Positions 1 to 64,000 of a stretch of DNA of 64,000 nucleotides are shown here, in pieces. Each line of letters starts with the position of its first letter. Positions within the stretch are counted from its first letter, which is position 1. Source of the stretch: a virus; IMG/VR virus record IMGVR_UViG_3300046488_000208, positions 1 to 64,000 of that record, one strand, 5' to 3'. The position numbers were made by a program, and so were the translations under genes. The notes under the pieces were generated by a model, which saw only the letters and a list, made by a program, of their open reading frames with translations, was not told where the DNA came from and did not search any database.

Positions 1-1
1 A

Positions 2-1768
2 TCATTTACAGATACTGTTATAGTAATAAAAAACATTAACAATGAATCAGTATATTGTATTAAAGAAGATATGGGTAGAAATATTATTGTTAATGGTATT
101 TCTGCACGAAGATGTGGTGAAATTCCTCTTTGTAATGACGATAGTTGCCGTTTATTATCACTAAATTTATATGGTTATGTTAAATATCCTTTTACAGAAA
201 ACGCATATTTTGATTGGGATTTATTTGTAAACGATGTGATAATTGCCATGCGTTATATGGACGATATAATCGATTTGGAAATTGAAAAAATTGACCAGAT
301 TCTTGCTAAAATTAATTCAGACCCCGAAGACGAATTTTTAAAACTATATGAAATCCGACTTTGGGAAAGAATTAAGGATAAAACCATTAGAGGTCGTAGA
401 ACTGGACTTGGTGTTACTGCAGAAGGTGATATGCTTGCAGCTCTTGGATTTCGTTATGGTACTGATGAAGCAACAACTTTCAGCGAGAATGTGCATAAGG
501 CTTTAAAGTTGTATGCATACGATTCTTCAATCAGAATGGCAAAGGAGCGTGGCGCATTTCCAATATACGATGCAAAACGTGAGGCGAATAATCCCTTTAT
601 TCTCCGCATAAAAAGTGAACACCCCGATTTATATGAAAGTATGATTAAATATGGTAGGCGAAACATCGCACTACTTACAATTGCTCCAACAGGTACAGCA
701 AGTCTCATGACTCAAACCACATCAGGAATTGAACCTTGCTTTTCACCAGTATATAAAAGGCGCAGAAAAATCAATCCGCAAGAAAAAGACGTAAGAACTG
801 ATTTTGAAGATGCCGAAGGTATTGCATGGCAGGAATATCCGGTATTTCACCATAAATTTGAAATATGGCTGGATGTTAATAATTATAATATAAACGCAGT
901 CAGAAATATGACTGATGAGCAACGTGATGAAATAGTAAAAAAATCTCCATATTATAAGGCAACTGCAAATGATGTAGATTGGGTTAAAAAGGTTGAAATG
1001 CAGGGTAGAATTCAACGTCACGTAGACCACAGTATTTCTGTAACAGTTAATCTACCAAAAGATGTAACTGAAGAACTTGTTGCAAAAGTGTATGAAACTG
1101 CATGGCGAAGTGGTTGTAAGGGTTGTACTGTTTATCGTGATGAAAGTCGCAGTGGTGTTCTTATTAATAATGAAGGAAAAGAAGAAAAACTTCAAGAAAA
1201 TAATGCGCCAAAACGCCCAAAAAGACTTAAAGCCGAAATTCATAGATTCCAAAATAATTTGGAAAAGTGGATTGCTGTTGTAGGTATGAAAGATGGCAGA
1301 CCATATGAAATATTTACAGGTAAATTAGAAAATGGTTTAAGCAAATTACCACCACACGTGAAAGAATGTGAAGTAGTTAAAAATATAATTGATGATATTG
1401 ATGCAGAAAGCAAGCCAATCAAAATAAAAAGATATGATATTGAATATATTGATAGTGATGGCGAAAAACAAGTTCATACTGGACTAAATCAAGCATTTAA
1501 TCCCGAATTTTGGAACTATGCTAAATTAATTTCGGGAATCATGAGACATGGAATGCCAGTAATTAAACAATATGAACTCATAGATTCTTTGAACTTTAAA
1601 GAAGACTATATTAATACTTGGAAAAATGGCGTAGCACGTACAATAAAAAGATATATTAAGGACGGTGAAAAGGGAAGAGGTAAATGCCCTGAATGTGGAA
1701 GTGAAAATCTTCAATTTATTGAAGGATGTCTTGTTTGTAAAGGTTGTGGAAGTTCAAAATGTGGATAA
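2..1768 (+). CDS. nrdJ: Class II (adenosylcobalamin-dependent) ribonucleotide reductase, 5' end outside window
   Basis: Reduces ribonucleotides to deoxyribonucleotides for phage DNA synthesis. The frame is open to the window edge, so the N-terminus is missing; the first in-window ATG (71) lies inside the catalytic barrel. The motif CGEIPLC at nt 113 supplies the presumed thiyl-radical cysteine, and a second cysteine 11 residues later (nt 146) matches one of the redox pair of NrdJ enzymes. APTGTASLM followed by GIEPCFSPVY is a further family landmark. The C-terminus carries a CPECG...CKGCGSSKCG zinc-ribbon-like tail typical of class II enzymes. Needing B12 but not oxygen, it suits an anaerobic or microaerobic host. 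Family assignment is firm; substrate level (NDP or NTP) is not resolved. Confidence 0.93.
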   Translation, partial: SFTDTVIVIKNINNESVYCIKEDMGRNIIVNGISARRCGEIPLCNDDSCRLLSLNLYGYVKYPFTENAYFDWDLFVNDVIIAMRYMDDIIDLEIEKIDQILAKINSDPEDEFLKLYEIRLWERIKDKTIRGRRTGLGVTAEGDMLAALGFRYGTDEATTFSENVHKALKLYAYDSSIRMAKERGAFPIYDAKREANNPFILRIKSEHPDLYESMIKYGRRNIALLTIAPTGTASLMTQTTSGIEPCFSPVYKRRRKINPQEKDVRTDFEDAEGIAWQEYPVFHHKFEIWLDVNNYNINAVRNMTDEQRDEIVKKSPYYKATANDVDWVKKVEMQGRIQRHVDHSISVTVNLPKDVTEELVAKVYETAWRSGCKGCTVYRDESRSGVLINNEGKEEKLQENNAPKRPKRLKAEIHRFQNNLEKWIAVVGMKDGRPYEIFTGKLENGLSKLPPHVKECEVVKNIIDDIDAESKPIKIKRYDIEYIDSDGEKQVHTGLNQAFNPEFWNYAKLISGIMRHGMPVIKQYELIDSLNFKEDYINTWKNGVARTIKRYIKDGEKGRGKCPECGSENLQFIEGCLVCKGCGSSKCG

Positions 1769-1832
1769 AAAATGTAAATATTTGCATATTGTAAAATTTT
1801 ATATATCTTTGTGATTCATTTAACTGTAACAT

Positions 1833-4301
1833 ATGAATAATTGGTTCGAAAGTAGAAATCTCAAGGTATTAGCATACCAAACAGAAACAATAAACAAAGT
1901 CAAAGATAGTCTAAGCAGTCAGGAAATAACAGTACTGGCTGCTTGCCCATCTGCTGGTAAGACAATAATGGCAATCCATTGCATTGAGGATTTCTTGCAG
2001 AAGAATCCCAATTCAAAAGTAATTGTGTTGGCACACGGTACTACCATATTACGTACACAATTTCATGATGTCTTGGAAGAAATCAAACCAGACTTCACAT
2101 ATAAGTTGGCTGATAATTTCAGTGAATATGATGAAAGCAAAGCCGTGAACGTCTGCTTACCGCAAACTCTAAATAGAAAATCTCTCAAGAAGATTGACCT
2201 GCTTGTGGTTGACGAAGCACATCAGTTTTATTTTGGTGAAAAAATGGTAAAGGACATCATCAAGAAGACCAAACCCCGCAGACAACTATTGCTTACAGGT
2301 ACTCCTTCAATATTCATAAGAGAGAAACACCCGATTATACCCGTAACACTGAACACTATCTTTGACGAAGGTATGGTATCAGATGTTTATGTTGAAATAG
2401 CCACGAGTAGTTACAACTTCGACATATACGATTACAACCAGAATGATGAACTAAAAGAAAGCATTCAATTTAAAGATTCTGAGACTAAGAAAACACTTGA
2501 TGACCTTATTGGTAAGATTGTTGAAAGACTCAAGAGCATCAGAGGTAATGAATACATGAATCTTTTACCCGAATGGTTGCCTACCTTGAAACGTTTGCAG
2601 AAAACCATGATTGCTTGTAAATCTCAAAGGCAAGCCATACAAGTTAAGAATTATTTTGACAAAATTGGCGTTAAATCCGCACTGAGCATTTCAGACATTG
2701 ACTATGACTCCACGGAAATTGAAAATTTCAAAGCAGACCCAGATTGTCTCATACTTATTGTCGTGGGTAGAGGTATACTTGGATTTAACTATCCAGAACT
2801 CGTTAATGTGGTCGATATGACAACATCTATGAATGTTGACAGAGTATATCAACTCTTTTGTAGAGTCGTTAGAAAGCATCCAAATGGCTTACAGAAGTTA
2901 TTCTTCAAGGTTGCCCCGAACACCCTCAGTGATTATTACAAGTACGTTATGACGGGTGTTTTGGCATTATCTGACGAATATTACTTCACGCATTTTAACG
3001 GGAAGAACTTTAATGACATGCAAATACCCGTAAGACCACATGTCAACGGTAATAATGGCGGTGGTAATAATACGAATGACATCACTGCTGTCCCGAACAG
3101 AAAGAAATCAGTCAAGAGATTATCGCCAATAGACTTTTCGGCACTACCAGTCTTCGAACTTTTCAAAGACATATATCATAAGAAAGATTCTTTACTTCAT
3201 ACGTATGCATTTACGACAATTAGGGATGTTCGGGCAGAGTTTCTAAAAGCAATGCCAAGCGGATTTTGGAACAGACAAAGATGCGTTGATAGTGCTTCAA
3301 GATATCAAAGACCTATTGATTGGGAAAAAAATGAACGTGGTGCATGCCGTGCTGCACAAGCAAATGGTTGGTATGATGAATGCATACAACATATGGAGAA
3401 ATTATTTAGATGGACAAAGGAATTATGTATTGATAGTGCTTCGAGATATCAAAGACCTGTTGATTGGAATAATAATGCTGCTGGTGCACATAATGCTGCC
3501 AAAAGAGAAGGTTGGTACGATGAATGTGTCAAACATATGACAATAAAATCACAAAAGCCGTCTGGATATTGGACTAAAGAAAAATGTATTGAAAATGCAT
3601 TGGGATATTCAGAACATTCGGAATGGCAAAAAAATGAACAAAGTGTATATAATGCGGCATTTCTAAATGGTTGGCTTGATGAAATTACCTCACACATGAA
3701 AAAAAGAAACTCATGGACAAAAGAAAGTTGTATTGAAAATGCTAAAAAATATCAAACTATAAATGAGTGGCGAATAAATGAGGGTGGTGCATATACTGCT
3801 GCTAAAAGAGAAGGCTGGTACGATGAATGTGTTAAACATATGAAAATGGTTCTTAATTCATGGACAAAGGAATTATGTATTGAAAGTGCTAAGAAATTTC
3901 AAACAATAAATGAATGGATAAAAGGTGGTAGTGGTGCATGTAATGCAGCAAAAAGAAATAATTGGTTTGAAGAATGCACTCTTCATATGAACAAAAAGAA
4001 TTTATGGACAAAGGAGAAATGTATTAAAAGCGCAATGAAATTTAAAACAATCAAAGAATGGCAGAATAATGAAGGCAGTGCAGTTAATGCTGCTCGTAAG
4101 CATAGTTGGTTAGAGGAATGTACTGCTCACATGATAAAACAAAAACCATTAAGTTATTGGAATATTAGAGAAAATTGTGCTGTTGATGCAATGAAATATA
4201 AAACTAAAACTGAATGGCACAATAAAAATCATAATGCATATAGAACAGCAAAAAAGAATGGTTGGTTTGAAGAATGTACAGCACATATGATAAGGAAATA
4301 A
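1833..4301 (+). CDS. Superfamily II DEAD/DEAH-type helicase with seven C-terminal 44-residue repeats
   Basis: Residues about 15-400 form a helicase core: Walker A CPSAGKT (about 38-44), DEAH box VVDEAH (about 125-130), motif III LLTGTPS and motif VI RVYQLFCRVVRK (about 336). An Asn/Gly-rich linker near residue 410 separates this from about 345 residues made of seven copies of a unit with consensus W-T-K-E-x-C-(x4)-A-x-K-Y, then A-A-(x4)-G-W-(x2)-E-C-(x2)-H-M. The same unit flanks a GIY-YIG domain in the gene at 4837. The core resembles type-III-restriction-like or phage UvsW-type helicases. The repeat tail is inferred to bind nucleic acid. It starts 64 nt after the reductase gene. Confidence 0.85.
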   Translation: MNNWFESRNLKVLAYQTETINKVKDSLSSQEITVLAACPSAGKTIMAIHCIEDFLQKNPNSKVIVLAHGTTILRTQFHDVLEEIKPDFTYKLADNFSEYDESKAVNVCLPQTLNRKSLKKIDLLVVDEAHQFYFGEKMVKDIIKKTKPRRQLLLTGTPSIFIREKHPIIPVTLNTIFDEGMVSDVYVEIATSSYNFDIYDYNQNDELKESIQFKDSETKKTLDDLIGKIVERLKSIRGNEYMNLLPEWLPTLKRLQKTMIACKSQRQAIQVKNYFDKIGVKSALSISDIDYDSTEIENFKADPDCLILIVVGRGILGFNYPELVNVVDMTTSMNVDRVYQLFCRVVRKHPNGLQKLFFKVAPNTLSDYYKYVMTGVLALSDEYYFTHFNGKNFNDMQIPVRPHVNGNNGGGNNTNDITAVPNRKKSVKRLSPIDFSALPVFELFKDIYHKKDSLLHTYAFTTIRDVRAEFLKAMPSGFWNRQRCVDSASRYQRPIDWEKNERGACRAAQANGWYDECIQHMEKLFRWTKELCIDSASRYQRPVDWNNNAAGAHNAAKREGWYDECVKHMTIKSQKPSGYWTKEKCIENALGYSEHSEWQKNEQSVYNAAFLNGWLDEITSHMKKRNSWTKESCIENAKKYQTINEWRINEGGAYTAAKREGWYDECVKHMKMVLNSWTKELCIESAKKFQTINEWIKGGSGACNAAKRNNWFEECTLHMNKKNLWTKEKCIKSAMKFKTIKEWQNNEGSAVNAARKHSWLEECTAHMIKQKPLSYWNIRENCAVDAMKYKTKTEWHNKNHNAYRTAKKNGWFEECTAHMIRK
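3264..4290 (+). repeat. Seven in-frame copies of a 44-residue W-C-HM repeat
   Basis: Seven tandem coding units within the helicase gene, each about 132-150 nt, starting with F/Y/R/S/L-W and ending H-M. Copies 1 and 2 share SASRYQRP; copies 4 and 5 share YQTINEW or FQTINEW, so the array has grown by local duplication. Confidence 0.85.
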
Positions 4302-4322
4302 TTTTAATTTAATATTACTAAT

Positions 4323-4478
4323 ATGGAAAACGAAAAATTTGAACAACGAAATTATGTGAAACCTGCTTGGCAACCAACAGAAGAACAATTGGGTCAAGAG
4401 AAGCAAATAATACCAAACGAACCAACACCCGAACCAGTTACAACACAACCGGAGAGCACAACTGAAAATGAAAAATGA
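4323..4478 (+). CDS. Small acidic, proline- and glutamine-rich protein (51 aa)
   Basis: Begins MENEKFEQRNY and ends TENEK; low complexity with many Pro, Glu and Thr residues, so probably disordered. Its TGA stop overlaps the ATG of the next gene (4475) by four bases, which supports it as a real translated member of this cluster. No family recognised. Confidence 0.55.
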   Translation: MENEKFEQRNYVKPAWQPTEEQLGQEKQIIPNEPTPEPVTTQPESTTENEK

Positions 4479-4639
4479 GCAAGAACCGAGCAAAGATAAC
4501 CATAGCCGTTGACCAGAAAATTGACGAAGAACTTGAGAAATCCAATTACAATAAATCCAAGTTAATCAACTCATTGTTAGATAAATGGCTAAAATCTGAC
4601 AAAAAAGACGTAAAAAAGTTCATAAAAAAGTGCGACTAA
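4475..4639 (+). CDS. Ribbon-helix-helix protein, CopG/Arc-like (54 aa)
   Basis: Short DNA-binding protein: an N-terminal strand (AKITIAVDQ) followed by two predicted helices with the pattern KIDEELEKSNYNKSKLINSL, typical of ribbon-helix-helix repressors that bind as dimers. It is closely similar in its second helix (NKSKLIN) to the next gene at 4686, so the two are probably paralogues. Overlaps the preceding gene by 4 nt. Likely a transcriptional regulator; target unknown. Confidence 0.7.
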   Translation: MSKNRAKITIAVDQKIDEELEKSNYNKSKLINSLLDKWLKSDKKDVKKFIKKCD

Positions 4640-4662
4640 TCCTACTTTTTGAGTTTTATTGA

Positions 4663-4676
4663 GTATTTATGATAAA
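4663..4676 (+). promoter_or_regulatory. GTATTTAT motif copy (class B leader)
   Basis: GTATTTATgaTAAA, 9 nt before the ATG of the ribbon-helix-helix gene at 4686. Confidence 0.5.
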
Positions 4677-4685
4677 GTAAATATC

Positions 4686-4850
4686 ATGGCAAGAAAACAA
4701 ATGAAACCCGAAGAGAAGAAAAGGAAATTCTCAATCACCATTCGCCCCGAAATCAACGAGAGGCTTGAAGAACTCAGAATAAATAAGTCCAAACTCATAA
4801 ATTGGCTTCTGCAAGAACATTTCAATCATATGAATAATGGGAAAATATAG
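4686..4850 (+). CDS. Ribbon-helix-helix protein, CopG/Arc-like (54 aa), TAG stop
   Basis: Strand KFSITIRPE followed by helix residues INERLEELRINKSKLINWLL identify a ribbon-helix-helix fold; basic N-terminal arm (MARKQMKPEEKKRK). ATG 4686 is chosen because it follows the recurring GTATTTAT leader. It ends in TAG and overlaps the next gene (start 4837) out of frame; if TAG were suppressed the product would gain only four residues before a TAA. Probable local repressor of the endonuclease gene it overlaps (inference). Confidence 0.7.
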   Translation: MARKQMKPEEKKRKFSITIRPEINERLEELRINKSKLINWLLQEHFNHMNNGKI

Positions 4851-5919
4851 ATATTGGTCTAAGGAAAATTGTACTGCAGAAGCATTCAAATATATGTCCA
4901 GAGTTGAGTTTCAGAAAAAATCTAATAGTGGATATATAACTGCACAGAAGAATGGGTGGTTAAAGGAGATATGCCAACACATGGTAAGACCGACACAATA
5001 TAATAAAATTTGGTTTAAAGAAGCATGTAAACATGAGGCACTTAAATATAATACCAGAACTATGTTCAATCAAAGTTCTATGGGTGCATATCTTTCCGCA
5101 AAAAGAAATGGTTGGCTTAATGAAATTTGTCAACACATGACCGTTTTGAGAATTAAATGGAGTAAAGAACTCTGTAAAAATGAGGCATTGAAATATAATT
5201 CGAGAAGTGAGTTTGCTCGAAAATGTGGTGGCGGACACGCATTCGCCACTAAAAACAAATTTCTTGATGAAATATGCCAACATATGGCAACCATTGGAAG
5301 TTTAAAGAAAAGATGTACATATGCTGCTGAATTCGATGATGGTTTTGTTTATATCGGATTAACGTACAATTTCAATAAAAGAACTGCCAGACATTTGGTA
5401 GACAATAAATCACAAATTTACAAGCATATTCAAGTCTGTAGTCATAAACCAATATTTAAACAACTAACTAAATATATTAATATTGAAAAAGCAAAACAAA
5501 ATGAACAATATTATGTAGATAATTATTATAAAAATGGCTGGCAAGTATTGAATATTGCAAAAACTGGTGCAATTGGCGGTTGTCAAGTAAAATGGACAAA
5601 AGAAACATGTCAACAAGAAGCATTAAAATATAAGACTAAATCCGAATTTCAAAAAAAATCTTGCGGTGCACATACAGCAGCATATCGTAATGATTGGCTT
5701 AACGAAATTTGTTTACATATGACAAATGGGAGAAAGGAAAATGGATATTGGACAAAGGAAATGTGTCAACAAGAAGCATTAAAATATAAAACAAGAAAAG
5801 AATTTCAAATGAAATCAAGTACTTCATATAGAATTACACGTGAAAGTGGATGGTTAGATGAAATTTGCAAACATATGCCTAAAAATATGAAAAATTGTTT
5901 GAATATATTTGTTTATTAA
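4837..5919 (+). CDS. GIY-YIG endonuclease embedded in five W-C-HM repeats (360 aa)
   Basis: Three copies of the 44-residue repeat (residues about 5-155) precede a GIY-YIG nuclease core in which the two signature strands read TYAAEF and FVYIGLT (about 160-178), followed by the conserved arginine region NKRTARHL. Two further repeats follow (about 245-350). This is the layout of a phage homing endonuclease, with repeats acting as the DNA-recognition part. The gene sits 3' of a helicase carrying the same repeats, so either the helicase captured them or both derive from one element. No host intron could be recognised. Confidence 0.8.
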   Translation: MGKYRYWSKENCTAEAFKYMSRVEFQKKSNSGYITAQKNGWLKEICQHMVRPTQYNKIWFKEACKHEALKYNTRTMFNQSSMGAYLSAKRNGWLNEICQHMTVLRIKWSKELCKNEALKYNSRSEFARKCGGGHAFATKNKFLDEICQHMATIGSLKKRCTYAAEFDDGFVYIGLTYNFNKRTARHLVDNKSQIYKHIQVCSHKPIFKQLTKYINIEKAKQNEQYYVDNYYKNGWQVLNIAKTGAIGGCQVKWTKETCQQEALKYKTKSEFQKKSCGAHTAAYRNDWLNEICLHMTNGRKENGYWTKEMCQQEALKYKTRKEFQMKSSTSYRITRESGWLDEICKHMPKNMKNCLNIFVY

Positions 5920-5964
5920 TATTAATTTAATATATTTGCGGTAAATTAATTTAAAATCATAATT

Positions 5965-8223
5965 ATGAAGAAGTATGTAAAATTTGATGAAGACTTTAAT
6001 CTCATAACTCAAGAGATTAATTCCAACACAACTACGGAAGTGGCAAAAAGTATTAATCATTTGATTATTATTGATGTTAGTGGTTCTATGTCTCATGACC
6101 TTCCCGAAATTAGAAAAAATTTAAAAAATAAAATTTCTAATTTAATTAAGGGTGAGGAAGACACAATATCAATTATTTGGTTTTCGGGTAGAAATGATGC
6201 TGGCATTCTGAAAGAGGAAGTTCACGTAAATTCATTAAAACAACTTAATGATTTAAATAATGCCATCGATAAATTTTTAATGCCAATTGGTTTAACGGCA
6301 TTTACTAAACCATTAGAACTTGCCAATGATGTAATTGAACGTATCAATAAAAATAATTCAAAGGGATTATTTTCTTTAATTTTTATGACAGATGGTTGCT
6401 CTAATGATGATGTGTCTTGGAATAGCGTTATAAATGCCGTAAAACAAATATCACCAAAATTATCTGCTTCTCTTGTAGTGGAATATGGATTTTATTGTGA
6501 CACAAAAAAACTTACACAAATAAGTGAACTTCTTGGGGCAGAAAAAATTGATTGTTCTGGATTTGAAGAATATGACGTTGTAATTGCTAAAGGATTTACA
6601 AAAAAACTCGGTGGTAGTAAAAAAATCATTGTAGATATTATAGATAATTATCTATATGATTTTGCGTTTTCAATTGATTCTGACGGTAGTGTGTTGGTAT
6701 ATAATATTGATAACAACAAAGTAACTGTCAACAATGATGTAAAAGAATTATATTTTTTCTCAACCAAAGAAATTGGTGAAAAAGCATCAATTACTGATAC
6801 TGCATTATATGCTGCAATTTATTTACTTTCTGAACGTTTTATGCCTGAAATGGCTGAGAGAGTATTCTATGCTCTGGGCGACAATCATTATTACAAAATG
6901 CTTGCAAATGCATTTGGTAAACAGAAATTGAACGCATTTAAAACTGCAATCAAAGACTGCGTTGCTGATGCTGCAAAACGTTTTGTTGATGGAAGGGGTG
7001 CTATTCAGAAGGTTGATGACAATGCGTATTGCTTGATGAACTTAATTGAAGAGTTAGGCAATATCGATGGTTGTCTTTTTTATCCTAATCATCCTGATTT
7101 TGTTTACAACAGGATTGGTAGGAAACGTGTTGCAAGGGGCGAAAATCTTAGCGAAGCCGACAAGAAGAGATTATCTGAGGCTAAAAACGTGGAAGAACTC
7201 AACAAAATCACAGAAGAATTGAAGCAGAAGAACGTTGAGGTTAAATTCACCAACACCAATCCAGACAGAGGTTATTCAATGACTGATTTGGTATGGAATG
7301 AAAAACGTGCAAATCTCAGTATTCGTATTCGTATTGAAGGAAAAGCAATACTTCCTGAAAACAAGTTCAAAATCAATGAAGTTGCTACTTACAAGTACAA
7401 TACCTTTACTCTTATAAAGGACGGTATTGTTAACGTTGAAAAACTTCCAGTAAGTTATTCAAGCAAACTTGTTGATTTATTGACAACGAATTCCGTACCA
7501 TTTGCAGTAATAAGTGCAGGTGCAGATTTTTCAGCTATAATTGTTGTCGACCTTAATTCTCTGCCTATTATAAACAGAGGTATGGTTCGTTCACTTTCTG
7601 CAAAAGATTTGGCTGTACAGGAATGGGAACTTCTGAAAACCCAGGCAGACAAGAAGGTTTACGATTATTACAGGAAGTCATTATTCCCGAAAGAAAGTAA
7701 ATCATTTGTTGAATTGCTCGGACAGGAAGCTGCAGATTGGCTGAAAACAATCGGTATTACCGACTATAACGGCTTTGCTCCTTTAACTGATGCCGAAGAA
7801 TCAACAGACTTCTACATGTCAGTGAATCTTGAAACTAAAATAAAGAGTCTTAGCAGCTTGCCAAAAGTTGAAGACGTTGTTGCCAAAATAAAAAGCGGTG
7901 CAAGTCTGAAACTCAGCGAGTACGTCATGGTAGATGCAATTAAAAAATATCTTGCTGTAACAGAGTCTGAATTGTACAAAACTCTTTCAGAAGCACAACA
8001 GAAAGAAATGCTGAAAACCTATCTGATTACTAAATCCAACGAACTGAATAAAGTAAGAAGGAAAGCATTGCAAGAAATTGCTCAGATTAAATTCGCTTTG
8101 ATATTGAGCAAAAAATGGTTCAAGGAATTCAAAACATTCGATGAAAACTCTCTCGAATTAACCCTTGACAAACAACTTCTTAACTTTACTTTCGATTTAT
8201 CAGAAAAAGAAGTTAAAATCTAA
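5965..8223 (+). CDS. von Willebrand factor A domain protein (752 aa)
   Basis: The MIDAS metal site is complete: DVSGSMS (Asp near residue 37), a conserved Thr in GLTAFTKP (about 111) and Asp in FMTDG (about 144). The VWA domain covers about residues 28-225; the remaining 500 residues have no family I recognise and contain long charged helices (LSEADKKRLSEAKNVEEL). VWA proteins typically assemble metal-dependent complexes; in phages they also occur next to AAA ATPases, but none is adjacent. Followed directly by a strong terminator, so it is the last gene of its unit. Confidence 0.8.
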   Translation: MKKYVKFDEDFNLITQEINSNTTTEVAKSINHLIIIDVSGSMSHDLPEIRKNLKNKISNLIKGEEDTISIIWFSGRNDAGILKEEVHVNSLKQLNDLNNAIDKFLMPIGLTAFTKPLELANDVIERINKNNSKGLFSLIFMTDGCSNDDVSWNSVINAVKQISPKLSASLVVEYGFYCDTKKLTQISELLGAEKIDCSGFEEYDVVIAKGFTKKLGGSKKIIVDIIDNYLYDFAFSIDSDGSVLVYNIDNNKVTVNNDVKELYFFSTKEIGEKASITDTALYAAIYLLSERFMPEMAERVFYALGDNHYYKMLANAFGKQKLNAFKTAIKDCVADAAKRFVDGRGAIQKVDDNAYCLMNLIEELGNIDGCLFYPNHPDFVYNRIGRKRVARGENLSEADKKRLSEAKNVEELNKITEELKQKNVEVKFTNTNPDRGYSMTDLVWNEKRANLSIRIRIEGKAILPENKFKINEVATYKYNTFTLIKDGIVNVEKLPVSYSSKLVDLLTTNSVPFAVISAGADFSAIIVVDLNSLPIINRGMVRSLSAKDLAVQEWELLKTQADKKVYDYYRKSLFPKESKSFVELLGQEAADWLKTIGITDYNGFAPLTDAEESTDFYMSVNLETKIKSLSSLPKVEDVVAKIKSGASLKLSEYVMVDAIKKYLAVTESELYKTLSEAQQKEMLKTYLITKSNELNKVRRKALQEIAQIKFALILSKKWFKEFKTFDENSLELTLDKQLLNFTFDLSEKEVKI

Positions 8224-8247
8224 AATTCAGATACTCAAATATTTAAG

Positions 8248-8276
8248 AACCTCAGAAAATTTTCTGAGGTTTTTTT
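8248..8276 (+). terminator. Rho-independent terminator after the VWA gene
   Basis: Stem AACCTCAGA / TCTGAGGTT with an AT-rich loop, followed by a T-tract. Confidence 0.88.
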
Positions 8277-8372
8277 ATGAAAATAATTGAAAAAATGTTT
8301 GGTGGTATTGAAACTTTATTTAACTTTGCCAAGTATTTAATAGAAAACGAACTTATAATAAATAAACAATGA
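8277..8372 (+). CDS. Possible 31-residue peptide
   Basis: An ATG directly after the terminator T-tract opens a 31-codon frame (MKIIEKMFGGIETLFNFAKY...) ending in TGA at 8370, overlapping the next small gene. It would be amphipathic. Only its length and position support it. Confidence 0.25.
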   Translation: MKIIEKMFGGIETLFNFAKYLIENELIINKQ

Positions 8373-8500
8373 AAACGTACAGGCACATATCAGCCATTAT
8401 AACATCGACCTCAAGTCGCAACGGAATTTCTATATTCTGTTCAGACTTTACAGGCAGAAATAATGGAGATGATGGGGGTTCTGGTTTTCTTATGAGATAA
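8369..8500 (+). CDS. Small Ser/Gly-rich protein (43 aa)
   Basis: Starts MKTYRHISAI and ends GGSGFLMR. The stop is followed 26 nt later by a clear terminator at 8527-8556, so this stretch is transcribed as a short unit. No family recognised. Confidence 0.45.
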   Translation: MKTYRHISAIITSTSSRNGISIFCSDFTGRNNGDDGGSGFLMR

Positions 8501-8526
8501 AACTGAAAAGTTTTTAATAAACCAAG

Positions 8527-8556
8527 AACCCGATTCGCAAGATTCGGGTTTTTTTA
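8527..8556 (+). terminator. Rho-independent terminator
   Basis: Stem AACCCGA / TCGGGTT, nine-base loop and T-tract; closes the unit upstream of the tRNA array. Confidence 0.85.
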
Positions 8557-8653
8557 TTCTTTAAAATATAAGTCTTACGGCTTATAATCACAACATATAA
8601 GGTTTGCACCTTATATAACTCCGTAAGAAGGTCTTTGACATGTTGGAAATTTT

Positions 8654-8724
8654 GCCACCCTGTCCGATTGGTCAGGTATCTGTCTGCAAAACAGATTAGA
8701 AGCGTTCGATTCGCTTGGGTGGCT
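8654..8724 (+). tRNA. tRNA-Cys (anticodon GCA)
   Basis: Acceptor GCCACCC / GGGTGGC, anticodon stem TCTGT / ACAGA with loop CTGCAAA, T-arm AAGCG-TTCGATT-CGCTT. First gene of the array. No CCA is encoded; the discriminator T is followed by CG. Confidence 0.85.
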
Positions 8725-8760
8725 CGAAGGTTCAAGTCCTATTTTTTACTCGTTTTTAAA

Positions 8761-8774
8761 GTATTTATATAAAA
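8761..8774 (+). promoter_or_regulatory. GTATTTAT motif copy
   Basis: GTATTTATatAAAA, 8 nt before the ATG of the HNH gene at 8783. Confidence 0.5.
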
Positions 8775-8782
8775 ATAAAAAA

Positions 8783-9577
8783 ATGAAATGGAATAATGAA
8801 TTAGATAATAAATTAAAAAGTTTAATAAACTTAAATAAAGACTATAATGAAATAGCTAAAGAATTTAATGTATCATATAGAACACTTACCAATAGAGCAT
8901 TTAGATTGGGACTTAAAGTTTTAAAACAACACCATGAAATTATTTTATGTAAAAATTGTGGTAAATCCATTAATAAAACATTAAGTAATGAAAAAAAGTT
9001 TTGTAATCAAAGTTGTTCAGCACAATATAATAATAAAAGAAGAAAACATAGTGAAGAAACAAAAAATAAAATTAGACATACAATTAAAAGTAAATTTCCC
9101 ACTAAAATGAAAGAAAATAAAATTGTGAGAAATAAAAAATTAAGAGAAAACAGACCATTAATTTCAATTAGAAAATGTAGATTTTGTGGTAATGATAAAC
9201 CAATCTTAAAACATAAAATAATCTGTAGCGATTGTGGTTTTATGTATTATAAGTTTTATCGCCCACTATGTGAGTTTAATATTAACGTTAATGATTATCC
9301 CGATGAATTTAATTTATCTCTTGTAAAAAAATTGGGATGGTATAGTCCAAGTAATAAAGGTAATAATTTAAATGGTGTTAGTAAAGACCACATCTATTCA
9401 GTATATGATGGATTTAAAAATAATGTTGATTTCAATATATTAAAACATCCTGCAAATTGTAAATTAGTTCAACATATTGATAATAATAAAAAGAAATGTC
9501 AAAGTTTAATTACATTAGACAAACTTCTATTGAAAATTAAAAAGTGGAATGAAAAATATGTTTCGGTAGTGCAATAA
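8783..9577 (+). CDS. HNH homing endonuclease with N-terminal HTH and zinc fingers (264 aa)
   Basis: Residues 1-50 form a helix-turn-helix (NEIAKEFNVSYRTLTNRA). A CKNC...CNQSC knuckle follows at about 55-80 and a second CRFC...CSDC pair near 130-150. The nuclease motif is at the C-terminus: SKDHIYSVYDGF with HPANCKLVQHIDNNKKK (about 205-240). This layout is a free-standing phage homing endonuclease. Its last 18 nt overlap the 5' acceptor and D region of tRNA-Asn at 9560, so the tRNA start is also coding sequence. Confidence 0.8.
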   Translation: MKWNNELDNKLKSLINLNKDYNEIAKEFNVSYRTLTNRAFRLGLKVLKQHHEIILCKNCGKSINKTLSNEKKFCNQSCSAQYNNKRRKHSEETKNKIRHTIKSKFPTKMKENKIVRNKKLRENRPLISIRKCRFCGNDKPILKHKIICSDCGFMYYKFYRPLCEFNINVNDYPDEFNLSLVKKLGWYSPSNKGNNLNGVSKDHIYSVYDGFKNNVDFNILKHPANCKLVQHIDNNKKKCQSLITLDKLLLKIKKWNEKYVSVVQ

Positions 9578-9635
9578 TGGTTAAAACGGCTGTCCGTTAA
9601 ACAGCGAGATGTAAGTTCGACTCTTACCCGAAACG
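9560..9635 (+). tRNA. tRNA-Asn (anticodon GTT), atypical C33
   Basis: Acceptor GTTTCGG / CCGAAAC, T-arm GTAAG-TTCGACT-CTTAC, anticodon stem GCTGT / ACAGC. The loop reads CCGTTAA, so the normally invariant U33 is C. Its first 18 nt lie inside the upstream endonuclease gene. A second, regular tRNA-Asn is at 11816. Confidence 0.75.
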
Positions 9636-9695
9636 CAATAATGTAAAATATGCTTTACAAAAACCCACCAAAATGTAAAATGTATTTAACGTTAT

Positions 9696-9758
9696 AATGT
9701 ATGAAATAACCATCATTAAGTCCAAAAAAGGGGGTTAATGCATGATAAAACATACATT
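9696..9758 (+). ncRNA. Inter-tRNA hairpin
   Basis: AATGTATG and CATACATT close a 63-nt stem-loop with an inner CATCATTAA / TTAATG helix between tRNA-Asn and tRNA-Ile. Confidence 0.4.
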
Positions 9759-9763
9759 AACAC

Positions 9764-9837
9764 TGTCTCGTAGCTCAGTTGGTAAGAGCACTTCTCTGAT
9801 AAGGAAGGGGTCGGGGGTCCAAGTCCCTTCGAGACAA
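9764..9837 (+). tRNA. tRNA-Ile (anticodon GAT)
   Basis: Acceptor TGTCTCG / CGAGACA, D-stem GCTC / GAGC, anticodon stem CTTCT / GGAAG with loop CTGATAA. Discriminator A followed by CA. Confidence 0.88.
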
Positions 9838-9853
9838 CACAGACAGACAGTTA

Positions 9854-9896
9854 GAATTTCATAGCACCCTTTTTTGGTGGGATATCATAGAAATTC
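9854..9896 (+). ncRNA. Inter-tRNA hairpin
   Basis: GAATTTC / GAAATTC closing helix and inner CACC / GGTG helix just before tRNA-Ser. Confidence 0.4.
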
Positions 9897-9900
9897 AAAT

Positions 9901-9984
9901 GGAGAAATGGGTGAGTGGCTATAAACCATCAGTCCTGAAAACTGACAAGGGCAACCTTCGGGGGTTCGAATCCCTCTTTCTCCG
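9901..9984 (+). tRNA. tRNA-Ser (anticodon TGA), atypical C33
   Basis: Acceptor GGAGAAA / TTTCTCC, long variable arm, anticodon stem TCAGT / ACTGA with loop CCTGAAA (C at position 33). Discriminator G followed by CA. Confidence 0.85.
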
Positions 9985-10054
9985 CAAAGCATTTGGTGTT
10001 AAGTACCCATCAACATTTGGCTTATAATTATCTAAGGGTTAAAAGGGTATATTT

Positions 10055-10141
10055 GGAGAATTGACAGAGTGGTTATTGTAACAGTCTGCTAAACTGTGGG
10101 CGGGGAAACCTGCTCCGTAGGTTCGAATCCTACATTCTCCG
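10055..10141 (+). tRNA. tRNA-Ser (anticodon GCT)
   Basis: Acceptor GGAGAAT / ATTCTCC, anticodon stem ACAGT / ACTGT with loop CTGCTAA, class II variable arm. A second Ser(GCT) gene is at 20000. Confidence 0.87.
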
Positions 10142-10197
10142 CAAAATTAATTGAAATGGAATAAATCAGTTAATTCATGCATCAAAATGATTTTCAT

Positions 10198-10305
10198 GGA
10201 GTCATTTAGGTGTAAAAGTTCTGGGTTGCATAAGAAGCTGCCCTAATGTTCAGTAGGAAGTTCTGTACTCGCATTTGGCAATGTGAATAGTACATTATAG
10301 ACTCC
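10198..10305 (+). ncRNA. Possible structured RNA between tRNA genes
   Basis: A 230-nt gap between tRNA-Ser and tRNA-Phe has no ORF. GGAGTC (10198) can pair with GACTCC (10300) to enclose a 108-nt region. I could not fit a tRNA cloverleaf or any known RNA family to it. Confidence 0.3.
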
Positions 10306-10373
10306 GAGACATATTAAAGATAGTTGCAATGCTGTCGGGAAACGTAAGTATAAGGCTTACACCAGAACTAAAC

Positions 10374-10445
10374 GGATTGGTAACTCAGTGGTAGAGTGTC
10401 TGTCTGAAGAGCAGAAAGTCGGGGGTTCAAATCCCTCCCATTCCA
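10374..10445 (+). tRNA. tRNA-Phe (anticodon GAA)
   Basis: Acceptor GGATTGG / CCATTCC with one mismatch, anticodon stem TCTGT / GCAGA with loop CTGAAGA, T-arm GGGGG-TTCAAAT-CCCTC. Confidence 0.78.
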
Positions 10446-10548
10446 CGCAAAAAGTTCGTACTATACAAAGTGGAAGTACAAAATTTTATAGGTCGGGTTG
10501 CAGGTGGCGCAATTCGGGTAACTTCCTCACAAGGAATCCTGTAAATAT

Positions 10549-10621
10549 GGAGATTTAGCAGAGATGGTCTATGCGTGTGCCTGAAGAGCATGAGAAACGG
10601 GTTCGAGTCCAGTAATCTCCA
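10549..10621 (+). tRNA. tRNA-Phe (anticodon GAA), second copy
   Basis: Acceptor GGAGATT / AATCTCC perfect; anticodon loop CTGAAGA in a weak stem with two G-U pairs; T-stem has one mismatch. Two Phe(GAA) genes so close suggest this one may be degenerating or have altered identity. Confidence 0.65.
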
Positions 10622-10658
10622 CAACTACATTCTAAACAGGGTGTTCACCCTATGGGTC

Positions 10659-10703
10659 GCCAGATTGAAAATGACCCCATGTGAGAGCATGTAAAAATCT
10701 GGC
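10659..10703 (+). ncRNA. Inter-tRNA hairpin
   Basis: GCCAGATT / AATCTGGC, eight base pairs closing a 45-nt loop; a separate AGGGTGTTCACCCT hairpin precedes it at 10638-10651. Confidence 0.42.
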
Positions 10704-10709
10704 AAAAAC

Positions 10710-10782
10710 GCAGAAGTAACTCAATTGGTAGAGCGTCAGCCTTCCAAGCTGAAAGTTGCGGGTTCGAGTCCCGTTTTCTGCT
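10710..10782 (+). tRNA. tRNA-Gly (anticodon TCC)
   Basis: Acceptor GCAGAAG / TTTCTGC, D-stem ACTC / GAGC with the usual TTGGTA loop, anticodon loop CTTCCAA, T-arm GCGGG-TTCGAGT-CCCGT. Confidence 0.87.
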
Positions 10783-10786
10783 CAAA

Positions 10787-10873
10787 GTCCCATCCTGCTG
10801 TGGGTGTGCAAGGTCAGTTAATCTATCCTGACTGTTCTCCGGAATCCCTTTGATGCACATGGGACACTTTTTT
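10787..10873 (+). ncRNA. Branched inter-tRNA structure
   Basis: GTCCCAT / ATGGGAC outer helix, an inner TGTGCA / TGATGCAC helix and a GGTCAG / CTGACT hairpin, followed by a T-run. Could be a spacer processing signal or a small RNA. Confidence 0.42.
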
Positions 10874-10916
10874 AAATCGGGGAAGATACACTGTTTTATC
10901 GCAGTGCCCCGTCCAT

Positions 10917-10988
10917 GCGAAGTGTAGCTTAATTGGTAAAGCGTCTGTCCACCAAACAGAGGAAGCGGTTCGAATCCGACATTTCGCA
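10917..10988 (+). tRNA. tRNA, anticodon reads ACC (Gly?), atypical
   Basis: Acceptor GCGAAGT / ATTTCGC is good and the D-arm is regular, but the anticodon loop CCACCAA has C33 and an unexpected ACC anticodon, and the T-stem pairs poorly. The acceptor resembles tRNA-Gly. Identity uncertain; it may be a decayed or recoded tRNA. Confidence 0.55.
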
Positions 10989-11043
10989 CAAAATAATACT
11001 TGCAAAAGCAAAATTTTTCATATATTTATTGAAAATTTTTATT

Positions 11044-11250
11044 ATGAAAATGAAATATGTTTTATTGGAGTATGATTACACAACTTACTGTCAGGGAACA
11101 GCAGACCATAATAGTGGAATGATGTTAGTTCATTGTCCGAAAGATGCAACTTTTATTGAAGTTCGGGCAGCATTAATGAATCTCAGACACGTTAAAGGTG
11201 AATACGAAATTGATATAAAAAGTGTAAGTAATGCAACAATTGAATGGTAA
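11044..11250 (+). CDS. Unknown small protein (68 aa)
   Basis: MKMKYVLLEYDYTTY at the N-terminus, then a mixed alpha/beta pattern. The ATG at 11044 is chosen over upstream in-frame starts because those fall in the preceding tRNA. It ends three bases before tRNA-Ile(TAT). No family recognised. Confidence 0.55.
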   Translation: MKMKYVLLEYDYTTYCQGTADHNSGMMLVHCPKDATFIEVRAALMNLRHVKGEYEIDIKSVSNATIEW

Positions 11251-11253
11251 TAT

Positions 11254-11327
11254 AGCGATGTAGTCTCAATGGTTAGAGCAGGACTCTTATAAAGTCAAGG
11301 TTGTGGGTTCAAGTCCCACCTTCGCTA
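11254..11327 (+). tRNA. tRNA-Ile (anticodon TAT)
   Basis: Acceptor AGCGATG / CTTCGCT with one mismatch, anticodon stem GACT / AGTC with loop CTTATAA, T-arm GTGGG-TTCAAGT-CCCAC. A UAU anticodon reads AUA directly; most bacteria instead use a lysidine-modified CAU tRNA. AUA is frequent in this AT-rich genome. Confidence 0.78.
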
Positions 11328-11331
11328 CGTA

Positions 11332-11411
11332 TGAAACACAGTGCTCATAGTACGAAACTGTTATAAAGGAGTAGTTAAACCGAAATTCAGAAGAAAATCG
11401 GCTGTGTTTCA
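11332..11411 (+). ncRNA. Long-stem inter-tRNA RNA
   Basis: TGAAACACAG and CTGTGTTTCA form a perfect ten-base-pair helix enclosing 60 nt. Confidence 0.45.
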
Positions 11412-11458
11412 AACTTTTTAAAAGTTCTTTGAGTGATTAACCGATTTTGTTAATCCAT

Positions 11459-11472
11459 GTATTTATGTTAAA
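11459..11472 (+). promoter_or_regulatory. GTATTTAT motif copy
   Basis: GTATTTATgtTAAA, 9 nt before the ATG at 11482. Confidence 0.5.
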
Positions 11473-11481
11473 AATAAATAT

Positions 11482-11814
11482 ATGGAAAAAATTTGTAAGA
11501 AACATGGTTTGACAGAATATGTCATTCGTATTGATGGACGTTCAAGATGTAAAAAATGTGCTGTTGATGCTGTTCAAAAAAGAAGACATGTATTAAAAGA
11601 AAAAGCAGTTGCATACAAAGGTGGAAAATGTGTAAAGTGTGGATATAATAAATATGTTGGAGCACTTGAATTTCACCATACTAATGGGGATAAAGAATTT
11701 GGTATTGGTGCAAAAGGTTATACAAGAAGTTGGGAAAAAGTAAAAGAAGAATTAGATAAATGTATATTAGTATGTTCAAATTGTCATAAAGAAATTGAAG
11801 GAAATATAATTTAA
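11482..11814 (+). CDS. HNH endonuclease (110 aa)
   Basis: CXXC pairs at CKKC and CVKC, then the HNH core ALEFHHTNGDKEF and CILVCSNCHKEIEG (about residues 60-106). The small size, basic N-terminus and GTATTTAT leader place it with the free-standing homing endonucleases of this region. The TAA stop ends one base before tRNA-Asn at 11816. Confidence 0.85.
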   Translation: MEKICKKHGLTEYVIRIDGRSRCKKCAVDAVQKRRHVLKEKAVAYKGGKCVKCGYNKYVGALEFHHTNGDKEFGIGAKGYTRSWEKVKEELDKCILVCSNCHKEIEGNII

Positions 11815-11815
11815 T

Positions 11816-11888
11816 GCCTCAGTAGCTCAGTGGTAGTAGCGGTGGTCTGTTAAACCAAAGGTCGTAAGTTCAATCCTTACCTGGGGCG
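11816..11888 (+). tRNA. tRNA-Asn (anticodon GTT)
   Basis: Acceptor GCCTCAG / CTGGGGC, anticodon stem TGGT / ACCA with loop CTGTTAA (regular U33), T-arm GTAAG-TTCAATC-CTTAC. Discriminator G followed by CA. Confidence 0.87.
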
Positions 11889-11911
11889 CAACAAATTGGT
11901 AATATGAACGA

Positions 11912-11947
11912 TAGCATTGATTTTGCACAATAGCACGAACAATGCTA
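11912..11947 (+). ncRNA. Inter-tRNA hairpin
   Basis: TAGCATTG / CAATGCTA, eight perfect pairs, loop of 20 nt, between tRNA-Asn and the gene at 11988. Confidence 0.4.
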
Positions 11948-11987
11948 CCATTCAAAAGTGATGATAACATATTAAATATCAATAACT

Positions 11988-12263
11988 ATGAAAAAAAAAC
12001 CATTTTTACCTATGTCATGTAAAGGAGTAAAATGCATGATAGTTGGTTGCAGAGAACTTGCTTCTCATAAAGTTGGTGAAGAAAATATTTGGTGTAGAGA
12101 TGAAGGTATTGGAAATGACGAGTATTTAAAACATCAACAGTTTGATGAATCACATAATGCAACAACTTATTTATGTGAAGAACATTTTAAATTTGTTATG
12201 AAAAGAGAAACTGAATATAATACTATTGAAGATAATCGATTTGAAGGTCGATTAATAAAATGA
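11988..12263 (+). CDS. Cys-rich small protein, paralogue of the gene at 19376 (91 aa)
   Basis: Contains CKGVKCMIVGC near residue 11, LASHK, EENIW, and YLCEEHF near residue 64, suggesting a zinc-binding fold with Cys and His ligands. The gene at 19376 shares the same order of motifs, including RETEYNTI. Overlaps the next gene by 4 nt. Function unknown. Confidence 0.6.
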   Translation: MKKKPFLPMSCKGVKCMIVGCRELASHKVGEENIWCRDEGIGNDEYLKHQQFDESHNATTYLCEEHFKFVMKRETEYNTIEDNRFEGRLIK

Positions 12264-12547
12264 AAATTGATTATTTAACACCTGTTTATGTTGATAAGAT
12301 TGAAAAGCCACTAGAAGAAGGCAAATGTTATATTTCAAAAGAATTTGGCATTGCAATTCACTTATGTGCTTGCGGATGTGGGGAAGAAACAGTAATGGAT
12401 TTAAAACCTAATTGGAAAGATGGATGGAATTTAATTGAAAATATTGATGGTACAATATCATTTACTCCATCAATTGGTAATTGGTCCGGTCAAAACCCGT
12501 ATCATGCACATTATTTTATTACAAATAATAAAATAATTTGGTTATGA
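12260..12547 (+). CDS. DUF6527-like small protein (95 aa), paralogue of the gene at 14720
   Basis: Central HLCACGCGEE motif with three cysteines, then LKPNWKDGW, DGTISFTPSIGNW and PYHAHYFI. I associate the HLCxCGCG-E plus PSIGN pattern with DUF6527, a small putative metal-binding family; the link is from memory and unverified. A second copy with about two-thirds identical residues lies at 14720. Confidence 0.6.
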   Translation: MKIDYLTPVYVDKIEKPLEEGKCYISKEFGIAIHLCACGCGEETVMDLKPNWKDGWNLIENIDGTISFTPSIGNWSGQNPYHAHYFITNNKIIWL

Positions 12548-12555
12548 AAATAAAT

Positions 12556-12628
12556 GCCGAAATAACTCAATTGGTAGAGTATCTGATTCGTATTCAGAAT
12601 GTTGCAGGTTCGATTCCTGCTTTTGGCT
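12556..12628 (+). tRNA. tRNA-Thr (anticodon CGT)
   Basis: Acceptor GCCGAAA / TTTTGGC, D-stem ACTC / GAGT, anticodon stem TCTGA / TCAGA with loop TTCGTAT, T-arm GCAGG-TTCGATT-CCTGC. Discriminator T followed by CA. Confidence 0.82.
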
Positions 12629-12646
12629 CAAAATTTTGATATAATA

Positions 12647-12862
12647 ATGGAAAGATTTCATATATTTGAATGGAACAAATGGGATAAAGAATATTCCATG
12701 ATTATCCTTTCAGAAGAAGATATTAAAAATGAAATTAATTTAAGGGGTGCAGGTTTTGAAATACTTGTTATTCCCAATAAATTTGAAAATACATCAAATG
12801 AATATCTCGATTTTTGGAAAAAAATAACTTTAATGAGAAGTGGAAGAATAATATACATATAA
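12647..12862 (+). CDS. Unknown small protein (71 aa)
   Basis: MERFHIFEWNKWDKEYS; beta-strand-like segments alternate with charged helices. The start at 12647 follows the tRNA end by 18 nt; an upstream in-frame start would lie inside the tRNA. No family recognised. Confidence 0.5.
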   Translation: MERFHIFEWNKWDKEYSMIILSEEDIKNEINLRGAGFEILVIPNKFENTSNEYLDFWKKITLMRSGRIIYI

Positions 12863-12866
12863 TAAT

Positions 12867-12951
12867 GCCGATATCCTATAGTGGTCGATTAGGCTAGTTT
12901 TGTAAACTAGATGCTAATAACTCACCGGGGGTTCGAATCCCTCTATCGGCT
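12867..12951 (+). tRNA. tRNA-Thr (anticodon TGT) with enlarged variable region
   Basis: Acceptor GCCGATA / TATCGGC, D-stem CCTA / TAGG, anticodon stem CTAGT / ACTAG with loop TTTGTAA. The 16-nt variable region is larger than expected for Thr. A Tyr(GTA) reading needs a shifted loop that breaks the stem. Confidence 0.7.
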
Positions 12952-12966
12952 CAAATTCAAATAGTT

Positions 12967-13185
12967 ATGGAAAGTTTGCCCAGTGAAAATCACGAAGAAC
13001 GTTTCTTGAAGAAATTACAATCAAGATTTAAAGAGTATGTTGATTTAACTCCGTACTTCATAAAAGTTGCAATTGTCACAATAATTGTTTTCCTTTGTTC
13101 GATATTTATTTGGTACAGTTTTCTTCGTATAGATAAAAACAAGCCAGTAATTGAAAACATTGTTGACCAATTTAAAAAGAAATAA
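12967..13185 (+). CDS. Small single-pass membrane protein (72 aa)
   Basis: A charged N-terminal half (residues 1-28) is followed by one hydrophobic segment VAIVTIIVFLCSIFIWYSF (about 34-52) and a lysine-rich tail. Topology probably N-in or N-out single span. No family recognised. Confidence 0.6.
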   Translation: MESLPSENHEERFLKKLQSRFKEYVDLTPYFIKVAIVTIIVFLCSIFIWYSFLRIDKNKPVIENIVDQFKKK

Positions 13186-13189
13186 ACCT

Positions 13190-13261
13190 GCCTCCATAGT
13201 TCAACGGATAGAACGGATGCCTTCTAAGCAACAAATTGGGGTTCGATTCCCCGTGGGGGTA
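13190..13261 (+). tRNA. tRNA-Arg (anticodon TCT)
   Basis: Acceptor GCCTCCA / TGGGGGT, D-stem GTTC / GAAC, anticodon loop CTTCTAA, T-arm GGGG-TTCGATT-CCCC. Discriminator A followed by CA. Confidence 0.83.
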
Positions 13262-13277
13262 CAAATAAAATTAAAAT

Positions 13278-13388
13278 ATGTTTCCTTATTTTTCTGAAAT
13301 GGCAAAACAACAACGAAAAGATGAATTGAAATTCGCTTTGGTGTTGTTAATATTAGCAGTTATTGCAACTGCACTTATGCTCTTATAG
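13278..13388 (+). CDS. Small membrane protein (36 aa), TAG stop
   Basis: MFPYFSEMAKQQRKDELKF, then a single hydrophobic segment ALVLLILAVIATALMLL up to the stop. The tail-anchored layout is plausible for a phage membrane peptide. An internal ATG (13296) is an alternative start. Ends in TAG; suppression would add five residues before a TAA. Confidence 0.5.
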   Translation: MFPYFSEMAKQQRKDELKFALVLLILAVIATALMLL

Positions 13389-13449
13389 TTTAATGGATAG
13401 AATTAAATACATTATTTTTTATGTCTATACGATTTTTATAAATAATGAA

Positions 13450-13463
13450 GTATTTATGATAAA
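13450..13463 (+). promoter_or_regulatory. GTATTTAT motif copy
   Basis: GTATTTATgaTAAA, 6 nt before the ATG at 13470. Confidence 0.5.
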
Positions 13464-13469
13464 AATACC

Positions 13470-14087
13470 ATGAATACTTATAATGAAAAAGAACTTGAAA
13501 AGTTAATAATTTACGAAAATAAAAGTTATTCAGAAATTGGAAAAATATTTGGTGTTACTGGTGGTGCAATAAAAAAAGCAGCACTAAGATTTGGAATTTC
13601 ATTACCGAGAAGACGTGATATTAATCCCAATGAAACATTTAATAAGGGGAAAGCATTTATTGAATATAAAAGGGGTATATGTAAAAATTGTTGTGTTGAA
13701 ATTATCATGTATCCTGAAAGAGATAGTGAATTTTGCTCCAATAAATGTCATTGCGAATATGAATATCGACAATATATTGAAAGATGGAAAAATGGTAAAG
13801 AAAGCGGAATCATCGGGAAATTTTCAATGTCAAATCACATAAAAAAATATTTCTTTGAAAAATTTAATAATAAATGTCAAAAGTGTGGCTGGGGAGAAAA
13901 AAATGAACACAGTAATAAAATTCCACTTCAACATCATCATGTTGATGGAAATTCATTAAATAATAAAGAAGAAAATATTGAACTTTTATGTCCAAACTGT
14001 CATTCATTAACAAAAAATTTTGGAAGTAGAAATAAAAATGCAACTAATGGAAGGTCCGAATATTTTGGAAGAAAAAAGCACAAGTAA
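13470..14087 (+). CDS. HNH homing endonuclease (205 aa)
   Basis: N-terminal HTH (SYSEIGKIFGVTGGAIKKAA), a CKNCC...CSNKC knuckle (about 72-95) and a full HNH core: CQKCGWGEKN, IPLQHHHVDGN, NIELLCPNCHSLT (about 138-185). Its last ten bases overlap the start of the class II tRNA at 14078. Closely related in design to the genes at 16491 and 8783. Confidence 0.87.
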   Translation: MNTYNEKELEKLIIYENKSYSEIGKIFGVTGGAIKKAALRFGISLPRRRDINPNETFNKGKAFIEYKRGICKNCCVEIIMYPERDSEFCSNKCHCEYEYRQYIERWKNGKESGIIGKFSMSNHIKKYFFEKFNNKCQKCGWGEKNEHSNKIPLQHHHVDGNSLNNKEENIELLCPNCHSLTKNFGSRNKNATNGRSEYFGRKKHK

Positions 14088-14167
14088 AACGTAATTGGAT
14101 GACCGTCCCAGTTTCCTAAACTGGTATCACTAATGTGATATGTGGGTTCGAGTCCCACCTCTGTGCA
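14078..14167 (+). tRNA. tRNA with long variable arm, anticodon reads CCT (Arg?)
   Basis: Anticodon stem CCAGT / ACTGG with loop TTCCTAA, variable-arm hairpin ATCAC / GTGAT, T-arm GTGGG-TTCGAGT-CCCAC. The acceptor GCACAAG pairs imperfectly with TCTGTGC. A class II variable arm normally belongs to Ser, Leu or Tyr, so the CCT (Arg) anticodon is out of place. The 5' end lies in the upstream HNH gene. Confidence 0.6.
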
Positions 14168-14182
14168 CTAAAAACAATTGAT

Positions 14183-14425
14183 ATGGCAACAGCGATTTGT
14201 CCTAAATGTGGAAAAGTAATTTATGCACCTGACAGTTCAGTGCAATTGGAAAAAGATTTTGTCTTGTGTTGTGACGAAGTAATATACATACCAACAAATC
14301 AAGATTATGACATTTTCTTTAATGAATTATTAAATCCTTCTGAACCCAATGAAGCATTGAAAAAAGCTGTATCACGTTATAAAAAACGAACTAATGAAAT
14401 TCACGATAGAGAAACTCAAGAATAA
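14183..14425 (+). CDS. Small protein with one CPKC zinc-ribbon half (80 aa)
   Basis: MATAICPKCGKVIYAP opens with a CXXC pair, and a second pair VLCCDEV sits near residue 33, consistent with a compact zinc ribbon. The rest is helical and acidic. ATG 14183 is chosen because upstream in-frame starts lie within the tRNA. Overlaps the next gene out of frame by 32 nt. Confidence 0.55.
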   Translation: MATAICPKCGKVIYAPDSSVQLEKDFVLCCDEVIYIPTNQDYDIFFNELLNPSEPNEALKKAVSRYKKRTNEIHDRETQE

Positions 14426-14600
14426 ACTTGAATATACTGATGGAAAGACTTTTGTTTCACAAACCGGATATGCATTTATAGATGAAAGTGGCTGTTGTAT
14501 AATAATTGTTTACGGTGAAGGTCGCAGAGACGGAATGTCTAAGTATTTAACAGAAGACGGTGACGTACTGCACATAAAATATAGAATAATGCCTTTGTAG
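14394..14600 (+). CDS. Unknown small protein (68 aa); TAG stop supplied by a tRNA gene
   Basis: MKFTIEKLKNKLEYTDGK, mixed strands and helices. The TAG stop is bases 8-10 of tRNA-Arg(TCG), so gene and tRNA overlap by 10 nt. No family recognised. Confidence 0.5.
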   Translation: MKFTIEKLKNKLEYTDGKTFVSQTGYAFIDESGCCIIIVYGEGRRDGMSKYLTEDGDVLHIKYRIMPL

Positions 14601-14665
14601 CATAACGGATAATGCGCTTGTCTTCGAAACAAGGTCTTATGGGGGTTCGAGTCCCTCCAGGGGTA
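14591..14665 (+). tRNA. tRNA-Arg (anticodon TCG)
   Basis: Acceptor GCCTTTG / CAGGGGT, anticodon stem CTTGT / ACAAG with loop CTTCGAA, T-arm GGGGG-TTCGAGT-CCCTC. Discriminator A followed by CA. Confidence 0.86.
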
Positions 14666-14719
14666 CAAAAAACCTTAAGTATTAGGGTTTATAGTATAAT
14701 AAAAAGTAATGTGAAAACA

Positions 14720-14998
14720 ATGGAATTAATACCTATATTTGTTGATACTATTCCAATTGAAATTGAAGAAGGAAAAGTATTTATTACAAAAAAATATTGT
14801 GTTGCAGTACATCTTTGTGCGTGTGGTTGTGGTGAAAAAACAGTTATGAACTTTAAACCCAATTGGAAAGACGGTTGGACATTAATTGAAAATCCCGATG
14901 GTACGGTTTCATTTTCTCCGTCAATTGGTAATTTCACTGGTCAAGACCCATATCATGCACATTATTTTATAGTGAATAACAAAATAGTTTGGTGTTAA
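14720..14998 (+). CDS. DUF6527-like small protein (92 aa), paralogue of the gene at 12260
   Basis: Shares with the earlier copy the central HLCACGCGE motif, FKPNWKDGW, SPSIGNF and PYHAHYFIV. ATG 14720 starts MELIPIFVDT, aligned with MKIDYLTPVYVD of the paralogue; upstream in-frame starts lie in the tRNA. Two copies 2.4 kb apart within a tRNA array suggest a local segmental duplication. Confidence 0.6.
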   Translation: MELIPIFVDTIPIEIEEGKVFITKKYCVAVHLCACGCGEKTVMNFKPNWKDGWTLIENPDGTVSFSPSIGNFTGQDPYHAHYFIVNNKIVWC

Positions 14999-15010
14999 AA
15001 ATAAAATGAA

Positions 15011-15139
15011 ATGAAAAAACTGATTGATTATTTTACGTGTCGTCCGACAAGGCAAGCATTGCTATTTGGATTGACGATTCTTTTTGGTGAAATCATATTT
15101 TTTATTTTATTATGTACCGGAACTATTGTGGTACAATAA
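15011..15139 (+). CDS. Small membrane protein (42 aa)
   Basis: MKKLIDYFTCRPTRQ followed by a hydrophobic segment ALLFGLTILFGEIIFFILL. Ends 3 nt before tRNA-Arg(ACG). No family recognised; supported by a clean single-span pattern and position in a gene-dense stretch. Confidence 0.5.
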   Translation: MKKLIDYFTCRPTRQALLFGLTILFGEIIFFILLCTGTIVVQ

Positions 15140-15141
15140 AT

Positions 15142-15216
15142 GCACCCGTAGCATAATTGGATTAGTGCATTGGTCTACGAAACCAAAGGTTGTGAGTTCG
15201 AATCTCACCGGGTGTA
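15142..15216 (+). tRNA. tRNA-Arg (anticodon ACG)
   Basis: Acceptor GCACCCG / CGGGTGT, anticodon stem TTGGT / ACCAA with loop CTACGAA, T-arm GTGAG-TTCGAAT-CTCAC. An A34 Arg tRNA normally needs TadA editing by the host. Confidence 0.88.
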
Positions 15217-15233
15217 CAAAACAAAACTCAAAC

Positions 15234-15247
15234 GTATTTATATTAAA
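15234..15247 (+). promoter_or_regulatory. GTATTTAT motif copy
   Basis: GTATTTATatTAAA, 11 nt before the ATG at 15259. Confidence 0.5.
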
Positions 15248-15258
15248 GGTTTGAAACG

Positions 15259-15933
15259 ATGATTGAATATAACGAAAATGAATTACGTCAAATTGTAGCG
15301 GAATGTAATACGTATAGGGATGTTTTACATAAATTTGAAAGAAATGAATCAGGTGCATCATATAAGACACTACATAGACGTTTAAATGAATGGAAGATTG
15401 ATACTTCACATTTTTTAAACAGAAGTGAGTTAATGATAGCAAATCAAGGAATTTATTCGAGAAAAAGCAATGAAGAAATTTTTAGTATAAATGATGTTGG
15501 AAGAAAAACGATAAAAGACAGAATAATTGCTGAAAATTTAATTGAATATAAATGTAAGTTTTGTGGTCAAGATGAAAATTGGCATGGTAAAAAAATTTCA
15601 TTAATTCTTGACCATATAAATGGTGTTAACAATGATAATCATCTGGAAAATTTGAGGTTCTTATGTCCAAATTGTAATGCAACACTGGAAACACATTGTA
15701 AAGGAGCATCCGCATTATCACCGAAACCAATTAAAGTAAAAAAGATAAGAATAAGTCCACCAAGATTAAGTCAAAGAAAAGTTAAAGAGCGACCATCATT
15801 GGATGAACTAAACGGAATGTTAAAAACAATGTCATATCGTGCAATCGGTAAAAAATATAATGTTAGTGACACTGCAATTAGAAGGTGGATAAATTTATAT
15901 CATAAAACAAATATATTGGATAAAATAATTTAA
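15259..15933 (+). CDS. HNH endonuclease with C-terminal HTH (224 aa)
   Basis: The HNH core lies mid-protein: YKCKFCGQDENWHGK, SLILDHINGVNND, LRFLCPNCNATLETH (about residues 97-150). The C-terminal 35 residues form a helix-turn-helix (YRAIGKKYNVSDTAIRRWI), a NUMOD-like DNA-binding tail. A basic proline-rich linker joins them. Free-standing homing endonuclease with the GTATTTAT leader. Confidence 0.87.
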   Translation: MIEYNENELRQIVAECNTYRDVLHKFERNESGASYKTLHRRLNEWKIDTSHFLNRSELMIANQGIYSRKSNEEIFSINDVGRKTIKDRIIAENLIEYKCKFCGQDENWHGKKISLILDHINGVNNDNHLENLRFLCPNCNATLETHCKGASALSPKPIKVKKIRISPPRLSQRKVKERPSLDELNGMLKTMSYRAIGKKYNVSDTAIRRWINLYHKTNILDKII

Positions 15934-15997
15934 AATGATAATTATGAAGTATCTCAACACATCGTAAATCAATCCTGCTATTGATTATGCGATTGGT

Positions 15998-16246
15998 ATG
16001 TTATTTAGACAAACAAAAAAGCAGGAACAGCCAGAACTCGTGAAAGACGATGCATTCTACAGAAAGCATCCGAAAATTATGAGACTTTGGCTTGTGGAAA
16101 TCACGTCTACGGATGGTGAAATCCAAAAGTTTTACGTTAGCGGTATGACAAAATTTGATGCCTATGAAAAGGCTGATGGTTACAGGTACTGGACTGCAGA
16201 CGTTGGACTTAAAAATAAGTTGAGTACTTTTAGGCTTATGCCTTAA
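15998..16246 (+). CDS. Unknown small protein (82 aa)
   Basis: Basic N-terminus (RQTKKQEQPELVKDD), then LWLVEITSTDGEIQKFYVSG, a likely beta hairpin, and a tyrosine-rich segment. No family recognised. It lies between an endonuclease gene and tRNA-Glu. Confidence 0.5.
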   Translation: MLFRQTKKQEQPELVKDDAFYRKHPKIMRLWLVEITSTDGEIQKFYVSGMTKFDAYEKADGYRYWTADVGLKNKLSTFRLMP

Positions 16247-16277
16247 AGAAAAATTGCAGGGGAAGACCCTGCAACAT

Positions 16278-16351
16278 GCACCGGTAGTTTAACTGGAAAG
16301 AATTGCCCCGTCTCAGGGGTACGATATGTGGTTCGAATCCCATTCGGTGTG
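16278..16351 (+). tRNA. tRNA-Glu (anticodon CTC)
   Basis: Acceptor GCACCGG / TCGGTGT, anticodon stem GCCCC / GGGGT with loop GTCTCAG. The T-stem is weak (two pairs plus mismatches). Phage Glu tRNAs usually carry TTC, so identity is moderately certain. Confidence 0.7.
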
Positions 16352-16361
16352 CAATAACATC

Positions 16362-16432
16362 GCAGGTGTAGCATAGGGGTAGTGCATTGGCTTGCCGAGC
16401 CGAGGACGAGGGTTCGATTCCCTTCACCTGCT
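16362..16432 (+). tRNA. tRNA-Gly (anticodon GCC)
   Basis: Acceptor GCAGGTG / CACCTGC, D-stem GCAT / GTGC, anticodon stem TTGGC / GCCGA with loop TTGCCGA, T-arm GAGGG-TTCGATT-CCCTT. Confidence 0.83.
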
Positions 16433-16467
16433 CTACTAAGTTCGAAAATCTTTTTTCGCATTTCATA

Positions 16468-16481
16468 GTATTTATATTAAA
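16468..16481 (+). promoter_or_regulatory. GTATTTAT motif copy
   Basis: GTATTTATatTAAA, 9 nt before the ATG at 16491. Confidence 0.5.
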
Positions 16482-16490
16482 GTAAATATT

Positions 16491-17168
16491 ATGAAATGGA
16501 ATAAAGAGGACGTTGAAAAAGCAATTGCACTTCATAAGGAAGGAAAGGGATTTCAAGAAATTGCCAATGTATTAGGTAGAAATTTTAGGTGTGTTCAGAT
16601 AAAATTAAATAAACTTGGGTATCACCAAAATTATGCTGAGACCAAAGAAACCAAAGCGTGTCTTAACTGCAGTAATGTATTCACATCGTTAATAAGTAAA
16701 AACAGAAGATTTTGTTCACAGTCATGCGGTGCAGAATATAACAATAGAAAATACCCCAAACGAGCCAACATAAACAAACTGAAAAATTGTTTACATTGCG
16801 GTCAGCCATTAAATTCACGTCAAACAAAATTTTGTTCCCCCAAATGTAGTGGCGAATATTTTCAACAAGAAAATTTTAAGAAAATTGAAAATGGGAATGT
16901 GTTATTTCCCGCTACCATGTATAAAAAGTACCTCATACATAAGCACGGTAACAAGTGTATGAAGTGTGGCTGGAATGAAGTAAATCCGACTACGGGTTTA
17001 GTGCCAATTCAACTGGAGCATAAGGACGGTAATTCTGAGAATCATAACTTAAATAATTTGGAATTGTTGTGTCCCAATCATCATTCATTGACTCCAACAT
17101 TTGGTGCACTGAACAAAGGCAATGGTAGAACCAAGAGAAGAGAAAAAAGAAAATCTCTTGCATATTAA
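16491..17168 (+). CDS. HNH homing endonuclease with zinc knuckles (225 aa)
   Basis: N-terminal HTH (GFQEIANVLGRNFRCVQIKL), two CXXC zinc knuckles (CLNC...CSQSC and CLHC...CSPKC, about 57-125) and an HNH core CMKCGWNEVN, VPIQLEHKDGN, LELLCPNHHSLTP (about 158-205). Same domain order as the gene at 13470. Follows the last tRNA of the main array. Confidence 0.87.
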   Translation: MKWNKEDVEKAIALHKEGKGFQEIANVLGRNFRCVQIKLNKLGYHQNYAETKETKACLNCSNVFTSLISKNRRFCSQSCGAEYNNRKYPKRANINKLKNCLHCGQPLNSRQTKFCSPKCSGEYFQQENFKKIENGNVLFPATMYKKYLIHKHGNKCMKCGWNEVNPTTGLVPIQLEHKDGNSENHNLNNLELLCPNHHSLTPTFGALNKGNGRTKRREKRKSLAY

Positions 17169-17206
17169 GGAATTTAGTGCGATATTTACAACAAAATTTA
17201 TAAATC

Positions 17207-17485
17207 ATGAAAAGCAAAAAATCTTTTAAAGGAAAACTAATTAAATTAGTTGTTGAAAATTTATGTGAAACAGAATTTATGTGGATTTCACAAACAACAT
17301 TGCAAGAATATCTCGATAAACATCTGGCATTTAAAACAGAGGTTGTGAATTTCACGTTAAATGAGTATCAAGTTGGAAAAGATGCCGAAATAAAATTCAT
17401 TGACGAAGACAATAAACCTCGTGTGATTGACCTTCATATTGCACAAATTCAAAGGTCAGTAAATGAACTCGTAAAAATACAATAA
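17207..17485 (+). CDS. Unknown protein (92 aa)
   Basis: Basic start (MKSKKSFKGKLIKLVVENL), then an alternating hydrophobic pattern and a DEDNKPRVIDLHIAQIQ segment. Four bases separate it from the next gene, so the pair is probably co-transcribed. No family recognised. Confidence 0.6.
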   Translation: MKSKKSFKGKLIKLVVENLCETEFMWISQTTLQEYLDKHLAFKTEVVNFTLNEYQVGKDAEIKFIDEDNKPRVIDLHIAQIQRSVNELVKIQ

Positions 17486-17489
17486 AACA

Positions 17490-17930
17490 ATGAAAGAATC
17501 TATTCAAACATCAATAAATGCTCTCGACAAACAAATGAGTATTCTTGGAGCAGCAAAAGAACAGACCGACAACGATAACTCCAAACGATTGTTATCAATT
17601 GCCATAACAAATATCCAAACAGCAAAACTTTATCTCAAAGAAGCAAAAGACTTGGGATATACTGAATTTATTTTGGAATCCCCTAAAGGATGTGAAGATA
17701 ATACATCGGGTGAAGCACCATTGGATGAAAAAATAATAAAATTTCCAATACCTACATTTGAGGAAGTACAAGAAAAAATTGTAAAATCTTTAAGTAATAC
17801 GAATTGGATAACAAGATATTCGGCAATTAGGATGATTGACTATGTTATATTACCCACACTTGGTAGTGAAGCAGATGTTAAATTTTGGAATGGAATTTCT
17901 GATTTATTAAAACAACAAGAGAAATCATAA
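17490..17930 (+). CDS. Unknown helical protein (146 aa)
   Basis: Largely alpha-helical: KESIQTSINALDKQMSIL and a long helix to residue 55, an acidic linker, then a second helical half containing FEEVQEKIVKSL and a DLLKQQEKS tail. No family recognised. Confidence 0.6.
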   Translation: MKESIQTSINALDKQMSILGAAKEQTDNDNSKRLLSIAITNIQTAKLYLKEAKDLGYTEFILESPKGCEDNTSGEAPLDEKIIKFPIPTFEEVQEKIVKSLSNTNWITRYSAIRMIDYVILPTLGSEADVKFWNGISDLLKQQEKS

Positions 17931-17937
17931 TGTGATG

Positions 17938-18020
17938 AACATGGCATAGACCTACCCCCATCACAATCTCGCCAGAATCTCGACAATCTGGCGAAATCCG
18001 GACAATAATCCGGACAACAG
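17938..18020 (+). other. Hairpin-rich leader before the RNase P RNA
   Basis: No ORF. GTGATG / CATCAC, GCCAGA / TCTGGC and TCCGGA-type inverted repeats can fold separately. Probably untranslated leader or a processing region of the RNase P precursor. Confidence 0.35.
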
Positions 18021-18323
18021 TAAAAAATAACACCGAGGATTCATCGCTATCCGGACACTAATCAGGACATTTTGTCCAGATAAATGTCCGGATAGAGGAA
18101 GTTCAGAACACCTTTGCTAAATGCGGAAGATTAGGTTGAGAAATGAAGCATCAGAGTACCAACTGTTTAAAATCGTTACTACCGCAGAGATTAGAAGCAC
18201 TACTTGTAGTGTGGGGTGCAAGCCATACAGACTTAGAGGGAAAGCAACTCTGTGATAGTCGGGTTGGTGCTTAGATAAATGATGATTAACAACAGAATTC
18301 TGGCTACGCTCATGTTATTTTTT
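18021..18323 (+). ncRNA. rnpB: RNase P RNA (phage-encoded rnpB candidate)
   Basis: Catalytic RNA that trims tRNA 5' leaders. Conserved core elements are readable: GAGGAAGTTCAGAAC at 18095 (family GAGGAAAGUCC...), AGATAAATGATGA at 18272 (family AGAUGAAUGA), and ACAGAATTCTGGCTA at 18292 (family ACAGAAYCCGGCUUA). TCAGAA can pair with TTCTGG as helix P4, with compensatory changes from the usual CCGGG/CCCGG. GGGTGCAAGCCATACAG (18214) resembles the GGAGCAAGGCCAAAUAG segment of E. coli. A perfect CTATCCGGACA / TGTCCGGATAG helix forms a P3-like arm, and AAAAATAACA / TGTTATTTTT forms a terminal P1-like helix. At about 300 nt it is smaller than most bacterial forms. Confidence 0.82.
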
Positions 18324-18331
18324 ACTTTTAC

Positions 18332-18360
18332 TGTAACATTTTCAGAAATTTTACGTATAA
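18332..18360 (+). promoter_or_regulatory. ECF-type promoter of the bL12 gene
   Basis: TGTAAC, 16-nt spacer, CGTATAA; 33 nt from CGT to the ATG at 18387. Starts 9 nt after the end of the RNase P RNA. Confidence 0.75.
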
Positions 18361-18386
18361 TTGCATAATAATTAATAATAGAAATA

Positions 18387-18764
18387 ATGGCAACAAATCC
18401 AAAATTATTCGCAATTGCTGACACATTGACAAAATTGACGGTGTTAGAAGCAAAACAACTCATTGATATTCTTGAAAATGATTATGGCATCAAGGGTCAG
18501 AGCATTGTAACTCCGATTGGTGTACCAACACCCGAAGTTGCAGTAAAAGAACAGACTGAATTTGATGTTTATCTGAAAGAAATTGGTGGACAAAAATTAC
18601 ATGTCATCAAAAAAGTTAATGAATGCTTGAGATTGGGACTCAAAGAATCAAAAGAACTGGTCGATAAATGTCCGGGTCTTCTGACAGGAAAAGTATCAAA
18701 AACCGATGCATTGATACTTAAAACCGAACTGGAAAATGTGGGTGCAGTAGTTGAAATAAAATAA
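18387..18764 (+). CDS. rplL: Ribosomal protein bL12 (L7/L12) homologue (125 aa)
   Basis: Full-length copy of the ribosomal stalk protein that recruits translation factors. N-terminal dimerisation helices (ADTLTKLTVLEAKQLIDIL, about 11-29) are followed by a short hinge with Pro and Val, then the C-terminal domain from about residue 56: EFDVYLKEIGGQKLHVIKKV, LGLKESKELVDKCPG and ENVGAVVEIK. LGLKE-x-KELVD is the diagnostic factor-binding face. Length matches the bacterial family. Some uncultivated phages are known to carry bL12. It probably enters host ribosomes and changes factor recruitment (inference). It has its own ECF-type promoter. Confidence 0.93.
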   Translation: MATNPKLFAIADTLTKLTVLEAKQLIDILENDYGIKGQSIVTPIGVPTPEVAVKEQTEFDVYLKEIGGQKLHVIKKVNECLRLGLKESKELVDKCPGLLTGKVSKTDALILKTELENVGAVVEIK

Positions 18765-18766
18765 TT

Positions 18767-19072
18767 ATGAAAGGAATCATAAAATATCAACAAAAGTTGT
18801 ATAAAAAGGCAAGTGACCCTCACAAAGTTAAAAAGGGCGACTTGATTAAACTTGAATGTAAGAGAGGTAGTGATTACTTTCAATACAATGGTATTTATAC
18901 AGTTATCAGCGATTCCAGAGAGATTCACATTAAAAATTATAAGGGAGAAGGTTTAACATTATGCTTGAAACTTGGATATAACGTATTTTATGATGATTAT
19001 TTCAGATTAGTTGAAACCAAAAGAAAGAAGTCATTACCAAACGTTTTAAAAGAAGAACAATATGAAAACTGA
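18767..19072 (+). CDS. Unknown beta-rich protein (101 aa)
   Basis: VKKGDLIKLECKRG and YNGIYTVISDSREIHIKNY suggest a small beta-barrel (KOW/SH3-like pattern), followed by a lysine-rich tail. Begins two bases after the bL12 stop, so it shares that transcript, and overlaps the next gene by 11 nt. No family recognised. Confidence 0.6.
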   Translation: MKGIIKYQQKLYKKASDPHKVKKGDLIKLECKRGSDYFQYNGIYTVISDSREIHIKNYKGEGLTLCLKLGYNVFYDDYFRLVETKRKKSLPNVLKEEQYEN

Positions 19073-19379
19073 ATTGTGGAAAATATTGGTTCCAGCTTCC
19101 GGCAACAATGACAAGGAGTTCACTTATGAGCATCATAAGGCATGGGATGCATTTGTCAAAGACCTTACAGGTGGAGTAACCGTCATGAAGACTGCCAAAG
19201 GTCAGTGGGTAAGTCCACACGGTCAGTTATATGTTGACAGAATGATTCCTTGTAGAATTATCTGTACCAAAGAGCAAATCAATAAAATTGTTGATTTTAC
19301 TTTAGTGCATTATGACCAAGAAGCAATTCTTGCATATAAAATTAGTAGTGTAGTAATTTTAAAACATAAAAAGCAATGA
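19062..19379 (+). CDS. Unknown protein (105 aa)
   Basis: WKILVPASGNNDKEF, a tryptophan-rich first half with GQWVSPHGQLYVDRMIPC, then a helical EQINKIVDFTLVHYDQEAILAYKIS. It looks like a compact globular domain often seen as a conserved hypothetical in large phages; no function known to me. Overlaps its neighbours by 11 and 4 nt. Confidence 0.6.
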   Translation: MKTELWKILVPASGNNDKEFTYEHHKAWDAFVKDLTGGVTVMKTAKGQWVSPHGQLYVDRMIPCRIICTKEQINKIVDFTLVHYDQEAILAYKISSVVILKHKKQ

Positions 19380-19636
19380 GCAATACAATTAAACCCAAAT
19401 TGCCGTTAACATGTAAAGGAGTAAAATGCATGAAAGTTGGTTGCCAAAATCTTGCTTCACATAAAATAGGCGAAGAAAATATTTGGGACAAAGAACTTCA
19501 ATCAGAAGAGCATCAAGCATTTGAAAACAGTCATAATTTAACAACATATTTATGTGATAATTGCTTTAATCAAATAATGACAAGAGAAACTGAATATAAT
19601 ACAATTAAAGACGACAGATATGGGAATGTTCGGTGA
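19376..19636 (+). CDS. Cys-rich small protein, paralogue of the gene at 11988 (86 aa)
   Basis: CKGVKCMKVGC, LASHKIGEENIW, TTYLCDNCF and TRETEYNTIKDDR match the 91-residue copy in order; here the second half has CDNC instead of CEEH, keeping a possible four-ligand zinc site. Overlaps both neighbours. Confidence 0.6.
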   Translation: MSNTIKPKLPLTCKGVKCMKVGCQNLASHKIGEENIWDKELQSEEHQAFENSHNLTTYLCDNCFNQIMTRETEYNTIKDDRYGNVR

Positions 19637-19838
19637 AATAAATGCAGAAGCCAATGCCAAGCAATTGGAAGGCATAATTCTTGACCTTATAAAAGGTGAC
19701 CGTTGGAGAGACTGCAGAAGTGCAGCCAGAGGCGTTGCCAAAGAAAAATTATATCCTTGGTATCTCAGTGAATGCTCAGAAGCGTTTATTGAAGCAAATC
19801 CCGAAATAAAAAAAGAATTTGGAGAATTGAAATCATGA
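19620..19838 (+). CDS. Unknown small protein (72 aa)
   Basis: Helical, with a WRDCRSAARGVAKEKLYPWYLSEC centre. The ATG at 19620 or an internal ATG at 19626 could serve. Overlaps the previous gene by 17 nt and the next by one base. Confidence 0.5.
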   Translation: MGMFGEINAEANAKQLEGIILDLIKGDRWRDCRSAARGVAKEKLYPWYLSECSEAFIEANPEIKKEFGELKS

Positions 19839-19996
19839 AAACAAAACTGGATATCGGAAATTTGCTTCAATTAGCAGAAGAATTAGTGTATGATGGCAGA
19901 ATTGAATTTGCAGAAGAAGCCGTAATTCCTGTTCAAATGTTAGAAACAGAGGAAGGCGAAAAATATCAATTGAAATTAGTAATGACTTTAATATAG
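19838..19996 (+). CDS. Unknown small acidic protein (52 aa), TAG stop
   Basis: MKTKLDIGNLLQLAEELVYDG, acidic and helical, ending in LVMTLI. The TAG stop is 3 nt before tRNA-Ser; suppression would read into the tRNA to a TAA. The start shares a base with the preceding stop. Confidence 0.5.
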   Translation, partial: KTKLDIGNLLQLAEELVYDGRIEFAEEAVIPVQMLETEEGEKYQLKLVMTLI

Positions 19997-19999
19997 CAA

Positions 20000-20088
20000 G
20001 GAGAGGTGCTTGAGTGGTCGAAAAGGGCAACCTGCTAAGTTGTTGGGCGACTAAAATTGCCCCGTAGGTTCGAATCCTATCCTCTCCG
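20000..20088 (+). tRNA. tRNA-Ser (anticodon GCT), second copy
   Basis: Acceptor GGAGAGG / CCTCTCC, anticodon stem GCAAC / GTTGT with loop CTGCTAA, long variable arm, discriminator G followed by CA. Confidence 0.88.
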
Positions 20089-20131
20089 CAAACAAATCAT
20101 GAGTTGAGTCAACCCTTTCTTAAATATTAAA

Positions 20132-20145
20132 GTATTTATAATAAA
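20132..20145 (+). promoter_or_regulatory. GTATTTAT motif copy
   Basis: GTATTTATaaTAAA, 8 nt before the ATG at 20154. Confidence 0.5.
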
Positions 20146-20153
20146 ATATTGTT

Positions 20154-20573
20154 ATGAATACTAATGAAAAGGGAGATATCGGTTTGGCTGCTGTGATTGC
20201 AGATGTTGTCAGAAAAGGATTTTTTGTGTTTTTGCCGTTCTCAGATAGAACACATGTCGATTTGATTATCGCAGATAAGAATATGAAAATTCAAAGGGTA
20301 CAGATTAAATATATTACCGTAAATAAAACAGGTGTATTACAAATCGTAACATCAAGTGTTGTAAACGGTAAAAAAGTACCTGTTGACCTATCTAAGACAG
20401 ATATTTGGGCAATTTATTGTCCCAATACCGATAAAATATATTATGTCACAACACTTGAATTATTGGGTAAAAGGGCAATGAGTTTAAGAGTTAGTGAGAC
20501 AAAACTAAGTCAACCCGGAATACATCTTGCTGACAATTATTTAGATTTAAGCAAAGTGTGGCACATATTATAG
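20154..20573 (+). CDS. PD-(D/E)XK-type homing endonuclease-like protein (139 aa), TAG stop
   Basis: The pattern GDIGLAAVIADVVRKGFFV, then HVDLIIADKNMKIQRVQIKY (Asp near 42, Gln-x-Lys near 58) matches group-I-intron-type PD-(D/E)XK endonucleases (PDDEXK_5-like). The GTATTTAT leader and location beside tRNA-Ser fit a free-standing homing endonuclease. It stops with TAG immediately before a terminator, so here TAG must act as a stop. Confidence 0.72.
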   Translation: MNTNEKGDIGLAAVIADVVRKGFFVFLPFSDRTHVDLIIADKNMKIQRVQIKYITVNKTGVLQIVTSSVVNGKKVPVDLSKTDIWAIYCPNTDKIYYVTTLELLGKRAMSLRVSETKLSQPGIHLADNYLDLSKVWHIL

Positions 20574-20582
20574 AAAACCAGC

Positions 20583-20605
20583 AAGTCAAAAAATTTGACT
20601 TTTTC
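20583..20605 (+). terminator. Terminator after the PD-(D/E)XK gene
   Basis: AAGTCAAA / TTTGACTT stem with T-tract; the -35 part of the next promoter starts at its end. Confidence 0.8.
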
Positions 20606-20636
20606 TGTAACATTTTTATTAGTATTTACGTATAAC
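20606..20636 (+). promoter_or_regulatory. ECF-type promoter with short leader
   Basis: TGTAAC, 17-nt spacer, CGTATAA, only 12 nt from CGT to the ATG at 20641; most copies have 32-36 nt, so this transcript may be nearly leaderless. Confidence 0.65.
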
Positions 20637-20640
20637 TATT

Positions 20641-20925
20641 ATGAAAAAGTTACCGACAATAGAAATCACCGAACTATTCATGGTCAAAGCAGACTGGAAT
20701 AGAACCTTTATTGGTCAGATAATCAGAAAAACTGATGAAGACGGTCTGTCAATTAATCTTGGCAACGTCACAGTAGACGAAGGAAAAATCTGGAGCAAAG
20801 CTGAAACCCAAGAAGAACTTGGAAAATATCTTGATGATATTTGTACATTAAAACTCGACTGTAACCTTCACGGTAACGGTGGTGTTACTTCTATTCTTGC
20901 TGAGACTCTGTTCAATCACAATTAG
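20641..20925 (+). CDS. Unknown protein (94 aa), TAG stop in frame with the next gene
   Basis: IEITELFMVKADWNRTFIGQIIRK and DGLSINLGNVTVDEGKIWS suggest a beta-rich N-terminal half. The stop TAG (20923-20925) is followed directly by the ATG of the next frame in phase, so amber suppression would yield one 184-residue protein. No family recognised. Confidence 0.6.
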   Translation: MKKLPTIEITELFMVKADWNRTFIGQIIRKTDEDGLSINLGNVTVDEGKIWSKAETQEELGKYLDDICTLKLDCNLHGNGGVTSILAETLFNHN

Positions 20926-21195
20926 ATGCAGGACTTTGAACTACTTAAGCGAACATACCCTGTCAGTGAGTTTGATAGATTTTGTGATGGGTATGAATAT
21001 ATATTAAAAAATAGTACTGAAGATGAGAGAGAAGAATGGGGAATTGATGTAAATGAATTACAAAGAGTAATTACAAAGGGAGAGAAGTACATATATCAAG
21101 TAGCAAAGGAAGGACAGGAATTCAAGACAATGTATTTATGTTTTACCAACTATGCTATTATAAGGAAAAAAATATACAAACTTGAAGATGATTAG
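20926..21195 (+). CDS. Unknown protein (89 aa), TAG stop
   Basis: MQDFELLKRTYPVSEFDRF; mostly helical and acidic, then YIYQVAKEGQEFKTMYLCF. Could be translated alone or as a readthrough extension of the preceding gene. Overlaps the next gene. Confidence 0.55.
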   Translation: MQDFELLKRTYPVSEFDRFCDGYEYILKNSTEDEREEWGIDVNELQRVITKGEKYIYQVAKEGQEFKTMYLCFTNYAIIRKKIYKLEDD

Positions 21196-21487
21196 TATAA
21201 AAGAAAAATTTACTGAAATAGCAAAAAAATATCACTTGCATCATTATGGTGATTTGAAATCAGCCATTGAAGAAATGATTATATACATAAATGATATGAA
21301 AGCAATTGTTAAAGTTGATGTCAGAAAAGAATTACCGTTAGAATTACAAACAGTAACTACCGATAAAGGTGAATGTTATTACAGTCATGTACACCTGCAA
21401 TGGTTTCATGCAGAGAATAATATGCCATTTGATGCAAATGAATTAAAACCACAATATTGGGAGAAATTAATTGATGCAAGAAAGTAA
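21188..21487 (+). CDS. Unknown protein (99 aa)
   Basis: MISIKEKFTEIAKKYHLHHYG, then SAIEEMIIYINDM and a C-terminal HLQWFHAENNMPFDANELKP. ATG 21188 is preferred to an upstream TTG because it overlaps the preceding stop in the compact style of this cluster. No family recognised. Confidence 0.55.
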   Translation: MISIKEKFTEIAKKYHLHHYGDLKSAIEEMIIYINDMKAIVKVDVRKELPLELQTVTTDKGECYYSHVHLQWFHAENNMPFDANELKPQYWEKLIDARK

Positions 21488-21688
21488 ATGCAAGGACTTG
21501 GCTATTTATATGATGAAAACACGGGAGAAAAAATTCTCTGTTTGGTCCGACAAGGCAGTTATGGCAGGTATTTGAAACGCAGAAAATCAGGTAAGGATGG
21601 ATTTCATTTGACAGATGAAGAAATATATTTAAGAGAAAATAAGGAAAAATTAGAAGAATTGAAGGCAAATAAAAAAATATTTTGTTAA
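21488..21688 (+). CDS. Unknown basic protein (66 aa)
   Basis: MQGLGYLYDENTGEKILCLVRQG, then a lysine/arginine-rich stretch (YLKRRKSGKDGF) and a coiled C-terminus. Starts immediately after the preceding stop. The TAA ends four bases before the tRNA at 21693. Confidence 0.55.
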   Translation: MQGLGYLYDENTGEKILCLVRQGSYGRYLKRRKSGKDGFHLTDEEIYLRENKEKLEELKANKKIFC

Positions 21689-21692
21689 ATAC

Positions 21693-21764
21693 GGGCATAT
21701 AGTTCAGAGGTAGAACATTGGTCTCTAAAACCAATTGCCACGGGTTCGAGTCCCGTTATGCCCT
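21693..21764 (+). tRNA. Amber-suppressor tRNA (anticodon CTA)
   Basis: Acceptor GGGCATA / TATGCCC, D-stem GTTC / GAAC, anticodon stem TTGGT / ACCAA with loop CTCTAAA, T-arm ACGGG-TTCGAGT-CCCGT; a perfect 72-nt class I cloverleaf. The CUA anticodon reads UAG. Leu(TAG) is excluded by the register and by the absence of a class II arm. The GGTCTCxAAAACC core looks like a tRNA-Trp in which CCA changed to CTA, but the discriminator is T rather than G, so the amino acid carried is unknown. Confidence 0.85.
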
Positions 21765-21773
21765 CAAAAATTT

Positions 21774-21911
21774 ATGAATATGAAAAAAATTAAATTGATT
21801 TTTATAATTTTATTTGTTTTGACAATGATGTTATTATCATCATGCAATCCAAAATTTTGTCCTGCATATGCAGATAGAGGACATAAAAGTGATACACATT
21901 CTAAAAGTTAA
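21774..21911 (+). CDS. Small lipoprotein (45 aa)
   Basis: A second ATG at 21780 gives MKKIKLIFIILFVLTMMLL, a classic signal peptide, followed by the lipobox LSSC and a 25-residue hydrophilic mature part (CNPKFCPAYADRG...). Predicted to be lipid-anchored in the host envelope. Very small phage lipoproteins are often lysis or superinfection-exclusion factors; which, if either, cannot be told. Confidence 0.65.
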   Translation: MNMKKIKLIFIILFVLTMMLLSSCNPKFCPAYADRGHKSDTHSKS

Positions 21912-21914
21912 TTA

Positions 21915-22244
21915 ATGAGTAGAACTAAAAAAGATTTGAAAAGCAACAGAAGGGGTTTTGGTCTATATGGACATAAGCCTCAGAGAAAATTAACTCCTTT
22001 TATTCATGATGCAAATAAAATTGCAGGCAGGAATGAAGTATTAGTGCACCAACCTGATAATGATATTAGTCAAGAGGGATTCGATAACATGTATTGTTCA
22101 GATGGTTCACATTGGCATAATGCAAAGACTGTCAGGGCAAAAAGAAAACAAGTACGGGCAGAAAGAGATTACATAACATCACAGGCAAGGGCAAGAATAA
22201 AAAAACAAGACAAAAAAGAAATTGATAATTTATTAGGAAATTAA
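21915..22244 (+). CDS. Basic unknown protein (109 aa)
   Basis: MSRTKKDLKSNRRGFGLYGHKP, a histidine/aspartate-containing centre (VLVHQPDNDIS, CSDGSHWHN) and a highly basic C-terminal helix (VRAKRKQVRAERDYITS). Probably nucleic-acid binding from charge alone. No family recognised. Confidence 0.55.
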   Translation: MSRTKKDLKSNRRGFGLYGHKPQRKLTPFIHDANKIAGRNEVLVHQPDNDISQEGFDNMYCSDGSHWHNAKTVRAKRKQVRAERDYITSQARARIKKQDKKEIDNLLGN

Positions 22245-22318
22245 AATAATTGTAGTAATTTTGAACTCTCTAAGTATTTATATACCGCAGAGTATTATTA
22301 ACAATTAAATTTAAAACA

Positions 22319-22396
22319 ATGAAGTAGGTTAACAAAAATGAAAAAATAGGTTATCAATTCGTAACTAACTTAGTATTTATAGTAAATAAAAGCATT
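22319..22396 (+). other. In-frame TAG-containing extension upstream of an endonuclease gene
   Basis: ATG AAG TAG at 22319 is followed by 23 further sense codons in phase with the ATG at 22397. With amber readthrough the endonuclease would gain 26 residues. The stretch also contains the GTATTTAT motif at 22373, so a non-coding leader is at least as likely. Confidence 0.3.
22373..22386 (+). promoter_or_regulatory. GTATTTAT motif copy
   Basis: GTATTTATagTAAA, 10 nt before the ATG at 22397. Confidence 0.5.
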
Positions 22397-23101
22397 ATGT
22401 ACGATACTGAGTCCTTCATTAAAGAAGCCAAAAAAATTCATGGCGAAAAATACAACTATTCATTAGTCAATTACAAGAACGTTTCAACAAAAATTAGAAT
22501 AATTTGTTCAAAACATAATGTTTTTGAACAAACTCCAAAAAATCATATCCTTAGAAAATCTGGATGTCCGAAATGTGCTATCGAATATAAAGCAAATAAA
22601 TTGAAACTTTCCCAAACCGAATTTATTATTATTTCGAATAAAACACATAGTAATAAATATGATTATTCCTTGGTCAATTATTTTAACAATAAAACTCATG
22701 TCGATATAATATGCCCAATACATGGTGTTTTTGAACAAGCACCTGCTCACCACATGAGAGGTATTGGATGTCCAATTTGTAACGATTCAAAGGGTGAATT
22801 AAAAATAAAATCTTTTTTGAATAAAAATCGAATAACATATATTCGAAATAAAATGTTTAATAATTGTAAAGATATTGGTAAATTAAAATTTGATTTTTAT
22901 TTACCTAATTTAAATATTATGATTGAATTTGATGGCATTCAACATTTTAAGCCAAATCATGCTTTTGGTGGAACTGAAGAATTTAATAATATTCAAAGAA
23001 GAGATAATATAAAAAATAAATATTGTGATGAAAATTTAATACAATTAATAAGAATAAGGTATAATGAAAATATTGAAAACAAATTAAATTTTTTAATATG
23101 A
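22397..23101 (+). CDS. EDxHD/Vsr-like homing endonuclease with two HG-F-CPxC modules (234 aa)
   Basis: Two repeats of a zinc-like module (about 5-60 and 72-130), each Y-N-Y-S-L-V-N-Y, C-x-x-H-x-V-F-E-Q and G-C-P-x-C, precede a Vsr-type nuclease fold: LKFDFYLPNLNIMIEFDGIQ, then HF and a conserved RRDNIKNKYC (about 165-215). This is the layout of EDxHD homing endonucleases. Its TGA stop overlaps the ATG of the next gene. An interrupted relative lies at 54923/57362. Confidence 0.85.
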   Translation: MYDTESFIKEAKKIHGEKYNYSLVNYKNVSTKIRIICSKHNVFEQTPKNHILRKSGCPKCAIEYKANKLKLSQTEFIIISNKTHSNKYDYSLVNYFNNKTHVDIICPIHGVFEQAPAHHMRGIGCPICNDSKGELKIKSFLNKNRITYIRNKMFNNCKDIGKLKFDFYLPNLNIMIEFDGIQHFKPNHAFGGTEEFNNIQRRDNIKNKYCDENLIQLIRIRYNENIENKLNFLI

Positions 23102-23457
23102 AAGATAAGTAGATAATAAAATTAGTTACTGTTGTTCGACAAGATTTGAGTGCTGGACAACAATTAGTTCAATCTGGGCACGCAATTGCTGAATTCATTC
23201 AGCATTTTCCCTCAGAATTTCAAGAGTGGAAAAGAGATTCAAATTATCTCATTTCGTTATCGATTGATAACGAAGAAAGACTTCAAAGACTATTTTACAA
23301 ATTACAGGACAATGGTGCTAATGTTGTTGCATTCACAGAACCCGACATTGACAACCAGTTGACCAGTATTTGCTATTATGGTACGCCCGAAATGCGTAAA
23401 ATTACGCAGAATTTAGACTTAGCACTTGAAGAAGTTAAAGTCGCAATTAAAAATTAA
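23098..23457 (+). CDS. Peptidyl-tRNA hydrolase 2-like protein with in-frame TAG at codon 5
   Basis: PTH2 enzymes release peptides from stalled peptidyl-tRNA. The first strand and active-site loop read IIKLVTVVRQDLSAGQQLVQ then SGHAIAEF, and LYYKLQDNG-type and FTEPDIDNQLTSICYYG segments follow the family pattern. The natural ATG (23098) overlaps the preceding stop, but codon 5 is TAG (23110-23112). Starting at the TTG at 23146 would remove strand 1 and the catalytic basic residue region, so readthrough or a rare non-ATG start (ATA at 23113) is needed. A matching CUA tRNA lies 1.4 kb upstream. A sequencing error cannot be excluded. Confidence 0.75.
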
Positions 23458-23503
23458 AGTCGCAATTAAATTTATAAATGAAGTATTTATTTTCGCAATT
23501 CAA

Positions 23504-23517
23504 GTATTTATATTAAA
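23504..23517 (+). promoter_or_regulatory. GTATTTAT motif copy
   Basis: GTATTTATatTAAA, 9 nt before the ATG at 23527; a weaker copy (GTATTTATTTTC) precedes it at 23483. Confidence 0.5.
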
Positions 23518-23526
23518 TTTGTAATT

Positions 23527-24321
23527 ATGATAGATAAATTAAATTTAAAAGAAAATTCGTTCTACATCGGTACTTGTAGAAACACTAATATTGCTCAATG
23601 GCATAAAGGTGAATTTGTTTTCATTGGTTTTAATTTTGGTATTCCATATATTGAAACCATTAAATATTATGGTGACATTAAAAATACTTCTTTTGATGGC
23701 TTTATCCCCATTGAAGAAATTAATTTTAGTGTTGATAATATAATTAAAGAAAAAAATTTGCAAGACTATAAAAATGGTGCTCGTAAAATATATCAAAATT
23801 TAAATATCAATAATTTAAATTACGAGATATGGAAACCCATTCCAAAATATGAAGGACTTTATTCTGTTTCTAATTTGGGTAGAGTAAAAAAACATGGAAA
23901 ATCTTTATCTGGCAATAAAATAATGAAACAAAATTTTTCACGTGAATATTTGGTCGTTGGTCTAACTGATTATGAACATATTCGTAAAACATATAGAGTA
24001 CATAGATTGGTAGCATTAACATTCAAATATAATGATAACACATCACTTGAGGTCAATCATATAAATGGAATAAAAACCGATAATCGTGATATTAATTTAG
24101 AGTGGATTGAACATGCTGAAAATTCGAAACATATGTATACTTCGGGAAATGTGTGCAAAAAATTGAAACTCGAAGAAGTAATGGAAATTCAACGTTTGTT
24201 ATGTAAAGGTGACTTTTTACAAAAAGATATTGCAAAAAAATTTAACATTAGTCGAAGTACAATATCTGAAATTAATACAGGTAAAAAATGGAAAAATATT
24301 AAATCAATGAAACATTTATAG
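23527..24321 (+). CDS. NUMOD4-HNH homing endonuclease (264 aa), TAG stop
   Basis: The NUMOD4 motif EIWKPIPKYEGLYSVSNLGR (about 100-120) is followed by the HNH core YRVHRLVALTF, LEVNHINGIKTDNRDINLEW (about 158-200) and a C-terminal HTH (QKDIAKKFNISRSTISEINT, NUMOD1-like). The N-terminal 90 residues are extra and unrecognised. Ends in TAG; suppression adds only six residues. Confidence 0.9.
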   Translation: MIDKLNLKENSFYIGTCRNTNIAQWHKGEFVFIGFNFGIPYIETIKYYGDIKNTSFDGFIPIEEINFSVDNIIKEKNLQDYKNGARKIYQNLNINNLNYEIWKPIPKYEGLYSVSNLGRVKKHGKSLSGNKIMKQNFSREYLVVGLTDYEHIRKTYRVHRLVALTFKYNDNTSLEVNHINGIKTDNRDINLEWIEHAENSKHMYTSGNVCKKLKLEEVMEIQRLLCKGDFLQKDIAKKFNISRSTISEINTGKKWKNIKSMKHL

Positions 24322-24346
24322 ATAGACATCAGACCGCCATAATAAT

Positions 24347-24371
24347 TTGATATCACAAATTGTGATATCAA
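24347..24371. promoter_or_regulatory. Perfect 25-bp palindrome, operator-like
   Basis: TTGATATCACAA-A-TTGTGATATCAA. It lies between the TAG stop of the endonuclease gene and the gene at 24461 and lacks a T-tract, so an operator is more likely than a terminator. Confidence 0.5.
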
Positions 24372-24406
24372 GATTTCATAAAATGCGTAACGCAAACTAT
24401 GTAATA

Positions 24407-24422
24407 TAAACAAATTTGTTTA
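24407..24422. promoter_or_regulatory. 16-bp palindrome
   Basis: TAAACAAATTTGTTTA, 39 nt before the ATG at 24461; second symmetric site in the same intergenic region. Confidence 0.4.
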
Positions 24423-24460
24423 CACAAAATAAATTAAATTAATCTTAAATAAACATTATC

Positions 24461-24796
24461 ATGGAAACAATAGCAAAAACCGATATCGCAAAAATGAAAG
24501 CCGATATTAAAGACAAAGTTGAACTTCAGAAGTTCTATAAAAATCAGAGAAAAACCGATAAAATCATCGGTGAAAGAAAGATGCCTGCAAGTGAAGCAAC
24601 TTATAAGCATCAGACTAACAGAGAAGATTTACGAGTAATGTACGCAGCTTATGGTATTGCCAGAGGCAGGAGTTTTTCTCAGATTGAAAATCATTATCCG
24701 GAAGACGGTCATCCACTTCAAAAATATCAAAAAACAATTGATAGAATTTTGGAGAAGTACACGGTGTTAGTGAAGGTTGAAGTACCAACCGAATAA
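24461..24796 (+). CDS. Unknown protein (111 aa)
   Basis: Charged helices (IAKMKADIKDKVELQKFY), a central MYAAYGIARGRSFSQIENHY segment and a C-terminal helix ending in VEVPTE. A single-gene unit with palindromes upstream and a terminator downstream, so it may be separately regulated. No family recognised. Confidence 0.6.
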   Translation: METIAKTDIAKMKADIKDKVELQKFYKNQRKTDKIIGERKMPASEATYKHQTNREDLRVMYAAYGIARGRSFSQIENHYPEDGHPLQKYQKTIDRILEKYTVLVKVEVPTE

Positions 24797-24801
24797 AATA
24801 A

Positions 24802-24825
24802 AAAGGGCGTAGTTGCCCTTTTTTT
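24802..24825 (+). terminator. Rho-independent terminator
   Basis: AAAGGGC / GCCCTTT with T-tract, six nt after the stop of the gene at 24461. Confidence 0.9.
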
Positions 24826-24888
24826 CTTGCATATTTGCTACGGATTGTGTAGTTTTACGCAAAATAACTTTATATTAATCTCAAATGA

Positions 24889-25539
24889 ATGTCAGAAGAG
24901 AAACAGGATGGAGTAATATTCACTCCAAAAATTGAAGAAGAAGGAAGAATTGACGAGTTTCCACTTATTAAAGAAGTCGATGTAGAGGATAAAATAATTG
25001 AAGTAACACCAAGTGTACAATCAGTTATCCCACCAGAAGAACTTCAAAAAATCAATGATGAAATTAAAGCCGAAATAGTGGCTGAAGAAAAAAATGACGG
25101 AGCAATTGACGGTGCTGTTGACGGTGCTGTTGACAATGATTCTGAAGATTTAAACATAAAAACTTATGTCAAAATAACACCAACCCTTTATATTAAACCA
25201 GCAGGTAGTGAAAAAAATAAAGAAGGCGAAGATGTCAAATTATATAAGATTTTAAATCCTGAAACTAATATTGTAGAAAAACGACAATTAACTGATGGCG
25301 AAAAACACGATATTTTAGTCCGTGATTTAAAAGAATCTCGCATAAAATTTCATCCAATAAAAAATGCGGTAAAAACTGTCGGAGTAACCACAGTTACCAG
25401 TTCAATTGGCAGAAAACGCTTGGTGAAAGACAAAGGAGTACAAACAAACATAACTACCAATCAGTTCGACAAAGACTATCGTAAGAAACGTCAACGTAAG
25501 AACAGAATGGCACGGGCATCCCGTAAAGCAAGTCGATAG
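24889..25539 (+). CDS. Acidic-to-basic unknown protein (216 aa), TAG stop
   Basis: The first 90 residues are strongly acidic with an imperfect repeat (GAIDGAVDGAVDND); the last 25 are strongly basic (DYRKKRQRKNRMARASRK). This polarity suggests a disordered linker or nucleic-acid-binding tail. The TAG stop is 2 nt before the next ATG. No family recognised. Confidence 0.55.
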   Translation: MSEEKQDGVIFTPKIEEEGRIDEFPLIKEVDVEDKIIEVTPSVQSVIPPEELQKINDEIKAEIVAEEKNDGAIDGAVDGAVDNDSEDLNIKTYVKITPTLYIKPAGSEKNKEGEDVKLYKILNPETNIVEKRQLTDGEKHDILVRDLKESRIKFHPIKNAVKTVGVTTVTSSIGRKRLVKDKGVQTNITTNQFDKDYRKKRQRKNRMARASRKASR

Positions 25540-25541
25540 TC

Positions 25542-26384
25542 ATGGGAGAGAATACAGGATATTCTTTAAAAGGAAACGGTACAGATTTATCTAAACTGTA
25601 TCCATCTGGTGGCACGAACATTTATTTCGGTGCATCAGCAATAACAACTACATATGTGCCTAATGCAAATTACATGCAGGTTATTCCAGATAGTCATTAT
25701 TGGTCGAACTTAGACCAATTACTGACATATCTTGGTTATATTCAATCATCAGGTAATCCGTTTTATACCAATGCTTGGAATGAAGAAGTTAAGCAAATCA
25801 TTATTGGCTTAGAAAATACAATCAAAAATGGTTACAAACTCAAGAAACTTAATAAGGTGCAAACCATTTTTTTGAAGGAAAGGGGCGATGTACCTTATCT
25901 TTTTGAGAGTGTAGAAAATATGATAATTTTTGTCAAGGATGTTGACATTAGTGGTGATTATCCTGCAAACAAATTTCTTAATGATTTTATTGCAACAATT
26001 AAAAATACAATAAAAAGTGGATATAATTTAACAAATGGATTAAAAATGGAAAGAAAAGAAGTTTACAAACGTATTGATGGCGAAAGAGACTATCAAGACA
26101 AAACTTGGGTTGCACGCAGAACACTCGATGGCACACCCGATGAAGAAAAACCAGTTGCTGAGTGGATTAACTACATAGAATTTCACATTGCAAAAGCGAA
26201 AGACAAGGTATATCATCTTGATACTCAAGCTGCACTTGAAGAAATTCGTAAAGTAACTGCACTTGGTGTACGTACAATGGAAATTCATGGCTGTCCCGCA
26301 AGACAAAATGAAGTCAATGAAATCGACATAAATAAAATATGGAATCCTCTGACAGGACAAAATGAAGTCAATGAAATCGACTGA
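25542..26384 (+). CDS. Unknown protein (280 aa) with duplicated C-terminal segment
   Basis: The N-terminal 170 residues are unrecognised (NIYFGASAITTTYVPNAN; LLTYLGYIQSSG). From about residue 168 a helical domain VYKRIDGERDYQDKTW, EWINYIEFHIAKAKD, EIRKVTALGVRTMEIHGCP resembles small conserved phage proteins related to nucleotide-pool enzymes. The C-terminus carries two copies of QNEVNEID encoded by a 26-nt direct repeat. The next functional genes concern nucleotide metabolism. Confidence 0.55.
   Translation: MGENTGYSLKGNGTDLSKLYPSGGTNIYFGASAITTTYVPNANYMQVIPDSHYWSNLDQLLTYLGYIQSSGNPFYTNAWNEEVKQIIIGLENTIKNGYKLKKLNKVQTIFLKERGDVPYLFESVENMIIFVKDVDISGDYPANKFLNDFIATIKNTIKSGYNLTNGLKMERKEVYKRIDGERDYQDKTWVARRTLDGTPDEEKPVAEWINYIEFHIAKAKDKVYHLDTQAALEEIRKVTALGVRTMEIHGCPARQNEVNEIDINKIWNPLTGQNEVNEID
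26302..26381 (+). repeat. 26-nt direct repeat in coding sequence
   Basis: The 26-nt unit beginning GACAAAATGAAG and ending GAAATCGAC occurs at 26302-26327 and 26356-26381, 54 nt (18 codons) apart and in phase. The second copy ends at the stop codon. Confidence 0.85.
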
Positions 26385-26415
26385 CAGGCAAACTTCCAAA
26401 TAATGAAAAAATATA

Positions 26416-26532
26416 ATGGTAAAATTTTTAAAAGTAATTAACTGGCTATTTGATTGGTTCATGAACCTATTATTTGCTACTATACTTATTGGTGGTGGCA
26501 TATATGTTATACAACACATATTTTTTGGTTAA
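26416..26532 (+). CDS. Small membrane protein (38 aa)
   Basis: MVKFLKVINWLFDWFMNLLF followed by ATILIGGGIYVIQHIFFG; almost entirely hydrophobic, one or two spans. Its TAA stop shares an A with the next ATG (26532), which supports real translation. Confidence 0.55.
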   Translation: MVKFLKVINWLFDWFMNLLFATILIGGGIYVIQHIFFG

Positions 26533-26897
26533 TGGAACGGGTTATTGACCTTAATGATACGTATTGGGACAGACTAACGGGATACGTAACCGAACTACGT
26601 GTAGATGCACGATGGGTATTACGTGGACTTACTGACAAAAAATCCTATGGTTCACTGAGAATCGTGTCACATCCGGATTTACCTCCAGGACAACTTCGTG
26701 CATTCTTCACGTATGTTCTGACAATTAAACCCAAAACCAAGGAAGAAAAAATTAAAACAATTGAAGACTATCAAATCGATATAACTGAACTGGAAGTTTT
26801 TTCAATTGCCGATGATTTTAAAACAGAAACCAAAACCTACGAAGCACCGTTTAAAGAACTCGAAGAAATGTTTGGTGTTAAAATATTTGAAAAATAA
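26532..26897 (+). CDS. Unknown protein (121 aa)
   Basis: VTELRVDARWVLRGLTDKKSYG and RAFFTYVLTIKPKTKEEK; alternating strands then an acidic C-terminal helix. ATG 26532 chosen because an upstream start would run antiphase through the membrane peptide gene. No family recognised. Confidence 0.55.
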   Translation: MERVIDLNDTYWDRLTGYVTELRVDARWVLRGLTDKKSYGSLRIVSHPDLPPGQLRAFFTYVLTIKPKTKEEKIKTIEDYQIDITELEVFSIADDFKTETKTYEAPFKELEEMFGVKIFEK

Positions 26898-26910
26898 AAA
26901 CAGAAAAATC

Positions 26911-27816
26911 ATGAGTAAAAAAACAGACGAATTAGTAAAGGAAGTAATTATGGAAAATCAAGACAAAAAAGAAAAAGACTTCACTGCTGTCACAGGCAAA
27001 GGTGCAGGACTTCGCTTTAATAAAGGCAAGCAAAGATATGATTTAGTTGAACCACATGCATTTGCAGACTTTGTTCAAGTGCTGACCGATGGTGCTGAAA
27101 AATATTTTGACAGAAATTGGGAACGTGGACTTTCCTGGACCTCAGTTTTAGCTTCACTTAAAAGGCACATTGCTGCCATTGAAAGAGGCGAAGATTATGA
27201 TAAAGAAAGTGGTCGTTTGCACATTGCTCACGCAGCTTGCAACGTACATTTTCTCAATGCATTTTATTATACTTTTCCACAGGGTGACGACAGACCAAAA
27301 AGATATTTAAACATACCAAAAATAGGTTTGGACATTGATGGAGTTCTTGCCAATTGGACCGCAGCTTGGAATAAATTATATCCCGAAGTACTTGTAGAAC
27401 CAAGTTGCTGGTACTTGGATAGACAGGTCGGAAAACGATTTAATGAAATGCGTGAAGCAGGAACTCTCAATGAGTTCTATATGAACGTAGAACCACTTAT
27501 CAAGCCAGAAGACCTACCATTTGAAGTACATTGCTATATAACGTCAAGACCTGTTTTAAAAGAAGTAACAGAAGCATGGCTTGACAAATATCATTTTCCT
27601 GCAAAACCAGTATATAGTATTGATGTTCGCACAAGCAAAGTACAAGTTGCTAAAGATGCTGGTGTAGAAATATTTATTGATGATGCATTTGAAAACTTTG
27701 TAGAAATGAACAATGGTGGTATTACTACATACTTATACACAGCACCTTGGAACATAAAACATGATGTTGGTCATCTTCGACTTAATTCATTGAATGACTT
27801 ACCATTGCTAAGATAA
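26911..27816 (+). CDS. dATP/dGTP diphosphohydrolase-like domain fused to HAD 5'-nucleotidase (301 aa)
   Basis: Residues about 25-125 match the phage dATP/dGTP diphosphohydrolase N-terminal family (DUF5664-like): GLRFNKGKQRYDLVEPHAFA, GAEKYFDRNWERG and an LHIAHAACNVHFL helix. Residues about 145-300 form a HAD phosphatase of the 5'(3')-deoxyribonucleotidase type: LDIDGVLANW (nucleophile Asp-x-Asp), YITSRP and EIFIDDAFENF. A single chain could thus hydrolyse dNTPs to dNMP and then to nucleoside. The pairing suggests control of the dNTP pool or breakdown of host-derived nucleotides. ATG 26911 matches the start of the first domain. Confidence 0.82.
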   Translation: MSKKTDELVKEVIMENQDKKEKDFTAVTGKGAGLRFNKGKQRYDLVEPHAFADFVQVLTDGAEKYFDRNWERGLSWTSVLASLKRHIAAIERGEDYDKESGRLHIAHAACNVHFLNAFYYTFPQGDDRPKRYLNIPKIGLDIDGVLANWTAAWNKLYPEVLVEPSCWYLDRQVGKRFNEMREAGTLNEFYMNVEPLIKPEDLPFEVHCYITSRPVLKEVTEAWLDKYHFPAKPVYSIDVRTSKVQVAKDAGVEIFIDDAFENFVEMNNGGITTYLYTAPWNIKHDVGHLRLNSLNDLPLLR

Positions 27817-27821
27817 AATAA

Positions 27822-28451
27822 ATGAAAATTTGCATTATATCTGATACACATGGAAAACATAAGCATCTGGGACAATTACCTGTTGCTGATGTTATTATTC
27901 ATGCAGGTGATTTCACATCAATAGGTCAAAGTCATGAAATTGTCAATTTTATGCAATGGTATTCCAAATTACCTTATGCTAATAAGCTAATTATCGCTGG
28001 AAATCATGATTGGCTTTTTGAAACTCATCATCTTTTAGCAATTGAAAAGGTTCCAGAAAATGTAACATACTTGGAAGATTCTGGTGTTGAAATTGAAGGT
28101 ATTCATTTCTGGGGGACACCTGTTTCAAAACCATTTAATAATTGGGCATTCAATCGTCCGGAAGAAACACTTGCTAAACATTGGGCAGCAATTCCAGATA
28201 ATACTGATGTGTTAATTACACACAGTCCACCATATATGATTGGAGATTTAGTACCTTGGGATATGAAGCATCATGGTTCACCATCACTCTATAAAGAAGT
28301 TGTTGAAAGAATTAAACCAAAAATTCATATCTTTGGTCATATTCATGAAGGGTATGGAAAAAAAGTGATTGATAACGTCATATTCATTAACGCATCAAAT
28401 CTTAATGGCGATTATATGTGTGTAAATCCACCAATTATTTTCGAAATTTGA
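27822..28451 (+). CDS. Calcineurin-like metallophosphoesterase (209 aa)
   Basis: All five metal-binding blocks are present: SDTHG (D8, H10), HAGDF (D30), GNHD (N61, H62), ITHSPP and FGHIHEGYG near 178. Length and motif spacing match small Rv0805/YfcE-like phosphodiesterases acting on cyclic nucleotides or short phosphodiesters. Begins five bases after the preceding enzyme gene, so a shared role in nucleotide salvage is plausible. Confidence 0.88.
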   Translation: MKICIISDTHGKHKHLGQLPVADVIIHAGDFTSIGQSHEIVNFMQWYSKLPYANKLIIAGNHDWLFETHHLLAIEKVPENVTYLEDSGVEIEGIHFWGTPVSKPFNNWAFNRPEETLAKHWAAIPDNTDVLITHSPPYMIGDLVPWDMKHHGSPSLYKEVVERIKPKIHIFGHIHEGYGKKVIDNVIFINASNLNGDYMCVNPPIIFEI

Positions 28452-28470
28452 AAATAAATATTGGCTTTCT

Positions 28471-28500
28471 TGTAACATTATTCGATTATTATTCGTATAA
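28471..28500 (+). promoter_or_regulatory. ECF-type promoter of the exported-protein genes
   Basis: TGTAAC, 17-nt spacer, CGTATAA; 27 nt from CGT to the ATG at 28521. Confidence 0.68.
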
Positions 28501-28520
28501 TCGCAATGTAATTTATTTTA

Positions 28521-28646
28521 ATGCCAATGACAGACAAAATTTACTTAACAATTCTCATAGTATTATTAATCGTAGTTGTCATTGGCGATGTACGTGTCGC
28601 CAACACAATAGATAAAGTAAAAAAGAAACTAAAACTCAAAAAATGA
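28521..28646 (+). CDS. Small membrane protein (41 aa)
   Basis: MPMTDKIYLTILIVLLIVVV, then a short outer part and a basic tail (KVKKKLKLKK); single N-terminal span. The TGA overlaps the ATG of the following gene by four bases. Confidence 0.6.
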   Translation: MPMTDKIYLTILIVLLIVVVIGDVRVANTIDKVKKKLKLKK

Positions 28647-29290
28647 AAAGATTATTAATCCTTGCGTTATTGCTTTGCTCGTTTGCAGCAAATGCACAGA
28701 ATTTTCAAGTACTAACCGATGCCAAAATCAATTTTATTACATTTGAACTCTACAAGCCACTTAAACACGGAACTGTCTATTACTTCACTGACTTCAAGGT
28801 AGACCATGATGGCATTACTGAATCCTACTCAGAAATATCGGGATACGTAAACATTACAAAAACATTCTCTGCCACTCTACAATATAACGCAGGACTCAAC
28901 AAAACATTCAGAATATTTCCTGTTTATCTTGGTGGAGTGTCTAAAGCATTTACAATCGGAAAATCATTTAATTTATCCTTTGATGTTACATACCGCCATC
29001 AAAACTTTCTTTATCTTGGCGATAAAGAAATGCGTAATGGGTATCAGATTACAACCACATTTTCACAAGATAGAGATAAAACACAAGTAAGTGGTTATTG
29101 CGACTTTTGGAATAACAAATATTTTATTTTTGAACCCCAAGGTTGGTATAAACTGACAAAGCGAATTTATCTCGGATTAGAATGGAGGGCATCAAATTAC
29201 GATGAAGTACTTAACTACGATGCTGATGGTGGGTTCATTGGTCATTACGCAAACTACGTAATGCTTGGAATGAAATTAAATTTAGAATAA
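28643..29290 (+). CDS. DUF5020-like outer-membrane beta-barrel protein (215 aa)
   Basis: Signal peptide MKRLLILALLLCSFAANAQ with a Bacteroidetes-type cleavage site at A-Q. The mature part alternates aromatic and polar residues in strands (TVYYFTDFKVD, YLGLEWRASNYDE) and ends on an aromatic/hydrophobic strand, as in Tsx-like and DUF5020 barrels. A phage-encoded outer-membrane protein could mask or replace a receptor (inference). Confidence 0.75.
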   Translation: MKRLLILALLLCSFAANAQNFQVLTDAKINFITFELYKPLKHGTVYYFTDFKVDHDGITESYSEISGYVNITKTFSATLQYNAGLNKTFRIFPVYLGGVSKAFTIGKSFNLSFDVTYRHQNFLYLGDKEMRNGYQITTTFSQDRDKTQVSGYCDFWNNKYFIFEPQGWYKLTKRIYLGLEWRASNYDEVLNYDADGGFIGHYANYVMLGMKLNLE

Positions 29291-29405
29291 ATAACTACAT
29301 TTCATGTAATATCTGAAAATTTAACACATAATTCTTGTTAGTGCCATTTATTTCAATTATGTTTGTCCATTCAATTATTAACTAATATTAATCAATAAAT
29401 AAATT

Positions 29406-30278
29406 ATGAAAAAAATTCTAAGTATTTTATTACTAATGTTTCTATGCGTATCATTAATCGGTCAAACGAAAACTGGTACACTGAAAATCTTTTCTGAACT
29501 AACCGGAATAAATGTTTATGTCGATGAAACTAAACAAACTACAGACATAACTTCTTTAGTACTTCCTGTTGGAAGTCACTATTTGAAAGTTTTGGTTGGA
29601 ACGACAAGCGTATATGGCGAAATTGTTGAAATCAAAGAAAATACTGCAACTACTGTACTCATAAAGAATACTGGTCAGGTGCAAGAAAAAATAATGGATA
29701 GCAAAATTGCTGAACGTGAAGAATATAATAATTCTAAAGTAGACGTTGTTTTTTCAACAAATTCTTTAAGTCAGACTACAGGTAGAAGTGCCATGTATCC
29801 CGGATATTATGGTTATTACGGATTTTCCAATTCCAATACTGTCACAACCCAAGTATCTGATTTTAAAATCATAAAAGGTGGTGTTAAAGAAATTGGGGAT
29901 GTATCATTAGCAGCACTGGCAGGAAACCAAGCCATTCTAAATCAAAATGCTGCTGATAATCTCAGAATAACAAAAATGACAAATTGGGGAGCAGGTATAT
30001 TCTTAGGAAGTTTCGTTATAGGTGGAACAGTATTGGCTGATATGCTCGTAAAAAAACCCTTTTTACATCCTGTTGGAACAACAGCAGGTGGATTTGAAGT
30101 CGGAGTGCTTGCAACTTGTATAGTCACAGGAATAATATCATATGGTTTGGTTATGGGTGCTGATAAATCTCGTCCCGACCATTATTATACTGTTGATGGT
30201 GCTAACAAAGATGCCCAAGCATATGACAAAAAACTCAAAGAAAAATTGGGACTTCCTGAAAGTTATGATGTAAAATAA
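29406..30278 (+). CDS. Exported PEGA-like protein with C-terminal membrane segments (290 aa)
   Basis: Signal peptide to about residue 20 (SLIGQ), then a short PEGA-type domain (GTLKIFSELTGINVYVDE...LPVGSHYLKV, about 22-75). A Tyr/Gly-rich patch PGYYGYYGFSN follows, and hydrophobic segments near residues 198-220 and 230-255 suggest membrane insertion. Together with its neighbours it forms an exported module. Confidence 0.65.
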   Translation: MKKILSILLLMFLCVSLIGQTKTGTLKIFSELTGINVYVDETKQTTDITSLVLPVGSHYLKVLVGTTSVYGEIVEIKENTATTVLIKNTGQVQEKIMDSKIAEREEYNNSKVDVVFSTNSLSQTTGRSAMYPGYYGYYGFSNSNTVTTQVSDFKIIKGGVKEIGDVSLAALAGNQAILNQNAADNLRITKMTNWGAGIFLGSFVIGGTVLADMLVKKPFLHPVGTTAGGFEVGVLATCIVTGIISYGLVMGADKSRPDHYYTVDGANKDAQAYDKKLKEKLGLPESYDVK

Positions 30279-30294
30279 TTTATAAACAAATAAA

Positions 30295-30711
30295 ATGAAA
30301 AAAACTTTAATTTTATGTATTGCAACTATTCTGATAATTGGAATTGGATTTAGTTGTAAAAAAGAAACCCCACTTTCCGATTTTGTTATCGGAACGTGGA
30401 AATCCGACAGCCTTTTATTAGGCGATAAAGGTAGTGCTAAAGTTTGTTTTAGTGCTATTATAAAAACTAATGACACTTATGTATTAACATTATTGCAAGG
30501 AACGCAGAGTTATACTTGTCCCGCTACAGGATATAGTGTAGACAATGACAAGAATACATTTACACTTACCGAACCAGATTTTGACCCTAATGATGGAGTT
30601 ACACCAACAGATACGCAAACATTTGATGTTGTTACTAACGGAAAATCAAAAATGACATGGACTCCACAAGTTAGTGGCGGTGCTCCAACAATGATTTGGA
30701 CAAAACAATAA
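30295..30711 (+). CDS. Lipoprotein, lipocalin-like (138 aa)
   Basis: MKKTLILCIATILIIGIGFSC gives a signal peptide with a lipobox ending at Cys21, followed by charged residues (KKETP), as in Bacteroidetes surface lipoproteins. The mature domain begins FVIGTWKSDS, the start pattern of lipocalin-like domains, and ends TMIWTKQ. Predicted envelope-anchored. Followed by a terminator. Confidence 0.75.
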   Translation: MKKTLILCIATILIIGIGFSCKKETPLSDFVIGTWKSDSLLLGDKGSAKVCFSAIIKTNDTYVLTLLQGTQSYTCPATGYSVDNDKNTFTLTEPDFDPNDGVTPTDTQTFDVVTNGKSKMTWTPQVSGGAPTMIWTKQ

Positions 30712-30732
30712 ATAATTTAATACGACAATATA

Positions 30733-30758
30733 AAAGCCAGAGCAATCTGGCTTTTTTT
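30733..30758 (+). terminator. Rho-independent terminator of the exported module
   Basis: AAAGCCAG / CTGGCTTT with six-base loop and T-tract. Confidence 0.9.
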
Positions 30759-30795
30759 GTTAATATCCGGACTATTTATATGAAATTCAGTTTTC

Positions 30796-31638
30796 ATGAA
30801 GTCCTTACAGACAATTATACGAGAAGAATATACAAGATTTCTCAAAGAAGCGTACAATGATGAAGAAATTGATTATTCTTATTTTGAAATATATGATGAA
30901 TTAAAAGGAGAACTATTCAATGATTTCCTATACCACAACAATCCAACATTTACTAAACATGTTCCTTGGACCGTCATACCCTTTCCAAGACTAAAAAAAG
31001 TTTGGGAAGACTATATGACCTATGGTTCTGTAAGAGATACAAGAGGCTTGGAAATGATTGAAGATATTGTAAAAAACAATACAATGAAAGTCAGCATTTT
31101 CACAAACCTGGCAGGTCACACGCAATGGGGCGACCAAGAAGCATTCGATGAAAATATTGGATATTGGGTAGATGAACAACTTAATTGTGTTTACAATAAA
31201 CCTTTTGATAAAAATCAGCTTGAAATACCCTTTAGCAATCCTAAAAAGGGATATCAAGAACCTGAAGATAATTCGCCATGTAATACAACTGTTCATCCAT
31301 TTGCTAAAAATTTTATCGAAGATAAATATGGTGATGAACTTCCAAGCAGAGACCAACTAAGAGAAACACTTTATGAAACAATGACAGGTCAATTCTTCGA
31401 TTATTATATGAATGACCCCGAAGGTAAAATGGGTGGCTTTATAAGTGATTATGGTCTGAAACCTCTTGAAGACCTACTTAGTACATTACTTAGAGCATCA
31501 AGTCCTGAAGAAAAACTACTTGTTATCGACCAAATGTTAAATGTTGTTCATCAACGTTCTGATATCGCTGATTGGTTTGTAGAAGGTGGTAAGCAATCAC
31601 TTGCACAATTAAGCGGTAGTCCCGCAGAAGTTCAATAA
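30796..31638 (+). CDS. Unknown protein with capsid-targeting-like N-terminal leader (280 aa)
   Basis: N-terminus MKSLQTIIREEYTRFLKEAY is an amphipathic leader with the same I-I-x-E-E/I pattern as the genes at 37303, 40783, 51155 and 53870; LKE-A fits a T4-type prohead-protease site. The rest is acidic, with two aromatic-rich regions and a C-terminal helical part. No enzyme family recognised. A GTATTTAT-like motif (CTATTTATATGAAA) lies about 10 nt upstream. Confidence 0.6.
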   Translation: MKSLQTIIREEYTRFLKEAYNDEEIDYSYFEIYDELKGELFNDFLYHNNPTFTKHVPWTVIPFPRLKKVWEDYMTYGSVRDTRGLEMIEDIVKNNTMKVSIFTNLAGHTQWGDQEAFDENIGYWVDEQLNCVYNKPFDKNQLEIPFSNPKKGYQEPEDNSPCNTTVHPFAKNFIEDKYGDELPSRDQLRETLYETMTGQFFDYYMNDPEGKMGGFISDYGLKPLEDLLSTLLRASSPEEKLLVIDQMLNVVHQRSDIADWFVEGGKQSLAQLSGSPAEVQ

Positions 31639-31716
31639 AATTTCACGTAAATCCGACTTTTCGACAACTATTTTCTATTTATGGTAAAAATTATTTTACG
31701 TAAATTTATTATAAGT

Positions 31717-32034
31717 ATGAATATCAACGAATTATTCGAAAAACTACAAGAAGATATTCTTGGCAATTTAACAGGAGATTTGATTTTAGAGGGTAATTGT
31801 ATAGTATGGTCGTATGACCTTGACAGAGACGGTGCAACACAAGATATTGAAGCCAACGATGATGATGCTGAATTTGATTTTGCATCAGCAACAAGTCCCG
31901 AAGAACTTCTACAAGAAGGATATGAAGAAGACAAAGAAGCAATTGAATTATTTCTCGATGGATTAGACGAAGATAATTGGACAATATCAGACCCAGAAAT
32001 TGAAGAAACTCAAATTACTTTTAAAATATTCTAA
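31717..32034 (+). CDS. Acidic unknown protein (105 aa)
   Basis: MNINELFEKLQEDILGNLTG, followed by many Asp/Glu residues. ATG 31717 preferred over the upstream ATG at 31681 because the latter lies inside the GTATTTAT-like leader. No family recognised; strongly acidic small phage proteins can act as DNA mimics, but nothing specific supports this. Confidence 0.55.
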   Translation: MNINELFEKLQEDILGNLTGDLILEGNCIVWSYDLDRDGATQDIEANDDDAEFDFASATSPEELLQEGYEEDKEAIELFLDGLDEDNWTISDPEIEETQITFKIF

Positions 32035-32040
32035 GTTTTC

Positions 32041-32069
32041 TGTAACATTCTCCCGTAATTTTCGTATAA
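32041..32069 (+). promoter_or_regulatory. ECF-type promoter of the nucleotidyltransferase gene
   Basis: TGTAAC, 16-nt spacer, CGTATAA; 34 nt from CGT to the ATG at 32097. Confidence 0.75.
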
Positions 32070-32096
32070 TTGCATAATTATAAAAACGAATTTATT

Positions 32097-33101
32097 ATGG
32101 GTGGTAAAGCATTAAATAAGTACGGTGTATTCACCGAAAGAAAAAGCACAGCAGAATTCATTCAAATTGGAAGTGAACTTAGTATTAAAGTATTCTATGA
32201 CTTAACATTATTCACTTCTGTCGTTACTTGTTATCGTACCAAGGCAGACCACGGTGACTTGGACTTACTTATCAAAGTTCCGGCAAATACCAACATCAAT
32301 TGGAAAGATTATATTAAGAATGCTTTTATGCCAAATGCTATCAATGCCAATGGTGGAGTTTATTCATTCGACTATAAAGGATTCCAAGTTGATTTCATTC
32401 CGATTTCAGAAAGTAAATGGGAAACCGCATTAATTTATTTCTCATACGACCCTTTGGGAAATATCATGGGTAAGACTTACCATAAGTTTGGATTATCATA
32501 TGGTTGGGAAGGTTTGTTCTATAAGTACAGGAATGTTCATGGAACAAACTCAGAAAATATTCTACTCACCAATGATGCGAGAAAAATTTTTGACTTCGGT
32601 GGATATGATTATGATAGATACTTGAAGGGTTTTGATACTCTTGAAGAAATATTCAAATTCTGTATTGATGGTAAGTACTTTGATTCAGAAATGTTTCAAA
32701 TGGAAAATTTGAAGAGTCTTGACAAGAAAAGAAACCGTAAGAGAGGTTCATATCACTTGTTCTTGAATTACATCAAGGACAATGGCATCAATACCAAATA
32801 CGATTTCGAAGAAGATAAGGATATGTATCTTATCGACATTGATGCAGCTTTTCCGGAAGCCGAATTACTGTATAAACTGCATGATTTGGATGTAAGGGAT
32901 GAATTGGCTAAAGCATTAGCAGATAAATTCAATGGCGAAATCGTCATGGAATGGCTTCCCGACCTTAAAGGAAAAGAATTGGGTCAAGCTATTGGTAAGT
33001 TCAAAGATGCTTTGGGTGATGATTACGAAGATTTTATTATGGACTCAAGTAGTGATGAAATTTTCAATAGATTTATGATTGTATATCATGGAAGAAATTA
33101 G
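32097..33101 (+). CDS. Pol beta-type nucleotidyltransferase, CCA-enzyme-like (334 aa), TAG stop
   Basis: The active-site pattern GGKALNKYGV near the start, then ADHGDLDLLI (Asp-x-Asp near residue 55) and a later VDFIPIS strand give the metal triad of the Pol beta nucleotidyltransferase superfamily. The C-terminal LKGKELGQAIGKFKDALG resembles the P-x-x-x-G-x-x-L-G helix of CCA-adding enzymes. Since the phage tRNA genes do not encode CCA, a role in tRNA 3'-end synthesis or repair is plausible (inference). Ends in TAG and overlaps the next gene by 14 nt. Confidence 0.72.
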   Translation: MGGKALNKYGVFTERKSTAEFIQIGSELSIKVFYDLTLFTSVVTCYRTKADHGDLDLLIKVPANTNINWKDYIKNAFMPNAINANGGVYSFDYKGFQVDFIPISESKWETALIYFSYDPLGNIMGKTYHKFGLSYGWEGLFYKYRNVHGTNSENILLTNDARKIFDFGGYDYDRYLKGFDTLEEIFKFCIDGKYFDSEMFQMENLKSLDKKRNRKRGSYHLFLNYIKDNGINTKYDFEEDKDMYLIDIDAAFPEAELLYKLHDLDVRDELAKALADKFNGEIVMEWLPDLKGKELGQAIGKFKDALGDDYEDFIMDSSSDEIFNRFMIVYHGRN

Positions 33102-33978
33102 CGCAGGTAAAGAACGCAATAATATTCTGAAAGTCGGAAGCAAGAATTTAAATTCCGAAAACTGGAAGGTTTATCATCCGTCTGGAAGACATATGTTCAC
33201 CTGTGGCGAAAAGAAAGCCAAGTGGTATACTGAAAGAGGTTTGGCAAAGGTCATCGGTAAAAAGATGATTGGATTGACCTTTATTCCAAAAGGTAATGGC
33301 TTTGAGGACAACGAAGAATTTGGTCGTAGTATTCGGGAAGCAAGGTGTGTGGTAAGCGGTATTGAAGAAGGTCTGCAGAGGCATCATATTGTACCGTATT
33401 GTTATCGCACATATTTCCCCGAAATCTATAAATCAAAAAATCATCATGATGTAGTTCTTATTAATCATGAACTTCACTCACAATATGAGCAAAAAGCCAA
33501 TAATTATAAGGATGAAATCGCCAGAATTTATGGTGTTAAAACTATTGGTGAACTTAACAGTGAATATACTGGCAAATTACGTGAAGCAGGCAAAGATAAT
33601 TCAATTCTACTGAACGCAATTCATTCACTATTTAAATGTTATGGCAGAGTAGCAGAAGCCGTTAAATTGGAAAAGCTATACTTTATTGCAGAGCATACTG
33701 GTATTCCGTTTGAAACAATTTGCGATTATAACTATATGCAACTCTATAAGATTTATTTATACCTACAAGTTTTGCACGAAAAAGAAATTTACGACTTTAA
33801 AGCAGAAAATCGTATTCTTTACGACCACGGATATCATGTTGCACAGAAACTCGATACTGAGGAAAAAATCGAAGAATTTGTTAAACTCTGGAGAAATCAT
33901 TTTATCGATACTATGCATCCCCAATTTATGCCAATTGGATGGTCAGTAGATTTCCGTATTAAAACAAAAATTTTATAA
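33088..33978 (+). CDS. EXD2-C-terminal-like HNH protein (296 aa)
   Basis: The segment WKVYHPSGRHMFTCGEKKAK, then LTFIPKGNGFED, CVVSGIEEGLQRHHIVPYCYR and HHDVVLINHELHSQYEQ resembles the C-terminal region of the eukaryotic exonuclease EXD2, here without the exonuclease domain. HHIVPYCYR plus ELH form an HNH-like metal site. The C-terminal 130 residues are helical. Translationally coupled to the nucleotidyltransferase, suggesting a joint role in RNA or DNA end processing. ATG 33088 preferred over an upstream TTG. Confidence 0.72.
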   Translation: MEEISAGKERNNILKVGSKNLNSENWKVYHPSGRHMFTCGEKKAKWYTERGLAKVIGKKMIGLTFIPKGNGFEDNEEFGRSIREARCVVSGIEEGLQRHHIVPYCYRTYFPEIYKSKNHHDVVLINHELHSQYEQKANNYKDEIARIYGVKTIGELNSEYTGKLREAGKDNSILLNAIHSLFKCYGRVAEAVKLEKLYFIAEHTGIPFETICDYNYMQLYKIYLYLQVLHEKEIYDFKAENRILYDHGYHVAQKLDTEEKIEEFVKLWRNHFIDTMHPQFMPIGWSVDFRIKTKIL

Positions 33979-34033
33979 ATCCTTGCGCATTTCAATAATT
34001 TTAACTAATATTGTTCATTAAATAAAAATAAAT

Positions 34034-34531
34034 ATGAAGCTATACAAAGCATTAAAAGCAAGAAAAAAATTAGTTGGTGAAATCGCTAAACTAAAGGACC
34101 AGATTAAAAATAAGAATTCTTATCTGGCAGGTTCTTCGAGTGCCGATAAATTCGATGTGGATAAGGTATATGCCGAACTCCAAGCAAAAGTCAATGAATT
34201 AATTGGTCTTAAGTTCATTATAAATGAAGCCAATCATCCGATTCAAGAGCAAATTTACAGACTCTCAGAAGCAAAAGCAATGATTGTTTTCTGGAACGAA
34301 GTAAGTGTTGTCGAAGGTCTGCAGTCTATTGGCTACAGCGATACCATAAAGGATTATAAGGTTCACACAGATGAAGCCAAACGCAACGAAATAGTTGTAG
34401 GATTTCAGAAAAAGGTTGATGCTGTTCAGGACGAAATCGATAATTTTAATTATACCACTGATATTCCTTGGGGTGATGCAAGTGAAGACCTACAAGAAAT
34501 AGACGAATCGCCTGTAACAGAACTGAAGTAA
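34034..34531 (+). CDS. Coiled-coil protein, DIP1984/septicolysin-like (165 aa)
   Basis: The opening KLYKALKARKKLVGEIAKLKDQIK, the ELQAKVNELIGLKFIINEAN stretch and a long central helix match the DIP1984 family pattern of bacterial coiled-coil proteins. The acidic C-terminus looks disordered. Molecular role not established. Confidence 0.6.
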   Translation: MKLYKALKARKKLVGEIAKLKDQIKNKNSYLAGSSSADKFDVDKVYAELQAKVNELIGLKFIINEANHPIQEQIYRLSEAKAMIVFWNEVSVVEGLQSIGYSDTIKDYKVHTDEAKRNEIVVGFQKKVDAVQDEIDNFNYTTDIPWGDASEDLQEIDESPVTELK

Positions 34532-34723
34532 AGAAACTGAAGTGTGCTTTCGAGTAGCTAAGACATACTGAGATATTCGCAACTACTATGGTCAACGATA
34601 ATGACAATGAATGTTCAAGTTTCCGATAGTCATGTAGTTAAATTTCAATCTTCAAGTCTCAAGACTCATTTTGAAATCTCTTTTGTTTTTACCAAAGAAA
34701 CACACTTCTTTTTATTTTAAATT
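34532..34723 (+). other. Non-coding gap with weak inverted repeat
   Basis: About 190 nt without a credible ORF. AAGTGTG near 34551 is complementary to CACACTT at 34703, and AAGAA-ACACAC-TTCTT followed by T-rich sequence at 34696-34720 may be a weak terminator before the ATG at 34724. Confidence 0.3.
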
Positions 34724-35797
34724 ATGACAACCATAAAATTTGATTTTGATGATATACTGATTGTCCCCAAGGTGCATGGTGACATATCAAGCAGATATAA
34801 AGACATTATATTACCAAGTAAATTACCATTATTTACTGCACCAATGGACACTGTGGTAAATTATGAGAATAAGAATATTTTTCTTGAAAACAAAATTAAT
34901 GTTGTTCTACCAAGAACAGTCCCTTATTTACAATTTCTTGCAAAAGAAGTTATGGCAGGAAAACTTGACGATGGTGGCGTTTTTGTTAGCTTTGGATTAA
35001 ATAATATTCGAACACATATTACTGGCGTTCAAAGATTTCATAAAAATGCAAATATTCTTATTGATGTTGCCAATGGTCATATGAAACTGATTGTAGATAT
35101 TTGTAAAGAAATAAAAAAATTCAGACCAGACGTAACGATAATGGTAGGTAATATTGCCAATCCAGAAACTTATCGTTGGTATGCAGAAAATAATTGCGTT
35201 GATTATATTCGTGTAGGCATCGGTAATGGCAATGGGTGCATAACTTCAAAACAATCAGGCGTTGGATATCCATTAGCATCACTAATACAGGAAGTATTTC
35301 ATGAAAAATTATTATATGTATATGACCATAAAGATGACAATGATTTTAAATTTGCCCCTGCCATTGTTGCAGATGGTGGCATGAAAGATTATGCGGATAT
35401 TATTAAAGCATTTGCATTGGGTGCTGATTATGTGATGATTGGTTCAATTTTTAATAAGGCATTAGAAAGTTGTGCTGACAATTATGTACATGGTATTAAA
35501 ATTGGCAAGGAACTTGCTAATCGTTTATTCGACAAAGGCTATCCAATAAAAAAGTATTTCAGAGGCATGAGTACCAAGGAAGCGCAAAAAGCAATGGGAA
35601 AGACCCGTTTAAAGACTTCTGAGGGCGTTACGAGATACAGGAAGGTAGAATATCACCTAAATGGCTGGGTTGAAAATTTCGAGCATTACTTGCGAAATGC
35701 AATGAGTTATAGTGATGCCCGGACATTAAACGATTTTATTGGAAAAGCCGATATTTGCCAAATTACTGATAAAGCATATGTTAGACTTAACAAATAA
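34724..35797 (+). CDS. GMP reductase/IMP dehydrogenase family enzyme (357 aa)
   Basis: The catalytic loop reads RVGIGNGNGCITSKQSGVGY with Cys172; K-Q-x-G-V-G-Y-P is the GMP-reductase form of the loop. FDFDDILIVPK at the N-terminus, VADGGMKDYADIIKAFALGA and VMIGSIF form the phosphate-binding region, and YFRGMSTKEAQ is the flap. There are no CBS domains, as in GuaC. It should interconvert GMP and IMP and so adjust purine pools. Overlaps the next gene by 20 nt. Confidence 0.87.
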   Translation: MTTIKFDFDDILIVPKVHGDISSRYKDIILPSKLPLFTAPMDTVVNYENKNIFLENKINVVLPRTVPYLQFLAKEVMAGKLDDGGVFVSFGLNNIRTHITGVQRFHKNANILIDVANGHMKLIVDICKEIKKFRPDVTIMVGNIANPETYRWYAENNCVDYIRVGIGNGNGCITSKQSGVGYPLASLIQEVFHEKLLYVYDHKDDNDFKFAPAIVADGGMKDYADIIKAFALGADYVMIGSIFNKALESCADNYVHGIKIGKELANRLFDKGYPIKKYFRGMSTKEAQKAMGKTRLKTSEGVTRYRKVEYHLNGWVENFEHYLRNAMSYSDARTLNDFIGKADICQITDKAYVRLNK

Positions 35798-36140
35798 AAA
35801 CGTTGATGAAATTAATGCGCACATACAAAAATATGCATCTGTATTAGAATTACTGAATCCCCAGTATCAGCCGTACATGGCTCTCATCATCGACATTAGC
35901 ATTAGACATATTCAAGAAAAACATCCAAATTTACCTGTTGATTGGAAAGCCTGGTCTATCGTAGTTCTTAAAAATAAATATTTTAAGGGTAAAGTCAAAA
36001 AAGAATCGGATATTCCTATCATAATTGATGAATTCATTCAGCACTATAAGGACAATTATGCTGAATACATTCAGCAACTTGGAGTATCTTCAACTGAATT
36101 TGATAGAGATTATGGTTTTGTCTGCAAGTTTATAAAATAA
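35778..36140 (+). CDS. Unknown helical protein (120 aa)
   Basis: MLDLTNKNVDEINAHIQKYA, LIIDISIRHIQEKHPNLPVDW and IIIDEFIQHYKDNY, all predicted helices. ATG 35778 is used since an earlier start would lie deeper in the reductase gene. Ends directly at a terminator. No family recognised. Confidence 0.55.
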   Translation: MLDLTNKNVDEINAHIQKYASVLELLNPQYQPYMALIIDISIRHIQEKHPNLPVDWKAWSIVVLKNKYFKGKVKKESDIPIIIDEFIQHYKDNYAEYIQQLGVSSTEFDRDYGFVCKFIK

Positions 36141-36175
36141 AAATCGGTAGAAATCTTCCGTTTTTCTACCGATTT
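36141..36175. terminator. Bidirectional terminator between convergent genes
   Basis: AAATCGGTAGAAA / TTTTTCTACCGATTT is symmetric with A and T tracts on both sides and separates the + gene ending at 36140 from the - gene ending at 36204. Confidence 0.85.
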
Positions 36176-36203
36176 AAAATATTATCGTCCGATTATCGTC
36201 CGA

Positions 36204-36368
36204 TTATTGTGTTTGGATTTCCTCTAATTCGGTTTCGTATTTTAATTTTAAGATTTTTAGACTTTTTGTTTTCTTATTAGAAGTATCGTATTTTTCAAAA
36301 TTACTGATTTTCTGTGCTAATTCAGCAATTTTATGCTCTAATGCTTTAACGTCTCTATCTTTAGCCAT
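36204..36368 (-). CDS. Small coiled-coil protein (54 aa)
   Basis: MAKDRDVKALEHKIAELAQK and LKILKLKYETELEEIQTQ form two heptad-rich helices separated by a basic loop, probably a helical hairpin. Shares the convergent terminator at 36141. A duplicated ATTATCGTCCG sequence (36181, 36192) follows the stop. Confidence 0.6.
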   Translation of the reverse strand: MAKDRDVKALEHKIAELAQKISNFEKYDTSNKKTKSLKILKLKYETELEEIQTQ

Positions 36369-36465
36369 AGCTTTGAATTTAAGTATAAAATAATTTTCTT
36401 ATAAATACTAAAGTACTTGCATTTATAGCCGACATTAACTATATTTGCTTACTAAATTTTTACTC

Positions 36466-36693
36466 ATGGAAAAATATGTCAGATACAAGAGATTCAGTGA
36501 AACCCATACTGAAATTACAGTACAGGAATTTTACAATAAGTTAATTACTGAAGGTTGGGAAATCATTTACTATAACGAAATAATACATCCTGTCGGAGCA
36601 TTAGCTGGCGGTCCACAAAATATGACGTTTTACGTAGTTGTCGTAGCAGGCAAAAGACAAGAGGACACGCTATCAAAGCCAAGTGTATTATGA
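36466..36693 (+). CDS. Unknown small protein (75 aa)
   Basis: VRYKRFSETHTEITVQEFYN, then WEIIYYNEIIHPVG and MTFYVVVVAGKRQ; looks like a two-strand, one-helix fold. TATATTTG (a TAnnTTTG -7 box) lies 23 nt upstream of the ATG. The stop overlaps the next ATG by 4 nt. Confidence 0.6.
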   Translation: MEKYVRYKRFSETHTEITVQEFYNKLITEGWEIIYYNEIIHPVGALAGGPQNMTFYVVVVAGKRQEDTLSKPSVL

Positions 36694-36863
36694 GCATAAA
36701 TTCGGGATATCTCGTCAAGACAAAAACGGGAAAAGAGGGTAGAACCTATCACCGAGATAATAAAGTCAAAGGCAAAGTGGTAGTGTACGTATTTATTGAT
36801 GGTAAAGAAGTCAAAATGCTCTGTGACCCCGAAACCATAGAAATAATTGGATTTGTAGATTAA
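36690..36863 (+). CDS. Small beta-rich protein (57 aa)
   Basis: GYLVKTKTGKEGRTYHRDNK, GKVVVYVFIDGKEVKMLC and a final IEIIGFVD strand suggest a small beta-barrel. Coupled by a 4-nt overlap to the upstream gene. No family recognised. Confidence 0.6.
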   Translation: MSINSGYLVKTKTGKEGRTYHRDNKVKGKVVVYVFIDGKEVKMLCDPETIEIIGFVD

Positions 36864-36870
36864 CAATAAA

Positions 36871-37272
36871 ATGGAAGAATTAAATTTAAAACCCGGACAC
36901 ACATACCTGCTCAGATATGGCTGTACGGATACTGTGCATGAAGTCAAGGTACTTTTAGCAACAGATAAAGCATACAACCTAAAATGGCAAAGCGGTACTA
37001 ACTCATGGGAACTTAAAAGACGTATGGATAGCGATTATACTGTTGTTGAAGACATTACGATGGTCGCCAATGATTTATCATTTGATTGGTTAAAAGCCAA
37101 TATGCCGGATTTCAAAGTAAAGTTTCCAAACTTTTACGTAGAAGAAATCTGTCCTATTTGTGTTGGTACGGGACAGGTACAGAGTTTTGAAACAACTGCA
37201 GGAACAAAAACCTGCCCAACCTGTAATGGTAGCGGAAAGAAATCAAAAAAAGTCACATTATCATTTGACTAA
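36871..37272 (+). CDS. DnaJ-type zinc-finger protein (133 aa)
   Basis: The C-terminus carries two CxxCxGxG units: CPICVGTGQ and CPTCNGSGK (about 95-125), which form one DnaJ-type zinc site. The first 90 residues form an unrecognised beta-rich domain (KPGHTYLLRYGCTDTVHEVK). There is no J domain, so it is a stand-alone zinc-finger protein. Zinc binding is well supported, role is not. Confidence 0.65.
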   Translation: MEELNLKPGHTYLLRYGCTDTVHEVKVLLATDKAYNLKWQSGTNSWELKRRMDSDYTVVEDITMVANDLSFDWLKANMPDFKVKFPNFYVEEICPICVGTGQVQSFETTAGTKTCPTCNGSGKKSKKVTLSFD

Positions 37273-37302
37273 ATTGACTGTATTTATTGAGAAAGACAAT
37301 AA

Positions 37303-38256
37303 ATGCTTTCGATAGCACAATTAATTAGGGAAGAAATACAAGATTTTGTTAAAGACTATTGGCAGGATGACAATAAGCCATCACTTGCTGATAAGGTTTT
37401 TTCAAAAAATCAAGGCGTGGACCTTAAACAGAACACACCTATCAATGCCGAATTAATTGGAAAAGCAGACAACCAATATCCGGTTTATAAAAATCCTAAG
37501 AGTCTTGAAGGGTTTGCGGGTAATACCAGAGGAATATTAATGGCAAATGGTGACCTATATCTCTCAAAAACATTTTATGCACTACATAAAGCAATACTAA
37601 ACTTATTATCTGTGCATAATATCGTACCATTTGCAGCTCAGTATAATTATGATTTAGAATATCCACAGGAATTCGTGGCAATTGAAAGAGTCGGATTTTC
37701 AGACATGTTTTCACAATCCGAAGCATATGAAGAATTTCCAAATTATTACTATGAAATCTTCGATAACGGTAGTGCCAAACAGCCGTATACATTTAAATAT
37801 CTCGAAGACGATAACCTTAATGAATTAGAAAGTCCATTAGACCCGAATTATAATGGTGTTATGTCAAACATACCGCCAGGATATGTTCATGGAATTCTGG
37901 ACGAATTAAATAAAGATAAGATGAAAAACAACAAAGTACAAGACGTAATTAAAAGCGTAATTAAAGAATTTGCCTATGAAGGCAATGTAGCAGAAATAGA
38001 GATAACTCCGACAGAACAAGACCCACGTTCTGGCAAGAAACAGCAAAAAAACTTTGATGTCAACTATAATAAAACTGTTGATGGAGTACCTCTTGAAATT
38101 ACTGGTGTTTTATCACCATATAATACGGGTAGAGGTACGGAGTATGAATTTCAACCAGACTTTTTCACCGATGTTGAAGCCGAAAATTACTTTAACGAGA
38201 ATTGGGAAACTGTTCAAGACGAAATATTGGACAAATTATACGACAAAAATCGCTAA
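37303..38256 (+). CDS. Leader-bearing protein with NP-x-LE-F module (317 aa)
   Basis: N-terminus MLSIAQLIREEIQDFVKDYW is the same amphipathic leader type as in the gene at 30796. Residues about 58-95 (VYKNPKSLEGF, then RGILMANGDLYLSK) match the module found three times in the protein at 51155. A second domain from about residue 215 (EIEITPTEQDPRSGKKQQKN) is unrecognised. GTATTTATTGAGAAAG precedes the ATG by 8 nt. Confidence 0.6.
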   Translation: MLSIAQLIREEIQDFVKDYWQDDNKPSLADKVFSKNQGVDLKQNTPINAELIGKADNQYPVYKNPKSLEGFAGNTRGILMANGDLYLSKTFYALHKAILNLLSVHNIVPFAAQYNYDLEYPQEFVAIERVGFSDMFSQSEAYEEFPNYYYEIFDNGSAKQPYTFKYLEDDNLNELESPLDPNYNGVMSNIPPGYVHGILDELNKDKMKNNKVQDVIKSVIKEFAYEGNVAEIEITPTEQDPRSGKKQQKNFDVNYNKTVDGVPLEITGVLSPYNTGRGTEYEFQPDFFTDVEAENYFNENWETVQDEILDKLYDKNR

Positions 38257-38289
38257 TTTTTCTTATTTTTTCTAATTCTTAATTGGTAA

Positions 38290-38532
38290 TCAAGTAAGTA
38301 CATCGTGTATGGATGGTTGCCTTGGAAGTAGTTCTACAAGCGTTTGAAAGAACTCTTCGTACTTTTTTACCTTACCTTTATTCTTTGCTGCCCTTATTTC
38401 CAGCTTCTGAATATGTTTGTAAAGCATTTCATCGTCTTCATTTTTCGAAGTCCGGAGTTTTTCTTTAAACTCATTGTACTTTTCTTCACATTTGTTGTCA
38501 TACGCAGCTTGTGCGTGGTCAAAATATGCCAT
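38290..38532 (-). CDS. Charged helical protein (80 aa)
   Basis: MAYFDHAQAAYDNKCEEKYN with long Lys/Glu-rich helices (MLYKHIQKLEIRAAKNKG). Lies five bases downstream of the gene at 38538 on the same strand, so probably co-transcribed. No family recognised. Confidence 0.6.
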   Translation of the reverse strand: MAYFDHAQAAYDNKCEEKYNEFKEKLRTSKNEDDEMLYKHIQKLEIRAAKNKGKVKKYEEFFQTLVELLPRQPSIHDVLT

Positions 38533-38537
38533 ATAAA

Positions 38538-39242
38538 TTATAATTTATCAAACTCAGGTATCCAACGTTTGGGAAGTCTTCTGAATTTAAAGGTCTTAGC
38601 TTCAAGTATTTCCTTATCGGGTTCAGAATCCATCCAAGGTCTGACTTCGGTTTTTTTGCCTTTTTTTCTCTCCTTAACCGATACGTCAAAAATAGCAATA
38701 TCTTTTTTCCAGAAATGCCAAATATCTCGATTCTGACCACAATGCCATAAACTGAAATTGCAGAAATAATGGGTGTAGTTCTTTTTAAGATATTCTTCAA
38801 CTTCACGCATATATCCTTTGAGAACAAAGTTGCCTTTGTATTTGGAATACACGAAACACAGACAATATGCGCCACCAGACATTCCCCGTTTTCCATCAGC
38901 AGGAATTTCAATGGCAGGATATTTCTTATTTAAAAGTGCTCGTTGCTTTTTCTCGTAGATTTTTTCGGCTTGTTCTCGATAGTATTCATAACTATCGACA
39001 TTCGTGACTTGTTTCTTTTCATCAGCAGTAAGTTCTCTCTTGAAACTCAAACCAGTCCTGTTTAAAAATACTTGCCAAGCAATTTTTTCAATTTCCAAAT
39101 TTTTATTATTTGGCGTTGGTAATTTTGAACTCTGCATATCATTACAATTTGCGTGTCTACCACAAAGTTCACAGCAACCCTGTGACCTTCCCATTGTTAT
39201 AGGATAGCCATTTTTTTCTGCACAATCGTTACAATAGAACAT
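38538..39242 (-). CDS. Zinc-finger protein of unknown function (234 aa)
   Basis: Begins MFYCNDCAEKNGYPI, and a second pair CELCGRHANC near residue 24 completes a treble-clef-like zinc finger. The rest includes YKGNFVLKGYMREVEEYLKK, a tryptophan/histidine-rich HYFCNFSLWHCGQNRDIWHFW and a basic C-terminus. Likely nucleic-acid related, but unassigned. Confidence 0.6.
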   Translation of the reverse strand: MFYCNDCAEKNGYPITMGRSQGCCELCGRHANCNDMQSSKLPTPNNKNLEIEKIAWQVFLNRTGLSFKRELTADEKKQVTNVDSYEYYREQAEKIYEKKQRALLNKKYPAIEIPADGKRGMSGGAYCLCFVYSKYKGNFVLKGYMREVEEYLKKNYTHYFCNFSLWHCGQNRDIWHFWKKDIAIFDVSVKERKKGKKTEVRPWMDSEPDKEILEAKTFKFRRLPKRWIPEFDKL

Positions 39243-39276
39243 ATTTTCAGTTTTAAAAATTTAAAAGTTTAGGGAA

Positions 39277-39361
39277 GCACGGGAAGAGTCGGTCAGTTAA
39301 GCGTTTATATTTCGACCAGATTCCCGTGCCTCCGGGTCAGTTAAGCGTTCTATATAAGACC
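39277..39361 (-). ncRNA. Two adjacent hairpins with a repeated 15-nt loop sequence
   Basis: GGTCAGTTAAGCGTT occurs at 39291 and 39335. The first copy sits in a GCACGGGAA / TTCCCGTGC helix, the second between GGTC and GACC. On the minus strand they lie between the tRNA-like RNA and the gene at 38538, as leader structures or processing sites. Confidence 0.45.
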
Positions 39362-39395
39362 ACTCACTTGCCTTTCGACAAGACCTAAACAGTTG

Positions 39396-39575
39396 TGGGG
39401 ATAGGAGGACTCGAACCTGCCAAAAGCTAATCACATCGGTTATCACATAATAACATACATGCGGTAGTACTCACACATGCATCTTTTCCGCTTCCCCTCT
39501 GTGACTTTGTTGTACACCTTGCTTCTTTCTCCTGACAAAACATCAGGCAACTTTACCAATTTGTTCATATCCCCG
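39396..39575 (-). ncRNA. tRNA-like RNA with a large insertion (about 180 nt)
   Basis: Read on the minus strand: acceptor GGGGATA / TATCCCC, a D-arm with the usual ATTGGTAAA loop, an anticodon-like arm CCTGA-TGTTTTG-TCAGG, about 107 nt of extra sequence, then a T-arm with TTCGAGT and discriminator A followed by CA. The extra segment lies where a variable arm should be. An interrupted tRNA or a tmRNA-like molecule are possible; no tag-peptide frame ending in ALAA is visible. Confidence 0.5.
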
Positions 39576-39735
39576 TAAATTCAAAGAACAAGAAACAATC
39601 AGATGGCTGTCTAACACCACGACCTTTGGCTGCTACAATTTATACGTGTGCCCCACATGGTTACTCGGTCACTGTCATTTCTCTGACTGTTTCAATTTCG
39701 TTATACGTAGAACTACTTTAAAATGTTACAAAAAA

Positions 39736-40059
39736 TCAGACTTTTTTTAATTTAAATTGAAAATGTCTTTCATCCCTATCAGCATATGTACTGGTTTCTA
39801 TGCACTTAACATCGAAATCTGAACGTACACCAAAAAATAATAATCCGACTTTTTCGGGTAGAGGCTTGGGATATTCGGTAACTATACTGAAATCAATACC
39901 GCCACCAATTCCCGACCCCACAACCTTAAAATCTTCGTCTTCCATTAATTCTAATGCAAGACAGAGTTCTTCATATAATTCTATCTCATCTTTAGTTCCA
40001 AGTTTATGCTTAATTGCTGTTTCAACCACAAACATTCTATCATCATCTACATCAAACAT
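39736..40059 (-). CDS. Unknown acidic protein (107 aa)
   Basis: MFDVDDDRMFVVETAIKHKL, LYEELCLALELMEDEDFKVV, a Gly-rich GSGIGGGIDFSIV and a basic C-terminal strand. Alone on the minus strand upstream of the tRNA-like RNA. No family recognised. Confidence 0.55.
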   Translation of the reverse strand: MFDVDDDRMFVVETAIKHKLGTKDEIELYEELCLALELMEDEDFKVVGSGIGGGIDFSIVTEYPKPLPEKVGLLFFGVRSDFDVKCIETSTYADRDERHFQFKLKKV

Positions 40060-40171
40060 TGTTTTAATTATTGCCTAACAAATGTAGTAAATTCAAACGA
40101 CATTTCATAATATTTTATGATAAATTATAATTTAAAAGTATTTATGTATTGAATAACAGGTATTTGTAAAA

Positions 40172-40465
40172 ATGACAATGCCTATGACAGAAATAGTACG
40201 TAAAGATATTAAGGATACTTTCATCCTGTTTTTTGCACAAATGCTATCGTTTGCAATCATTACCATAAATTATCGAGCCATTGCCCAAGCAAGTTATATG
40301 TGGTCAGTTTTAACAGATGTAGTTGTTGCAGGATTATCATATTTTGTGGTAAGAAGAATAGCAAAATCTAAAGACAGTATAATGCAATGGATAGGTTTTA
40401 CAATTGGTAGTGCAACTGGAACTGCAATTGGTATATGGCTTTCAAAATTAATTCTCAGCTATTAA
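40172..40465 (+). CDS. Two- to three-span membrane protein (97 aa)
   Basis: Hydrophobic segments at about 16-35 (FILFFAQMLSFAIITI), 45-62 (VLTDVVVAGLSYFVV) and 72-95 (IGFTIGSATGTAIGIWL). The size and topology would suit a holin-like or small integral membrane protein; no lysis genes are nearby. GTATTTATGTATTG precedes it by about 20 nt. Confidence 0.6.
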   Translation: MTMPMTEIVRKDIKDTFILFFAQMLSFAIITINYRAIAQASYMWSVLTDVVVAGLSYFVVRRIAKSKDSIMQWIGFTIGSATGTAIGIWLSKLILSY

Positions 40466-40507
40466 GCATCACTTTTTATTTATATCAGTCTTTAGTATAA
40501 ATAAACA

Positions 40508-40735
40508 ATGGCTACATTAATGAAAACTAAAAAGAGAGTAATCGCAGGAGTCTGCGGTGGAATCGCAAAATGGATTGACCCAGAAATCAATCCATTGGGA
40601 ATAAGACTATTATGGTTCTTCTTGGGATTATTTCACCCGATTTTTATGCTGTTAATATACATATTTTTAGCAGCAACATTGCGAACTGAACTATCAATCT
40701 TTCCAGAAGAAAAACAAACTACAAAGGGCGAGTAA
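40508..40735 (+). CDS. PspC-domain membrane protein (75 aa)
   Basis: KRVIAGVCGGIAKWIDPEIN followed by RLLWFFLGLFHPIFMLLIYI is the PspC signature: an amphipathic basic segment then membrane-spanning helices. Host PspC proteins act in the envelope-stress (phage-shock) response. The phage copy may buffer membrane stress or interfere with that response (inference). The stop lies inside a terminator hairpin. Confidence 0.85.
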   Translation: MATLMKTKKRVIAGVCGGIAKWIDPEINPLGIRLLWFFLGLFHPIFMLLIYIFLAATLRTELSIFPEEKQTTKGE

Positions 40736-40748
40736 TCGCCCTTTTTTT
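40723..40748 (+). terminator. Terminator overlapping the PspC stop codon
   Basis: AAAGGGCGA / TCGCCCTTT with T-tract; the TAA stop forms the loop. Confidence 0.9.
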
Positions 40749-40760
40749 GAAATTTTGACA

Positions 40761-40774
40761 GTATTTATGCTAAA
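40761..40774 (+). promoter_or_regulatory. GTATTTA motif copy
   Basis: GTATTTATgcTAAA, 8 nt before the ATG at 40783. Confidence 0.5.
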
Positions 40775-40782
40775 ATATCTGG

Positions 40783-41058
40783 ATGAAAAGCATTAAGGTA
40801 ATAATTAGTGAAGAAGTACTTGGTATGATGAAAGAATCCAATGAATCTCAAGAACTTCTTGGAATACCACAACTTGCACAAATAATCGCAAATTTAAATG
40901 GCGAAGAAGGTACTGATGGTCCATATTATGAAGGTTCATTAGATACACTGACAAAAGCGTTTCGCTATGGTGGTGATGAAGCAGTACAAAAAGAATTTAA
41001 GAATAATACAAATAAAGACCTTAGAGTTGCAATTAAAGGCAAATATTTTATGAATTAA
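40783..41058 (+). CDS. Small leader-bearing protein (91 aa)
   Basis: MKSIKVIISEEVLGMMKESN matches the II-x-E-E leader family; MKE-S resembles a prohead-protease-type site. The remainder (LGIPQLAQIIANLNGEEG, AFRYGGDEAVQKEFKN) is helical and unrecognised. Confidence 0.55.
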   Translation: MKSIKVIISEEVLGMMKESNESQELLGIPQLAQIIANLNGEEGTDGPYYEGSLDTLTKAFRYGGDEAVQKEFKNNTNKDLRVAIKGKYFMN

Positions 41059-41245
41059 TAATTTGGAAGAATAACCTGCTCTTTTCCCAACCAATATATC
41101 AAACTGTTCTTCGAACAACACCTTGTCCATAGCCATAAATAACAATATTTTTTATAAATGCTTTTATTGGCAACTAATTTACTTGCTTATCTAATTTTAA
41201 TGGTTTATATTTGTCGTAAAATAATTTTATTTAAAAAACAAACAC

Positions 41246-41533
41246 ATGAACGACTCAGCAAACGCACAGTCACCAAAAGGAACAACAGAAACTGAAAGAG
41301 TACTATCAACTTTTGATTATAAACTTGAAGCACTCGATAAAATCGCTGGAACAATTGTTAATCAAATAACTGCTTTGAGCGATTTTGACCAACTTAAAGC
41401 CGAAGCAACTGATGCAAGAAAACAAGTACAGGGCGGTAATTTTATTGGTGAATTAGACATAAGAATTGAAAAACTACAAAAACTTGTAGAGGCTTATGAT
41501 TCAATTCGTTACAATCTTGAAAGACTTGTATAA
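41246..41533 (+). CDS. Helical protein (95 aa), paralogue of the gene at 43356
   Basis: LSTFDYKLEALDKIAGTIVN and GGNFIGELDIRIEKLQKLVE; predicted coiled coil of about three helices. The gene on the other side of the IS200/IS605 element has the same length and the same GG-F-(I/V)-G-(E/D)-x-x-x-R-I pattern. TTTATATTTGTCGTAA with TAnnTTTG lies about 40 nt upstream. Confidence 0.6.
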   Translation: MNDSANAQSPKGTTETERVLSTFDYKLEALDKIAGTIVNQITALSDFDQLKAEATDARKQVQGGNFIGELDIRIEKLQKLVEAYDSIRYNLERLV

Positions 41534-41603
41534 TATAATTTTATAAAACGGAGCGTAAAACCCATCCATCGTTTTTACGTGGGTGGGATGTAAGCGACAA
41601 ACG

Positions 41604-42014
41604 TTAACCTTGTGAAAGAATATACTCACGAATAGTATCAGGAGATGCTTCGCCAATAGAGCAAACAAAATAACCATCTGACCAAAGTAACTTCTGATAC
41701 CAATATTGCTTACGAAGCGTAGATGGGTGTAATAACCATATTTGCCTAGTAGATTCTTGTTTAAGCCTACGAACTATTTGAGCAATAGACAAACGTGGAA
41801 TGTAACGAATTAAGAAATGAACGTGGTCTTGGTCTGTTTCCATAACCTCAATTTCAAAATCAGAACTATTAGCAATGGATTGAAAGATTTGCTTAATATC
41901 ATCATTTAACTGACCAATTAACATTGGTTTACGATATTTACAAACAAAGATTAAATGACACATTAAGTAGTGTTTTGAACGATTTGTGCTGATGTAATTA
42001 GATTTTTTAGACAT
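41604..42014 (-). CDS. tnpA: IS200/IS605 transposase TnpA, Y1 HUH family (136 aa)
   Basis: Single-strand DNA transposase. The HUH motif is DQDHVHFLI (H64, H66), and the catalytic tyrosine is in IREYILSQG (Y131). Length matches the family (about 130-150 aa). HLIFVCKYRKP near residue 20 is a further family marker. Divergent from tnpB with 118 nt between starts, which hold a TATTTTTG -7 box. Expected to act as a dimer on the end hairpins. Confidence 0.95.
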   Translation of the reverse strand: MSKKSNYISTNRSKHYLMCHLIFVCKYRKPMLIGQLNDDIKQIFQSIANSSDFEIEVMETDQDHVHFLIRYIPRLSIAQIVRRLKQESTRQIWLLHPSTLRKQYWYQKLLWSDGYFVCSIGEASPDTIREYILSQG

Positions 42015-42132
42015 AGTAGCGAAATTTTTTTGTGAATGTTTCTCAAAATGAATGGAAATATTTACAAAAAAATGTAGCGGATTTACAAAAAAGCATTATT
42101 TTTGCATAAATCAAAACTATTTAATAGTAAGA

Positions 42133-43335
42133 ATGAAGACAATATTTCGGACATATCAATTTGAATTAATGCCAAACCAAGAGCAGAAAACGCTGTTGGA
42201 TAAGCATTTTGGATGTATCCGATTTGTCTATAATCATTTTCTAAATGAGCGTAAAGAGCAATACCAAGTAGACAAGAAGTCTGATAATTACTACACACAG
42301 GCAGCAACACTAACAGAATTAAAGAAAAAAGATGAAACTATTTGGCTTAAAGAAGTTAATAGTCAATCTTTACAATTTGCTTTAAGATGTTTGGATACTG
42401 CTTATGTGAACTTCTTTCGTGGTAACGCTAAATTTCCAAGATTTAAGTCAAGAAAAAAGAAGAATACGTTTACGGTCCCACAATTCGCCAAATTGGAAGA
42501 TGGTAGATTTTACGCACCAAAGTTTAAAGAAGGAATAAAAGTTAATGTTCATCGTGAAGTAAAAGGCGAAATAGGAAAATGCACTTTAAGCAAAACACCA
42601 ACAGGTAAATATTTTGTGTCTATTCTTTCCGAAGAACAGTATCAACCAAAAGAAAAGACTGGTGCTGTATGTGGAATTGACTTAGGATTAAAAGACTTTG
42701 CAATAACATCTGATGGAGTTAAATTCAAGAATAACAAATATACAAAGCGATATGAAAGAAAGTTAGCGAAAGCACAAAAACATCTTTCTCGTAAAACAAA
42801 AGGTAGTACTTCGTTTGAAAAACAAAGACGAAAAACAGCCTTAATTCACGAGAAGATAACCAACTCACGAATGGATAACTTACACAAGGTATCTCACAAA
42901 TTGGTAACTGATTATGATATAATCGCATTAGAAGATTTAAATGTGAAGGGAATGGTTAAAAACCATAAACTTGCAAAGCACATATCAGATGCCAGTTGGG
43001 GGACTTTTGTAAGATTGTTGGAATATAAAGCAGATTGGAATGACAAACAGATTGTTAAAATCAATCGATGGTATCCATCAAGTAAAACCTGTTGTGAGTG
43101 TGGTTGGATAAATCAAGAATTAAATCTTTCAATAAGAGAATGGACTTGTAAAAACGGACACGTATTAGACCGTGATTTAAACGCTGCAAAAAACATTCTT
43201 AAAGAAGGATTGAAAATATTAAACTCGGCAGGAACTGTCGAAAACACGGGTGGAGACTCAAATAAGACTTCTGTAAAGAAGCACAAGTCCGTGAAACCCG
43301 AAGCCCATCCCATCGCCTTTGGCGTGGGTGGGTAG
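42133..43335 (+). CDS. tnpB: TnpB RNA-guided nuclease of the IS605 element (400 aa)
   Basis: RuvC residues are present: Asp in CGIDLGLKDFAI, Glu in IIALEDLNVKGM and Asp in HVLDRDLNAAKN. A zinc finger CCECG...CKNGH sits between the last two blocks, with His replacing the usual final Cys. The N-terminus MKTIFRTYQFELMPNQEQ is typical, which fixes the start at 42133. The right-end hairpin overlaps the 3' end of the gene, where the guide (omega) RNA would be produced. Confidence 0.93.
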   Translation: MKTIFRTYQFELMPNQEQKTLLDKHFGCIRFVYNHFLNERKEQYQVDKKSDNYYTQAATLTELKKKDETIWLKEVNSQSLQFALRCLDTAYVNFFRGNAKFPRFKSRKKKNTFTVPQFAKLEDGRFYAPKFKEGIKVNVHREVKGEIGKCTLSKTPTGKYFVSILSEEQYQPKEKTGAVCGIDLGLKDFAITSDGVKFKNNKYTKRYERKLAKAQKHLSRKTKGSTSFEKQRRKTALIHEKITNSRMDNLHKVSHKLVTDYDIIALEDLNVKGMVKNHKLAKHISDASWGTFVRLLEYKADWNDKQIVKINRWYPSSKTCCECGWINQELNLSIREWTCKNGHVLDRDLNAAKNILKEGLKILNSAGTVENTGGDSNKTSVKKHKSVKPEAHPIAFGVGG

Positions 43336-43340
43336 TTCAC
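43200..43340 (+). ncRNA. Candidate omega RNA of tnpB
   Basis: In IS605-type elements the guide RNA overlaps the tnpB 3' end and the right terminal hairpin. Here the hairpin at 43304-43332 would be its scaffold end, with flanking phage sequence after about 43340 as guide. Based on family knowledge; no transcript evidence. Confidence 0.4.
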
Positions 43341-43355
43341 TTAAAATCAAAACAA

Positions 43356-43643
43356 ATGTACGAAAGCAACAAAGGCGAAACAGATAAACAAACGTCTGAA
43401 TTTGAAAAACTTTTGAATTCACTTGATTCAGCACTTGCCAGACAAGATGTAATAATCTCAGACATAAAAATAAGAGTAAACACTATGATAGAACCACAAA
43501 AAAGTCCCGTTGAATGTGATTCTGAAAAAGAATTAAGTGCAGGTGGATTTGTCGGTGATGTTCATGCAAGGATTTCAAGAATTCTTGACCACAATAAAGG
43601 ACTTGAAGAAATTAATGACATATTACTAAGAGTTGTAGGATAA
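43356..43643 (+). CDS. Helical protein (95 aa), paralogue of the gene at 41246
   Basis: FEKLLNSLDSALARQDVIIS and GGFVGDVHARISRILDHNKG align with the earlier copy. Lies directly after the right end of the IS element and one base overlaps the next gene. Likely the second of a tandem pair that the element split. Confidence 0.6.
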   Translation: MYESNKGETDKQTSEFEKLLNSLDSALARQDVIISDIKIRVNTMIEPQKSPVECDSEKELSAGGFVGDVHARISRILDHNKGLEEINDILLRVVG

Positions 43644-43843
43644 TGGAAAGTCCAGAAGTAAAAAAAGAAAAATTAGTTACACAACTAATTGCAGTAGCCA
43701 ATAAAATTAGTGGTGAAAATCGCATTGGATTAGCAGACCATGTAATTGTGCCGGATAAAAATATTGAAGCAATCGCAAGAAAGTTCAATATCAGTGTTGA
43801 AGAAGCGCAAGAAATGCTCAGAGAATATTTCAGACCCAAATAA
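43643..43843 (+). CDS. Small helical protein (66 aa)
   Basis: VKKEKLVTQLIAVANKISGE, then an HTH-like IEAIARKFNISVEEAQEMLR near the C-terminus. DNA binding is possible. Start shares a base with the preceding stop. Confidence 0.6.
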   Translation: MESPEVKKEKLVTQLIAVANKISGENRIGLADHVIVPDKNIEAIARKFNISVEEAQEMLREYFRPK

Positions 43844-43844
43844 T

Positions 43845-44012
43845 ATGGAAGCCAAAAAGAAATACATATACGTAACCTACGACCCACTGTATGAGGAAGT
43901 AATCTGTGCTCACGAAAAACCTAATAGTGATTGTAAGGTCTGTAGAAAACGTGAGTATCAAAAACGTAATGTATATCAGTTGTGTCAAAAAAAATTAGTA
44001 TTGAAGCCATGA
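43845..44012 (+). CDS. Small Cys-containing protein (55 aa)
   Basis: MEAKKKYIYVTYDPLYEEVI, then CAHEKPNSDCKVC, a possible zinc site, and a basic tail. Overlaps the next gene by four bases (ATGA). No family recognised. Confidence 0.55.
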   Translation: MEAKKKYIYVTYDPLYEEVICAHEKPNSDCKVCRKREYQKRNVYQLCQKKLVLKP

Positions 44013-44251
44013 CAGTCTACAAAGCAAAACCTGATACTTGGTTTAAAGAAGGTACAATTGCTGAACTAATTGAAAGTATCTATACCAACAATGGAAAGGA
44101 ATTCGGAATATTCCGGGGAACTTATATTGTTGGCAGTTGTAATCCTCTTGGTTACGATAAATTTTGGTATAAGCAAGGACATAAAGATGACGATGAGGTT
44201 GTAATGAATGAACTTTGTGCTTTTGATGAATTTAAAATTGAAATCGTATGA
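44009..44251 (+). CDS. Unknown protein (80 aa)
   Basis: MTVYKAKPDTWFKEGTIAEL and FGIFRGTYIVGSCNPLGYD suggest a small beta-rich fold. ATG 44009 is preferred to a GTG at 43982 because of the ATGA overlap with the previous stop. Overlaps the next gene by 4 nt. Confidence 0.55.
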   Translation: MTVYKAKPDTWFKEGTIAELIESIYTNNGKEFGIFRGTYIVGSCNPLGYDKFWYKQGHKDDDEVVMNELCAFDEFKIEIV

Positions 44252-44430
44252 TAGAAATGATTGGAATTTGTTTTTTAATTTTTTGCTGTTATATACTTAT
44301 AATAATTAAATGGTTATTATGGATACCATATATGTTTCTCATATTTCCACTTACAGAAAGATTTATGCATGAGTATGAACTGCCCATGTATCCTACTTAC
44401 TGGATTGATGCGTTAAAGGAAAAACTATGA
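44248..44430 (+). CDS. Small membrane protein (60 aa)
   Basis: Nearly all of residues 3-35 are hydrophobic (IGICFLIFCCYILIIIKWLL), giving one or two spans, followed by a soluble tail. Overlapping ATGA junctions on both sides. Confidence 0.6.
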   Translation: MIEMIGICFLIFCCYILIIIKWLLWIPYMFLIFPLTERFMHEYELPMYPTYWIDALKEKL

Positions 44431-44657
44431 AAATAATCGAATTAGACGAAAGTAAATCACAATCATATGATTTATATACTGCCTTAGATAATCTGTTTTA
44501 TCTTTTGGCAGAACGTCTGCCAAATTTCTTTCTTGAGCCAGTAAATCTTGATGGAGAAATATATCACCTACCTAAGTATATTACTAAATTACATTACGAT
44601 AGTATTGACCCACAAACACAGGATTTGATGAACGAACTAAACAAACAATTACAATGA
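44427..44657 (+). CDS. Unknown small protein (76 aa)
   Basis: MKIIELDESKSQSYDLYTAL, then LYYLLAERLPNFFLEP-like hydrophobic helix and an acidic C-terminus. Overlaps neighbours by four bases each. No family recognised. Confidence 0.55.
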   Translation: MKIIELDESKSQSYDLYTALDNLFYLLAERLPNFFLEPVNLDGEIYHLPKYITKLHYDSIDPQTQDLMNELNKQLQ

Positions 44658-45427
44658 ACATAAAAGAAGATTTATATTTGATGTTTCGGGAAACAAGTCG
44701 GGATTACGCTACTTCTATAGTGCCCCGCATTGCCGTTAAAGATGACGAAGTTGAAACAGAAAATGAGCATTGGACCGAAATTCTTGATGCGTATCAAGAA
44801 GGTGTAAAGAACGTTATTGAGTTCATGTTTAATAATTATGACGTTTACAGCAAAGAAAGTTTTGATGACTTAAGAAAAAGAGTAGATGCAATAGTATATT
44901 GCCAATGCCCAGAGCCAGACAGAGAAAGTGGTTATACGTATTGCAATCGTTGTCACAAACATGTTAATTTTAATATTCCTGACCAAGAAGAACTTGAACG
45001 TAAAAATTTACGAGAAAGGGAATATAATAATCTCTGTGCAAGGGCAACATTATATCCCGGCAAAACTATTGATGAAGTAATAAAAATTCTTCAACACCAA
45101 AGAATTGAAATTGCATATAAATCTGTAAACGACATATTATGCAACACCAAACCAATAAATAACAGAGAGACTCGTCAATGGGTAATCAAAATGCTTCAAA
45201 GAAAATTAGATGCGGTTGTTGTCAGATGTGATGAAGAACTTAACTCACCTGAAGTAATTGACCAAAACCTACTTATTGCAGAAGCAATATGGAATAGTGA
45301 TTATTCAAATGAATATCAAATAAAAAAAGTATTGTTGGTCTTCGGTGAAATACAACAGGTAGAAAAATATCAAAGACAGCATTATTTCGACAACGAAACA
45401 TATAAATTTATACAGAAAGGAATATAA
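44654..45427 (+). CDS. Unknown helical protein with zinc cluster (257 aa)
   Basis: An acidic helical N-terminal part is followed by CQCPEPDRESGYTYCNRCHK (about 78-97), a four-cysteine zinc site. Residues 105-257 are helical with LYPGKTIDEVIKILQHQRIE. The largest gene of this overlapping chain. No family recognised. Confidence 0.58.
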   Translation: MNIKEDLYLMFRETSRDYATSIVPRIAVKDDEVETENEHWTEILDAYQEGVKNVIEFMFNNYDVYSKESFDDLRKRVDAIVYCQCPEPDRESGYTYCNRCHKHVNFNIPDQEELERKNLREREYNNLCARATLYPGKTIDEVIKILQHQRIEIAYKSVNDILCNTKPINNRETRQWVIKMLQRKLDAVVVRCDEELNSPEVIDQNLLIAEAIWNSDYSNEYQIKKVLLVFGEIQQVEKYQRQHYFDNETYKFIQKGI

Positions 45428-45429
45428 CA

Positions 45430-45618
45430 ATGGCAGGAAGCAGATACACAAAATCGATACCGGAATTCGTATATTTTATAGACGGGGGTGACGGATGGTT
45501 CGCAGGTCCGTATGTAAAAAATCCTATGAAGGGCAAAAATGCAAATACCGAAGGACTTATAATCTGTAAAGTACAGGTAGTTCCAAGACTTGTCACAAAA
45601 CCAAACAAAATAGAATAA
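45430..45618 (+). CDS. Unknown small protein (62 aa)
   Basis: MAGSRYTKSIPEFVYFIDGG, DGWFAGPYVKNPMKGKNANT and a basic end. Directly upstream of, and abutting, the RNA ligase gene, so probably co-translated with it. Confidence 0.55.
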   Translation: MAGSRYTKSIPEFVYFIDGGDGWFAGPYVKNPMKGKNANTEGLIICKVQVVPRLVTKPNKIE

Positions 45619-46272
45619 ATGAAGCAATACCCAGAAATATTGTACTATGGTGAGAATTGGGGACTGCCTATCTTGGCTTTTGAAAAACTCGATGGCAGTA
45701 ATTTGAGATTTGAATACAATCACAAACGTGGTTTTTATAAATTCGGAACACGTAATACAATGATTGACAGAAATTCAACTCCCTTTGGCTTTGCCATAAA
45801 CTTATTTCTGCAAGACTATGAGAAAAAACTCACAGAAATTTTCAAGAGTAAGAAATACAGAGAATACTTGTCGTTTGTTTGTTTTGCTGAACTTCATGGA
45901 TTTAAATCAGAATTTGGACAACACGATTTCGGAAATGACGTATTTAACATTACGTTGTTTGATGTTAGCGCATATAAACTCGGTTTAATACCCCCACGAC
46001 AGTTTCTACACGACTTTGAAGAGGTAGGCATACCGAAACTCGTCTATGACGGAAACTTGAACAGAGAGTTCGTAAACAGGGTTAAAACGAACGAATTCTC
46101 CTTGCAGGAAGGCGTAGTTTGTAAAGGCGTAGTTCCAAGAAGGAAATCCGGAGAAAATCTTTACTATTGTAAAATTAAAACTGACGGTTGGTTTGAGAGA
46201 CTACGTAATCGTAGACCAGACTTATACAGCAATGAAGCTAAACAATTAATTCACGATACTCATGGAGAATAA
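45619..46272 (+). CDS. RNA ligase, Rnl2/DraRnl-like (217 aa)
   Basis: All nucleotidyltransferase motifs are readable: motif I EKLDGSNLRF with lysine 23 as the adenylylated residue, FVCFAELHG (motif IIIa), EGVVCKG (motif IV) and YYCKIKT (motif V). Compact length suggests only the catalytic domain. It should seal RNA ends, for example tRNAs cut by host anticodon nucleases, as in T4. That would fit the tRNA genes elsewhere in the window. Confidence 0.88.
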   Translation: MKQYPEILYYGENWGLPILAFEKLDGSNLRFEYNHKRGFYKFGTRNTMIDRNSTPFGFAINLFLQDYEKKLTEIFKSKKYREYLSFVCFAELHGFKSEFGQHDFGNDVFNITLFDVSAYKLGLIPPRQFLHDFEEVGIPKLVYDGNLNREFVNRVKTNEFSLQEGVVCKGVVPRRKSGENLYYCKIKTDGWFERLRNRRPDLYSNEAKQLIHDTHGE

Positions 46273-46441
46273 AAAACCAATATCAGACGAAGAACTCCAA
46301 AGACTTGCCGATTGGCTTAAGTCCGATGAAGGCAGAAAAAAAATTCGTGAATCCCAGGAAACTGCAGATGAAGTCTGTAAAATAATTGATTCAATGAATG
46401 ATATTAACCCCGAAATACTTACAACACCATTTGACATATAA
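46262..46441 (+). CDS. Unknown small acidic protein (59 aa)
   Basis: MENKKPISDEELQRLADWLK, helical and charged. Overlaps the RNA ligase gene by 11 nt and is followed two bases later by the next ATG. No family recognised. Confidence 0.55.
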   Translation: MENKKPISDEELQRLADWLKSDEGRKKIRESQETADEVCKIIDSMNDINPEILTTPFDI

Positions 46442-46443
46442 TT

Positions 46444-46710
46444 ATGGAAACAAAAGATTACATGCTTGGATTTCTCAAGCAAGAAGCAAATACGACTTTC
46501 GTTGAAGAAATAACAGATATACGAGTAAAAGATTGTGACGATGACCACGGACCAATGGGAAAACATTATGTGGTAACCCTCAAAATTCGTGTACCAGACT
46601 TTACTCTCACTACAGGCAATCAAACTAAAATAGTTAAAACAAAATGTCTTGTAGACGTAAAGCAATTTAATCATTTTGTAGAAAAACATAAAGCAATAAT
46701 TTGGCTATGA
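46444..46710 (+). CDS. Unknown protein (88 aa)
   Basis: METKDYMLGFLKQEANTTFV, then strands HYVVTLKIRVPDFTLTT and a helical end. Overlaps the next gene by 4 nt. Confidence 0.55.
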   Translation: METKDYMLGFLKQEANTTFVEEITDIRVKDCDDDHGPMGKHYVVTLKIRVPDFTLTTGNQTKIVKTKCLVDVKQFNHFVEKHKAIIWL

Positions 46711-46961
46711 GAAATGCAACAATAATAACATGCAATAGTGCAGGTGTCATTTCAGCAGGAATGGTTTGGCACGATGAAACCGATGAAAATGAAGTCATTC
46801 AACTGACCATCGGAGAATATGAATATGATTTTGATAATGAAGGCAAACTATTAAACACTAAAGGAGTTCAGAGTTGCCATGCACCAAGTACTCATATGAG
46901 TTGTGCACAGCCAAGACTTGAAGGTACTTGTATACCAATAAACATTAAAACTGAAGACTAA
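46707..46961 (+). CDS. Unknown protein (84 aa)
   Basis: MRNATIITCNSAGVISAGMV and an acidic VIQLTIGEYEYDFDNEG, then a Cys/His-containing tail (CHAPSTHMSCAQ). ATG 46707 overlaps the preceding stop. No family recognised. Confidence 0.55.
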   Translation: MRNATIITCNSAGVISAGMVWHDETDENEVIQLTIGEYEYDFDNEGKLLNTKGVQSCHAPSTHMSCAQPRLEGTCIPINIKTED

Positions 46962-47329
46962 TGAATATAAAAGAATTACTTCTCGAAGGTTGTAGGATTT
47001 CTTTACCCTACAAAAATGAACCGGAACAATGGGTTGGTGAGACAAAGATTTACATATTCTCTGGCGGTTGTGGCTGTAAACCAAAACTTATTGTCGAAGG
47101 AGATTATTGTAATGGCTATAGAAAAGAATTTGAAGTAGACCAACTTGATGAAGCAATCAAGTACTTCAATGATAATGCTTTTAGTCCAACAAACATTATG
47201 TACAAAATGAGTCCAGCAATGTTAATGGCAACAAAAGACGTTCCTGATATCGATTTGGACGATGAGACAGATTTTAAAATAGTCGAAAAAATAAAATTGA
47301 AACTAATTAAAGACAATGAAAACACTTGA
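46961..47329 (+). CDS. Unknown protein (122 aa)
   Basis: MNIKELLLEGCRISLPYKNE, a glycine/cysteine motif FSGGCGCKPKLIVEGDYCNG that could bind metal, and an acidic helical C-terminal half. Start shares an A with the previous stop; overlaps the next gene by 14 nt. Confidence 0.55.
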   Translation: MNIKELLLEGCRISLPYKNEPEQWVGETKIYIFSGGCGCKPKLIVEGDYCNGYRKEFEVDQLDEAIKYFNDNAFSPTNIMYKMSPAMLMATKDVPDIDLDDETDFKIVEKIKLKLIKDNENT

Positions 47330-47579
47330 AATTAATTTAACTGAAGCAGAGGTTAAATTACTTCTGATGATTCTCGATGATGCAGAAGACAGACGTGCTG
47401 ACATGAGTTGCAACGACCCAGAAAAGCGGGAAGAAAAACTCTTCAGTAAAGACGAGAGAATCAAAATGCAAAGGCAAATGAGTCCTGATGAACCAGAAGA
47501 AGACATCGATGGTTTTCTATTCAACAATCAATATGTGGGATATATAATTGAGAGAATCGAACAACAAATAAAGGAATAA
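47316..47579 (+). CDS. Unknown acidic helical protein (87 aa)
   Basis: MKTLEINLTEAEVKLLLMIL, then DAEDRRADMSCNDPEKREEK and a C-terminal IIERIEQQIKE helix. No family recognised. Confidence 0.55.
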   Translation: MKTLEINLTEAEVKLLLMILDDAEDRRADMSCNDPEKREEKLFSKDERIKMQRQMSPDEPEEDIDGFLFNNQYVGYIIERIEQQIKE

Positions 47580-47582
47580 CTG

Positions 47583-47837
47583 ATGATGAGAATTGTTGAA
47601 CACGATTTTTCGGAAATACTGAAAACAAATCTTGAAAAAGATAATGTAGAGAGAATCGGTGAAATAGACGGTGTGGGTCTGTACTATAATAAATATCAAG
47701 AAGAAAACGAGTTTCTCGTAGGTTATAAAGAACAGAAAATAAATTTCATTGTTGGCAATTGCAATGACTTGGAGAAGTTTAAAAAAGTATTAGAGGCATA
47801 TAAAAACAATAAATATCAATGGGAAAATATTCGTTAA
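47583..47837 (+). CDS. Unknown protein (84 aa)
   Basis: MMRIVEHDFSEILKTNLEKD with strands around EIDGVGLYYNKYQEENEFLV. The next gene begins 19 nt before its stop. No family recognised. Confidence 0.55.
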   Translation: MMRIVEHDFSEILKTNLEKDNVERIGEIDGVGLYYNKYQEENEFLVGYKEQKINFIVGNCNDLEKFKKVLEAYKNNKYQWENIR

Positions 47838-48034
47838 TTAATGTAGCACAGGACTTCGATATCGTTTTTCAAGAAGGCGATGTTATTGAATTCGAAATGC
47901 CACCGTTCTGCAGTGGCGATTATAAGGCAACTGTAAAAAAAGACCCAGACTTTGGACTATACATCGATAAAGATGATAATTACTTTGAAGGTTGCCGGGA
48001 TTTCGTAGTATATCGTAATGGCGAAATAATTTAA
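47819..48034 (+). CDS. Small beta-rich protein (71 aa)
   Basis: MGKYSLINVAQDFDIVFQEG, then GDVIEFEMPPFCSGDYKATV-type strands and GCRDFVVYRNGEII; probably a small barrel. Two bases precede the next ATG. Confidence 0.55.
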   Translation: MGKYSLINVAQDFDIVFQEGDVIEFEMPPFCSGDYKATVKKDPDFGLYIDKDDNYFEGCRDFVVYRNGEII

Positions 48035-48036
48035 CT

Positions 48037-48306
48037 ATGAGAACAATTAACGGCAAATTAGAACTTTCTACAAAGAAAGAAGCGTGGGTGCAATTAAACC
48101 CATATCAAGTAATTGGTAATACACCTGTAGAATTTACACCAAGAGATTTATTCTTGGGAGAAGTACTAAAGGTTGATAATGGGCACATTAAAATAGTTGG
48201 TTTTGGCGGTGCTGGTTTATTCGGAAAAGACAGTTATTCTTGGATGTGGATTAAAATTAAGGAAGTAAAAAGAAAGTTGAAAAACCCCAATAGGTTTTAT
48301 TTTTAA
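48037..48306 (+). CDS. Unknown protein (89 aa)
   Basis: MRTINGKLELSTKKEAWVQL, strands and a glycine-rich IVGFGGAGLFGKDSYSWMW, then a basic KEVKRKLKNPN end. The reading frame stays open after its TAA for another 80 codons (48307-48549). Confidence 0.55.
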   Translation: MRTINGKLELSTKKEAWVQLNPYQVIGNTPVEFTPRDLFLGEVLKVDNGHIKIVGFGGAGLFGKDSYSWMWIKIKEVKRKLKNPNRFYF

Positions 48307-48549
48307 ATTAATACACATAATCTAAATGAAGATTGTGGTGGGGTTATATTTGGTGGATGGGTTAATTCTGTTGAAGAATGTATAAGTAATTGCTTTCCTA
48401 AAGAGCATTTAAATGAAAGCACTGGAAGTCTATATTATAATAAGACATTGAAAATAACAGAAATTAAAAAAACCGATATTGAAACAGGTGAAAAATCATC
48501 TGTTTCAATTGATGACAGCTACAATACTCAATTAAATACAATGCTATGA
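48307..48549 (+). CDS. Possible gene without a standard start codon (about 80 aa)
   Basis: Open frame directly after, and in phase with, the preceding TAA: INTHNLNEDCGGVIFGGWVN ... SIDDSYNTQLNTML, ending in TGA that overlaps the next ATG (48546) in the ATGA style of the cluster. No ATG, GTG or TTG lies at its beginning. Composition looks coding. It may use an ATT start, be a C-terminal extension of the preceding gene or be a decayed gene. Confidence 0.4.
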   Translation: MNTHNLNEDCGGVIFGGWVNSVEECISNCFPKEHLNESTGSLYYNKTLKITEIKKTDIETGEKSSVSIDDSYNTQLNTML

Positions 48550-48818
48550 TTGAAGGAATAATTAAGTCAGAAAAAGAATTACGTAAATTATTACGTAAAG
48601 ACCTGAAAGAAGCAGGTCGCCAGTGTGCTCCGACAAAAAAAGAACTTGATGAACAAATTGAGGACTTCATGAATGATGAAGACTTCCAACCTAAAGAGTA
48701 TCCGATATATATCTATGTCGATTTTACTTTTGTATATCATGGCTTTGATGTCGAATTACTTTCAACATCACATACATTAACAAAAGCAGAAATGCAGAAA
48801 CTACTAAATGAATTTTAA
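48546..48818 (+). CDS. Unknown protein (90 aa)
   Basis: MIEGIIKSEKELRKLLRKDL, a basic helix followed by acidic DEQIEDFMNDEDFQ and strands PIYIYVDFTFVYHGF. No family recognised. Confidence 0.55.
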   Translation: MIEGIIKSEKELRKLLRKDLKEAGRQCAPTKKELDEQIEDFMNDEDFQPKEYPIYIYVDFTFVYHGFDVELLSTSHTLTKAEMQKLLNEF

Positions 48819-48821
48819 CCA

Positions 48822-49112
48822 ATGACAGAAGATATACAGGAATTAAGAAAAGCAATGCTTGAAAGTCGTCAAGCAGTTAGTGAATACATTGAAAGATTTT
48901 CAAGACCGATGACCGAAGAAGAAAGACGGGACTTCGAGAAAACTTATGTTGCAACATTTCCAAGTACAGAACAAACTCAGCCAAGAATTCTGGAATTCAA
49001 AACCTTAGAAGATGCACAGGAATTGAAAAGACTGCAGGATGTTATGAAAGAAAAACAACAGGCATTTTATCAGGCGTACTTAAAATTAAAAGAATTAAAT
49101 GAGCAGAAATAA
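48822..49112 (+). CDS. Coiled-coil protein (96 aa)
   Basis: Almost entirely charged helix: MTEDIQELRKAMLESRQAVS, EEERRDFEKTYV, ELKRLQDVMKEKQQAFYQAY. Overlaps the next gene by 14 nt. Confidence 0.58.
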   Translation: MTEDIQELRKAMLESRQAVSEYIERFSRPMTEEERRDFEKTYVATFPSTEQTQPRILEFKTLEDAQELKRLQDVMKEKQQAFYQAYLKLKELNEQK

Positions 49113-49422
49113 AACTTTTCGTAGAGAACTTATGCTTGTCATAAATAAGCATTCAAAAGAAAATGGTAGCAATACCCCAGACTTCATACTGGCAGAATAT
49201 CTCATAGAATGCCTGCGAGTATTCGATAAAACCACGAGATTACGCAATGATTGGTATGGAGAAAAAATCTGTGAAGAAAAAATACGGGAAAGCCGTAATA
49301 AACCTGAAAAAGAAATCGATGAATTCACAAGTCGTGGACACATATCTCCAATAGATATTGATGTGACATTCGGTGGTGAAAAACCAGGATATCCAACAAG
49401 ACGTAATGCTGAACTGCCATGA
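49099..49422 (+). CDS. Unknown protein (107 aa)
   Basis: MSRNKTFRRELMLVINKHSK, FILAEYLIECLRVFDKTTRL and a C-terminal region GHISPIDIDVTFGGEKPG. The pattern of an N-terminal helical bundle with a Gly/Pro-rich tail recurs in small phage proteins of unknown role. Confidence 0.55.
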   Translation: MSRNKTFRRELMLVINKHSKENGSNTPDFILAEYLIECLRVFDKTTRLRNDWYGEKICEEKIRESRNKPEKEIDEFTSRGHISPIDIDVTFGGEKPGYPTRRNAELP

Positions 49423-49673
49423 AAGAAAATCCTCTTGCATCAGAAGAAAATTTTCAGAAATTCATGAATGAACTTTGCTGTAATGGCTGTAAATTTTTTG
49501 TTGATGAAAAATGTACAGAGAAAGACCATAAAGCACATGATGAAGATAAATCCATAATGATACAAGCATCATTAAATGCTTATCTTCAAAATCAAAGCGA
49601 AAGTGAACGGGAATTCGTTGACCACATAAATAATTACTATATTTGTTTAATGTTTAAAAGCCGAAATAAATGA
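49419..49673 (+). CDS. Small protein with Cys/His metal site (84 aa)
   Basis: LCCNGCKFFVDEKCTEKDHK near residue 20 could form a zinc site; the remainder is helical with NHYICLMF-like end. Coupled to both neighbours by 4-nt overlaps. Confidence 0.55.
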   Translation: MKENPLASEENFQKFMNELCCNGCKFFVDEKCTEKDHKAHDEDKSIMIQASLNAYLQNQSESEREFVDHINNYYICLMFKSRNK

Positions 49674-49915
49674 CAAACAATACAATTGAACGTACAGAAG
49701 TACGAGTCTTTCAAATAGACTACAAATGCCCCAAATGTGGTATAGGATATCTCAGACCAACGGGAATAATATGCTCGGCAAACCCACCAATGCACCCACA
49801 TAAGTGTTCAAATCCCGATTGCGACTATGCAGAAACCATCGTTGGTAATACATATCCTTATGTAGAATATGAGTCAATAGATTATAAGCACAAATTGTTG
49901 TTGGCAATACAATGA
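49670..49915 (+). CDS. Zinc-ribbon protein (81 aa)
   Basis: YKCPKCGIGYLRPTG and HKCSNPDCDYAETIVG give two CXXC-type pairs about 22 residues apart, a classic zinc ribbon. The N-terminal segment TIERTEVRVFQID forms an extra strand. Probably binds nucleic acid or a protein partner. Confidence 0.65.
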   Translation: MTNNTIERTEVRVFQIDYKCPKCGIGYLRPTGIICSANPPMHPHKCSNPDCDYAETIVGNTYPYVEYESIDYKHKLLLAIQ

Positions 49916-49951
49916 TGTTACGTTGCCTTTCGATTTATAAAAAATTATAAT

Positions 49952-50239
49952 ATGCCGGAAATAAATGATAATAATTACAGACTAAATAAAGCATGCAAAT
50001 TCTATCCATGCCACAAAAATTTAGAAGATTGCACATTCTGTTATTGTCCTTTCTATGCCTGTGAAAATTTAAAAAGAGGCAGGTACATCAGCAGATACAT
50101 CATAAATCTCAATAATAATAATAATAATCCTATCTGGGATTGTTCAAACTGTGAATGGATTCACAAAAAATCAACCGTTGACAAAATATTCGAAGAATTA
50201 CGACAAATAGAATTACTGCGGGATGATAGGGTAGAATAA
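49952..50239 (+). CDS. Cysteine-rich small domain protein (95 aa)
   Basis: ACKFYPCHKNLEDCTFCYCP, YACENLKRG and WDCSNCEWIHK reproduce the order of the cysteine-rich small domain family (PF04071-like), otherwise seen near cobalamin-related genes in anaerobes. About nine cysteines, probably binding metal. The presence of a B12-dependent reductase in this genome makes the association interesting but unproven. Confidence 0.7.
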   Translation: MPEINDNNYRLNKACKFYPCHKNLEDCTFCYCPFYACENLKRGRYISRYIINLNNNNNNPIWDCSNCEWIHKKSTVDKIFEELRQIELLRDDRVE

Positions 50240-50256
50240 CTATATAATGGTCTCCT

Positions 50257-51120
50257 ATGAAAAATTCTATGCAAAGGACCTTATGGATATTTATTATCTG
50301 CCTATATGCAATTAATATACAATACACCGATATTAATTATTCACAACAACAACGGCATAAATACAAATTACAGTATTCCAATGGCATTCCTACAACCTTG
50401 GGAATAAATATGTACATTAATTCCCCTATTAATCAAAAACATTTTATTGCTGAATACCAAACCCTTATAAAAGACTCAATCTATAACGACATTTATTTCA
50501 GTACTGAAACTGCTAAAGACAAAACTGCTCCTTTGGCATATAACGATATTAGCCTGAATTCAAGTTGTGAAATAGTCGTAAGCAATAATGAAAGATACCG
50601 GGCATTCGAATACTACGATAGTTTGAAATATATGTATAACGAAAACGATAACTTCCTTAAAGCAACAATCTTTCACGAAATCAGCCATTATTATTTTACT
50701 CAAGTAATACTTGAAATGACAAGGGTTAAACATTTGAAAGTCAATCAGTACTATATACAAAACATTACAATGTTTCCCAATCAAGAATTACAATACGGAG
50801 AAAAGTTCATAGAAGAAGGCTTCTGCGAATATATAATACAAAAATTTCATTTATGCCCAATATTTAATAACATCAGTATTCCACAAACCAAAGCAGACCT
50901 CTTAAACCCAAAAAAAAATTATGAATATCAATACGTATATTCATCAAGGACATTAAGCCAATATTTGGATAGTTGTATATTAAAGGATGGAAATGTTAAA
51001 AGAGGCTTGATGCTCATACTTTCCGACAGACCACCAAACTTCCAGGAAATACTCAAACCAAAGTATTACTACCATAGACTTAAAAGCCAAACTTTAACCC
51101 CTATAGATAGTATTTATTGA
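50257..51120 (+). CDS. Putative zinc metallopeptidase with N-terminal membrane segment (287 aa)
   Basis: The HExxH motif lies in TIFHEISHYYF (about residue 140), and EEGFCEY about 48 residues later can supply the third ligand Glu, as in gluzincins. Residues 7-22 (LWIFIICLYAINIQYT) form a signal or anchor. The protein therefore probably acts in the envelope. Substrate unknown. Confidence 0.62.
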   Translation: MKNSMQRTLWIFIICLYAINIQYTDINYSQQQRHKYKLQYSNGIPTTLGINMYINSPINQKHFIAEYQTLIKDSIYNDIYFSTETAKDKTAPLAYNDISLNSSCEIVVSNNERYRAFEYYDSLKYMYNENDNFLKATIFHEISHYYFTQVILEMTRVKHLKVNQYYIQNITMFPNQELQYGEKFIEEGFCEYIIQKFHLCPIFNNISIPQTKADLLNPKKNYEYQYVYSSRTLSQYLDSCILKDGNVKRGLMLILSDRPPNFQEILKPKYYYHRLKSQTLTPIDSIY

Positions 51121-51154
51121 TAAAACAACTAATATTAAACTAATATTTGGCTAA

Positions 51155-53788
51155 ATGGCTGTAGATAAAATCATAGGTGGAATCATTCGAGAACTTTATA
51201 ACATAAATAAAGACGACATTAAAGAATCTATAATCAGCGAGTTAGAATCACTCACCGAAAGCAAGGCTTTAGATAAAAATACTGTTGAAAATCTTATACC
51301 TTCAGAAGGTATAGCTGATAAATATGCAGAAAGACAATTCAATATACCCGATAGCAGTGCAGAACAAGACTATCAAGCAACAAAAGCAATGCAAGCCAAC
51401 AATACTATGGGAGAATATGTTGGCGATGTTAAAGAAGAAAATAATAATGGCGCACAAAAAGTTAGAGTATTTGCAAATCCCCGTAATTTAGAAGGCTTTC
51501 AAAAACAAGCCAGAGCAATCTCAGATATAAATGGCAATATGTTTGTTGCAGAACGTGATGGCAGATTCTCTCACGATGAATTGAAAAGGGTAATAATGAA
51601 AAGTAAATATGGAAACTCAGGAACTGGTTATATGGAATGGTATAGGCAAGGCAGTTCGAATATTTTCGGATGGTCCGTAACATATACAACCAACAATCAA
51701 TTTGACAAAAAAACTGAAGCAAAATACTTGGATGTACTTAAAAGAAAAAATTCACAATTCAGATACTTAGTTCCGCAAAAACCTAAACAACCCAACCAAG
51801 TAAACCAGCCTAATCAAGCAAGTAATTTAGCAGAAGAAGGTGTAGCAGATAAATATGCAGAACGACAATTCAATATTCCCGACCCTAATGTACAACAAGA
51901 TATACAAGCAAAAGGCGAAATACAAAAAGACGTGGAGAAACCCTATGCCAAAGTTGACAATACACCTATATATAAAAATCCCAGGTCATTAGAAAATTTT
52001 GGTGCTAACGTCAGAGCAATTGCAGATTATAAAGGAGATTTATACGTTGCACAAGAAGATAGTAGCTTTAATCATGGCAAAATGGGAAATGTTTTATTTC
52101 CGGGAGAAGGCGTATGGCAATTTGGATTTGGCGGTGTATATGAAAATCTGAATAAATATGCATTACTACAAAGAATAGCAGACAGTAATGACTTCGGATT
52201 ATCAGATATAAGCAATGATTATGTTCAAAAAGATGAAGACCAAAGAGAATCAGGCGAAAAAATCTTATTGAAGACAAAACAAAAAAATCCACAATACAAT
52301 TTTCATAATGAATATTATGATGATGTTTATGATAAAAGTGATTCTTCACCTGTGGGTACAGCATCAGGTCTTCAAAAAGAAGGTGTAGCAGATAAGTACG
52401 GAGAAAAACAATTCAATATTCCCGACCAATCAAAAGAACAAGACCGCCAAGCTACGCAAGCAATGGGACAACAAGAAAAACCTGATGACCCCAAAGGACT
52501 ATTGGTAGGAAATACTGACGGTAGACCCGCAACAAGTTATAGTAAGGCAAGAAACGGTACAAATATATTCTTAAATCCCCGAAGTCTTGATAGCTTTGAA
52601 GATGATGTAAAAGCCGTAAGTAATACTATTGGAGATTTATTTGTTGCACAAGCCGATGCTGACATTTATCATGCAGACATAACTAATGTTGCTGAAGGAC
52701 AAGACATATATAATGAATTTATTGGCAATGCATATGACGGAGAAGATTGCATTACCTGGCATAGAATAGGAAGGTCTAATGATTTCGGATTTAGTGTCAG
52801 TTATATGGATTTTAATAAAGAACCAGAAAATCACCCAACAAGAGATAAACTAATAAAGGCAGTTAAATCAAAAAATCCACAATTCAACTATATCCCTCAG
52901 TATTGGCACGAAGTACTGAATATCCGTTATGACCAAGAACATAATATGAATAACTCAGACTTGCAAAACTATAACGATGCACCAAACAACAATAACAACG
53001 ATAACGATATTTATGATACAAGACCCAAAAACTATCCAATATATTCGAATATGAAAGAACAAAGTGTTAATGAAAATAATGAAAATGGTACAATTGACAA
53101 TAGTAATGAAACTGGCAAGATAGATAATGGTAATGAAACAGGAAAGATTGCTGAAGCAAACGTAGAACCTACAGAAGCAGGCGATGAAAAGAAAGACATC
53201 GTAAATAACAACGATGATAATATTCTCTGCAAGGACGTAGTTATGGATGAACAAACCATAAATAATGATAATAATAATGAATTGGTATTTGAAGGTTGGG
53301 GTGAAAACTTGCAGGAAGGCATAGACGTTTGGCATGGCTCAACAGAAAAGTTCGACAGATTTGACATGAATAGGGTCGGTACTGGTGATGGAAAATCTTT
53401 AGGCGGTTGGGGAATATACTTCTCGGAGAACCCAGAGGTAAGCAAACGTTATTATTTACCAAAAGGTCAGTTAAAACAACACGAAATACGTAGCGGAAAT
53501 TATTTTGACTTGGATTTGCCCTTAGAAAACGGACAGAGAATATTGCAAGGTTTAAACAGACAGGGCATTGACCAAAAAGATTTGGATGAATTTCAAGAGA
53601 CTTACGTAGATAATTACGACACCAATGGTAAACAAGCATATGACTGGTTAAGTTTTGTACTTGGTGGAGAACAACAGGCATCAAAATTCTTAGAAAGTTT
53701 GGGTTATATTGGCAATACTATGTTGGACCGTTGGGAGCCAGACTCAAGAAACTACGTGGTATTTGACAGTAAAAGCATTATACAATAA
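51155..53788 (+). CDS. Large modular protein ending in an ADP-ribosyltransferase-like domain (877 aa)
   Basis: N-terminal amphipathic leader (VDKIIGGIIRELYN), then three repeats of about 170 residues, each starting with G-(I/V)-A-D-K-Y-(A/G)-E and QFNIPD and containing NPR-x-L-(E/D)-x-F and G-(N/D)-(M/L)-(F/Y)-V-A. After an Asn-rich linker (residues 600-690) the C-terminus reads IDVWHGSTEKFDRFDMNRVG, GGWGIYFSENPEVSKRYY and NYVVFDSKSI, the pattern of ADP-ribosyltransferases in phage polyvalent proteins. It may be delivered with the DNA to modify host proteins (inference). Confidence 0.72.
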   Translation: MAVDKIIGGIIRELYNINKDDIKESIISELESLTESKALDKNTVENLIPSEGIADKYAERQFNIPDSSAEQDYQATKAMQANNTMGEYVGDVKEENNNGAQKVRVFANPRNLEGFQKQARAISDINGNMFVAERDGRFSHDELKRVIMKSKYGNSGTGYMEWYRQGSSNIFGWSVTYTTNNQFDKKTEAKYLDVLKRKNSQFRYLVPQKPKQPNQVNQPNQASNLAEEGVADKYAERQFNIPDPNVQQDIQAKGEIQKDVEKPYAKVDNTPIYKNPRSLENFGANVRAIADYKGDLYVAQEDSSFNHGKMGNVLFPGEGVWQFGFGGVYENLNKYALLQRIADSNDFGLSDISNDYVQKDEDQRESGEKILLKTKQKNPQYNFHNEYYDDVYDKSDSSPVGTASGLQKEGVADKYGEKQFNIPDQSKEQDRQATQAMGQQEKPDDPKGLLVGNTDGRPATSYSKARNGTNIFLNPRSLDSFEDDVKAVSNTIGDLFVAQADADIYHADITNVAEGQDIYNEFIGNAYDGEDCITWHRIGRSNDFGFSVSYMDFNKEPENHPTRDKLIKAVKSKNPQFNYIPQYWHEVLNIRYDQEHNMNNSDLQNYNDAPNNNNNDNDIYDTRPKNYPIYSNMKEQSVNENNENGTIDNSNETGKIDNGNETGKIAEANVEPTEAGDEKKDIVNNNDDNILCKDVVMDEQTINNDNNNELVFEGWGENLQEGIDVWHGSTEKFDRFDMNRVGTGDGKSLGGWGIYFSENPEVSKRYYLPKGQLKQHEIRSGNYFDLDLPLENGQRILQGLNRQGIDQKDLDEFQETYVDNYDTNGKQAYDWLSFVLGGEQQASKFLESLGYIGNTMLDRWEPDSRNYVVFDSKSIIQ

Positions 53789-53869
53789 GTATTATACAAT
53801 AAAGCGTAACGCTTGAAAGCGTAACATTACTAATTTATGAATGATTAGTAATAATTAGTAATAAAATAT

Positions 53870-54880
53870 ATGAATATCAAGGAAATAATCGGTGATGAGA
53901 TTCAGAGGTTTGCAGAAACAAGCAATGCTAATACTGGCTTTAATAAGAAGCTATACTACCACGGCAGACAACTTGGCAACAGACCATACACTGGAGATTA
54001 TATCTTCATTACAGACAACTTAGGCTATGCCAGTGGCTATTCAGACGGCAAAGAACTATATACATACACAATTCCTTTCAGTAATGACAAACTTTTTAGT
54101 ATTCGTAATGCCGAACATAGAAATTTACTGAGTAAATACTTAGACGTACAAACAATCCTACATATGAGGTCTGATTCAGGACCTGACCAGGAATTAGATT
54201 GGGCAGCACTCTCATATGTATCAACGGATGAATTTGACATGCCGGAAGACCTGTTCATACACTTGGGATTTCTTGGCATTAGACTTAAAGAAAGACAGGA
54301 CATAGAGAGTATTTATATCTTTAACCAAAAAAACTTGAAATTTGAAGGTGTAATAGACATTACTACTCCACAGATGATACAACAAATAGGGAAGTTCTAC
54401 AAAGACTTTCAGAAGGGCAAGAACTTCTTGGAAGAAACAGACAAAGAAACAGGTAATATAAAAGAAACAGGTAATATAGAAAAATCCAAGACTATATTCT
54501 CTGATGTACCAGAAGAACTCTTCCAAAAACTCAAACTACGAAAGTTTAGTGACGAAGCAAACCGTAGTCATATGAAACTCTTCCGAGCAAAAGACGGAAA
54601 ACAATACATAATTTCAAAGAGTATTAATCAAGATGTGTTTAAAGCCAGCACCTTAGATGGTAAAGTTGTAGGCATAGCGGTATTCGATGATGACAATAAA
54701 GACTATTTTACTGGCTATGAAACGTCACAGAGTATAAAGGTTATGGCAGAGTACCAAAGATTGGGCATTGCTACTGCTCTCACGGACTTCGCTGAGAAAA
54801 TCTACCAAAAACCCTATAAACCTACTAAGGTCCTGAGTGAACCTATGCAGGGATTTGTCAAGAATAGATTCGAAAAATAA
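53870..54880 (+). CDS. ADP-ribosyltransferase-like plus GNAT acetyltransferase-like protein (336 aa)
   Basis: Leader MNIKEIIGDEIQRFAETSN, then LYYHGRQLGNRPYTGDYIFI and GYASGYSDGKELYTYTIPF, an ADP-ribosyltransferase-like fold (about 27-165). The C-terminal third holds VVGIAVFDDDNKDY and MAEYQRLGIATALTDFAEK, the acetyl-CoA-binding motif of GNAT enzymes with Q-x-x-G-x-A. Two modification domains on one chain suggest an effector acting on host proteins. Follows the gene at 51155 by 81 nt. Confidence 0.65.
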   Translation: MNIKEIIGDEIQRFAETSNANTGFNKKLYYHGRQLGNRPYTGDYIFITDNLGYASGYSDGKELYTYTIPFSNDKLFSIRNAEHRNLLSKYLDVQTILHMRSDSGPDQELDWAALSYVSTDEFDMPEDLFIHLGFLGIRLKERQDIESIYIFNQKNLKFEGVIDITTPQMIQQIGKFYKDFQKGKNFLEETDKETGNIKETGNIEKSKTIFSDVPEELFQKLKLRKFSDEANRSHMKLFRAKDGKQYIISKSINQDVFKASTLDGKVVGIAVFDDDNKDYFTGYETSQSIKVMAEYQRLGIATALTDFAEKIYQKPYKPTKVLSEPMQGFVKNRFEK

Positions 54881-54922
54881 AAAATTCTTGCAATATTTCC
54901 ACATATATATTATCTTTGTCAT

Positions 54923-55474
54923 ATGCCAAAAGGAAGATATCAATATTCAACAGAAGATTTTATTAAAATTGTAAAAGAAAATCACGGTGACATATATACG
55001 TTTGAGAAAACCATTTTTAATGGTAGTGGAAATCCTGTTACAGTAACTTGTGTGAAGCATAAATATAATATTACTATAATTGCAGAAGTTTTACTTAGAA
55101 GAACTGAAAGAAATGGTGGACCTAAGAAAAATCCAATTGTGGGTAGTTGCCCTATGTGTAGAACAGAATATTTTGAGAGCATTAAGAATGAAATGCTGAA
55201 AAGATTTAGAGTTGCACATAATAATGAATATGAGTATGAAGGATATGTTAATTTGGAAACACCATTTACTGCTATCTGTAAAAAACATGGTAAATTTAAG
55301 GTTAGAGCAGAAAGTCATTTAAGAGGCACAGGTAAATGTCCTACTTGTTATCCACATAAAAAAGAACAGTCGTTAAATTATAAAATTGTTGACGGTAAAG
55401 ATTATTATGTCTGTGATATTCACGGTGACGTGTCAATGGGCAAATACAGAAAATTATTTAAGGGTTATAAATAG
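54923..55474 (+). pseudogene. 5' part of an EDxHD-type homing endonuclease gene, interrupted by IS607
   Basis: Encodes the DNA-recognition part: one module of Y-S-T-E-D-F-I, C-V-K-H...G-S-C-P-M-C and a second Y-E-Y-E-G-Y...C-K-K-H-G-K-F-K-V...G-K-C-P-T-C, as in the intact gene at 22397, but no nuclease domain. The frame runs into the left end of the IS607 element and stops there. Joining GG at 55463-55464 to the sequence after 57315 restores an open frame to the nuclease half at 57362. Confidence 0.8.
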
Positions 55475-55534
55475 TAACTAAAATATAGAACAATATTATA
55501 CAAATATAAACTTTGGTATAGTTTTTGTAGTGTT

Positions 55535-56140
55535 ATGTATATGATTGGAATAAAAGAAGCAGCAGAATTACTTGGAATTACTCCCAAAACATTAAGATTA
55601 TGGGAGAAAAACGGTAAAATAATGAGTCATAGGACTGAAGGTCAACATAGAAGATATGTAGTTTCAGAACTTATCGGTAGTCGTGGAGACAAACTATTAA
55701 CAATTGCTTATGCCAGAGTATCAAGTTATGACCAGAAAGATGATTTAAAACGACAAGAATTGGTATTGGAAAGTTATTGTGCGAGTAAAGGATTTGAATT
55801 TGAATTAATTTCTGATTTAGGTTCTGGAATGAACTACAAGAAAAAAGGACTTGTAAGATTAATAAAATTAATTTGCAGTAATCAAATTGATAGATTGGTA
55901 ATCACACATAAAGACAGATTACTAAGATTTGGAAGTGAGTTAATTTTTATGCTTTGCGAAATCTTTGCTGTTGAAGTTTGTATAATTAATAGGAGTGAAG
56001 ATAGCACCTTTGAAGAAGATTTAGCCAACGATGTTTTGGAAATTATAACTGTCTTCAGTGCAAGATTATATGGAAGTCGAAGCCATAAAAATAAACAGAT
56101 AATACAACAATTAAAACAGGTAGCCAAAGATTTGAAATGA
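55535..56140 (+). CDS. tnpA: IS607 transposase: MerR-type HTH plus serine recombinase (201 aa)
   Basis: Residues 5-50 form a MerR-like HTH (GIKEAAELLGITPKTLRLWE). The recombinase domain starts AYARVSSYDQKDDLKRQ with the catalytic serine in RVSS, followed by DLGSGMNYKKKGL and VITHKDRLLRFG, conserved in small IS607 recombinases. Length of about 200 aa is normal. Its TGA overlaps the tnpB start. Confidence 0.95.
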   Translation: MYMIGIKEAAELLGITPKTLRLWEKNGKIMSHRTEGQHRRYVVSELIGSRGDKLLTIAYARVSSYDQKDDLKRQELVLESYCASKGFEFELISDLGSGMNYKKKGLVRLIKLICSNQIDRLVITHKDRLLRFGSELIFMLCEIFAVEVCIINRSEDSTFEEDLANDVLEIITVFSARLYGSRSHKNKQIIQQLKQVAKDLK

Positions 56141-57312
56141 AGTCAATTAAGGTAAGATTAGAACTAAACAATAAGCAGACTACACTTGCTAATAAACACG
56201 CAGGAGTGGCAAGATATGCTTATAATTGGGGAAAATCTGTCTGTGATTTGGCAATACAAAATAAGGAGCACAGACCAACAGCAATTGATTTACATAAGAA
56301 ATTTGTTAAAGAAGAAAAAACTATTAAGTCTTGGTTGTATGAAGTATCCAAGTGCAGTCCACAACAAGGATTAAGAAATCTTGATGAAGCATATAAAAGA
56401 ATATTTAAAGTCAAAGGAAGTAAATATCCAAAATTCAAAAAGAAAGGTCAACATGATAGATTTTACTTGGAAGGTGCTATTAAAATAGATAGTAATAAAA
56501 TTAAAGTGCCTAAGTTTGGTTGGTTGAGATGTTCTGAAATATTACCAGAATGTGAAGTCAAAAATGTTGTTATAAGTAAAACTGCTAATCAATGGTTTAT
56601 TGCTTTTAAAATACCATTTGAACCACAGATTACTAATAAGATGAATGATATTGTCGGTGTTGATTTAGGTATTAAAACACTTGCAGTATTGTCAGATGGT
56701 AAAGTATTTGAAGCAGTTAAACCATATAAACGAAACAAACGGAAATTAAAAATATTACAAAGAAGATTAAGTAAAAAACAGAAAGGTAGTCAAAATCGTA
56801 AAAAAGCAGTATTAAAAGTAGCAAAACTACATTATAGAATTGCTAATATTCGTAAAGATACATTACATAAATTGACAACATATTTAAGTAAAAACCACAC
56901 TGAAATATGTATTGAAGATTTGAATGTAAATGGTATGAGTAAAAATCACAAATTAGCATCAGCCATATTGGATGGTGGATTTTCAGAGTTCAGAAGACAA
57001 TTAGAATATAAATGTCAATGGTACGGCAGTACAGTGACAGTTGTTGATAGATTTTATCCAAGTTCAAAGACTTGTAGTGGATGCGGTAATGTTAAAAAAG
57101 AATTGAAACTATCTGAACGAACCTATGTTTGTGAGAATTGTGGATTATTAATTGACAGAGATTTAAATGCTGCAATTAATTTAAAAAATAAGTCGGCAAG
57201 TTATGCCGAATCAGCCTGTGGAGTGCCCAAACAATTAAACTCTTTTGAGTTTGATGGTGCTGTGAATCAGGAAGTAAACAACAATGTTCAACATTGTGTA
57301 AGTTTTATATAA
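56137..57312 (+). CDS. tnpB: TnpB RNA-guided nuclease of the IS607 element (391 aa)
   Basis: RuvC blocks VGVDLGIKTLAVLSDG, EICIEDLNVNGMSKN and LLIDRDLNAAINL are present with their Asp, Glu and Asp. The zinc finger is intact: CSGCG...CENCG. It is only distantly similar to the IS605 TnpB at 42133. Translationally coupled to the recombinase. The guide RNA would come from its 3' end. Confidence 0.95.
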   Translation: MKSIKVRLELNNKQTTLANKHAGVARYAYNWGKSVCDLAIQNKEHRPTAIDLHKKFVKEEKTIKSWLYEVSKCSPQQGLRNLDEAYKRIFKVKGSKYPKFKKKGQHDRFYLEGAIKIDSNKIKVPKFGWLRCSEILPECEVKNVVISKTANQWFIAFKIPFEPQITNKMNDIVGVDLGIKTLAVLSDGKVFEAVKPYKRNKRKLKILQRRLSKKQKGSQNRKKAVLKVAKLHYRIANIRKDTLHKLTTYLSKNHTEICIEDLNVNGMSKNHKLASAILDGGFSEFRRQLEYKCQWYGSTVTVVDRFYPSSKTCSGCGNVKKELKLSERTYVCENCGLLIDRDLNAAINLKNKSASYAESACGVPKQLNSFEFDGAVNQEVNNNVQHCVSFI

Positions 57313-57315
57313 CGG

Positions 57316-57724
57316 TTGGATTTCATATTGTGATTTCTTCGGTACTAATTCTAAAACCAATATGTCTTTGGGTGAAAAGAAAATCGATGAACATCTTAAA
57401 AGAAAAAACTTGGACTTTGTATGGCAAAAAAGATTCGCAGATTGTAGAGATAAAATGCCTTTGCCATTTGATTTTTACTTGCCTGAGTATAATTTGATTA
57501 TTGAATTTGATGGCGACCAGCATTACAGAAACACTGAAAAGTTCGGTAAAAATGGTGGTTTTGAGAGAATTCAAAAACATGATAAAATGAAAAATGAATA
57601 TTGTGAAAAAAATAATATTCATCTATTACGTTTAACATATGATGATTTGGTTCACAACGTTTTAGAATGGTCAATTGATATGAAATTAAGCAAAATATTT
57701 GTAGACCAACTTTTGGCAAAATAA
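57316..57724 (+). pseudogene. 3' part of the interrupted EDxHD homing endonuclease gene
   Basis: The open frame after the IS607 right end reads WISYCDFFGTNSKTNMSLGE, then the Vsr-like nuclease: LPFDFYLPEYNLIIEFDGDQ, HYR, IQKHDKMKNEYC (motif Glu/Asp-x-His-Asp type). An ATG at 57362 could still express a 120-residue nuclease without the recognition modules. Confidence 0.8.
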
Positions 57725-57800
57725 AAATTTTATATAGAAAAAATTCAGACCATTAAATATTGACCCAATTTACTGATACTCAGAATTTTAGTTTTTAAAC

Positions 57801-57826
57801 CAAAAAAATTTACTAAAAAAATTTGG
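57801..57826. repeat. A/T-rich inverted repeat
   Basis: CCAAAAAAATTT and AAATTTGG ends flank ACTAAAA; lies just before the G-rich island. Confidence 0.35.
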
Positions 57827-57835
57827 TTCTCGGTG

Positions 57836-57927
57836 ATGGTTCTGTAGCACCCGCACCCCTGTAATCCCCTGGGGGAGAGGGGGTTAAGGCGGGGGGGATA
57901 CGGGGGAGGGGCGTTGTTTAGAACCAT
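57836..57927. other. G-rich island, potential G-quadruplex, inside an inverted repeat
   Basis: ATGGTTCT (57836) and AGAACCAT (57920) flank a region with G-runs of 5, 5, 7, 5 and 4 on the plus strand between 57870 and 57911. It is extreme in an AT-rich genome. No ORF. It lies between convergent genes. Confidence 0.65.
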
Positions 57928-57954
57928 TCTAAATAGCAGGGTATCAGATAAAAA

Positions 57955-57979
57955 AACAGGGTGCGACCTGCACCCTGTT
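57955..57979. terminator. Convergent-gene terminator hairpin
   Basis: AACAGGGTGC / GCACCCTGTT, perfect 10-bp stem with 5-nt loop and A-tract upstream, so it ends the minus-strand gene at 57994 and possibly the plus-strand gene. Confidence 0.82.
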
Positions 57980-57993
57980 AACTATGTCGTTAG

Positions 57994-58515
57994 TTAGATG
58001 ACTACGTAAGTAGTTTTGCGGAATTTCAGACGTTTAACGTTTTCGATTGCTATTTCCCTGTGATAGATAGCTGTTTCAGTTCCCTGATATTTTGCGGGGT
58101 CTGACTTAGGAAAATACTGTTTAATTATTGCGGACGGTATGAAGTTCAGCGCACTGTCAAAGTGTAACGCTCTGAAAGTCTGCTGTGCCTTGTAGGTAAG
58201 GTAAAACGTTCCTTTGCCCACGTGCATACTTAACGCTGTACTGATTCGTTTACCTGCACCCTTCCACAAAGGTTGACTAACAAAATCTTTTTCTTTATTT
58301 TCACGTTCCAGTTGATTATTAACGCTATTTTCGTAAACGTACCCAACCATACCGCCAACGTTTGCAATTTTCACTACATTGCCAAATTTGGCTTTTCCTT
58401 CGGGGGTTAATTTCGGTTCAGTTACATACTGCAAACTAACTGGCTGTGCGCCAAAGTTCCAAGTTCTTAGCATTTCAATTAGTTCCTGCTTACTGATGTT
58501 TTTCTGATTTTTCAT
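57994..58515 (-). CDS. Unknown protein (173 aa)
   Basis: MKNQKNISKQELIEMLRTWN, FGNVVKIANVGGMVGYVYEN, a KGAGKRISTALSMHVGKGTF segment and a C-terminal VKRLKFRKTTYVVI. Mixed alpha/beta, basic. Transcribed divergently from the sigma-factor gene from its own ECF-type promoter. No family recognised. Confidence 0.62.
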   Translation of the reverse strand: MKNQKNISKQELIEMLRTWNFGAQPVSLQYVTEPKLTPEGKAKFGNVVKIANVGGMVGYVYENSVNNQLERENKEKDFVSQPLWKGAGKRISTALSMHVGKGTFYLTYKAQQTFRALHFDSALNFIPSAIIKQYFPKSDPAKYQGTETAIYHREIAIENVKRLKFRKTTYVVI

Positions 58516-58564
58516 TTTATCTATTTTTGGGTTTATACTCTTTATTTATTGTCTGTCTGTATTC

Positions 58565-58593
58565 TTATACGTACAATGTTGCAAAATGTTTCG
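58565..58593 (-). promoter_or_regulatory. ECF-type promoter on the minus strand
   Basis: Read on minus: CGAAAC, 16-nt spacer, CGTATAA, then GAATACAGACAGACA, the same leader as the plus promoter at 59373; 56 nt to the ATG at 58515. Confidence 0.65.
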
Positions 58594-58665
58594 ATATACA
58601 TAAAAATGTTTTGATACACTGCTTATTTAGAATGAATATAAATTGCAAAGATTTATTGCTTTTAC

Positions 58666-58695
58666 TGTAACATTTTTTGTTATTTGCAGTTTAAC
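58666..58695 (+). promoter_or_regulatory. Degenerate ECF-type promoter upstream of the sigma factor
   Basis: TGTAACATT is perfect, but the -10 region reads CAGTTTAAC. A TATATTTG box (58700) follows and could be used by the host housekeeping sigma factor, giving early expression plus autoregulation. Confidence 0.5.
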
Positions 58696-58745
58696 TACTA
58701 TATTTGACAATCGAAACTTTTAGTGTTTAACCAATATTTAAAGCT

Positions 58746-59315
58746 ATGAATGAAGTAACCAAAGCACAAACAGAAATCAGTGCAATTGATTTTAATAAGG
58801 TTTACAAGGAACAAAAGCCACGTATTGAATTATACCTACGGACGAAAACAAGTGATGAGGAATTAAGGAATGAAGTTATAAGCCAAACATTTGTTAAGGT
58901 ATATACAGGTTTGGAGCATGGCAAATTTAATTCGAGTAAATCAAGTATTTCAACATGGGTGCATACCATTGCAAGAAATACGTTAATTGATGAAATTCGC
59001 AAAAACAAAAACAACTTAGTACATATTTCAGATTACACCAACGAAAACGGTGACGAAATTTTAGAATTTAAAGATAACGGCAGGGGTACTGATGCAGTTG
59101 TTGAAAACAATGAATTGGCAGACAGTATAATGACAGCTTTCAACAAGGTTAAACCAACCTATAAAGAAATAGCAATACAATATTTTATGTATCAGAAAGA
59201 ATATAGTGAAATTGCAGACATGTTGTCAATACCTTTGAACACTGTTAAGGTTGCAATAATGAGAGCAAGAGAAGTATTGCAGGGTCAATTAAAACGTGAA
59301 TATGCAACTATGTAA
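58746..59315 (+). CDS. ECF-type RNA polymerase sigma factor (189 aa)
   Basis: Region 2: ELRNEVISQTFVKVYTGLEH and SSISTWVHTIARNTLIDEIR (about 39-84), including the -10-recognising helix. Region 4: KPTYKEIAIQYFMYQKEYSE then IADMLSIPLNTVKVAIMRAR (about 133-175), a clear HTH. Region 3 is absent, so it is an ECF (group 4) factor. It redirects host RNA polymerase; the AAC/CGT-containing promoters of the window are the obvious targets. No anti-sigma gene is visible nearby. Confidence 0.92.
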   Translation: MNEVTKAQTEISAIDFNKVYKEQKPRIELYLRTKTSDEELRNEVISQTFVKVYTGLEHGKFNSSKSSISTWVHTIARNTLIDEIRKNKNNLVHISDYTNENGDEILEFKDNGRGTDAVVENNELADSIMTAFNKVKPTYKEIAIQYFMYQKEYSEIADMLSIPLNTVKVAIMRAREVLQGQLKREYATM

Positions 59316-59372
59316 TGTACAAAATAATATTGTGGGCAATGTACAAATAATCTGAAAATATATTGCCTGCAA

Positions 59373-59401
59373 TGCAACAAATTCCTGGAAATTACGTATA
59401 A
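59373..59401 (+). promoter_or_regulatory. ECF-type promoter
   Basis: TGCAAC, 16-nt spacer, CGTATAA followed by GAATACAGACAGACA; 54 nt from CGT to the ATG at 59449. Confidence 0.65.
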
Positions 59402-59448
59402 GAATACAGACAGACAAAAATACAGTATTAACCAAAACACAATGTACC

Positions 59449-59724
59449 ATGACGACAAAAACTAAAACACCCGCAAGACCTTTGTACGAAATTGCAAGGG
59501 AAATCAGACAGAACTGGAAAAAATCAATCAGTGGCACTGACTTAAATTATGCAGCAAAACCATACCTTGAGGCAATGGAAAGTCTTGACAAAATTAGTGA
59601 CAGGTATATAATGGACAGCGCAAGTTCAATAGTTGCTTACTTCTTAGGTAATGCTTCAAGTTGGAGAGGACCGAAAGCAAAGGAAATAAAAGCTGAATTA
59701 AACCAAATGCTGAAAGCAAAATAA
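59449..59724 (+). CDS. Unknown helical protein (91 aa)
   Basis: MTTKTKTPARPLYEIAREIR, then helices around AAKPYLEAMESLDKISDRYI and AKEIKAELNQMLKAK. Directly downstream of the sigma-factor gene with its own promoter. No family recognised. Confidence 0.6.
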   Translation: MTTKTKTPARPLYEIAREIRQNWKKSISGTDLNYAAKPYLEAMESLDKISDRYIMDSASSIVAYFLGNASSWRGPKAKEIKAELNQMLKAK

Positions 59725-59761
59725 AGTTTGCTAAATGTACAGATTATTTCCTCGTCAATAG

Positions 59762-59775
59762 TATTTATAGACGAG
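59762..59775 (+). promoter_or_regulatory. GTATTTAT motif, variant
   Basis: GTATTTATAGACGA lies near the start of the HNH gene at 59791, 15 nt away; less regular than other copies. Confidence 0.35.
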
Positions 59776-59790
59776 GAAATTTTATTTAAT

Positions 59791-60207
59791 ATGGCATATA
59801 GTAAACAATGGCTTAAACTATCTGATGAAGAAAGGAAGCTAAAAAGAATAGGATATAGAAAAAAGTATGAACAAAAACATCCTGAACGAGTAAAAGAAAG
59901 CGATAAACGTTATAGAATTAAACATAGGGAACGACTAAAAATTATTAAAAGTACTTGGCAAAAAAGCAAAGGTCGAAAAAATAAACTTCGGGCAATTGAA
60001 TATCTTGGTGGTCATTGTACAGACTGTAAGAATGAATTTCCACCTTATGTATATGACTTTCATCATTTAGACCCAAATATAAAAGATAATAATATTGCAA
60101 GACTTATGGGCAGAAAATGGGAAGGCATTGTACATGAATTAGATAAATGTGTTTTGCTTTGTGCTAATTGTCATAGAATACGTGAAAATAAAGAAGAATT
60201 TTTGTAA
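59791..60207 (+). CDS. HNH endonuclease (138 aa)
   Basis: A basic, Lys/Arg-rich N-terminal half (ERKLKRIGYRKKYEQKHPER) precedes an HNH core: GGHCTDCKNEFPPYVYDFHH, then DPNIKDNN and CVLLCANCHRIRE (about 75-130). ATG 59791 matches the natural MAYSKQWLKL start. Free-standing homing endonuclease in an otherwise regular series of small genes. Confidence 0.88.
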   Translation: MAYSKQWLKLSDEERKLKRIGYRKKYEQKHPERVKESDKRYRIKHRERLKIIKSTWQKSKGRKNKLRAIEYLGGHCTDCKNEFPPYVYDFHHLDPNIKDNNIARLMGRKWEGIVHELDKCVLLCANCHRIRENKEEFL

Positions 60208-60232
60208 CATTTATAGTCTATTGTACGTATAA
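60203..60232 (+). promoter_or_regulatory. ECF-type promoter
   Basis: TGTAAC, 17-nt spacer, CGTATAA; 33 nt from CGT to the ATG at 60259; leader AACTGTAACCAAAACA. The -35 part overlaps the HNH stop codon. Confidence 0.78.
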
Positions 60233-60258
60233 CAACTGTAACCAAAACATAGAGACAA

Positions 60259-60594
60259 ATGAAAATCTTAACACAGGAAATTCTCGCAGCTTTTAAGAAG
60301 CAAGGCAAGACAGGCAGAAAGTCTGCAAAGGATATTCGTATTGTACTGAAACTCTTCAACCCTATTGGTGCAGGAACATGGTACATATATGAGAAGGAAG
60401 ATGAAGATATTTATTGGGCATTTGTCAACCTTGGTGACATAGATTGTGCAGAATGTGGCACAGTATCAATGAATGAATTGATGACTTTGCGTTTACCGCT
60501 TGGATTGCATATTGAAAGAGACAAATTTTTTGAGCCTCTGAGCATGTCACTTGAGGAAGTAATGAACAAAGTCAAAGCAGGACAGCACGTCTAA
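60259..60594 (+). CDS. Unknown protein (111 aa)
   Basis: MKILTQEILAAFKKQGKTGR, then strands DIRIVLKLFNPIGAGTWYIY and a Cys pair in IDCAECGTVS. Resembles the small DUF2958-like proteins of mobile elements in its early PxGAxTWY pattern (from memory). Single gene with its own promoter and terminator. Confidence 0.65.
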   Translation: MKILTQEILAAFKKQGKTGRKSAKDIRIVLKLFNPIGAGTWYIYEKEDEDIYWAFVNLGDIDCAECGTVSMNELMTLRLPLGLHIERDKFFEPLSMSLEEVMNKVKAGQHV

Positions 60595-60604
60595 AAATAA
60601 CTCG

Positions 60605-60632
60605 AAAACCCTGTAACATTACAGGGTTTTTT
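60605..60632 (+). terminator. Terminator with embedded promoter -35 element
   Basis: AAACCCTGTAA / TTACAGGGTTT with T-tract. The TGTAACATT of the next promoter forms the stem and loop. Confidence 0.85.
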
Positions 60633-60640
60633 ACGTATAA
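60612..60640 (+). promoter_or_regulatory. ECF-type promoter overlapping a terminator
   Basis: TGTAAC, 16-nt spacer, CGTATAA; 33 nt from CGT to the ATG at 60667. Confidence 0.78.
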
Positions 60641-60666
60641 CTACTGTAACCAAAACACAAAGACAA

Positions 60667-61035
60667 ATGAAAGAATTATTATTAAAAGTTGACTATACAG
60701 ACAGCACAAGAAAATTCTGGTGTGACTCTTCAATAAAGAATATGACAGTCGAATTTGACCCCGATAAACAAACCATACATGAACTTATTAAGGAAGTTTG
60801 TGATGAACGGGACGGAATGAAATTGTCATATAAGGGCAAACCACAGGGCAATGTTTATCGTGACGTAAAAGATGCTAATGGTAAGGTAACAGACACGAAA
60901 ATTGTTGGTTACATGTACAGAGGCAAAATTGAAATATTTGACAGGAATATGACTAAACCTGTAACGGCATTGTTCGATGTTTGGGTAACAATAAAATTTG
61001 TTGAGAAATTCGAATTTGAAGTACTCGATGTGTAA
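60667..61035 (+). CDS. Unknown protein (122 aa)
   Basis: MKELLLKVDYTDSTRKFWCD and ATALFDVWVTIKFVEKFEFE-type strands, with a basic centre (KLSYKGKPQGNVYRDVKDAN). Predicted beta-rich. No family recognised. Confidence 0.6.
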   Translation: MKELLLKVDYTDSTRKFWCDSSIKNMTVEFDPDKQTIHELIKEVCDERDGMKLSYKGKPQGNVYRDVKDANGKVTDTKIVGYMYRGKIEIFDRNMTKPVTALFDVWVTIKFVEKFEFEVLDV

Positions 61036-61060
61036 CATTTTCCAGGGAATGTACGTATAA
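61031..61060 (+). promoter_or_regulatory. ECF-type promoter
   Basis: TGTAAC overlaps the preceding TAA stop; 17-nt spacer, CGTATAA; 35 nt from CGT to the ATG at 61089. Confidence 0.76.
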
Positions 61061-61088
61061 CAACTGTAACTAATATACATATAAAGCA

Positions 61089-61280
61089 ATGTCAATAACT
61101 AAAACACTTACAGCACATAATTTAGTCATTCAGTTTGATTGTTTCAAACATGAAGACAATCTTGAAACAACACAGGAAATAATTGACAGTATCAATGAGA
61201 TATTGTTACAGCAACTTCCGGATGCAAACCCGCAGATATTTACAACGGGTATTGACAAAGCAGATGTTTTCGAGAAATAA
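61089..61280 (+). CDS. Unknown small protein (63 aa)
   Basis: MSITKTLTAHNLVIQFDCFK followed by an acidic helix TQEIIDSINEILLQQLP. No family recognised. Confidence 0.58.
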   Translation: MSITKTLTAHNLVIQFDCFKHEDNLETTQEIIDSINEILLQQLPDANPQIFTTGIDKADVFEK

Positions 61281-61295
61281 TATACAGACAAATAT

Positions 61296-61325
61296 TGTAA
61301 CATTTATAGGTGAATGTACGTATAA
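61296..61325 (+). promoter_or_regulatory. ECF-type promoter
   Basis: TGTAAC, 17-nt spacer, CGTATAA; 33 nt from CGT to the ATG at 61352. Confidence 0.78.
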
Positions 61326-61351
61326 CAATTGTAACCAATACAGATAAAGAA

Positions 61352-61903
61352 ATGACAGAACCACATGTTGAATTGAAATCAGTACACTTCGGATATAGCC
61401 GTGAATGGGGTTCTAATGGCAGGTTTGATGCAGATGTATGGATTAATGGCGTGAAGTGCATGAAAGCCATAGATGAAGGCAATGGCGGTGAAATAGACTA
61501 TGAACATTTCATATACAAAAACCCACAGGCAAAACAAGTCAAAGCAAACATCAAATTGCTTGAAGCCTACATTAAAACCATGCCAAAACAGTCTCTTGGT
61601 GGCATACATGAAGGTGGAAAACTTGTAATGTTCACAATAGATATGGACCTGTACATCAATAACTTGCTTGACAAAATGTCAACCGAGAAGTTTCAGAAGA
61701 AATTACTGAAACACTTTGAAAAAGCAATATGTTTTGGTGTACCTAATGGCAAGCAATACAGGTCGGTTTATTGGACAGGCAAGACACTTGCACAGATTGA
61801 CAAAATAAATCTGCAACGTACCTACGACAAGACAAAAGCAGGACTTGGCAAAGGTGAAACAATATTGAACACGAACTTACAAGCACTTGGCATAAACTTA
61901 TAA
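61352..61903 (+). CDS. Unknown protein (183 aa)
   Basis: MTEPHVELKSVHFGYSREWG, IDEGNGGEIDYEHFIYKNPQ and a long helical middle; C-terminal AGLGKGETILNTNLQALGIN. ATG 61352 has the constant distance from the promoter; an upstream in-frame start would lie inside the promoter. No family recognised. Confidence 0.6.
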   Translation: MTEPHVELKSVHFGYSREWGSNGRFDADVWINGVKCMKAIDEGNGGEIDYEHFIYKNPQAKQVKANIKLLEAYIKTMPKQSLGGIHEGGKLVMFTIDMDLYINNLLDKMSTEKFQKKLLKHFEKAICFGVPNGKQYRSVYWTGKTLAQIDKINLQRTYDKTKAGLGKGETILNTNLQALGINL

Positions 61904-61948
61904 TTGTTTTTCATAATTCTTTTTTTTATAATTCATTTGTTGCTATCG

Positions 61949-61984
61949 AAACCCCGAAATATTCATATATCTTCGGGGTTTTTT
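61949..61984 (+). terminator. Rho-independent terminator
   Basis: AACCCCGAA / TTCGGGGTT with 13-nt loop and T-tract. Confidence 0.87.
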
Positions 61985-62007
61985 ATTGCAATAAATCCTG
62001 GAAATAC

Positions 62008-62037
62008 TGAAACATTCATAGTCTATTGTACGTATAA
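62008..62037 (+). promoter_or_regulatory. ECF-type promoter (TGAAAC variant)
   Basis: TGAAAC, 17-nt spacer, CGTATAA; 34 nt from CGT to the ATG at 62065. Confidence 0.72.
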
Positions 62038-62064
62038 CAATTGTAACCAAAACACAATAAAGCT

Positions 62065-62193
62065 ATGCAAACCACAGAACCCATGAGAATTACATTTGAG
62101 CCAAGGTATTATGAACTATTGCCCATAAAAGACGGCAAAGAGAAAAGAAGAGACAGAAGAGCAAAACAGCGTAAACACAATAAAAAGAAATAA
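62065..62193 (+). CDS. Small highly basic protein (42 aa)
   Basis: MQTTEPMRITFEPRYYELLP, then KDGKEKRRDRRAKQRKHNKK to the stop. Flanked on both sides by ECF-type promoters at the standard distance, which supports expression. Probably binds nucleic acid or an acidic host protein. Confidence 0.62.
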   Translation: MQTTEPMRITFEPRYYELLPIKDGKEKRRDRRAKQRKHNKKK

Positions 62194-62197
62194 TTAT

Positions 62198-62227
62198 TGA
62201 AACATTTATAACTGAATGTACGTATAA
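62198..62227 (+). promoter_or_regulatory. ECF-type promoter (TGAAAC variant)
   Basis: TGAAAC, 17-nt spacer, CGTATAA; 32 nt from CGT to the ATG at 62253. Confidence 0.73.
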
Positions 62228-62252
62228 CAATTGTAACCAAAACTCAAAAGCA

Positions 62253-62852
62253 ATGTTAAAAAATAAATCAGAAATCACAGTAAGAACACAAGGTATCAAA
62301 GGTGGCAAAGCCAGATTTGAAAATAAAGGTTGTGTAACTCTTTGTATCACCGACAGAGGACAGAAAATGTCTGACCTGGTAATTGATGCAGACAGTTTCA
62401 GTGGTTCAGGTGCATCATATCAGAGAAGGGAAAAAACCCTTATAAACATCGACTTCGAAAACACACCTATTTTTCATGGTACTATCGAACAGCTTGTTGT
62501 TAAACTCCGGGGTGCTAAAACAGAATTCGAGCAAACAAAAAAATTCAAATCAATAGGACTTGTTCTTGGCAATCTTTATATGGGTGGCGAAGGTGCATAT
62601 AAAGCAAAGAATCTCAAAGCAGATACCCGTGAAGAACTACTTATTAAAGCAACGGATATGTTATCCGATGGTAGTCTTGATGGTGGTATGGGTTTTGAAT
62701 CTTTAATTGGAGCATTACTTGAGATAACCACTGTTACTTCATTCATTGTCAACGACAAAACATTTGAAAATGAAGAAACTGAAACAGTATTCTTAGGTGA
62801 ATTAACACTTGAACAACAGCAATTTCTTGAAGAAACTGGAATGTACGTGTAA
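62253..62852 (+). CDS. Unknown protein (199 aa)
   Basis: MLKNKSEITVRTQGIKGGKA, then LVIDADSFSGSGASYQRREK, glycine-rich YMGGEGAYKAKNLK, and an acidic C-terminus. Predicted single alpha/beta domain, possibly followed by a helical tail. No family recognised. Confidence 0.6.
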   Translation: MLKNKSEITVRTQGIKGGKARFENKGCVTLCITDRGQKMSDLVIDADSFSGSGASYQRREKTLINIDFENTPIFHGTIEQLVVKLRGAKTEFEQTKKFKSIGLVLGNLYMGGEGAYKAKNLKADTREELLIKATDMLSDGSLDGGMGFESLIGALLEITTVTSFIVNDKTFENEETETVFLGELTLEQQQFLEETGMYV

Positions 62853-62877
62853 CCTTCACCCGGCAATGTACGTATAA
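62848..62877 (+). promoter_or_regulatory. ECF-type promoter without a recognised gene
   Basis: TGTAAC at the stop codon of the preceding gene, 17-nt spacer, CGTATAA. Downstream 62900-63009 holds only a 15-codon frame (MLLFGYKCKKRPREV, 62980), so it may drive a short RNA ending at the 63010 terminator. Confidence 0.65.
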
Positions 62878-63009
62878 CATTCGAAACTAAAATATACTAT
62901 CGATGAAGACACGATAAAGACAATAAAAAATCCTGGAACGAATATACAGGCAGGATGACAAAATAAAAATATAATCTATGCTTTTGTTTGGTTACAAATG
63001 CAAAAAAAG

Positions 63010-63043
63010 ACCCCGTGAAGTGTAACAATTTCCGGGGTTTTTT
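63010..63043 (+). terminator. Terminator with embedded promoter -35 element
   Basis: ACCCCG / CGGGGT stem with T-tract; TGTAAC of the next promoter lies in its loop. Confidence 0.82.
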
Positions 63044-63050
63044 CGTATAA
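63021..63050 (+). promoter_or_regulatory. ECF-type promoter overlapping a terminator
   Basis: TGTAAC, 17-nt spacer, CGTATAA; 36 nt from CGT to the ATG at 63080. Confidence 0.77.
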
Positions 63051-63079
63051 CAATTGTAACCAATTAATAAAAAGAAATC

Positions 63080-63307
63080 ATGGGAATACTTAAAATTTCA
63101 GCAAAATGTTCGGACCTCTGTTGGACTAAATATACCGATAAAAATGGTAAGGAAACTGAAACCAATGGCTATGTACCTGAAGGAATTGGTATCGGTGACG
63201 GTGGTGGTGACTATATTGATATTGATATTGACATGAAAACCGGACAGATTCTCAACTGGAAACCCGTAAGTGATGCACAGGTAATTGAAGCACAAAAAAA
63301 AGTATAA
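63080..63307 (+). CDS. Unknown small protein (75 aa)
   Basis: MGILKISAKCSDLCWTKYTD, then a glycine/aspartate-rich GIGIGDGGGDYIDIDIDMKT and a final helix. Two bases before the next ATG. No family recognised. Confidence 0.6.
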   Translation: MGILKISAKCSDLCWTKYTDKNGKETETNGYVPEGIGIGDGGGDYIDIDIDMKTGQILNWKPVSDAQVIEAQKKV

Positions 63308-63309
63308 TC

Positions 63310-63537
63310 ATGAAAAAAGAAATTAAATATCATACAGACCCGACAGGTCATTGTGAAGTACTTGCAGGAAGAATAGTAATTGCAAAAGCATACGTTGGAC
63401 AAAACGGCTATTCAATAAGAATTTTACAAGGCATGGACAGAGAAGCAACAATGAAAAAAATTAGAGAAGATTGCCCGGAATTCTTGACAACAAATGATAT
63501 TCCTGAGAACTATTATCCTAAATTGTTTTCAAAATAA
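63310..63537 (+). CDS. Unknown small protein (75 aa)
   Basis: MKKEIKYHTDPTGHCEVLAG, strands RIVIAKAYVGQNGYSIRILQ and a C-terminal helix. Shares the promoter at 63021 with the preceding gene. No family recognised. Confidence 0.58.
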   Translation: MKKEIKYHTDPTGHCEVLAGRIVIAKAYVGQNGYSIRILQGMDREATMKKIREDCPEFLTTNDIPENYYPKLFSK

Positions 63538-63539
63538 TT

Positions 63540-63568
63540 TGTAACATTTACAAGGATTTTTCGTATAA
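63540..63568 (+). promoter_or_regulatory. ECF-type promoter
   Basis: TGTAAC, 16-nt spacer, CGTATAA; 33 nt from CGT to the ATG at 63595. Confidence 0.78.
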
Positions 63569-63594
63569 CTACTGTAACCAAAACACATAGAGAA

Positions 63595-63924
63595 ATGACA
63601 AGAAAAGAATTTAAAGAATTGGTAAGCGTTCACAAATACGGAAGTAAACGCAATCCTAATGGTATTACAGCAATCTTCTTCGATTGGAAGACCAATGATG
63701 AAGGTAATGGCTTTAAGTATTGCGTATTCGCACGCAATTGCAATGCTAAGACAGATGAACTACTGAAAATGTTACAGGACTTCATTGAGCAAAAAATTGA
63801 AGATGTCCCTTGGTATGTACAATTGATTATGGCAATGATTGACAAACAGAGATTCAAAGTACCTTTGCAATCTTCGGGACTGAACACAATGAGAAAAGTT
63901 GAACCACTAATACAGAAAGTATAA
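63595..63924 (+). CDS. Unknown protein (109 aa)
   Basis: MTRKEFKELVSVHKYGSKRN, ITAIFFDWKTNDEGNGFKYC, then a helical LLKMLQDFIEQKIEDVPWYV. Stop and next start overlap. No family recognised. Confidence 0.6.
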   Translation: MTRKEFKELVSVHKYGSKRNPNGITAIFFDWKTNDEGNGFKYCVFARNCNAKTDELLKMLQDFIEQKIEDVPWYVQLIMAMIDKQRFKVPLQSSGLNTMRKVEPLIQKV

Positions 63925-64000
63925 TGAGTAAGCCAAAATTTTACCAAGCAGTATTGCAGGAAGTCGAAGGTGACGTACTTGCAAAAGCCTTTCCGGAAAA
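63924..64000 (+). CDS. Unknown protein, 3' end outside window
   Basis: Begins MSKPKFYQAVLQEVEGDVLA and is still open at the window edge. The ATG shares a base with the preceding TAA stop, so the pair is co-translated. Confidence 0.6.
   Translation, partial: MSKPKFYQAVLQEVEGDVLAKAFPE

Follow-up and report, generated by a model that had tools for sequence, protein, structure and literature searches.

Can a virus refit the protein-making machinery of its host by supplying part of the ribosome itself? We examined a 64,000-nucleotide stretch of the IMG/VR virus record IMGVR_UViG_3300046488_000208 (hereafter the window), which encodes a ribosomal protein, bL12 (L7/L12), among its translation RNAs. 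Judged from its gene content, this virus may indeed refit host translation during infection, because it has a complete bL12, an apparent promoter type of its own, tRNAs and an RNase P ribozyme, with tmRNA in its relatives. The locus offers a defined, testable case for viral remodeling of host ribosomes via an exchangeable stalk protein. Its promoter class, which also stands before tmRNA and a suppressor-type tRNA, could tell when the phage bL12 is made, and the locus points to a type of RNase P RNA that is widespread in phages.

The bL12 gene (Table 1) encodes a complete protein with both domains, as the preliminary description had claimed. The N-terminal dimerization and uL10-binding domain matches PF16320 (2.4 × 10−6; 27.6 bits against a Pfam cut-off of 25), the C-terminal factor-binding domain exceeds the cut-off of PF00542 (4.7 × 10−21), and the whole-length NCBIfam equivalog TIGR00855 scores 93.1 bits against a cut-off of 84.4. 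Dimerization occupies residues ~9 to 46, the hinge ~38 to 56, and factor binding 59 to 125. A PDB search matched L7/L12 chains with E values down to 1 × 10−19. Confidence in the predicted structure is low (mean pLDDT 62); a fold search with this model nonetheless returned solved L7/L12 structures, with a target-normalized TM-score of 0.90 against the factor-binding domain 1ctf. K65, V68, I69, K70, G79, L80, E82, and K84 (E. coli numbering), which we take to be the elongation factor-contacting residues of bL12, are all retained in the alignment. At R73 the protein has N, against R or K in the other sequences compared, and at G77 it has R; the hinge is not alanine-rich, the usual alanines being missing. 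Compared with the bL12 of a relative (L004, below), dN is 0.21 and dS 1.65, for a dN/dS of ~0.13 (one pair, with dS near saturation), and the dimerization domain is the better conserved half. Among the neighbors scanned, no ribosomal-protein or RNA polymerase gene (rplJ, rpoB) adjoins bL12.

Table 1. Features of the bL12 locus and related sites in the window.
Feature	Position	Strand	Basis or remark
tRNA array, 17 tRNAs, interrupted by small ORFs (some HNH-like)	8654–16433	+	tRNA scan, ORF list
RNase P-like RNA, apparent phage type	18027–18322	+	Rfam RF00010, P4 covariation, terminal U-run
ECF-type promoter of bL12, TGTAAC-N16-CGTA	18332–18357	+	pattern scan
bL12 (ribosomal protein L7/L12), 125 aa	18387–18764	+	Pfam, NCBIfam, PDB, fold search, dN/dS
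Five small packed ORFs (18767, 19062, 19376, 19620, 19835)	18767–19996	+	putative bL12 operon
tRNA-Ser(GCU), 3 bases after last ORF of putative bL12 operon	20000–20089	+	tRNA scan
Second ECF-type site, before ORFs 20641–21688 and CUA tRNA	20606–20632	+	pattern scan
tRNA with anticodon CUA (amber suppressor type), 4 bases after ORF 21488–21688	21693–21765	+	tRNA scan
PTH2-like ORF (weak match)	23146–23457	+	Pfam 24.3 against cut-off 23; NCBIfam cut-off failed
ECF-type site	28471–28497	+	pattern scan
ECF-type site, 30 nt ahead of 334-aa ORF	32041–32066	+	pattern scan
ECF-type site	39704–39730	−	pattern scan; no close ORF start found behind
ECF-type sigma factor, 189 aa, regions 2 and 4	58746–59315	+	PF04542, PF08281, TIGR02937
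Seven ECF-type sites (60203, 60612, 61031, 61296, 62848, 63021, 63540)	60203–63565	+	pattern scan

The gene had also been placed behind an ECF-type promoter, and as a sequence class this promoter is genuine. TGTAAC (18332 to 18337) and CGTA (18354 to 18357) are separated by a spacer of 16 nt, and the bL12 ATG follows 29 nt downstream. The window has 12 sites of this pattern with the observed spacing, whereas simulated Markov-1 sequence of the same dinucleotide make-up predicts 0.28. An ORF begins 29 to 32 nt past CGTA at 8 of the 12 sites but at 1.7% of random positions (minimum ORF of 30 aa in the first scan and 60 aa in the second). Seven sites cluster just downstream of a sigma factor gene, six of them 29 to 32 nt before an ORF. 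In this cluster (60203 to 63578), six sites have a second TGTAAC 33 to 34 nt downstream, about where transcripts presumably start. The sigma gene product scores 77 bits against a cut-off of 42.9 for TIGR02937 (NCBIfam), and its ~190 aa hold regions 2 and 4 only (Pfam PF04542 and PF08281), the architecture of an ECF sigma factor. This phage sigma most likely reads the TGTAAC/CGTA sites, as the co-occurrence of sites and sigma, and the grouping of sites just past the sigma gene, suggest; host ECF sigmas could be alternative readers of the same sites. Two pattern matches in relatives (G003, position 37944; G002, position 69428) lie within coding sequence and were set aside.

What these sites would control can be read from the genes behind them. 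The RNase P RNA ends, by reading, in a U-run 9 nt ahead of the bL12 promoter; bL12 therefore probably requires a promoter of its own. The run that follows comprises bL12, five packed ORFs and tRNA-Ser(GCU), and no terminator-like site was found on the + strand of the five-ORF stretch. Within this stretch, ORF 19062–19379 matches phrog_3543; it also has a sub-cut-off match to the phage S-adenosylmethionine lyase family. Ten mostly unannotated ORFs scanned against PHROGs yielded hardly any matches. The run behind the site at 20606 consists of four ORFs and then the CUA tRNA. From this spacing, we infer co-transcription within the ECF-headed runs.

The preliminary description had further proposed coordinated control of translation, pairing bL12 with RNase P RNA, tRNAs, PTH2, and a suppressor tRNA. 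The tRNAs are present (19 in the window, one with anticodon CUA), and coordination is supported for part of the set: predicted ECF sites touch bL12, one tRNA-Ser, the suppressor-type tRNA and, in relatives, tmRNA. It does not visibly extend to the RNase P RNA or most of the tRNA array, for which no ECF site was seen. The PTH2 assignment barely passes in Pfam and fails in NCBIfam.

TAG stops cluster around the CUA tRNA, ending 6 of 10 ORFs in 19835 to 25539 versus 3 of 84 elsewhere (Fisher P = 2 × 10−5, for a region picked after inspection). One of them ends ORF 20641–20922 and is followed by an in-frame ATG ORF at 20926, such that read-through would fuse both. Genome-wide TAG recoding was rejected, as TAG terminates 9 of 94 ORFs. 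Elsewhere, the window has two TnpB-like genes (42052 to 43335 and 55535 to 57312), one behind a serine recombinase with a MerR-type domain (IS607-like). Nucleotide and RNA enzymes are represented by a dATP/dGTP diphosphohydrolase domain (26806 to 27816), an IMPDH/GMP reductase (34724 to 35797), and an RNA ligase (45619 to 46272).

The RNase P RNA reported beside bL12 proved divergent. Region 18027 to 18322 matches the class A model RF00010 (E = 4.5 × 10−11) with 39.9 bits, under the Rfam gathering score of 100, and we therefore call it an RNase P-like RNA and assign it to a divergent phage type. Covariation in the catalytic helix P4 supports the identification. A core pattern of this RNA matched 63 viral contigs (L020 to L082, up to 482 kb), two of them from the same species as the window. 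For 54 of the 63, the segment behind a GAGG-type motif can pair with the P4 3′ strand at no fewer than five of six positions. This count is biased toward pairing because the script picked the best-pairing candidate, but the database pattern had not required the 5′ segment. Across phage contigs, pair 72 occurs as GC, AU, CG, and UA and pair 74 as GC, AU, and UA; the RNA thus has the P4 helix with bulged U and covarying pairs that is general to RNase P RNA. Rfam scored 18 of 50 tested core-pattern records clearly and one weakly, and smaller records have weak RNase P model matches within tRNA arrays. Some of the 63 contigs have only ~120 nt between the two RNase P halves, which suggests very small RNase P RNAs.

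With bacterial class A (RF00010), the phage RNA shares a weak full-length match, a P4 with U bulge, and the AGAUNAAUG and ACAGAA motifs. It differs in its sub-gathering score, in a divergent middle part, and in the J3/4-P4 segment, which is GAGGAAGUU/GAGGAAGCU in nearly all phage copies and GAGGAAAGUC in bacteria. Because nearly all copies have GAGGAAG[U/C]UC where the Rfam consensus has GAGGAAAGUCC, these RNAs look like a phage type, one that we found nowhere described in the literature searched. Rfam searches with strict filters found no RNase P RNA in the 735-, 635-, and 636-kb phages, nor did a core-motif scan of the 735-kb genome (the only genome so scanned) find an RNase P core. These absences carry little weight, because the genome-wide Rfam search also missed a copy, in contig L111, that cmscan found.

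Is this arrangement kept in other phages? Two contigs, G001 and G002, have the same bL12 and layout as the window. In a third, G003 (L004), bL12 is 73% identical and the tRNA array largely co-linear. There, bL12 lies 43 nt behind a tRNA-Leu, itself preceded by tmRNA, in a run of + strand genes with an ECF site at its head, 2.4 kb upstream of bL12. A bL12 promoter in a conserved place was rejected for L004, which has no strict site directly upstream. However, since its gene run is ECF-headed and has no terminator-like site on the + strand, an ECF site precedes bL12 in both phages, though its place has moved. In G002, tmRNA lies ~34 kb upstream of bL12, behind a separate ECF site. Both phage tmRNAs (L004, 7482 to 7836; G002, 77321 to 77673, − strand) have a long predicted tag (AEDIMSIPTSLTRG...AA), and each is in an ECF-headed gene run. 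A second bL12 paralogue in one genome was rejected, as G002 has a single copy. Note that these contigs are fragments; G003 stops short of the sigma region and seemingly also of the expected RNase P RNA place.

A second lineage with full-length bL12 comprises LR756501 (a public 735-kb uncultured phage), L111, and L112. The LR756501 protein is 39% identical to that of the window and 64 to 67% identical to those of L111 and L112. In every phage examined, these three included, bL12 is in or beside a tRNA array (beside it in LR756501), and the phage-type RNase P core recurs on the L111 and L112 contigs, at distances from bL12 of 5 and 23 kb.

The host may be Bacteroidota-like. Leaders in the window are A-rich, and Shine-Dalgarno motifs are no commoner than at random positions (4.8% versus 7.4%). 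This fits a Bacteroidia-type host, because Bacteroidia ribosomes make no use of Shine-Dalgarno sites (PMC9976891). The ribonucleotide reductase matches that of a 635-kb uncultured phage at 59% identity, and the next hits include Bacteroides crAss-like phages. Genome matches of bL12 itself are nearly all from Planctomycetota (40 to 46%, in a motif-limited scan), and the bL12 origin tree has a support of 0.15 where the window pair joins.

bL12 is a multi-copy, exchangeable protein of the ribosomal stalk, so a phage version could replace host copies. Taking the genes together, we lean toward a working phage bL12 that is ECF-timed, exchanges into host ribosomes, and acts with phage tRNAs, tmRNA, and RNase P RNA. 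The huge phage would make full-length bL12 in a timed wave from the ECF-type promoter, most likely read by its own ECF sigma. New copies would then take the place of host bL12 on the uL10 of 50S subunits already present. For EF-Tu, EF-G, and the other translational GTPases that the phage stalk recruits, affinity or kinetics would be altered; together with bL12, the phage tRNAs, tmRNA, and RNase P RNA would sustain elongation and rescue while host function declines. When a phage bL12 was expressed in E. coli, it was detected by mass spectrometry in 70S/100S ribosome fractions (PMC6375957). Ribosomes with the tagged version could not be purified (PMC6375957), so binding may be weak. The changes at R73 and G77, the hinge, and the low-confidence model also count against exchange. 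A wider, more tentative reading is a sigma-timed refit: the phage ECF sigma might turn on bL12, tmRNA, tRNA-Ser, and the amber suppressor tRNA while the phage-specific RNase P RNA class, with host protein, matures phage tRNAs, yielding a partly phage-built apparatus for late phage mRNAs.

The main rival to ribosome exchange, which we hold to be unlikely, is that free phage bL12 is a decoy or inhibitor. Off the ribosome, it would capture EF-Tu, EF-G, stalk-dependent host factors, or stalk-sensing defense proteins, slowing host translation or blocking a defense. As a decoy would allow, conservation covers the factor-binding face but not R73 or the hinge, and a ribosome-acting defense protein is known: the fold search lists 8phj, the cA4-bound Cami1 effector in complex with the ribosome and its bL12. 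However, a decoy could dispense with the N-terminal dimerization domain, which here stays above its Pfam cut-off. Exchange is favored over a decoy because this domain is intact and, between the window and L004, has diverged less than the other half.

It is less likely again that bL12 chiefly helps the neighboring RNA systems, in tmRNA ribosome rescue or tRNA supply, rather than general elongation. It does lie right next to RNase P RNA in the window, and next to tmRNA and tRNA-Leu in L004, but the two phages thus do not have the same neighbor, a search of these contig fragments turned up neither SmpB nor an RNase P protein, and adjacency may mean shared regulation only. We give even less credence to bL12 as a host-derived passenger of little function: its position outside any ribosomal-protein operon and the small ORFs that the tRNA array collects would fit, but its low dN/dS, its own ECF-type promoter, and a comparable position in other huge phages speak against it. 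Bacterial contamination or a mis-binned contig, suggested by some bL12 matches in public "phage" records that resemble bacterial sequence (e.g., MT836236, with a Bacteroidota-type bL12), is very improbable and was rejected, given the agreement of three contigs, the reductase match to a 635-kb phage genome, the tRNA array layout, and the absence of rplJ or rpoB beside bL12.

Exchange of a sigma-timed stalk protein, our preferred reading, can be set against known systems. T4 gp55 and SPO1 gp28 define phage sigma regulons, in which a phage-coded sigma has its own promoter class. The window shares a phage-coded sigma and a separate promoter class with them; it differs in its ECF architecture, its ECF-type promoter, and the translation genes behind the sites. 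Phage-encoded bL12 domains are already known (Mizuno et al. 2019, PMC6375957), including the one case tested in E. coli ribosome fractions. Many of those are domains within larger proteins in varied genomic contexts, whereas the bL12 of the window is complete and two-domain, lies behind a defined ECF-type promoter, and adjoins translation RNAs. Huge phages that combine L7/L12, tRNAs, and tmRNA, as here, are also known from passages of Al-Shayeb et al. 2020 (PMC7162821); those passages describe no ECF regulon linking bL12, tmRNA, and tRNAs, and a term search of the main text finds no mention of RNase P. What is new here is the ECF-type control common to bL12, tmRNA, one tRNA-Ser, and the CUA tRNA, together with the link to a phage RNase P RNA.

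Follow-up and report, generated by a model that had tools for sequence, protein, structure and literature searches.

The window analysed here is a stretch of 64,000 nucleotides of viral DNA (IMG/VR record IMGVR_UViG_3300046488_000208, positions 1 to 64,000), which is part of a contig of 65,284 bases. Near its end lies a gene, sigA (58746..59315, + strand), that encodes an ECF-type sigma factor and stands at the head of an array of short, spaced repeats with the features of promoters. The sigA product (189 aa, phrog_1740) matches Sigma70_r2 and Sigma70_r4_2 above the Pfam cut-off and contains only regions 2 (20-88) and 4 (127-176), the two-domain layout of ECF factors. Its best match among solved structures is SigW (5wuq, E 2.5e-12), and the top Foldseek matches of its structure model, which reaches a pTM of only 0.43, are also ECF sigmas. 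The ECF sigma gene assigned to position 58746 in the preliminary description is therefore upheld. A profile search of the genome contigs with a 4-row alignment returned distant cellular ECFs only. No known anti-sigma domain was found among the ten proteins scanned around sigA, and the adjoining, conserved first array gene encodes a 91-aa product with no assigned function.

The sigA gene and the candidate promoters around it

Two overlapping promoter-like sequences precede sigA on the same strand. One is a Bacteroidota-type housekeeping promoter, TTTG-N19-TATATTTG (58676..58706, +); sequences of this type occur elsewhere in the contig, and 8 of 19 have an ORF start within 3-60 nt, where shifting gives 1.2. 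The other, already noticed in the preliminary description, is a degenerate ECF promoter, TGTAAC-N16-AGTTTAA (58666..58694, +), with two mismatches in its -10; the housekeeping promoter that it overlaps is the better match. At the same position, the relatives G010 and G002 carry TG[TA]AAC-N16-CGTTAAA. Weak autoregulation through this copy is possible. Facing the other way, CGAAAC-N17-CGTATAA (58565..58594, -) would serve the divergent gene 57994-58515, and G010, which is 83% identical in DNA there, has a strict divergent site in its place.

Behind sigA, all on the + strand, motif matches mark candidate ECF promoters before the genes 59449-59724 (59373..59401), 60259-60594, a DUF2958 gene by Pfam (60203..60232), 60667-61035 (60612..60640), 61089-61280 (61031..61060) and 61352-61903 (61296..61325), before a short ORF starting at 62065 (62008..62037, with TGAAAC), and before the genes 62253-62852 (62198..62227, also TGAAAC), 63080-63307 (63021..63050) and 63595-63924 (63540..63568). 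A further match at 62848..62877 has no clear ORF close downstream. The array consists mostly of single-gene units, the first of which (59449-59724, phrog_13953, 91 aa) is conserved in 8 phages. Folding places two of the sites on terminator-like hairpins: the one at 60612, with a hairpin at about 60604-60631 (-15.5 kcal/mol, z -6.3), and the one at 63021 (-16.9 kcal/mol, z -4.4).

A few matches are scattered through the rest of the window. On the + strand they lie before gene 18387-18764 (18332..18360), before gene 20641-20925 at 5 nt from its ATG (20606..20635), upstream of 28643-29290 (28471..28500) and before a gene starting at about 32103 that belongs to phrog_24943, DNA polymerase (32041..32069). 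On the - strand, a site at 39701..39730 was absent from the earlier list.

An exact-pattern scan of the contig found 18 copies of TG[TAC]AAC-N16/17-CGTATAA, and none when the two boxes were set at any other spacing from 8 to 30. Sixty simulated second-order Markov genomes contained no copy, and CGTATAA alone occurs 21 times in the contig, against 6.9 expected. The recurrence of the motif is not due to chance. In a count without prior assumptions, no 8-mers of the 58-65 kb region were more over-represented than CGTATAAC and TGTAACCA. With AAC in the -35, CGT in the -10 and a spacer of about 16-17, the repeats have, by sequence association, the bipartite form of ECF promoters. The enrichment upstream of starts that the preliminary description proposed to look for is present: an ORF starts 5-50 nt downstream of 13 of the 18 sites, with 1.2 expected. 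Its list of about fifteen promoters needs amendment. Fourteen of the fifteen sites are exact and correctly placed, whereas the divergent one at 58565 has a CGAAAC -35 that falls outside the pattern, and the set is larger by four sites, 39701-39730(-) within the window and 64196, 64860 and 65181 past its end. The distance of 32-36 nt from CGT to the ATG holds for most array sites, where the end of CGTATAA lies 25-29 nt before the ATG, but not for 20606, 28471, 62848, 64860 and 65181; at 20606, 64860 and 65181 the -10 is just 3-6 nt from an ATG, and promoter 20606 is possibly leaderless. Likewise, the conserved leader AACTGTAACCAAAACA, with variants, follows most array sites between 60 and 64 kb but is absent after the four scattered sites 18332, 20606, 28471 and 32041.

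Sigma genes and promoter arrays in related phages

The first 40 relative contigs were selected by the motif itself, and 37 of them contain it, many in 10-52 copies, with reversed-pattern controls near 0. The placement of the sites relative to sigma genes is strongly asymmetric: within 10 kb of the gene and on its strand, 83 sites lie downstream and 0 upstream (G002, G005, G010, G012, G019 and G037). Across phages, the motif-to-ATG distance falls mainly at about 16-30 nt, with a mode of 25-28 in most. Sigmas just 28-48% identical to sigA still head such arrays. The array-head sigmas fall together in a single clade (94/89), to which neither a second phage sigma nor the crAss-like, Lak and host ECF sigmas belong; some phages encode two sigmas of the array-head clade. 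Five phages with distant sigmas (1.48 Mb) contain no motif site. When words were searched de novo, no clear motif emerged around the genes for sigB, as the second phage sigma is called here; only structural gene regions yielded one.

Two phages bear directly on the pairing of factor and promoter. G041 was found through sigma homology only, and its top dyad in an unbiased search is TAAC-N16-CGTA (17 occurrences, 0.35 expected), with CGTATA[CT] as the -10. G042, an apparent exception, has an array of its own, TGTAACCT...CGTTA, in which 16 of 18 shifted sites lie within 160-174.4 kb, beside its sigma gene at 175.4 kb. That sigma is basal and divergent, and the -10 shift accompanies it; because the G042 array has its -10 shifted to CGTTA, sigma and -10 specificity appear to covary. 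ECF factors widely share their -35, so that the factor cannot be named from the motif alone. The pairing suggested in the preliminary description is nevertheless supported, as far as sequence comparison goes, by conserved synteny, by the predictive value of one sigma clade for arrays, by the out-of-sample case G041 and by the -10 shift of G042.

Comparison of the window with five relatives shows no conservation of the array DNA, the single match being 609 bases long and outside the array; the array promoters therefore seem to have been either kept or remade independently. Four motif-rich contigs have no detected sigma (G009, G030, G033 and G035), and these either are fragments or may depend on a different factor. 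The relatives are often very large phages, and most of the larger ones carry a T4-type capsid gene; the window contig, which is partial, gave no terminase match and no Gp23 capsid match. A CUA tRNA raised the question of an altered genetic code, which is unsupported: TAG is the stop codon in 9 of 89 ORFs, and the coding length barely changes.

A predicted sigma switch and competing explanations

Taken together, we consider it very probable that the phage ECF sigma sigA reads the array and the scattered promoters as a middle-type, host-takeover or accessory regulon. The host polymerase would make sigA early from the housekeeping promoter; sigA would then bind host core RNA polymerase and direct it to TGTAAC-N16/17-CGTATAA. 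The regulon would comprise the mostly single-gene array directly behind sigA and a few sites elsewhere, with factor and promoters inherited and changing jointly throughout a clade of large Bacteroidota-type phages.

T4 provides the model for another view of the array. T4-like phages have PeSLs, composite promoter and stem-loop units between small accessory genes (Arbiol 2010 and Comeau 2014, as cited in PMC4503421). The likeness lies in promoter and stem-loop composites between small genes. Under a stricter stem scoring pooled over contigs, 51 of 392 sites were superposed on a terminator-like hairpin, against a mean of 19 and a maximum of 28 in 200 swapped controls, so that such composites occur at a minority of sites. 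T4 PeSLs carry host-type early promoters, whereas here the promoter is of the ECF rather than the sigma-70 type and is overlapped by the hairpin, whose loop contains or adjoins the -35. The array could then be mainly a recombination device whose promoter/terminator cassettes shuffle small genes, with regulation secondary, as the single-gene units and the varying gene content of arrays among phages would suggest. We regard this as unlikely, since the first array gene, like several further ones, is conserved from phage to phage and the boxes follow sigma specificity; it is also compatible with a sigma regulon.

It is also conceivable that a host ECF sigma reads the promoters while the phage sigma does something else. 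The motif is of a general ECF type, and TGAAAC-type sites occur in G035, where no sigma was found, and in G013, which carries another ECF in addition to an RpoD-like gene. A host-wide motif is rejected by the bacterial genomes, however: 118 from Bacteroidota (about 400 Mb) contain no arrays and 17 sites in total, with at most four per genome, and nine further genomes have at most three each. Arrays also start right behind the phage sigma gene, and the -10 changes together with the phage sigma in G042, which makes a host factor very improbable. In some phages, short conserved intergenic repeats before genes are operators, and some sites here do sit on terminator-like hairpins, but a stoperator-like role as binding sites for a phage repressor or another factor is still harder to credit given two boxes with AAC and CGT, a fixed spacing of 16-17, one orientation, a position about 25-28 nt before the ATG and the linkage to the sigma gene.

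Comparison with known systems

Returning to the sigA regulon, its closest cellular counterpart is that of Bacillus subtilis SigW, the nearest solved sigma to sigA, whose promoters are TGAAAC-N16-CGTA. SigW is cellular and under a membrane anti-sigma; here, no such partner was recognised. Phage ECF regulons had been called hardly described, which does not hold: in phiEco32 and 7-11, a phage ECF sigma redirects the host polymerase to phage promoters, middle and late ones, after an early phase driven by host sigma (PMC4331800, PMC7881722). Promoters of the phiEco32 kind show an extended -10 but nothing recognizable as a -35 (PMC5333181) and are of the TAATGTATA type (PMC4331800). In contrast, the promoters described here have two strict boxes, with a TG[TAC]AAC -35 at strict spacing, and occur in far more copies, as single-gene arrays behind the sigma gene. 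The promoter/terminator overlap is an extra feature relative to known phage ECF systems. A literature search on phage ECF sigmas that was thin on subscription journals returned no matching description for jumbo or crAss-like phages.

In T4, MotA/AsiA opens a middle promoter class on the host polymerase (PMC2988021) by keeping and remodelling host sigma-70, whereas here a dedicated ECF sigma would act. With less confidence, we favor a broader reading in which such a sigma fills the MotA/AsiA role in this clade of large Bacteroidota-type phages, whose larger members mostly have a T4-type capsid gene. It would read arrays that hold up to about 50 single-gene promoters, a number of which are fused onto terminators, and would coevolve with its -10 (CGTATAA, CGTATA[CT] or CGTTA), while a second sigma would act on a further, late class (AGTATTTATA), making up a three-step programme.

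As distant giant relatives share the arrangement, these viruses probably use a sigma gene with its promoter array as a gene switch in general. Large phages so far seen only in metagenomes, whose gene control is almost undescribed, would thereby gain a transcription programme defined from sequence. The matched sigma/promoter pairs with shifted -10 elements form a natural series that may be used to study the evolution of ECF specificity and to derive orthogonal parts. Finally, the rule of finding the sigma and reading the array flags likely middle or takeover genes among the hundreds of unnamed genes of these phages.

Motif array in the phage contig

The IMG/VR record behind the window comprises 65,284 bases, and a contig of the same phage (G001, 83 kb, 99.99% identity) reaches about 22 kb farther left. 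The candidate ECF promoter TG[TAC]AAC-N16/17-CGTATAA occurs 18 times in the 65,284-base contig, with 17 copies on the plus strand. Its boxes were found at no other spacing from 8 to 30 in the contig, 60 second-order Markov genomes contained no copy, and the reversed control pattern matched once. Fourteen of the fifteen promoter coordinates in the preliminary description were exact; the site listed at 58565 (-) carries CGAAAC in the -35 place, and four sites (39701 (-), 64196, 64860, and 65181) were absent from that list. The whole-contig scan also showed enrichment before gene starts: the ATG of an ORF lies 5–50 nt past 13 of the 18 sites, compared with 1.2 expected when all sites were shifted together. 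At 20606, 64860, and 65181, the -10 box is only 3–6 nt from the ATG, a distance that would suit a leaderless transcript; single sites of this kind also occur in the related contigs G002, G005, G008, G010, G013, and G016.

Judged on Bacteroidota genomes, the motif is no common host signal: 118 such genomes (~400 Mb) held 17 sites in total and at most four each. Five phages whose sigmas are less closely related (the crAss-like cr55_1, Lak-B2, BS162P1, Dulem virus 42, and one 642 kb phage) had none in 1.48 Mb.

Four promoters (60612, 63021, 64196, and 64860) sit on a hairpin and T-run resembling an intrinsic terminator of the preceding gene, with the -35 box within the loop or next to it, the T-run serving as spacer, and the -10 box directly after. 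RNA folding gave -15.2 to -17.6 kcal/mol (z -4.4 to -6.3). Such a hairpin accompanies 51 of 392 sites across 17 contigs, against a mean of 19 and a maximum of 28 in 200 trials of spacer swapping between sites, and we infer that the preceding gene would terminate there. PeSLs, as cited in PMC4503421, are composite promoter-terminator cassettes of T4-like phages.

The sigma gene and its upstream region

The ECF sigma gene proposed at 58746 was upheld. Its product (58746–59315 (+), 189 residues, phrog_1740) contains regions 2 and 4 as its only sigma regions, and the nearest solved structure is SigW. The predicted model, with individually good domains in loose mutual placement (pTM 0.43), gave ECF sigmas as its structure matches.

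Upstream of the gene lies TTTG-N19-TATATTTG, which has the layout typical of housekeeping promoters in Bacteroidota. TTG...TAnnTTTG also precedes other genes of the contig; in nine test sequences, spacings 19–20 jointly gave 39 matches against roughly 10 per spacing, above most others, and spacing 22 was likewise high. The degenerate ECF site reported before the sigma gene is present and overlaps this element. At the same place, G010 and G002 carry TG[TA]AAC-N16-CGTTAAA, likewise adjoining a TAnnTTTG box. The natural reading, by inference, is that the host sigma would start the sigma gene early and that its product would then exert weak positive feedback on its own gene.

The gene divergent from the sigma gene (57994–58515 (-)) shares 83% DNA identity with its counterpart at L157:1105–1623 of the 299 kb contig G010, whereas the two sigmas share only 48% identity; a recent exchange is possible.

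Arrays and sigmas in related phages

Scanning viral contigs for the motif yielded at least 119 stretches. It was present in 37 of 40 contigs examined, in up to 52 copies, with reversed controls near zero, and 18 of the 40 had a sigma region 2 match. The sigmas of array phages are only 28–48% identical to ours, yet the arrangement is alike: the array starts 0.6–2.6 kb behind the sigma gene in the same direction (7.4 kb in G003). In symmetric 20 kb loci from G002, G005, G010, G012, G019, and G037, 83 same-strand sites lie downstream and none upstream. The commonest gap from the end of CGTATAA to the ATG is 16–30 nt in motif contigs. An early array gene in eight phages, first or second past the sigma, encodes phrog_13953 (91 residues; 43–59% identity to ours in the seven others); further array families include DUF2958, GP88, DUF932, and one L7/L12-like protein. 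The 141 kb contig G013 (L220–L226) encodes an RpoD-like sigma and another ECF sigma and has 29 sites, mostly of the TGAAAC type, which may be read by a different factor.

Searching with the sigma alone gave two new contigs of ~365 kb each, G041 and G042. The top dyad of an unbiased spaced 4-mer count in G041 was TAAC-N16-CGTA (17 versus 0.35 expected), with CGTATA[CT] as its -10. On first look, no original motif was seen in G042; the same count returned TGTAACCT with CGTTA, likewise at 16-base spacing. Sixteen of these 18 sites fall within 160–174.4 kb, next to the sigma gene at 175.4 kb; 73 nt before that gene itself is a related site with CGCAAC. Other phages searched with sigmas of this clade have 0–2 such sites. 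In the sigma tree, those at the head of arrays group as a single clade in which G037 and G042 are basal, so the most divergent -10 box accompanies a basal, divergent sigma. Synteny across relatives, the sigma clade, the G041 dyad, and the G042 -10 shift thus argue for the suggested pairing of factor and promoter. Within 20 kb of L175 (G042:C1:165365–185883) there are about 24 copies of the palindrome CCAGTACTGG, often directly 5′ of genes, and words like TTAATTAA and GTACATTGTAC are also common there.

Wider programme and known systems

Of 14 contigs searched, nine encode a major capsid protein of T4 type and eight encode a terminase; neither gene was found in the window contig, G001, G002, G003, or G012, which are therefore placed by their sigma and arrays. 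A second, different sigma is encoded by several of the large contigs, and no motif sites were found around it. The word AGTATTTATA before genes is common to structural gene regions of large relatives. In the window, AGTATTTAT[AT] occurs 12 times (among them 8760, 16467, 20131, 22372, and 23503 on the plus strand and 36409 on the minus strand). Nine of the copies lie 3–60 nt ahead of an ORF start, where 1.0 would be expected, and the word is also found upstream of structural genes in G005, G037, and G041. This word is possibly a late promoter; that the second sigma reads this class is at best a plausible guess. One of 19 tRNA genes (21693–21765 (+), anticodon CUA, called tRNA-Pyl) is perhaps a suppressor tRNA; TAG remains in use as a stop in the window contig. 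Two transposase-type genes (phrog_506) lie at 42052–43335 and 56137–57312 (+).

This kind of system is not new, because phages phiEco32 and 7-11 have ECF-type sigmas with their own promoters (PMC4331800, PMC7881722). Promoters of that type have an extended -10 without a recognizable -35 (PMC5333181), whereas the promoters here have both boxes strict, are present in many copies, and keep a conserved position behind the sigma gene. A jumbo phage review covers other sigma types and no regulon of such kind (PMC7824862), and no earlier description of the present sigma/array system was found in the literature searched, of which coverage was incomplete. The motif array is confirmed as an observation, and its reading as a phage ECF sigma regulon is supported by several independent sequence tests.
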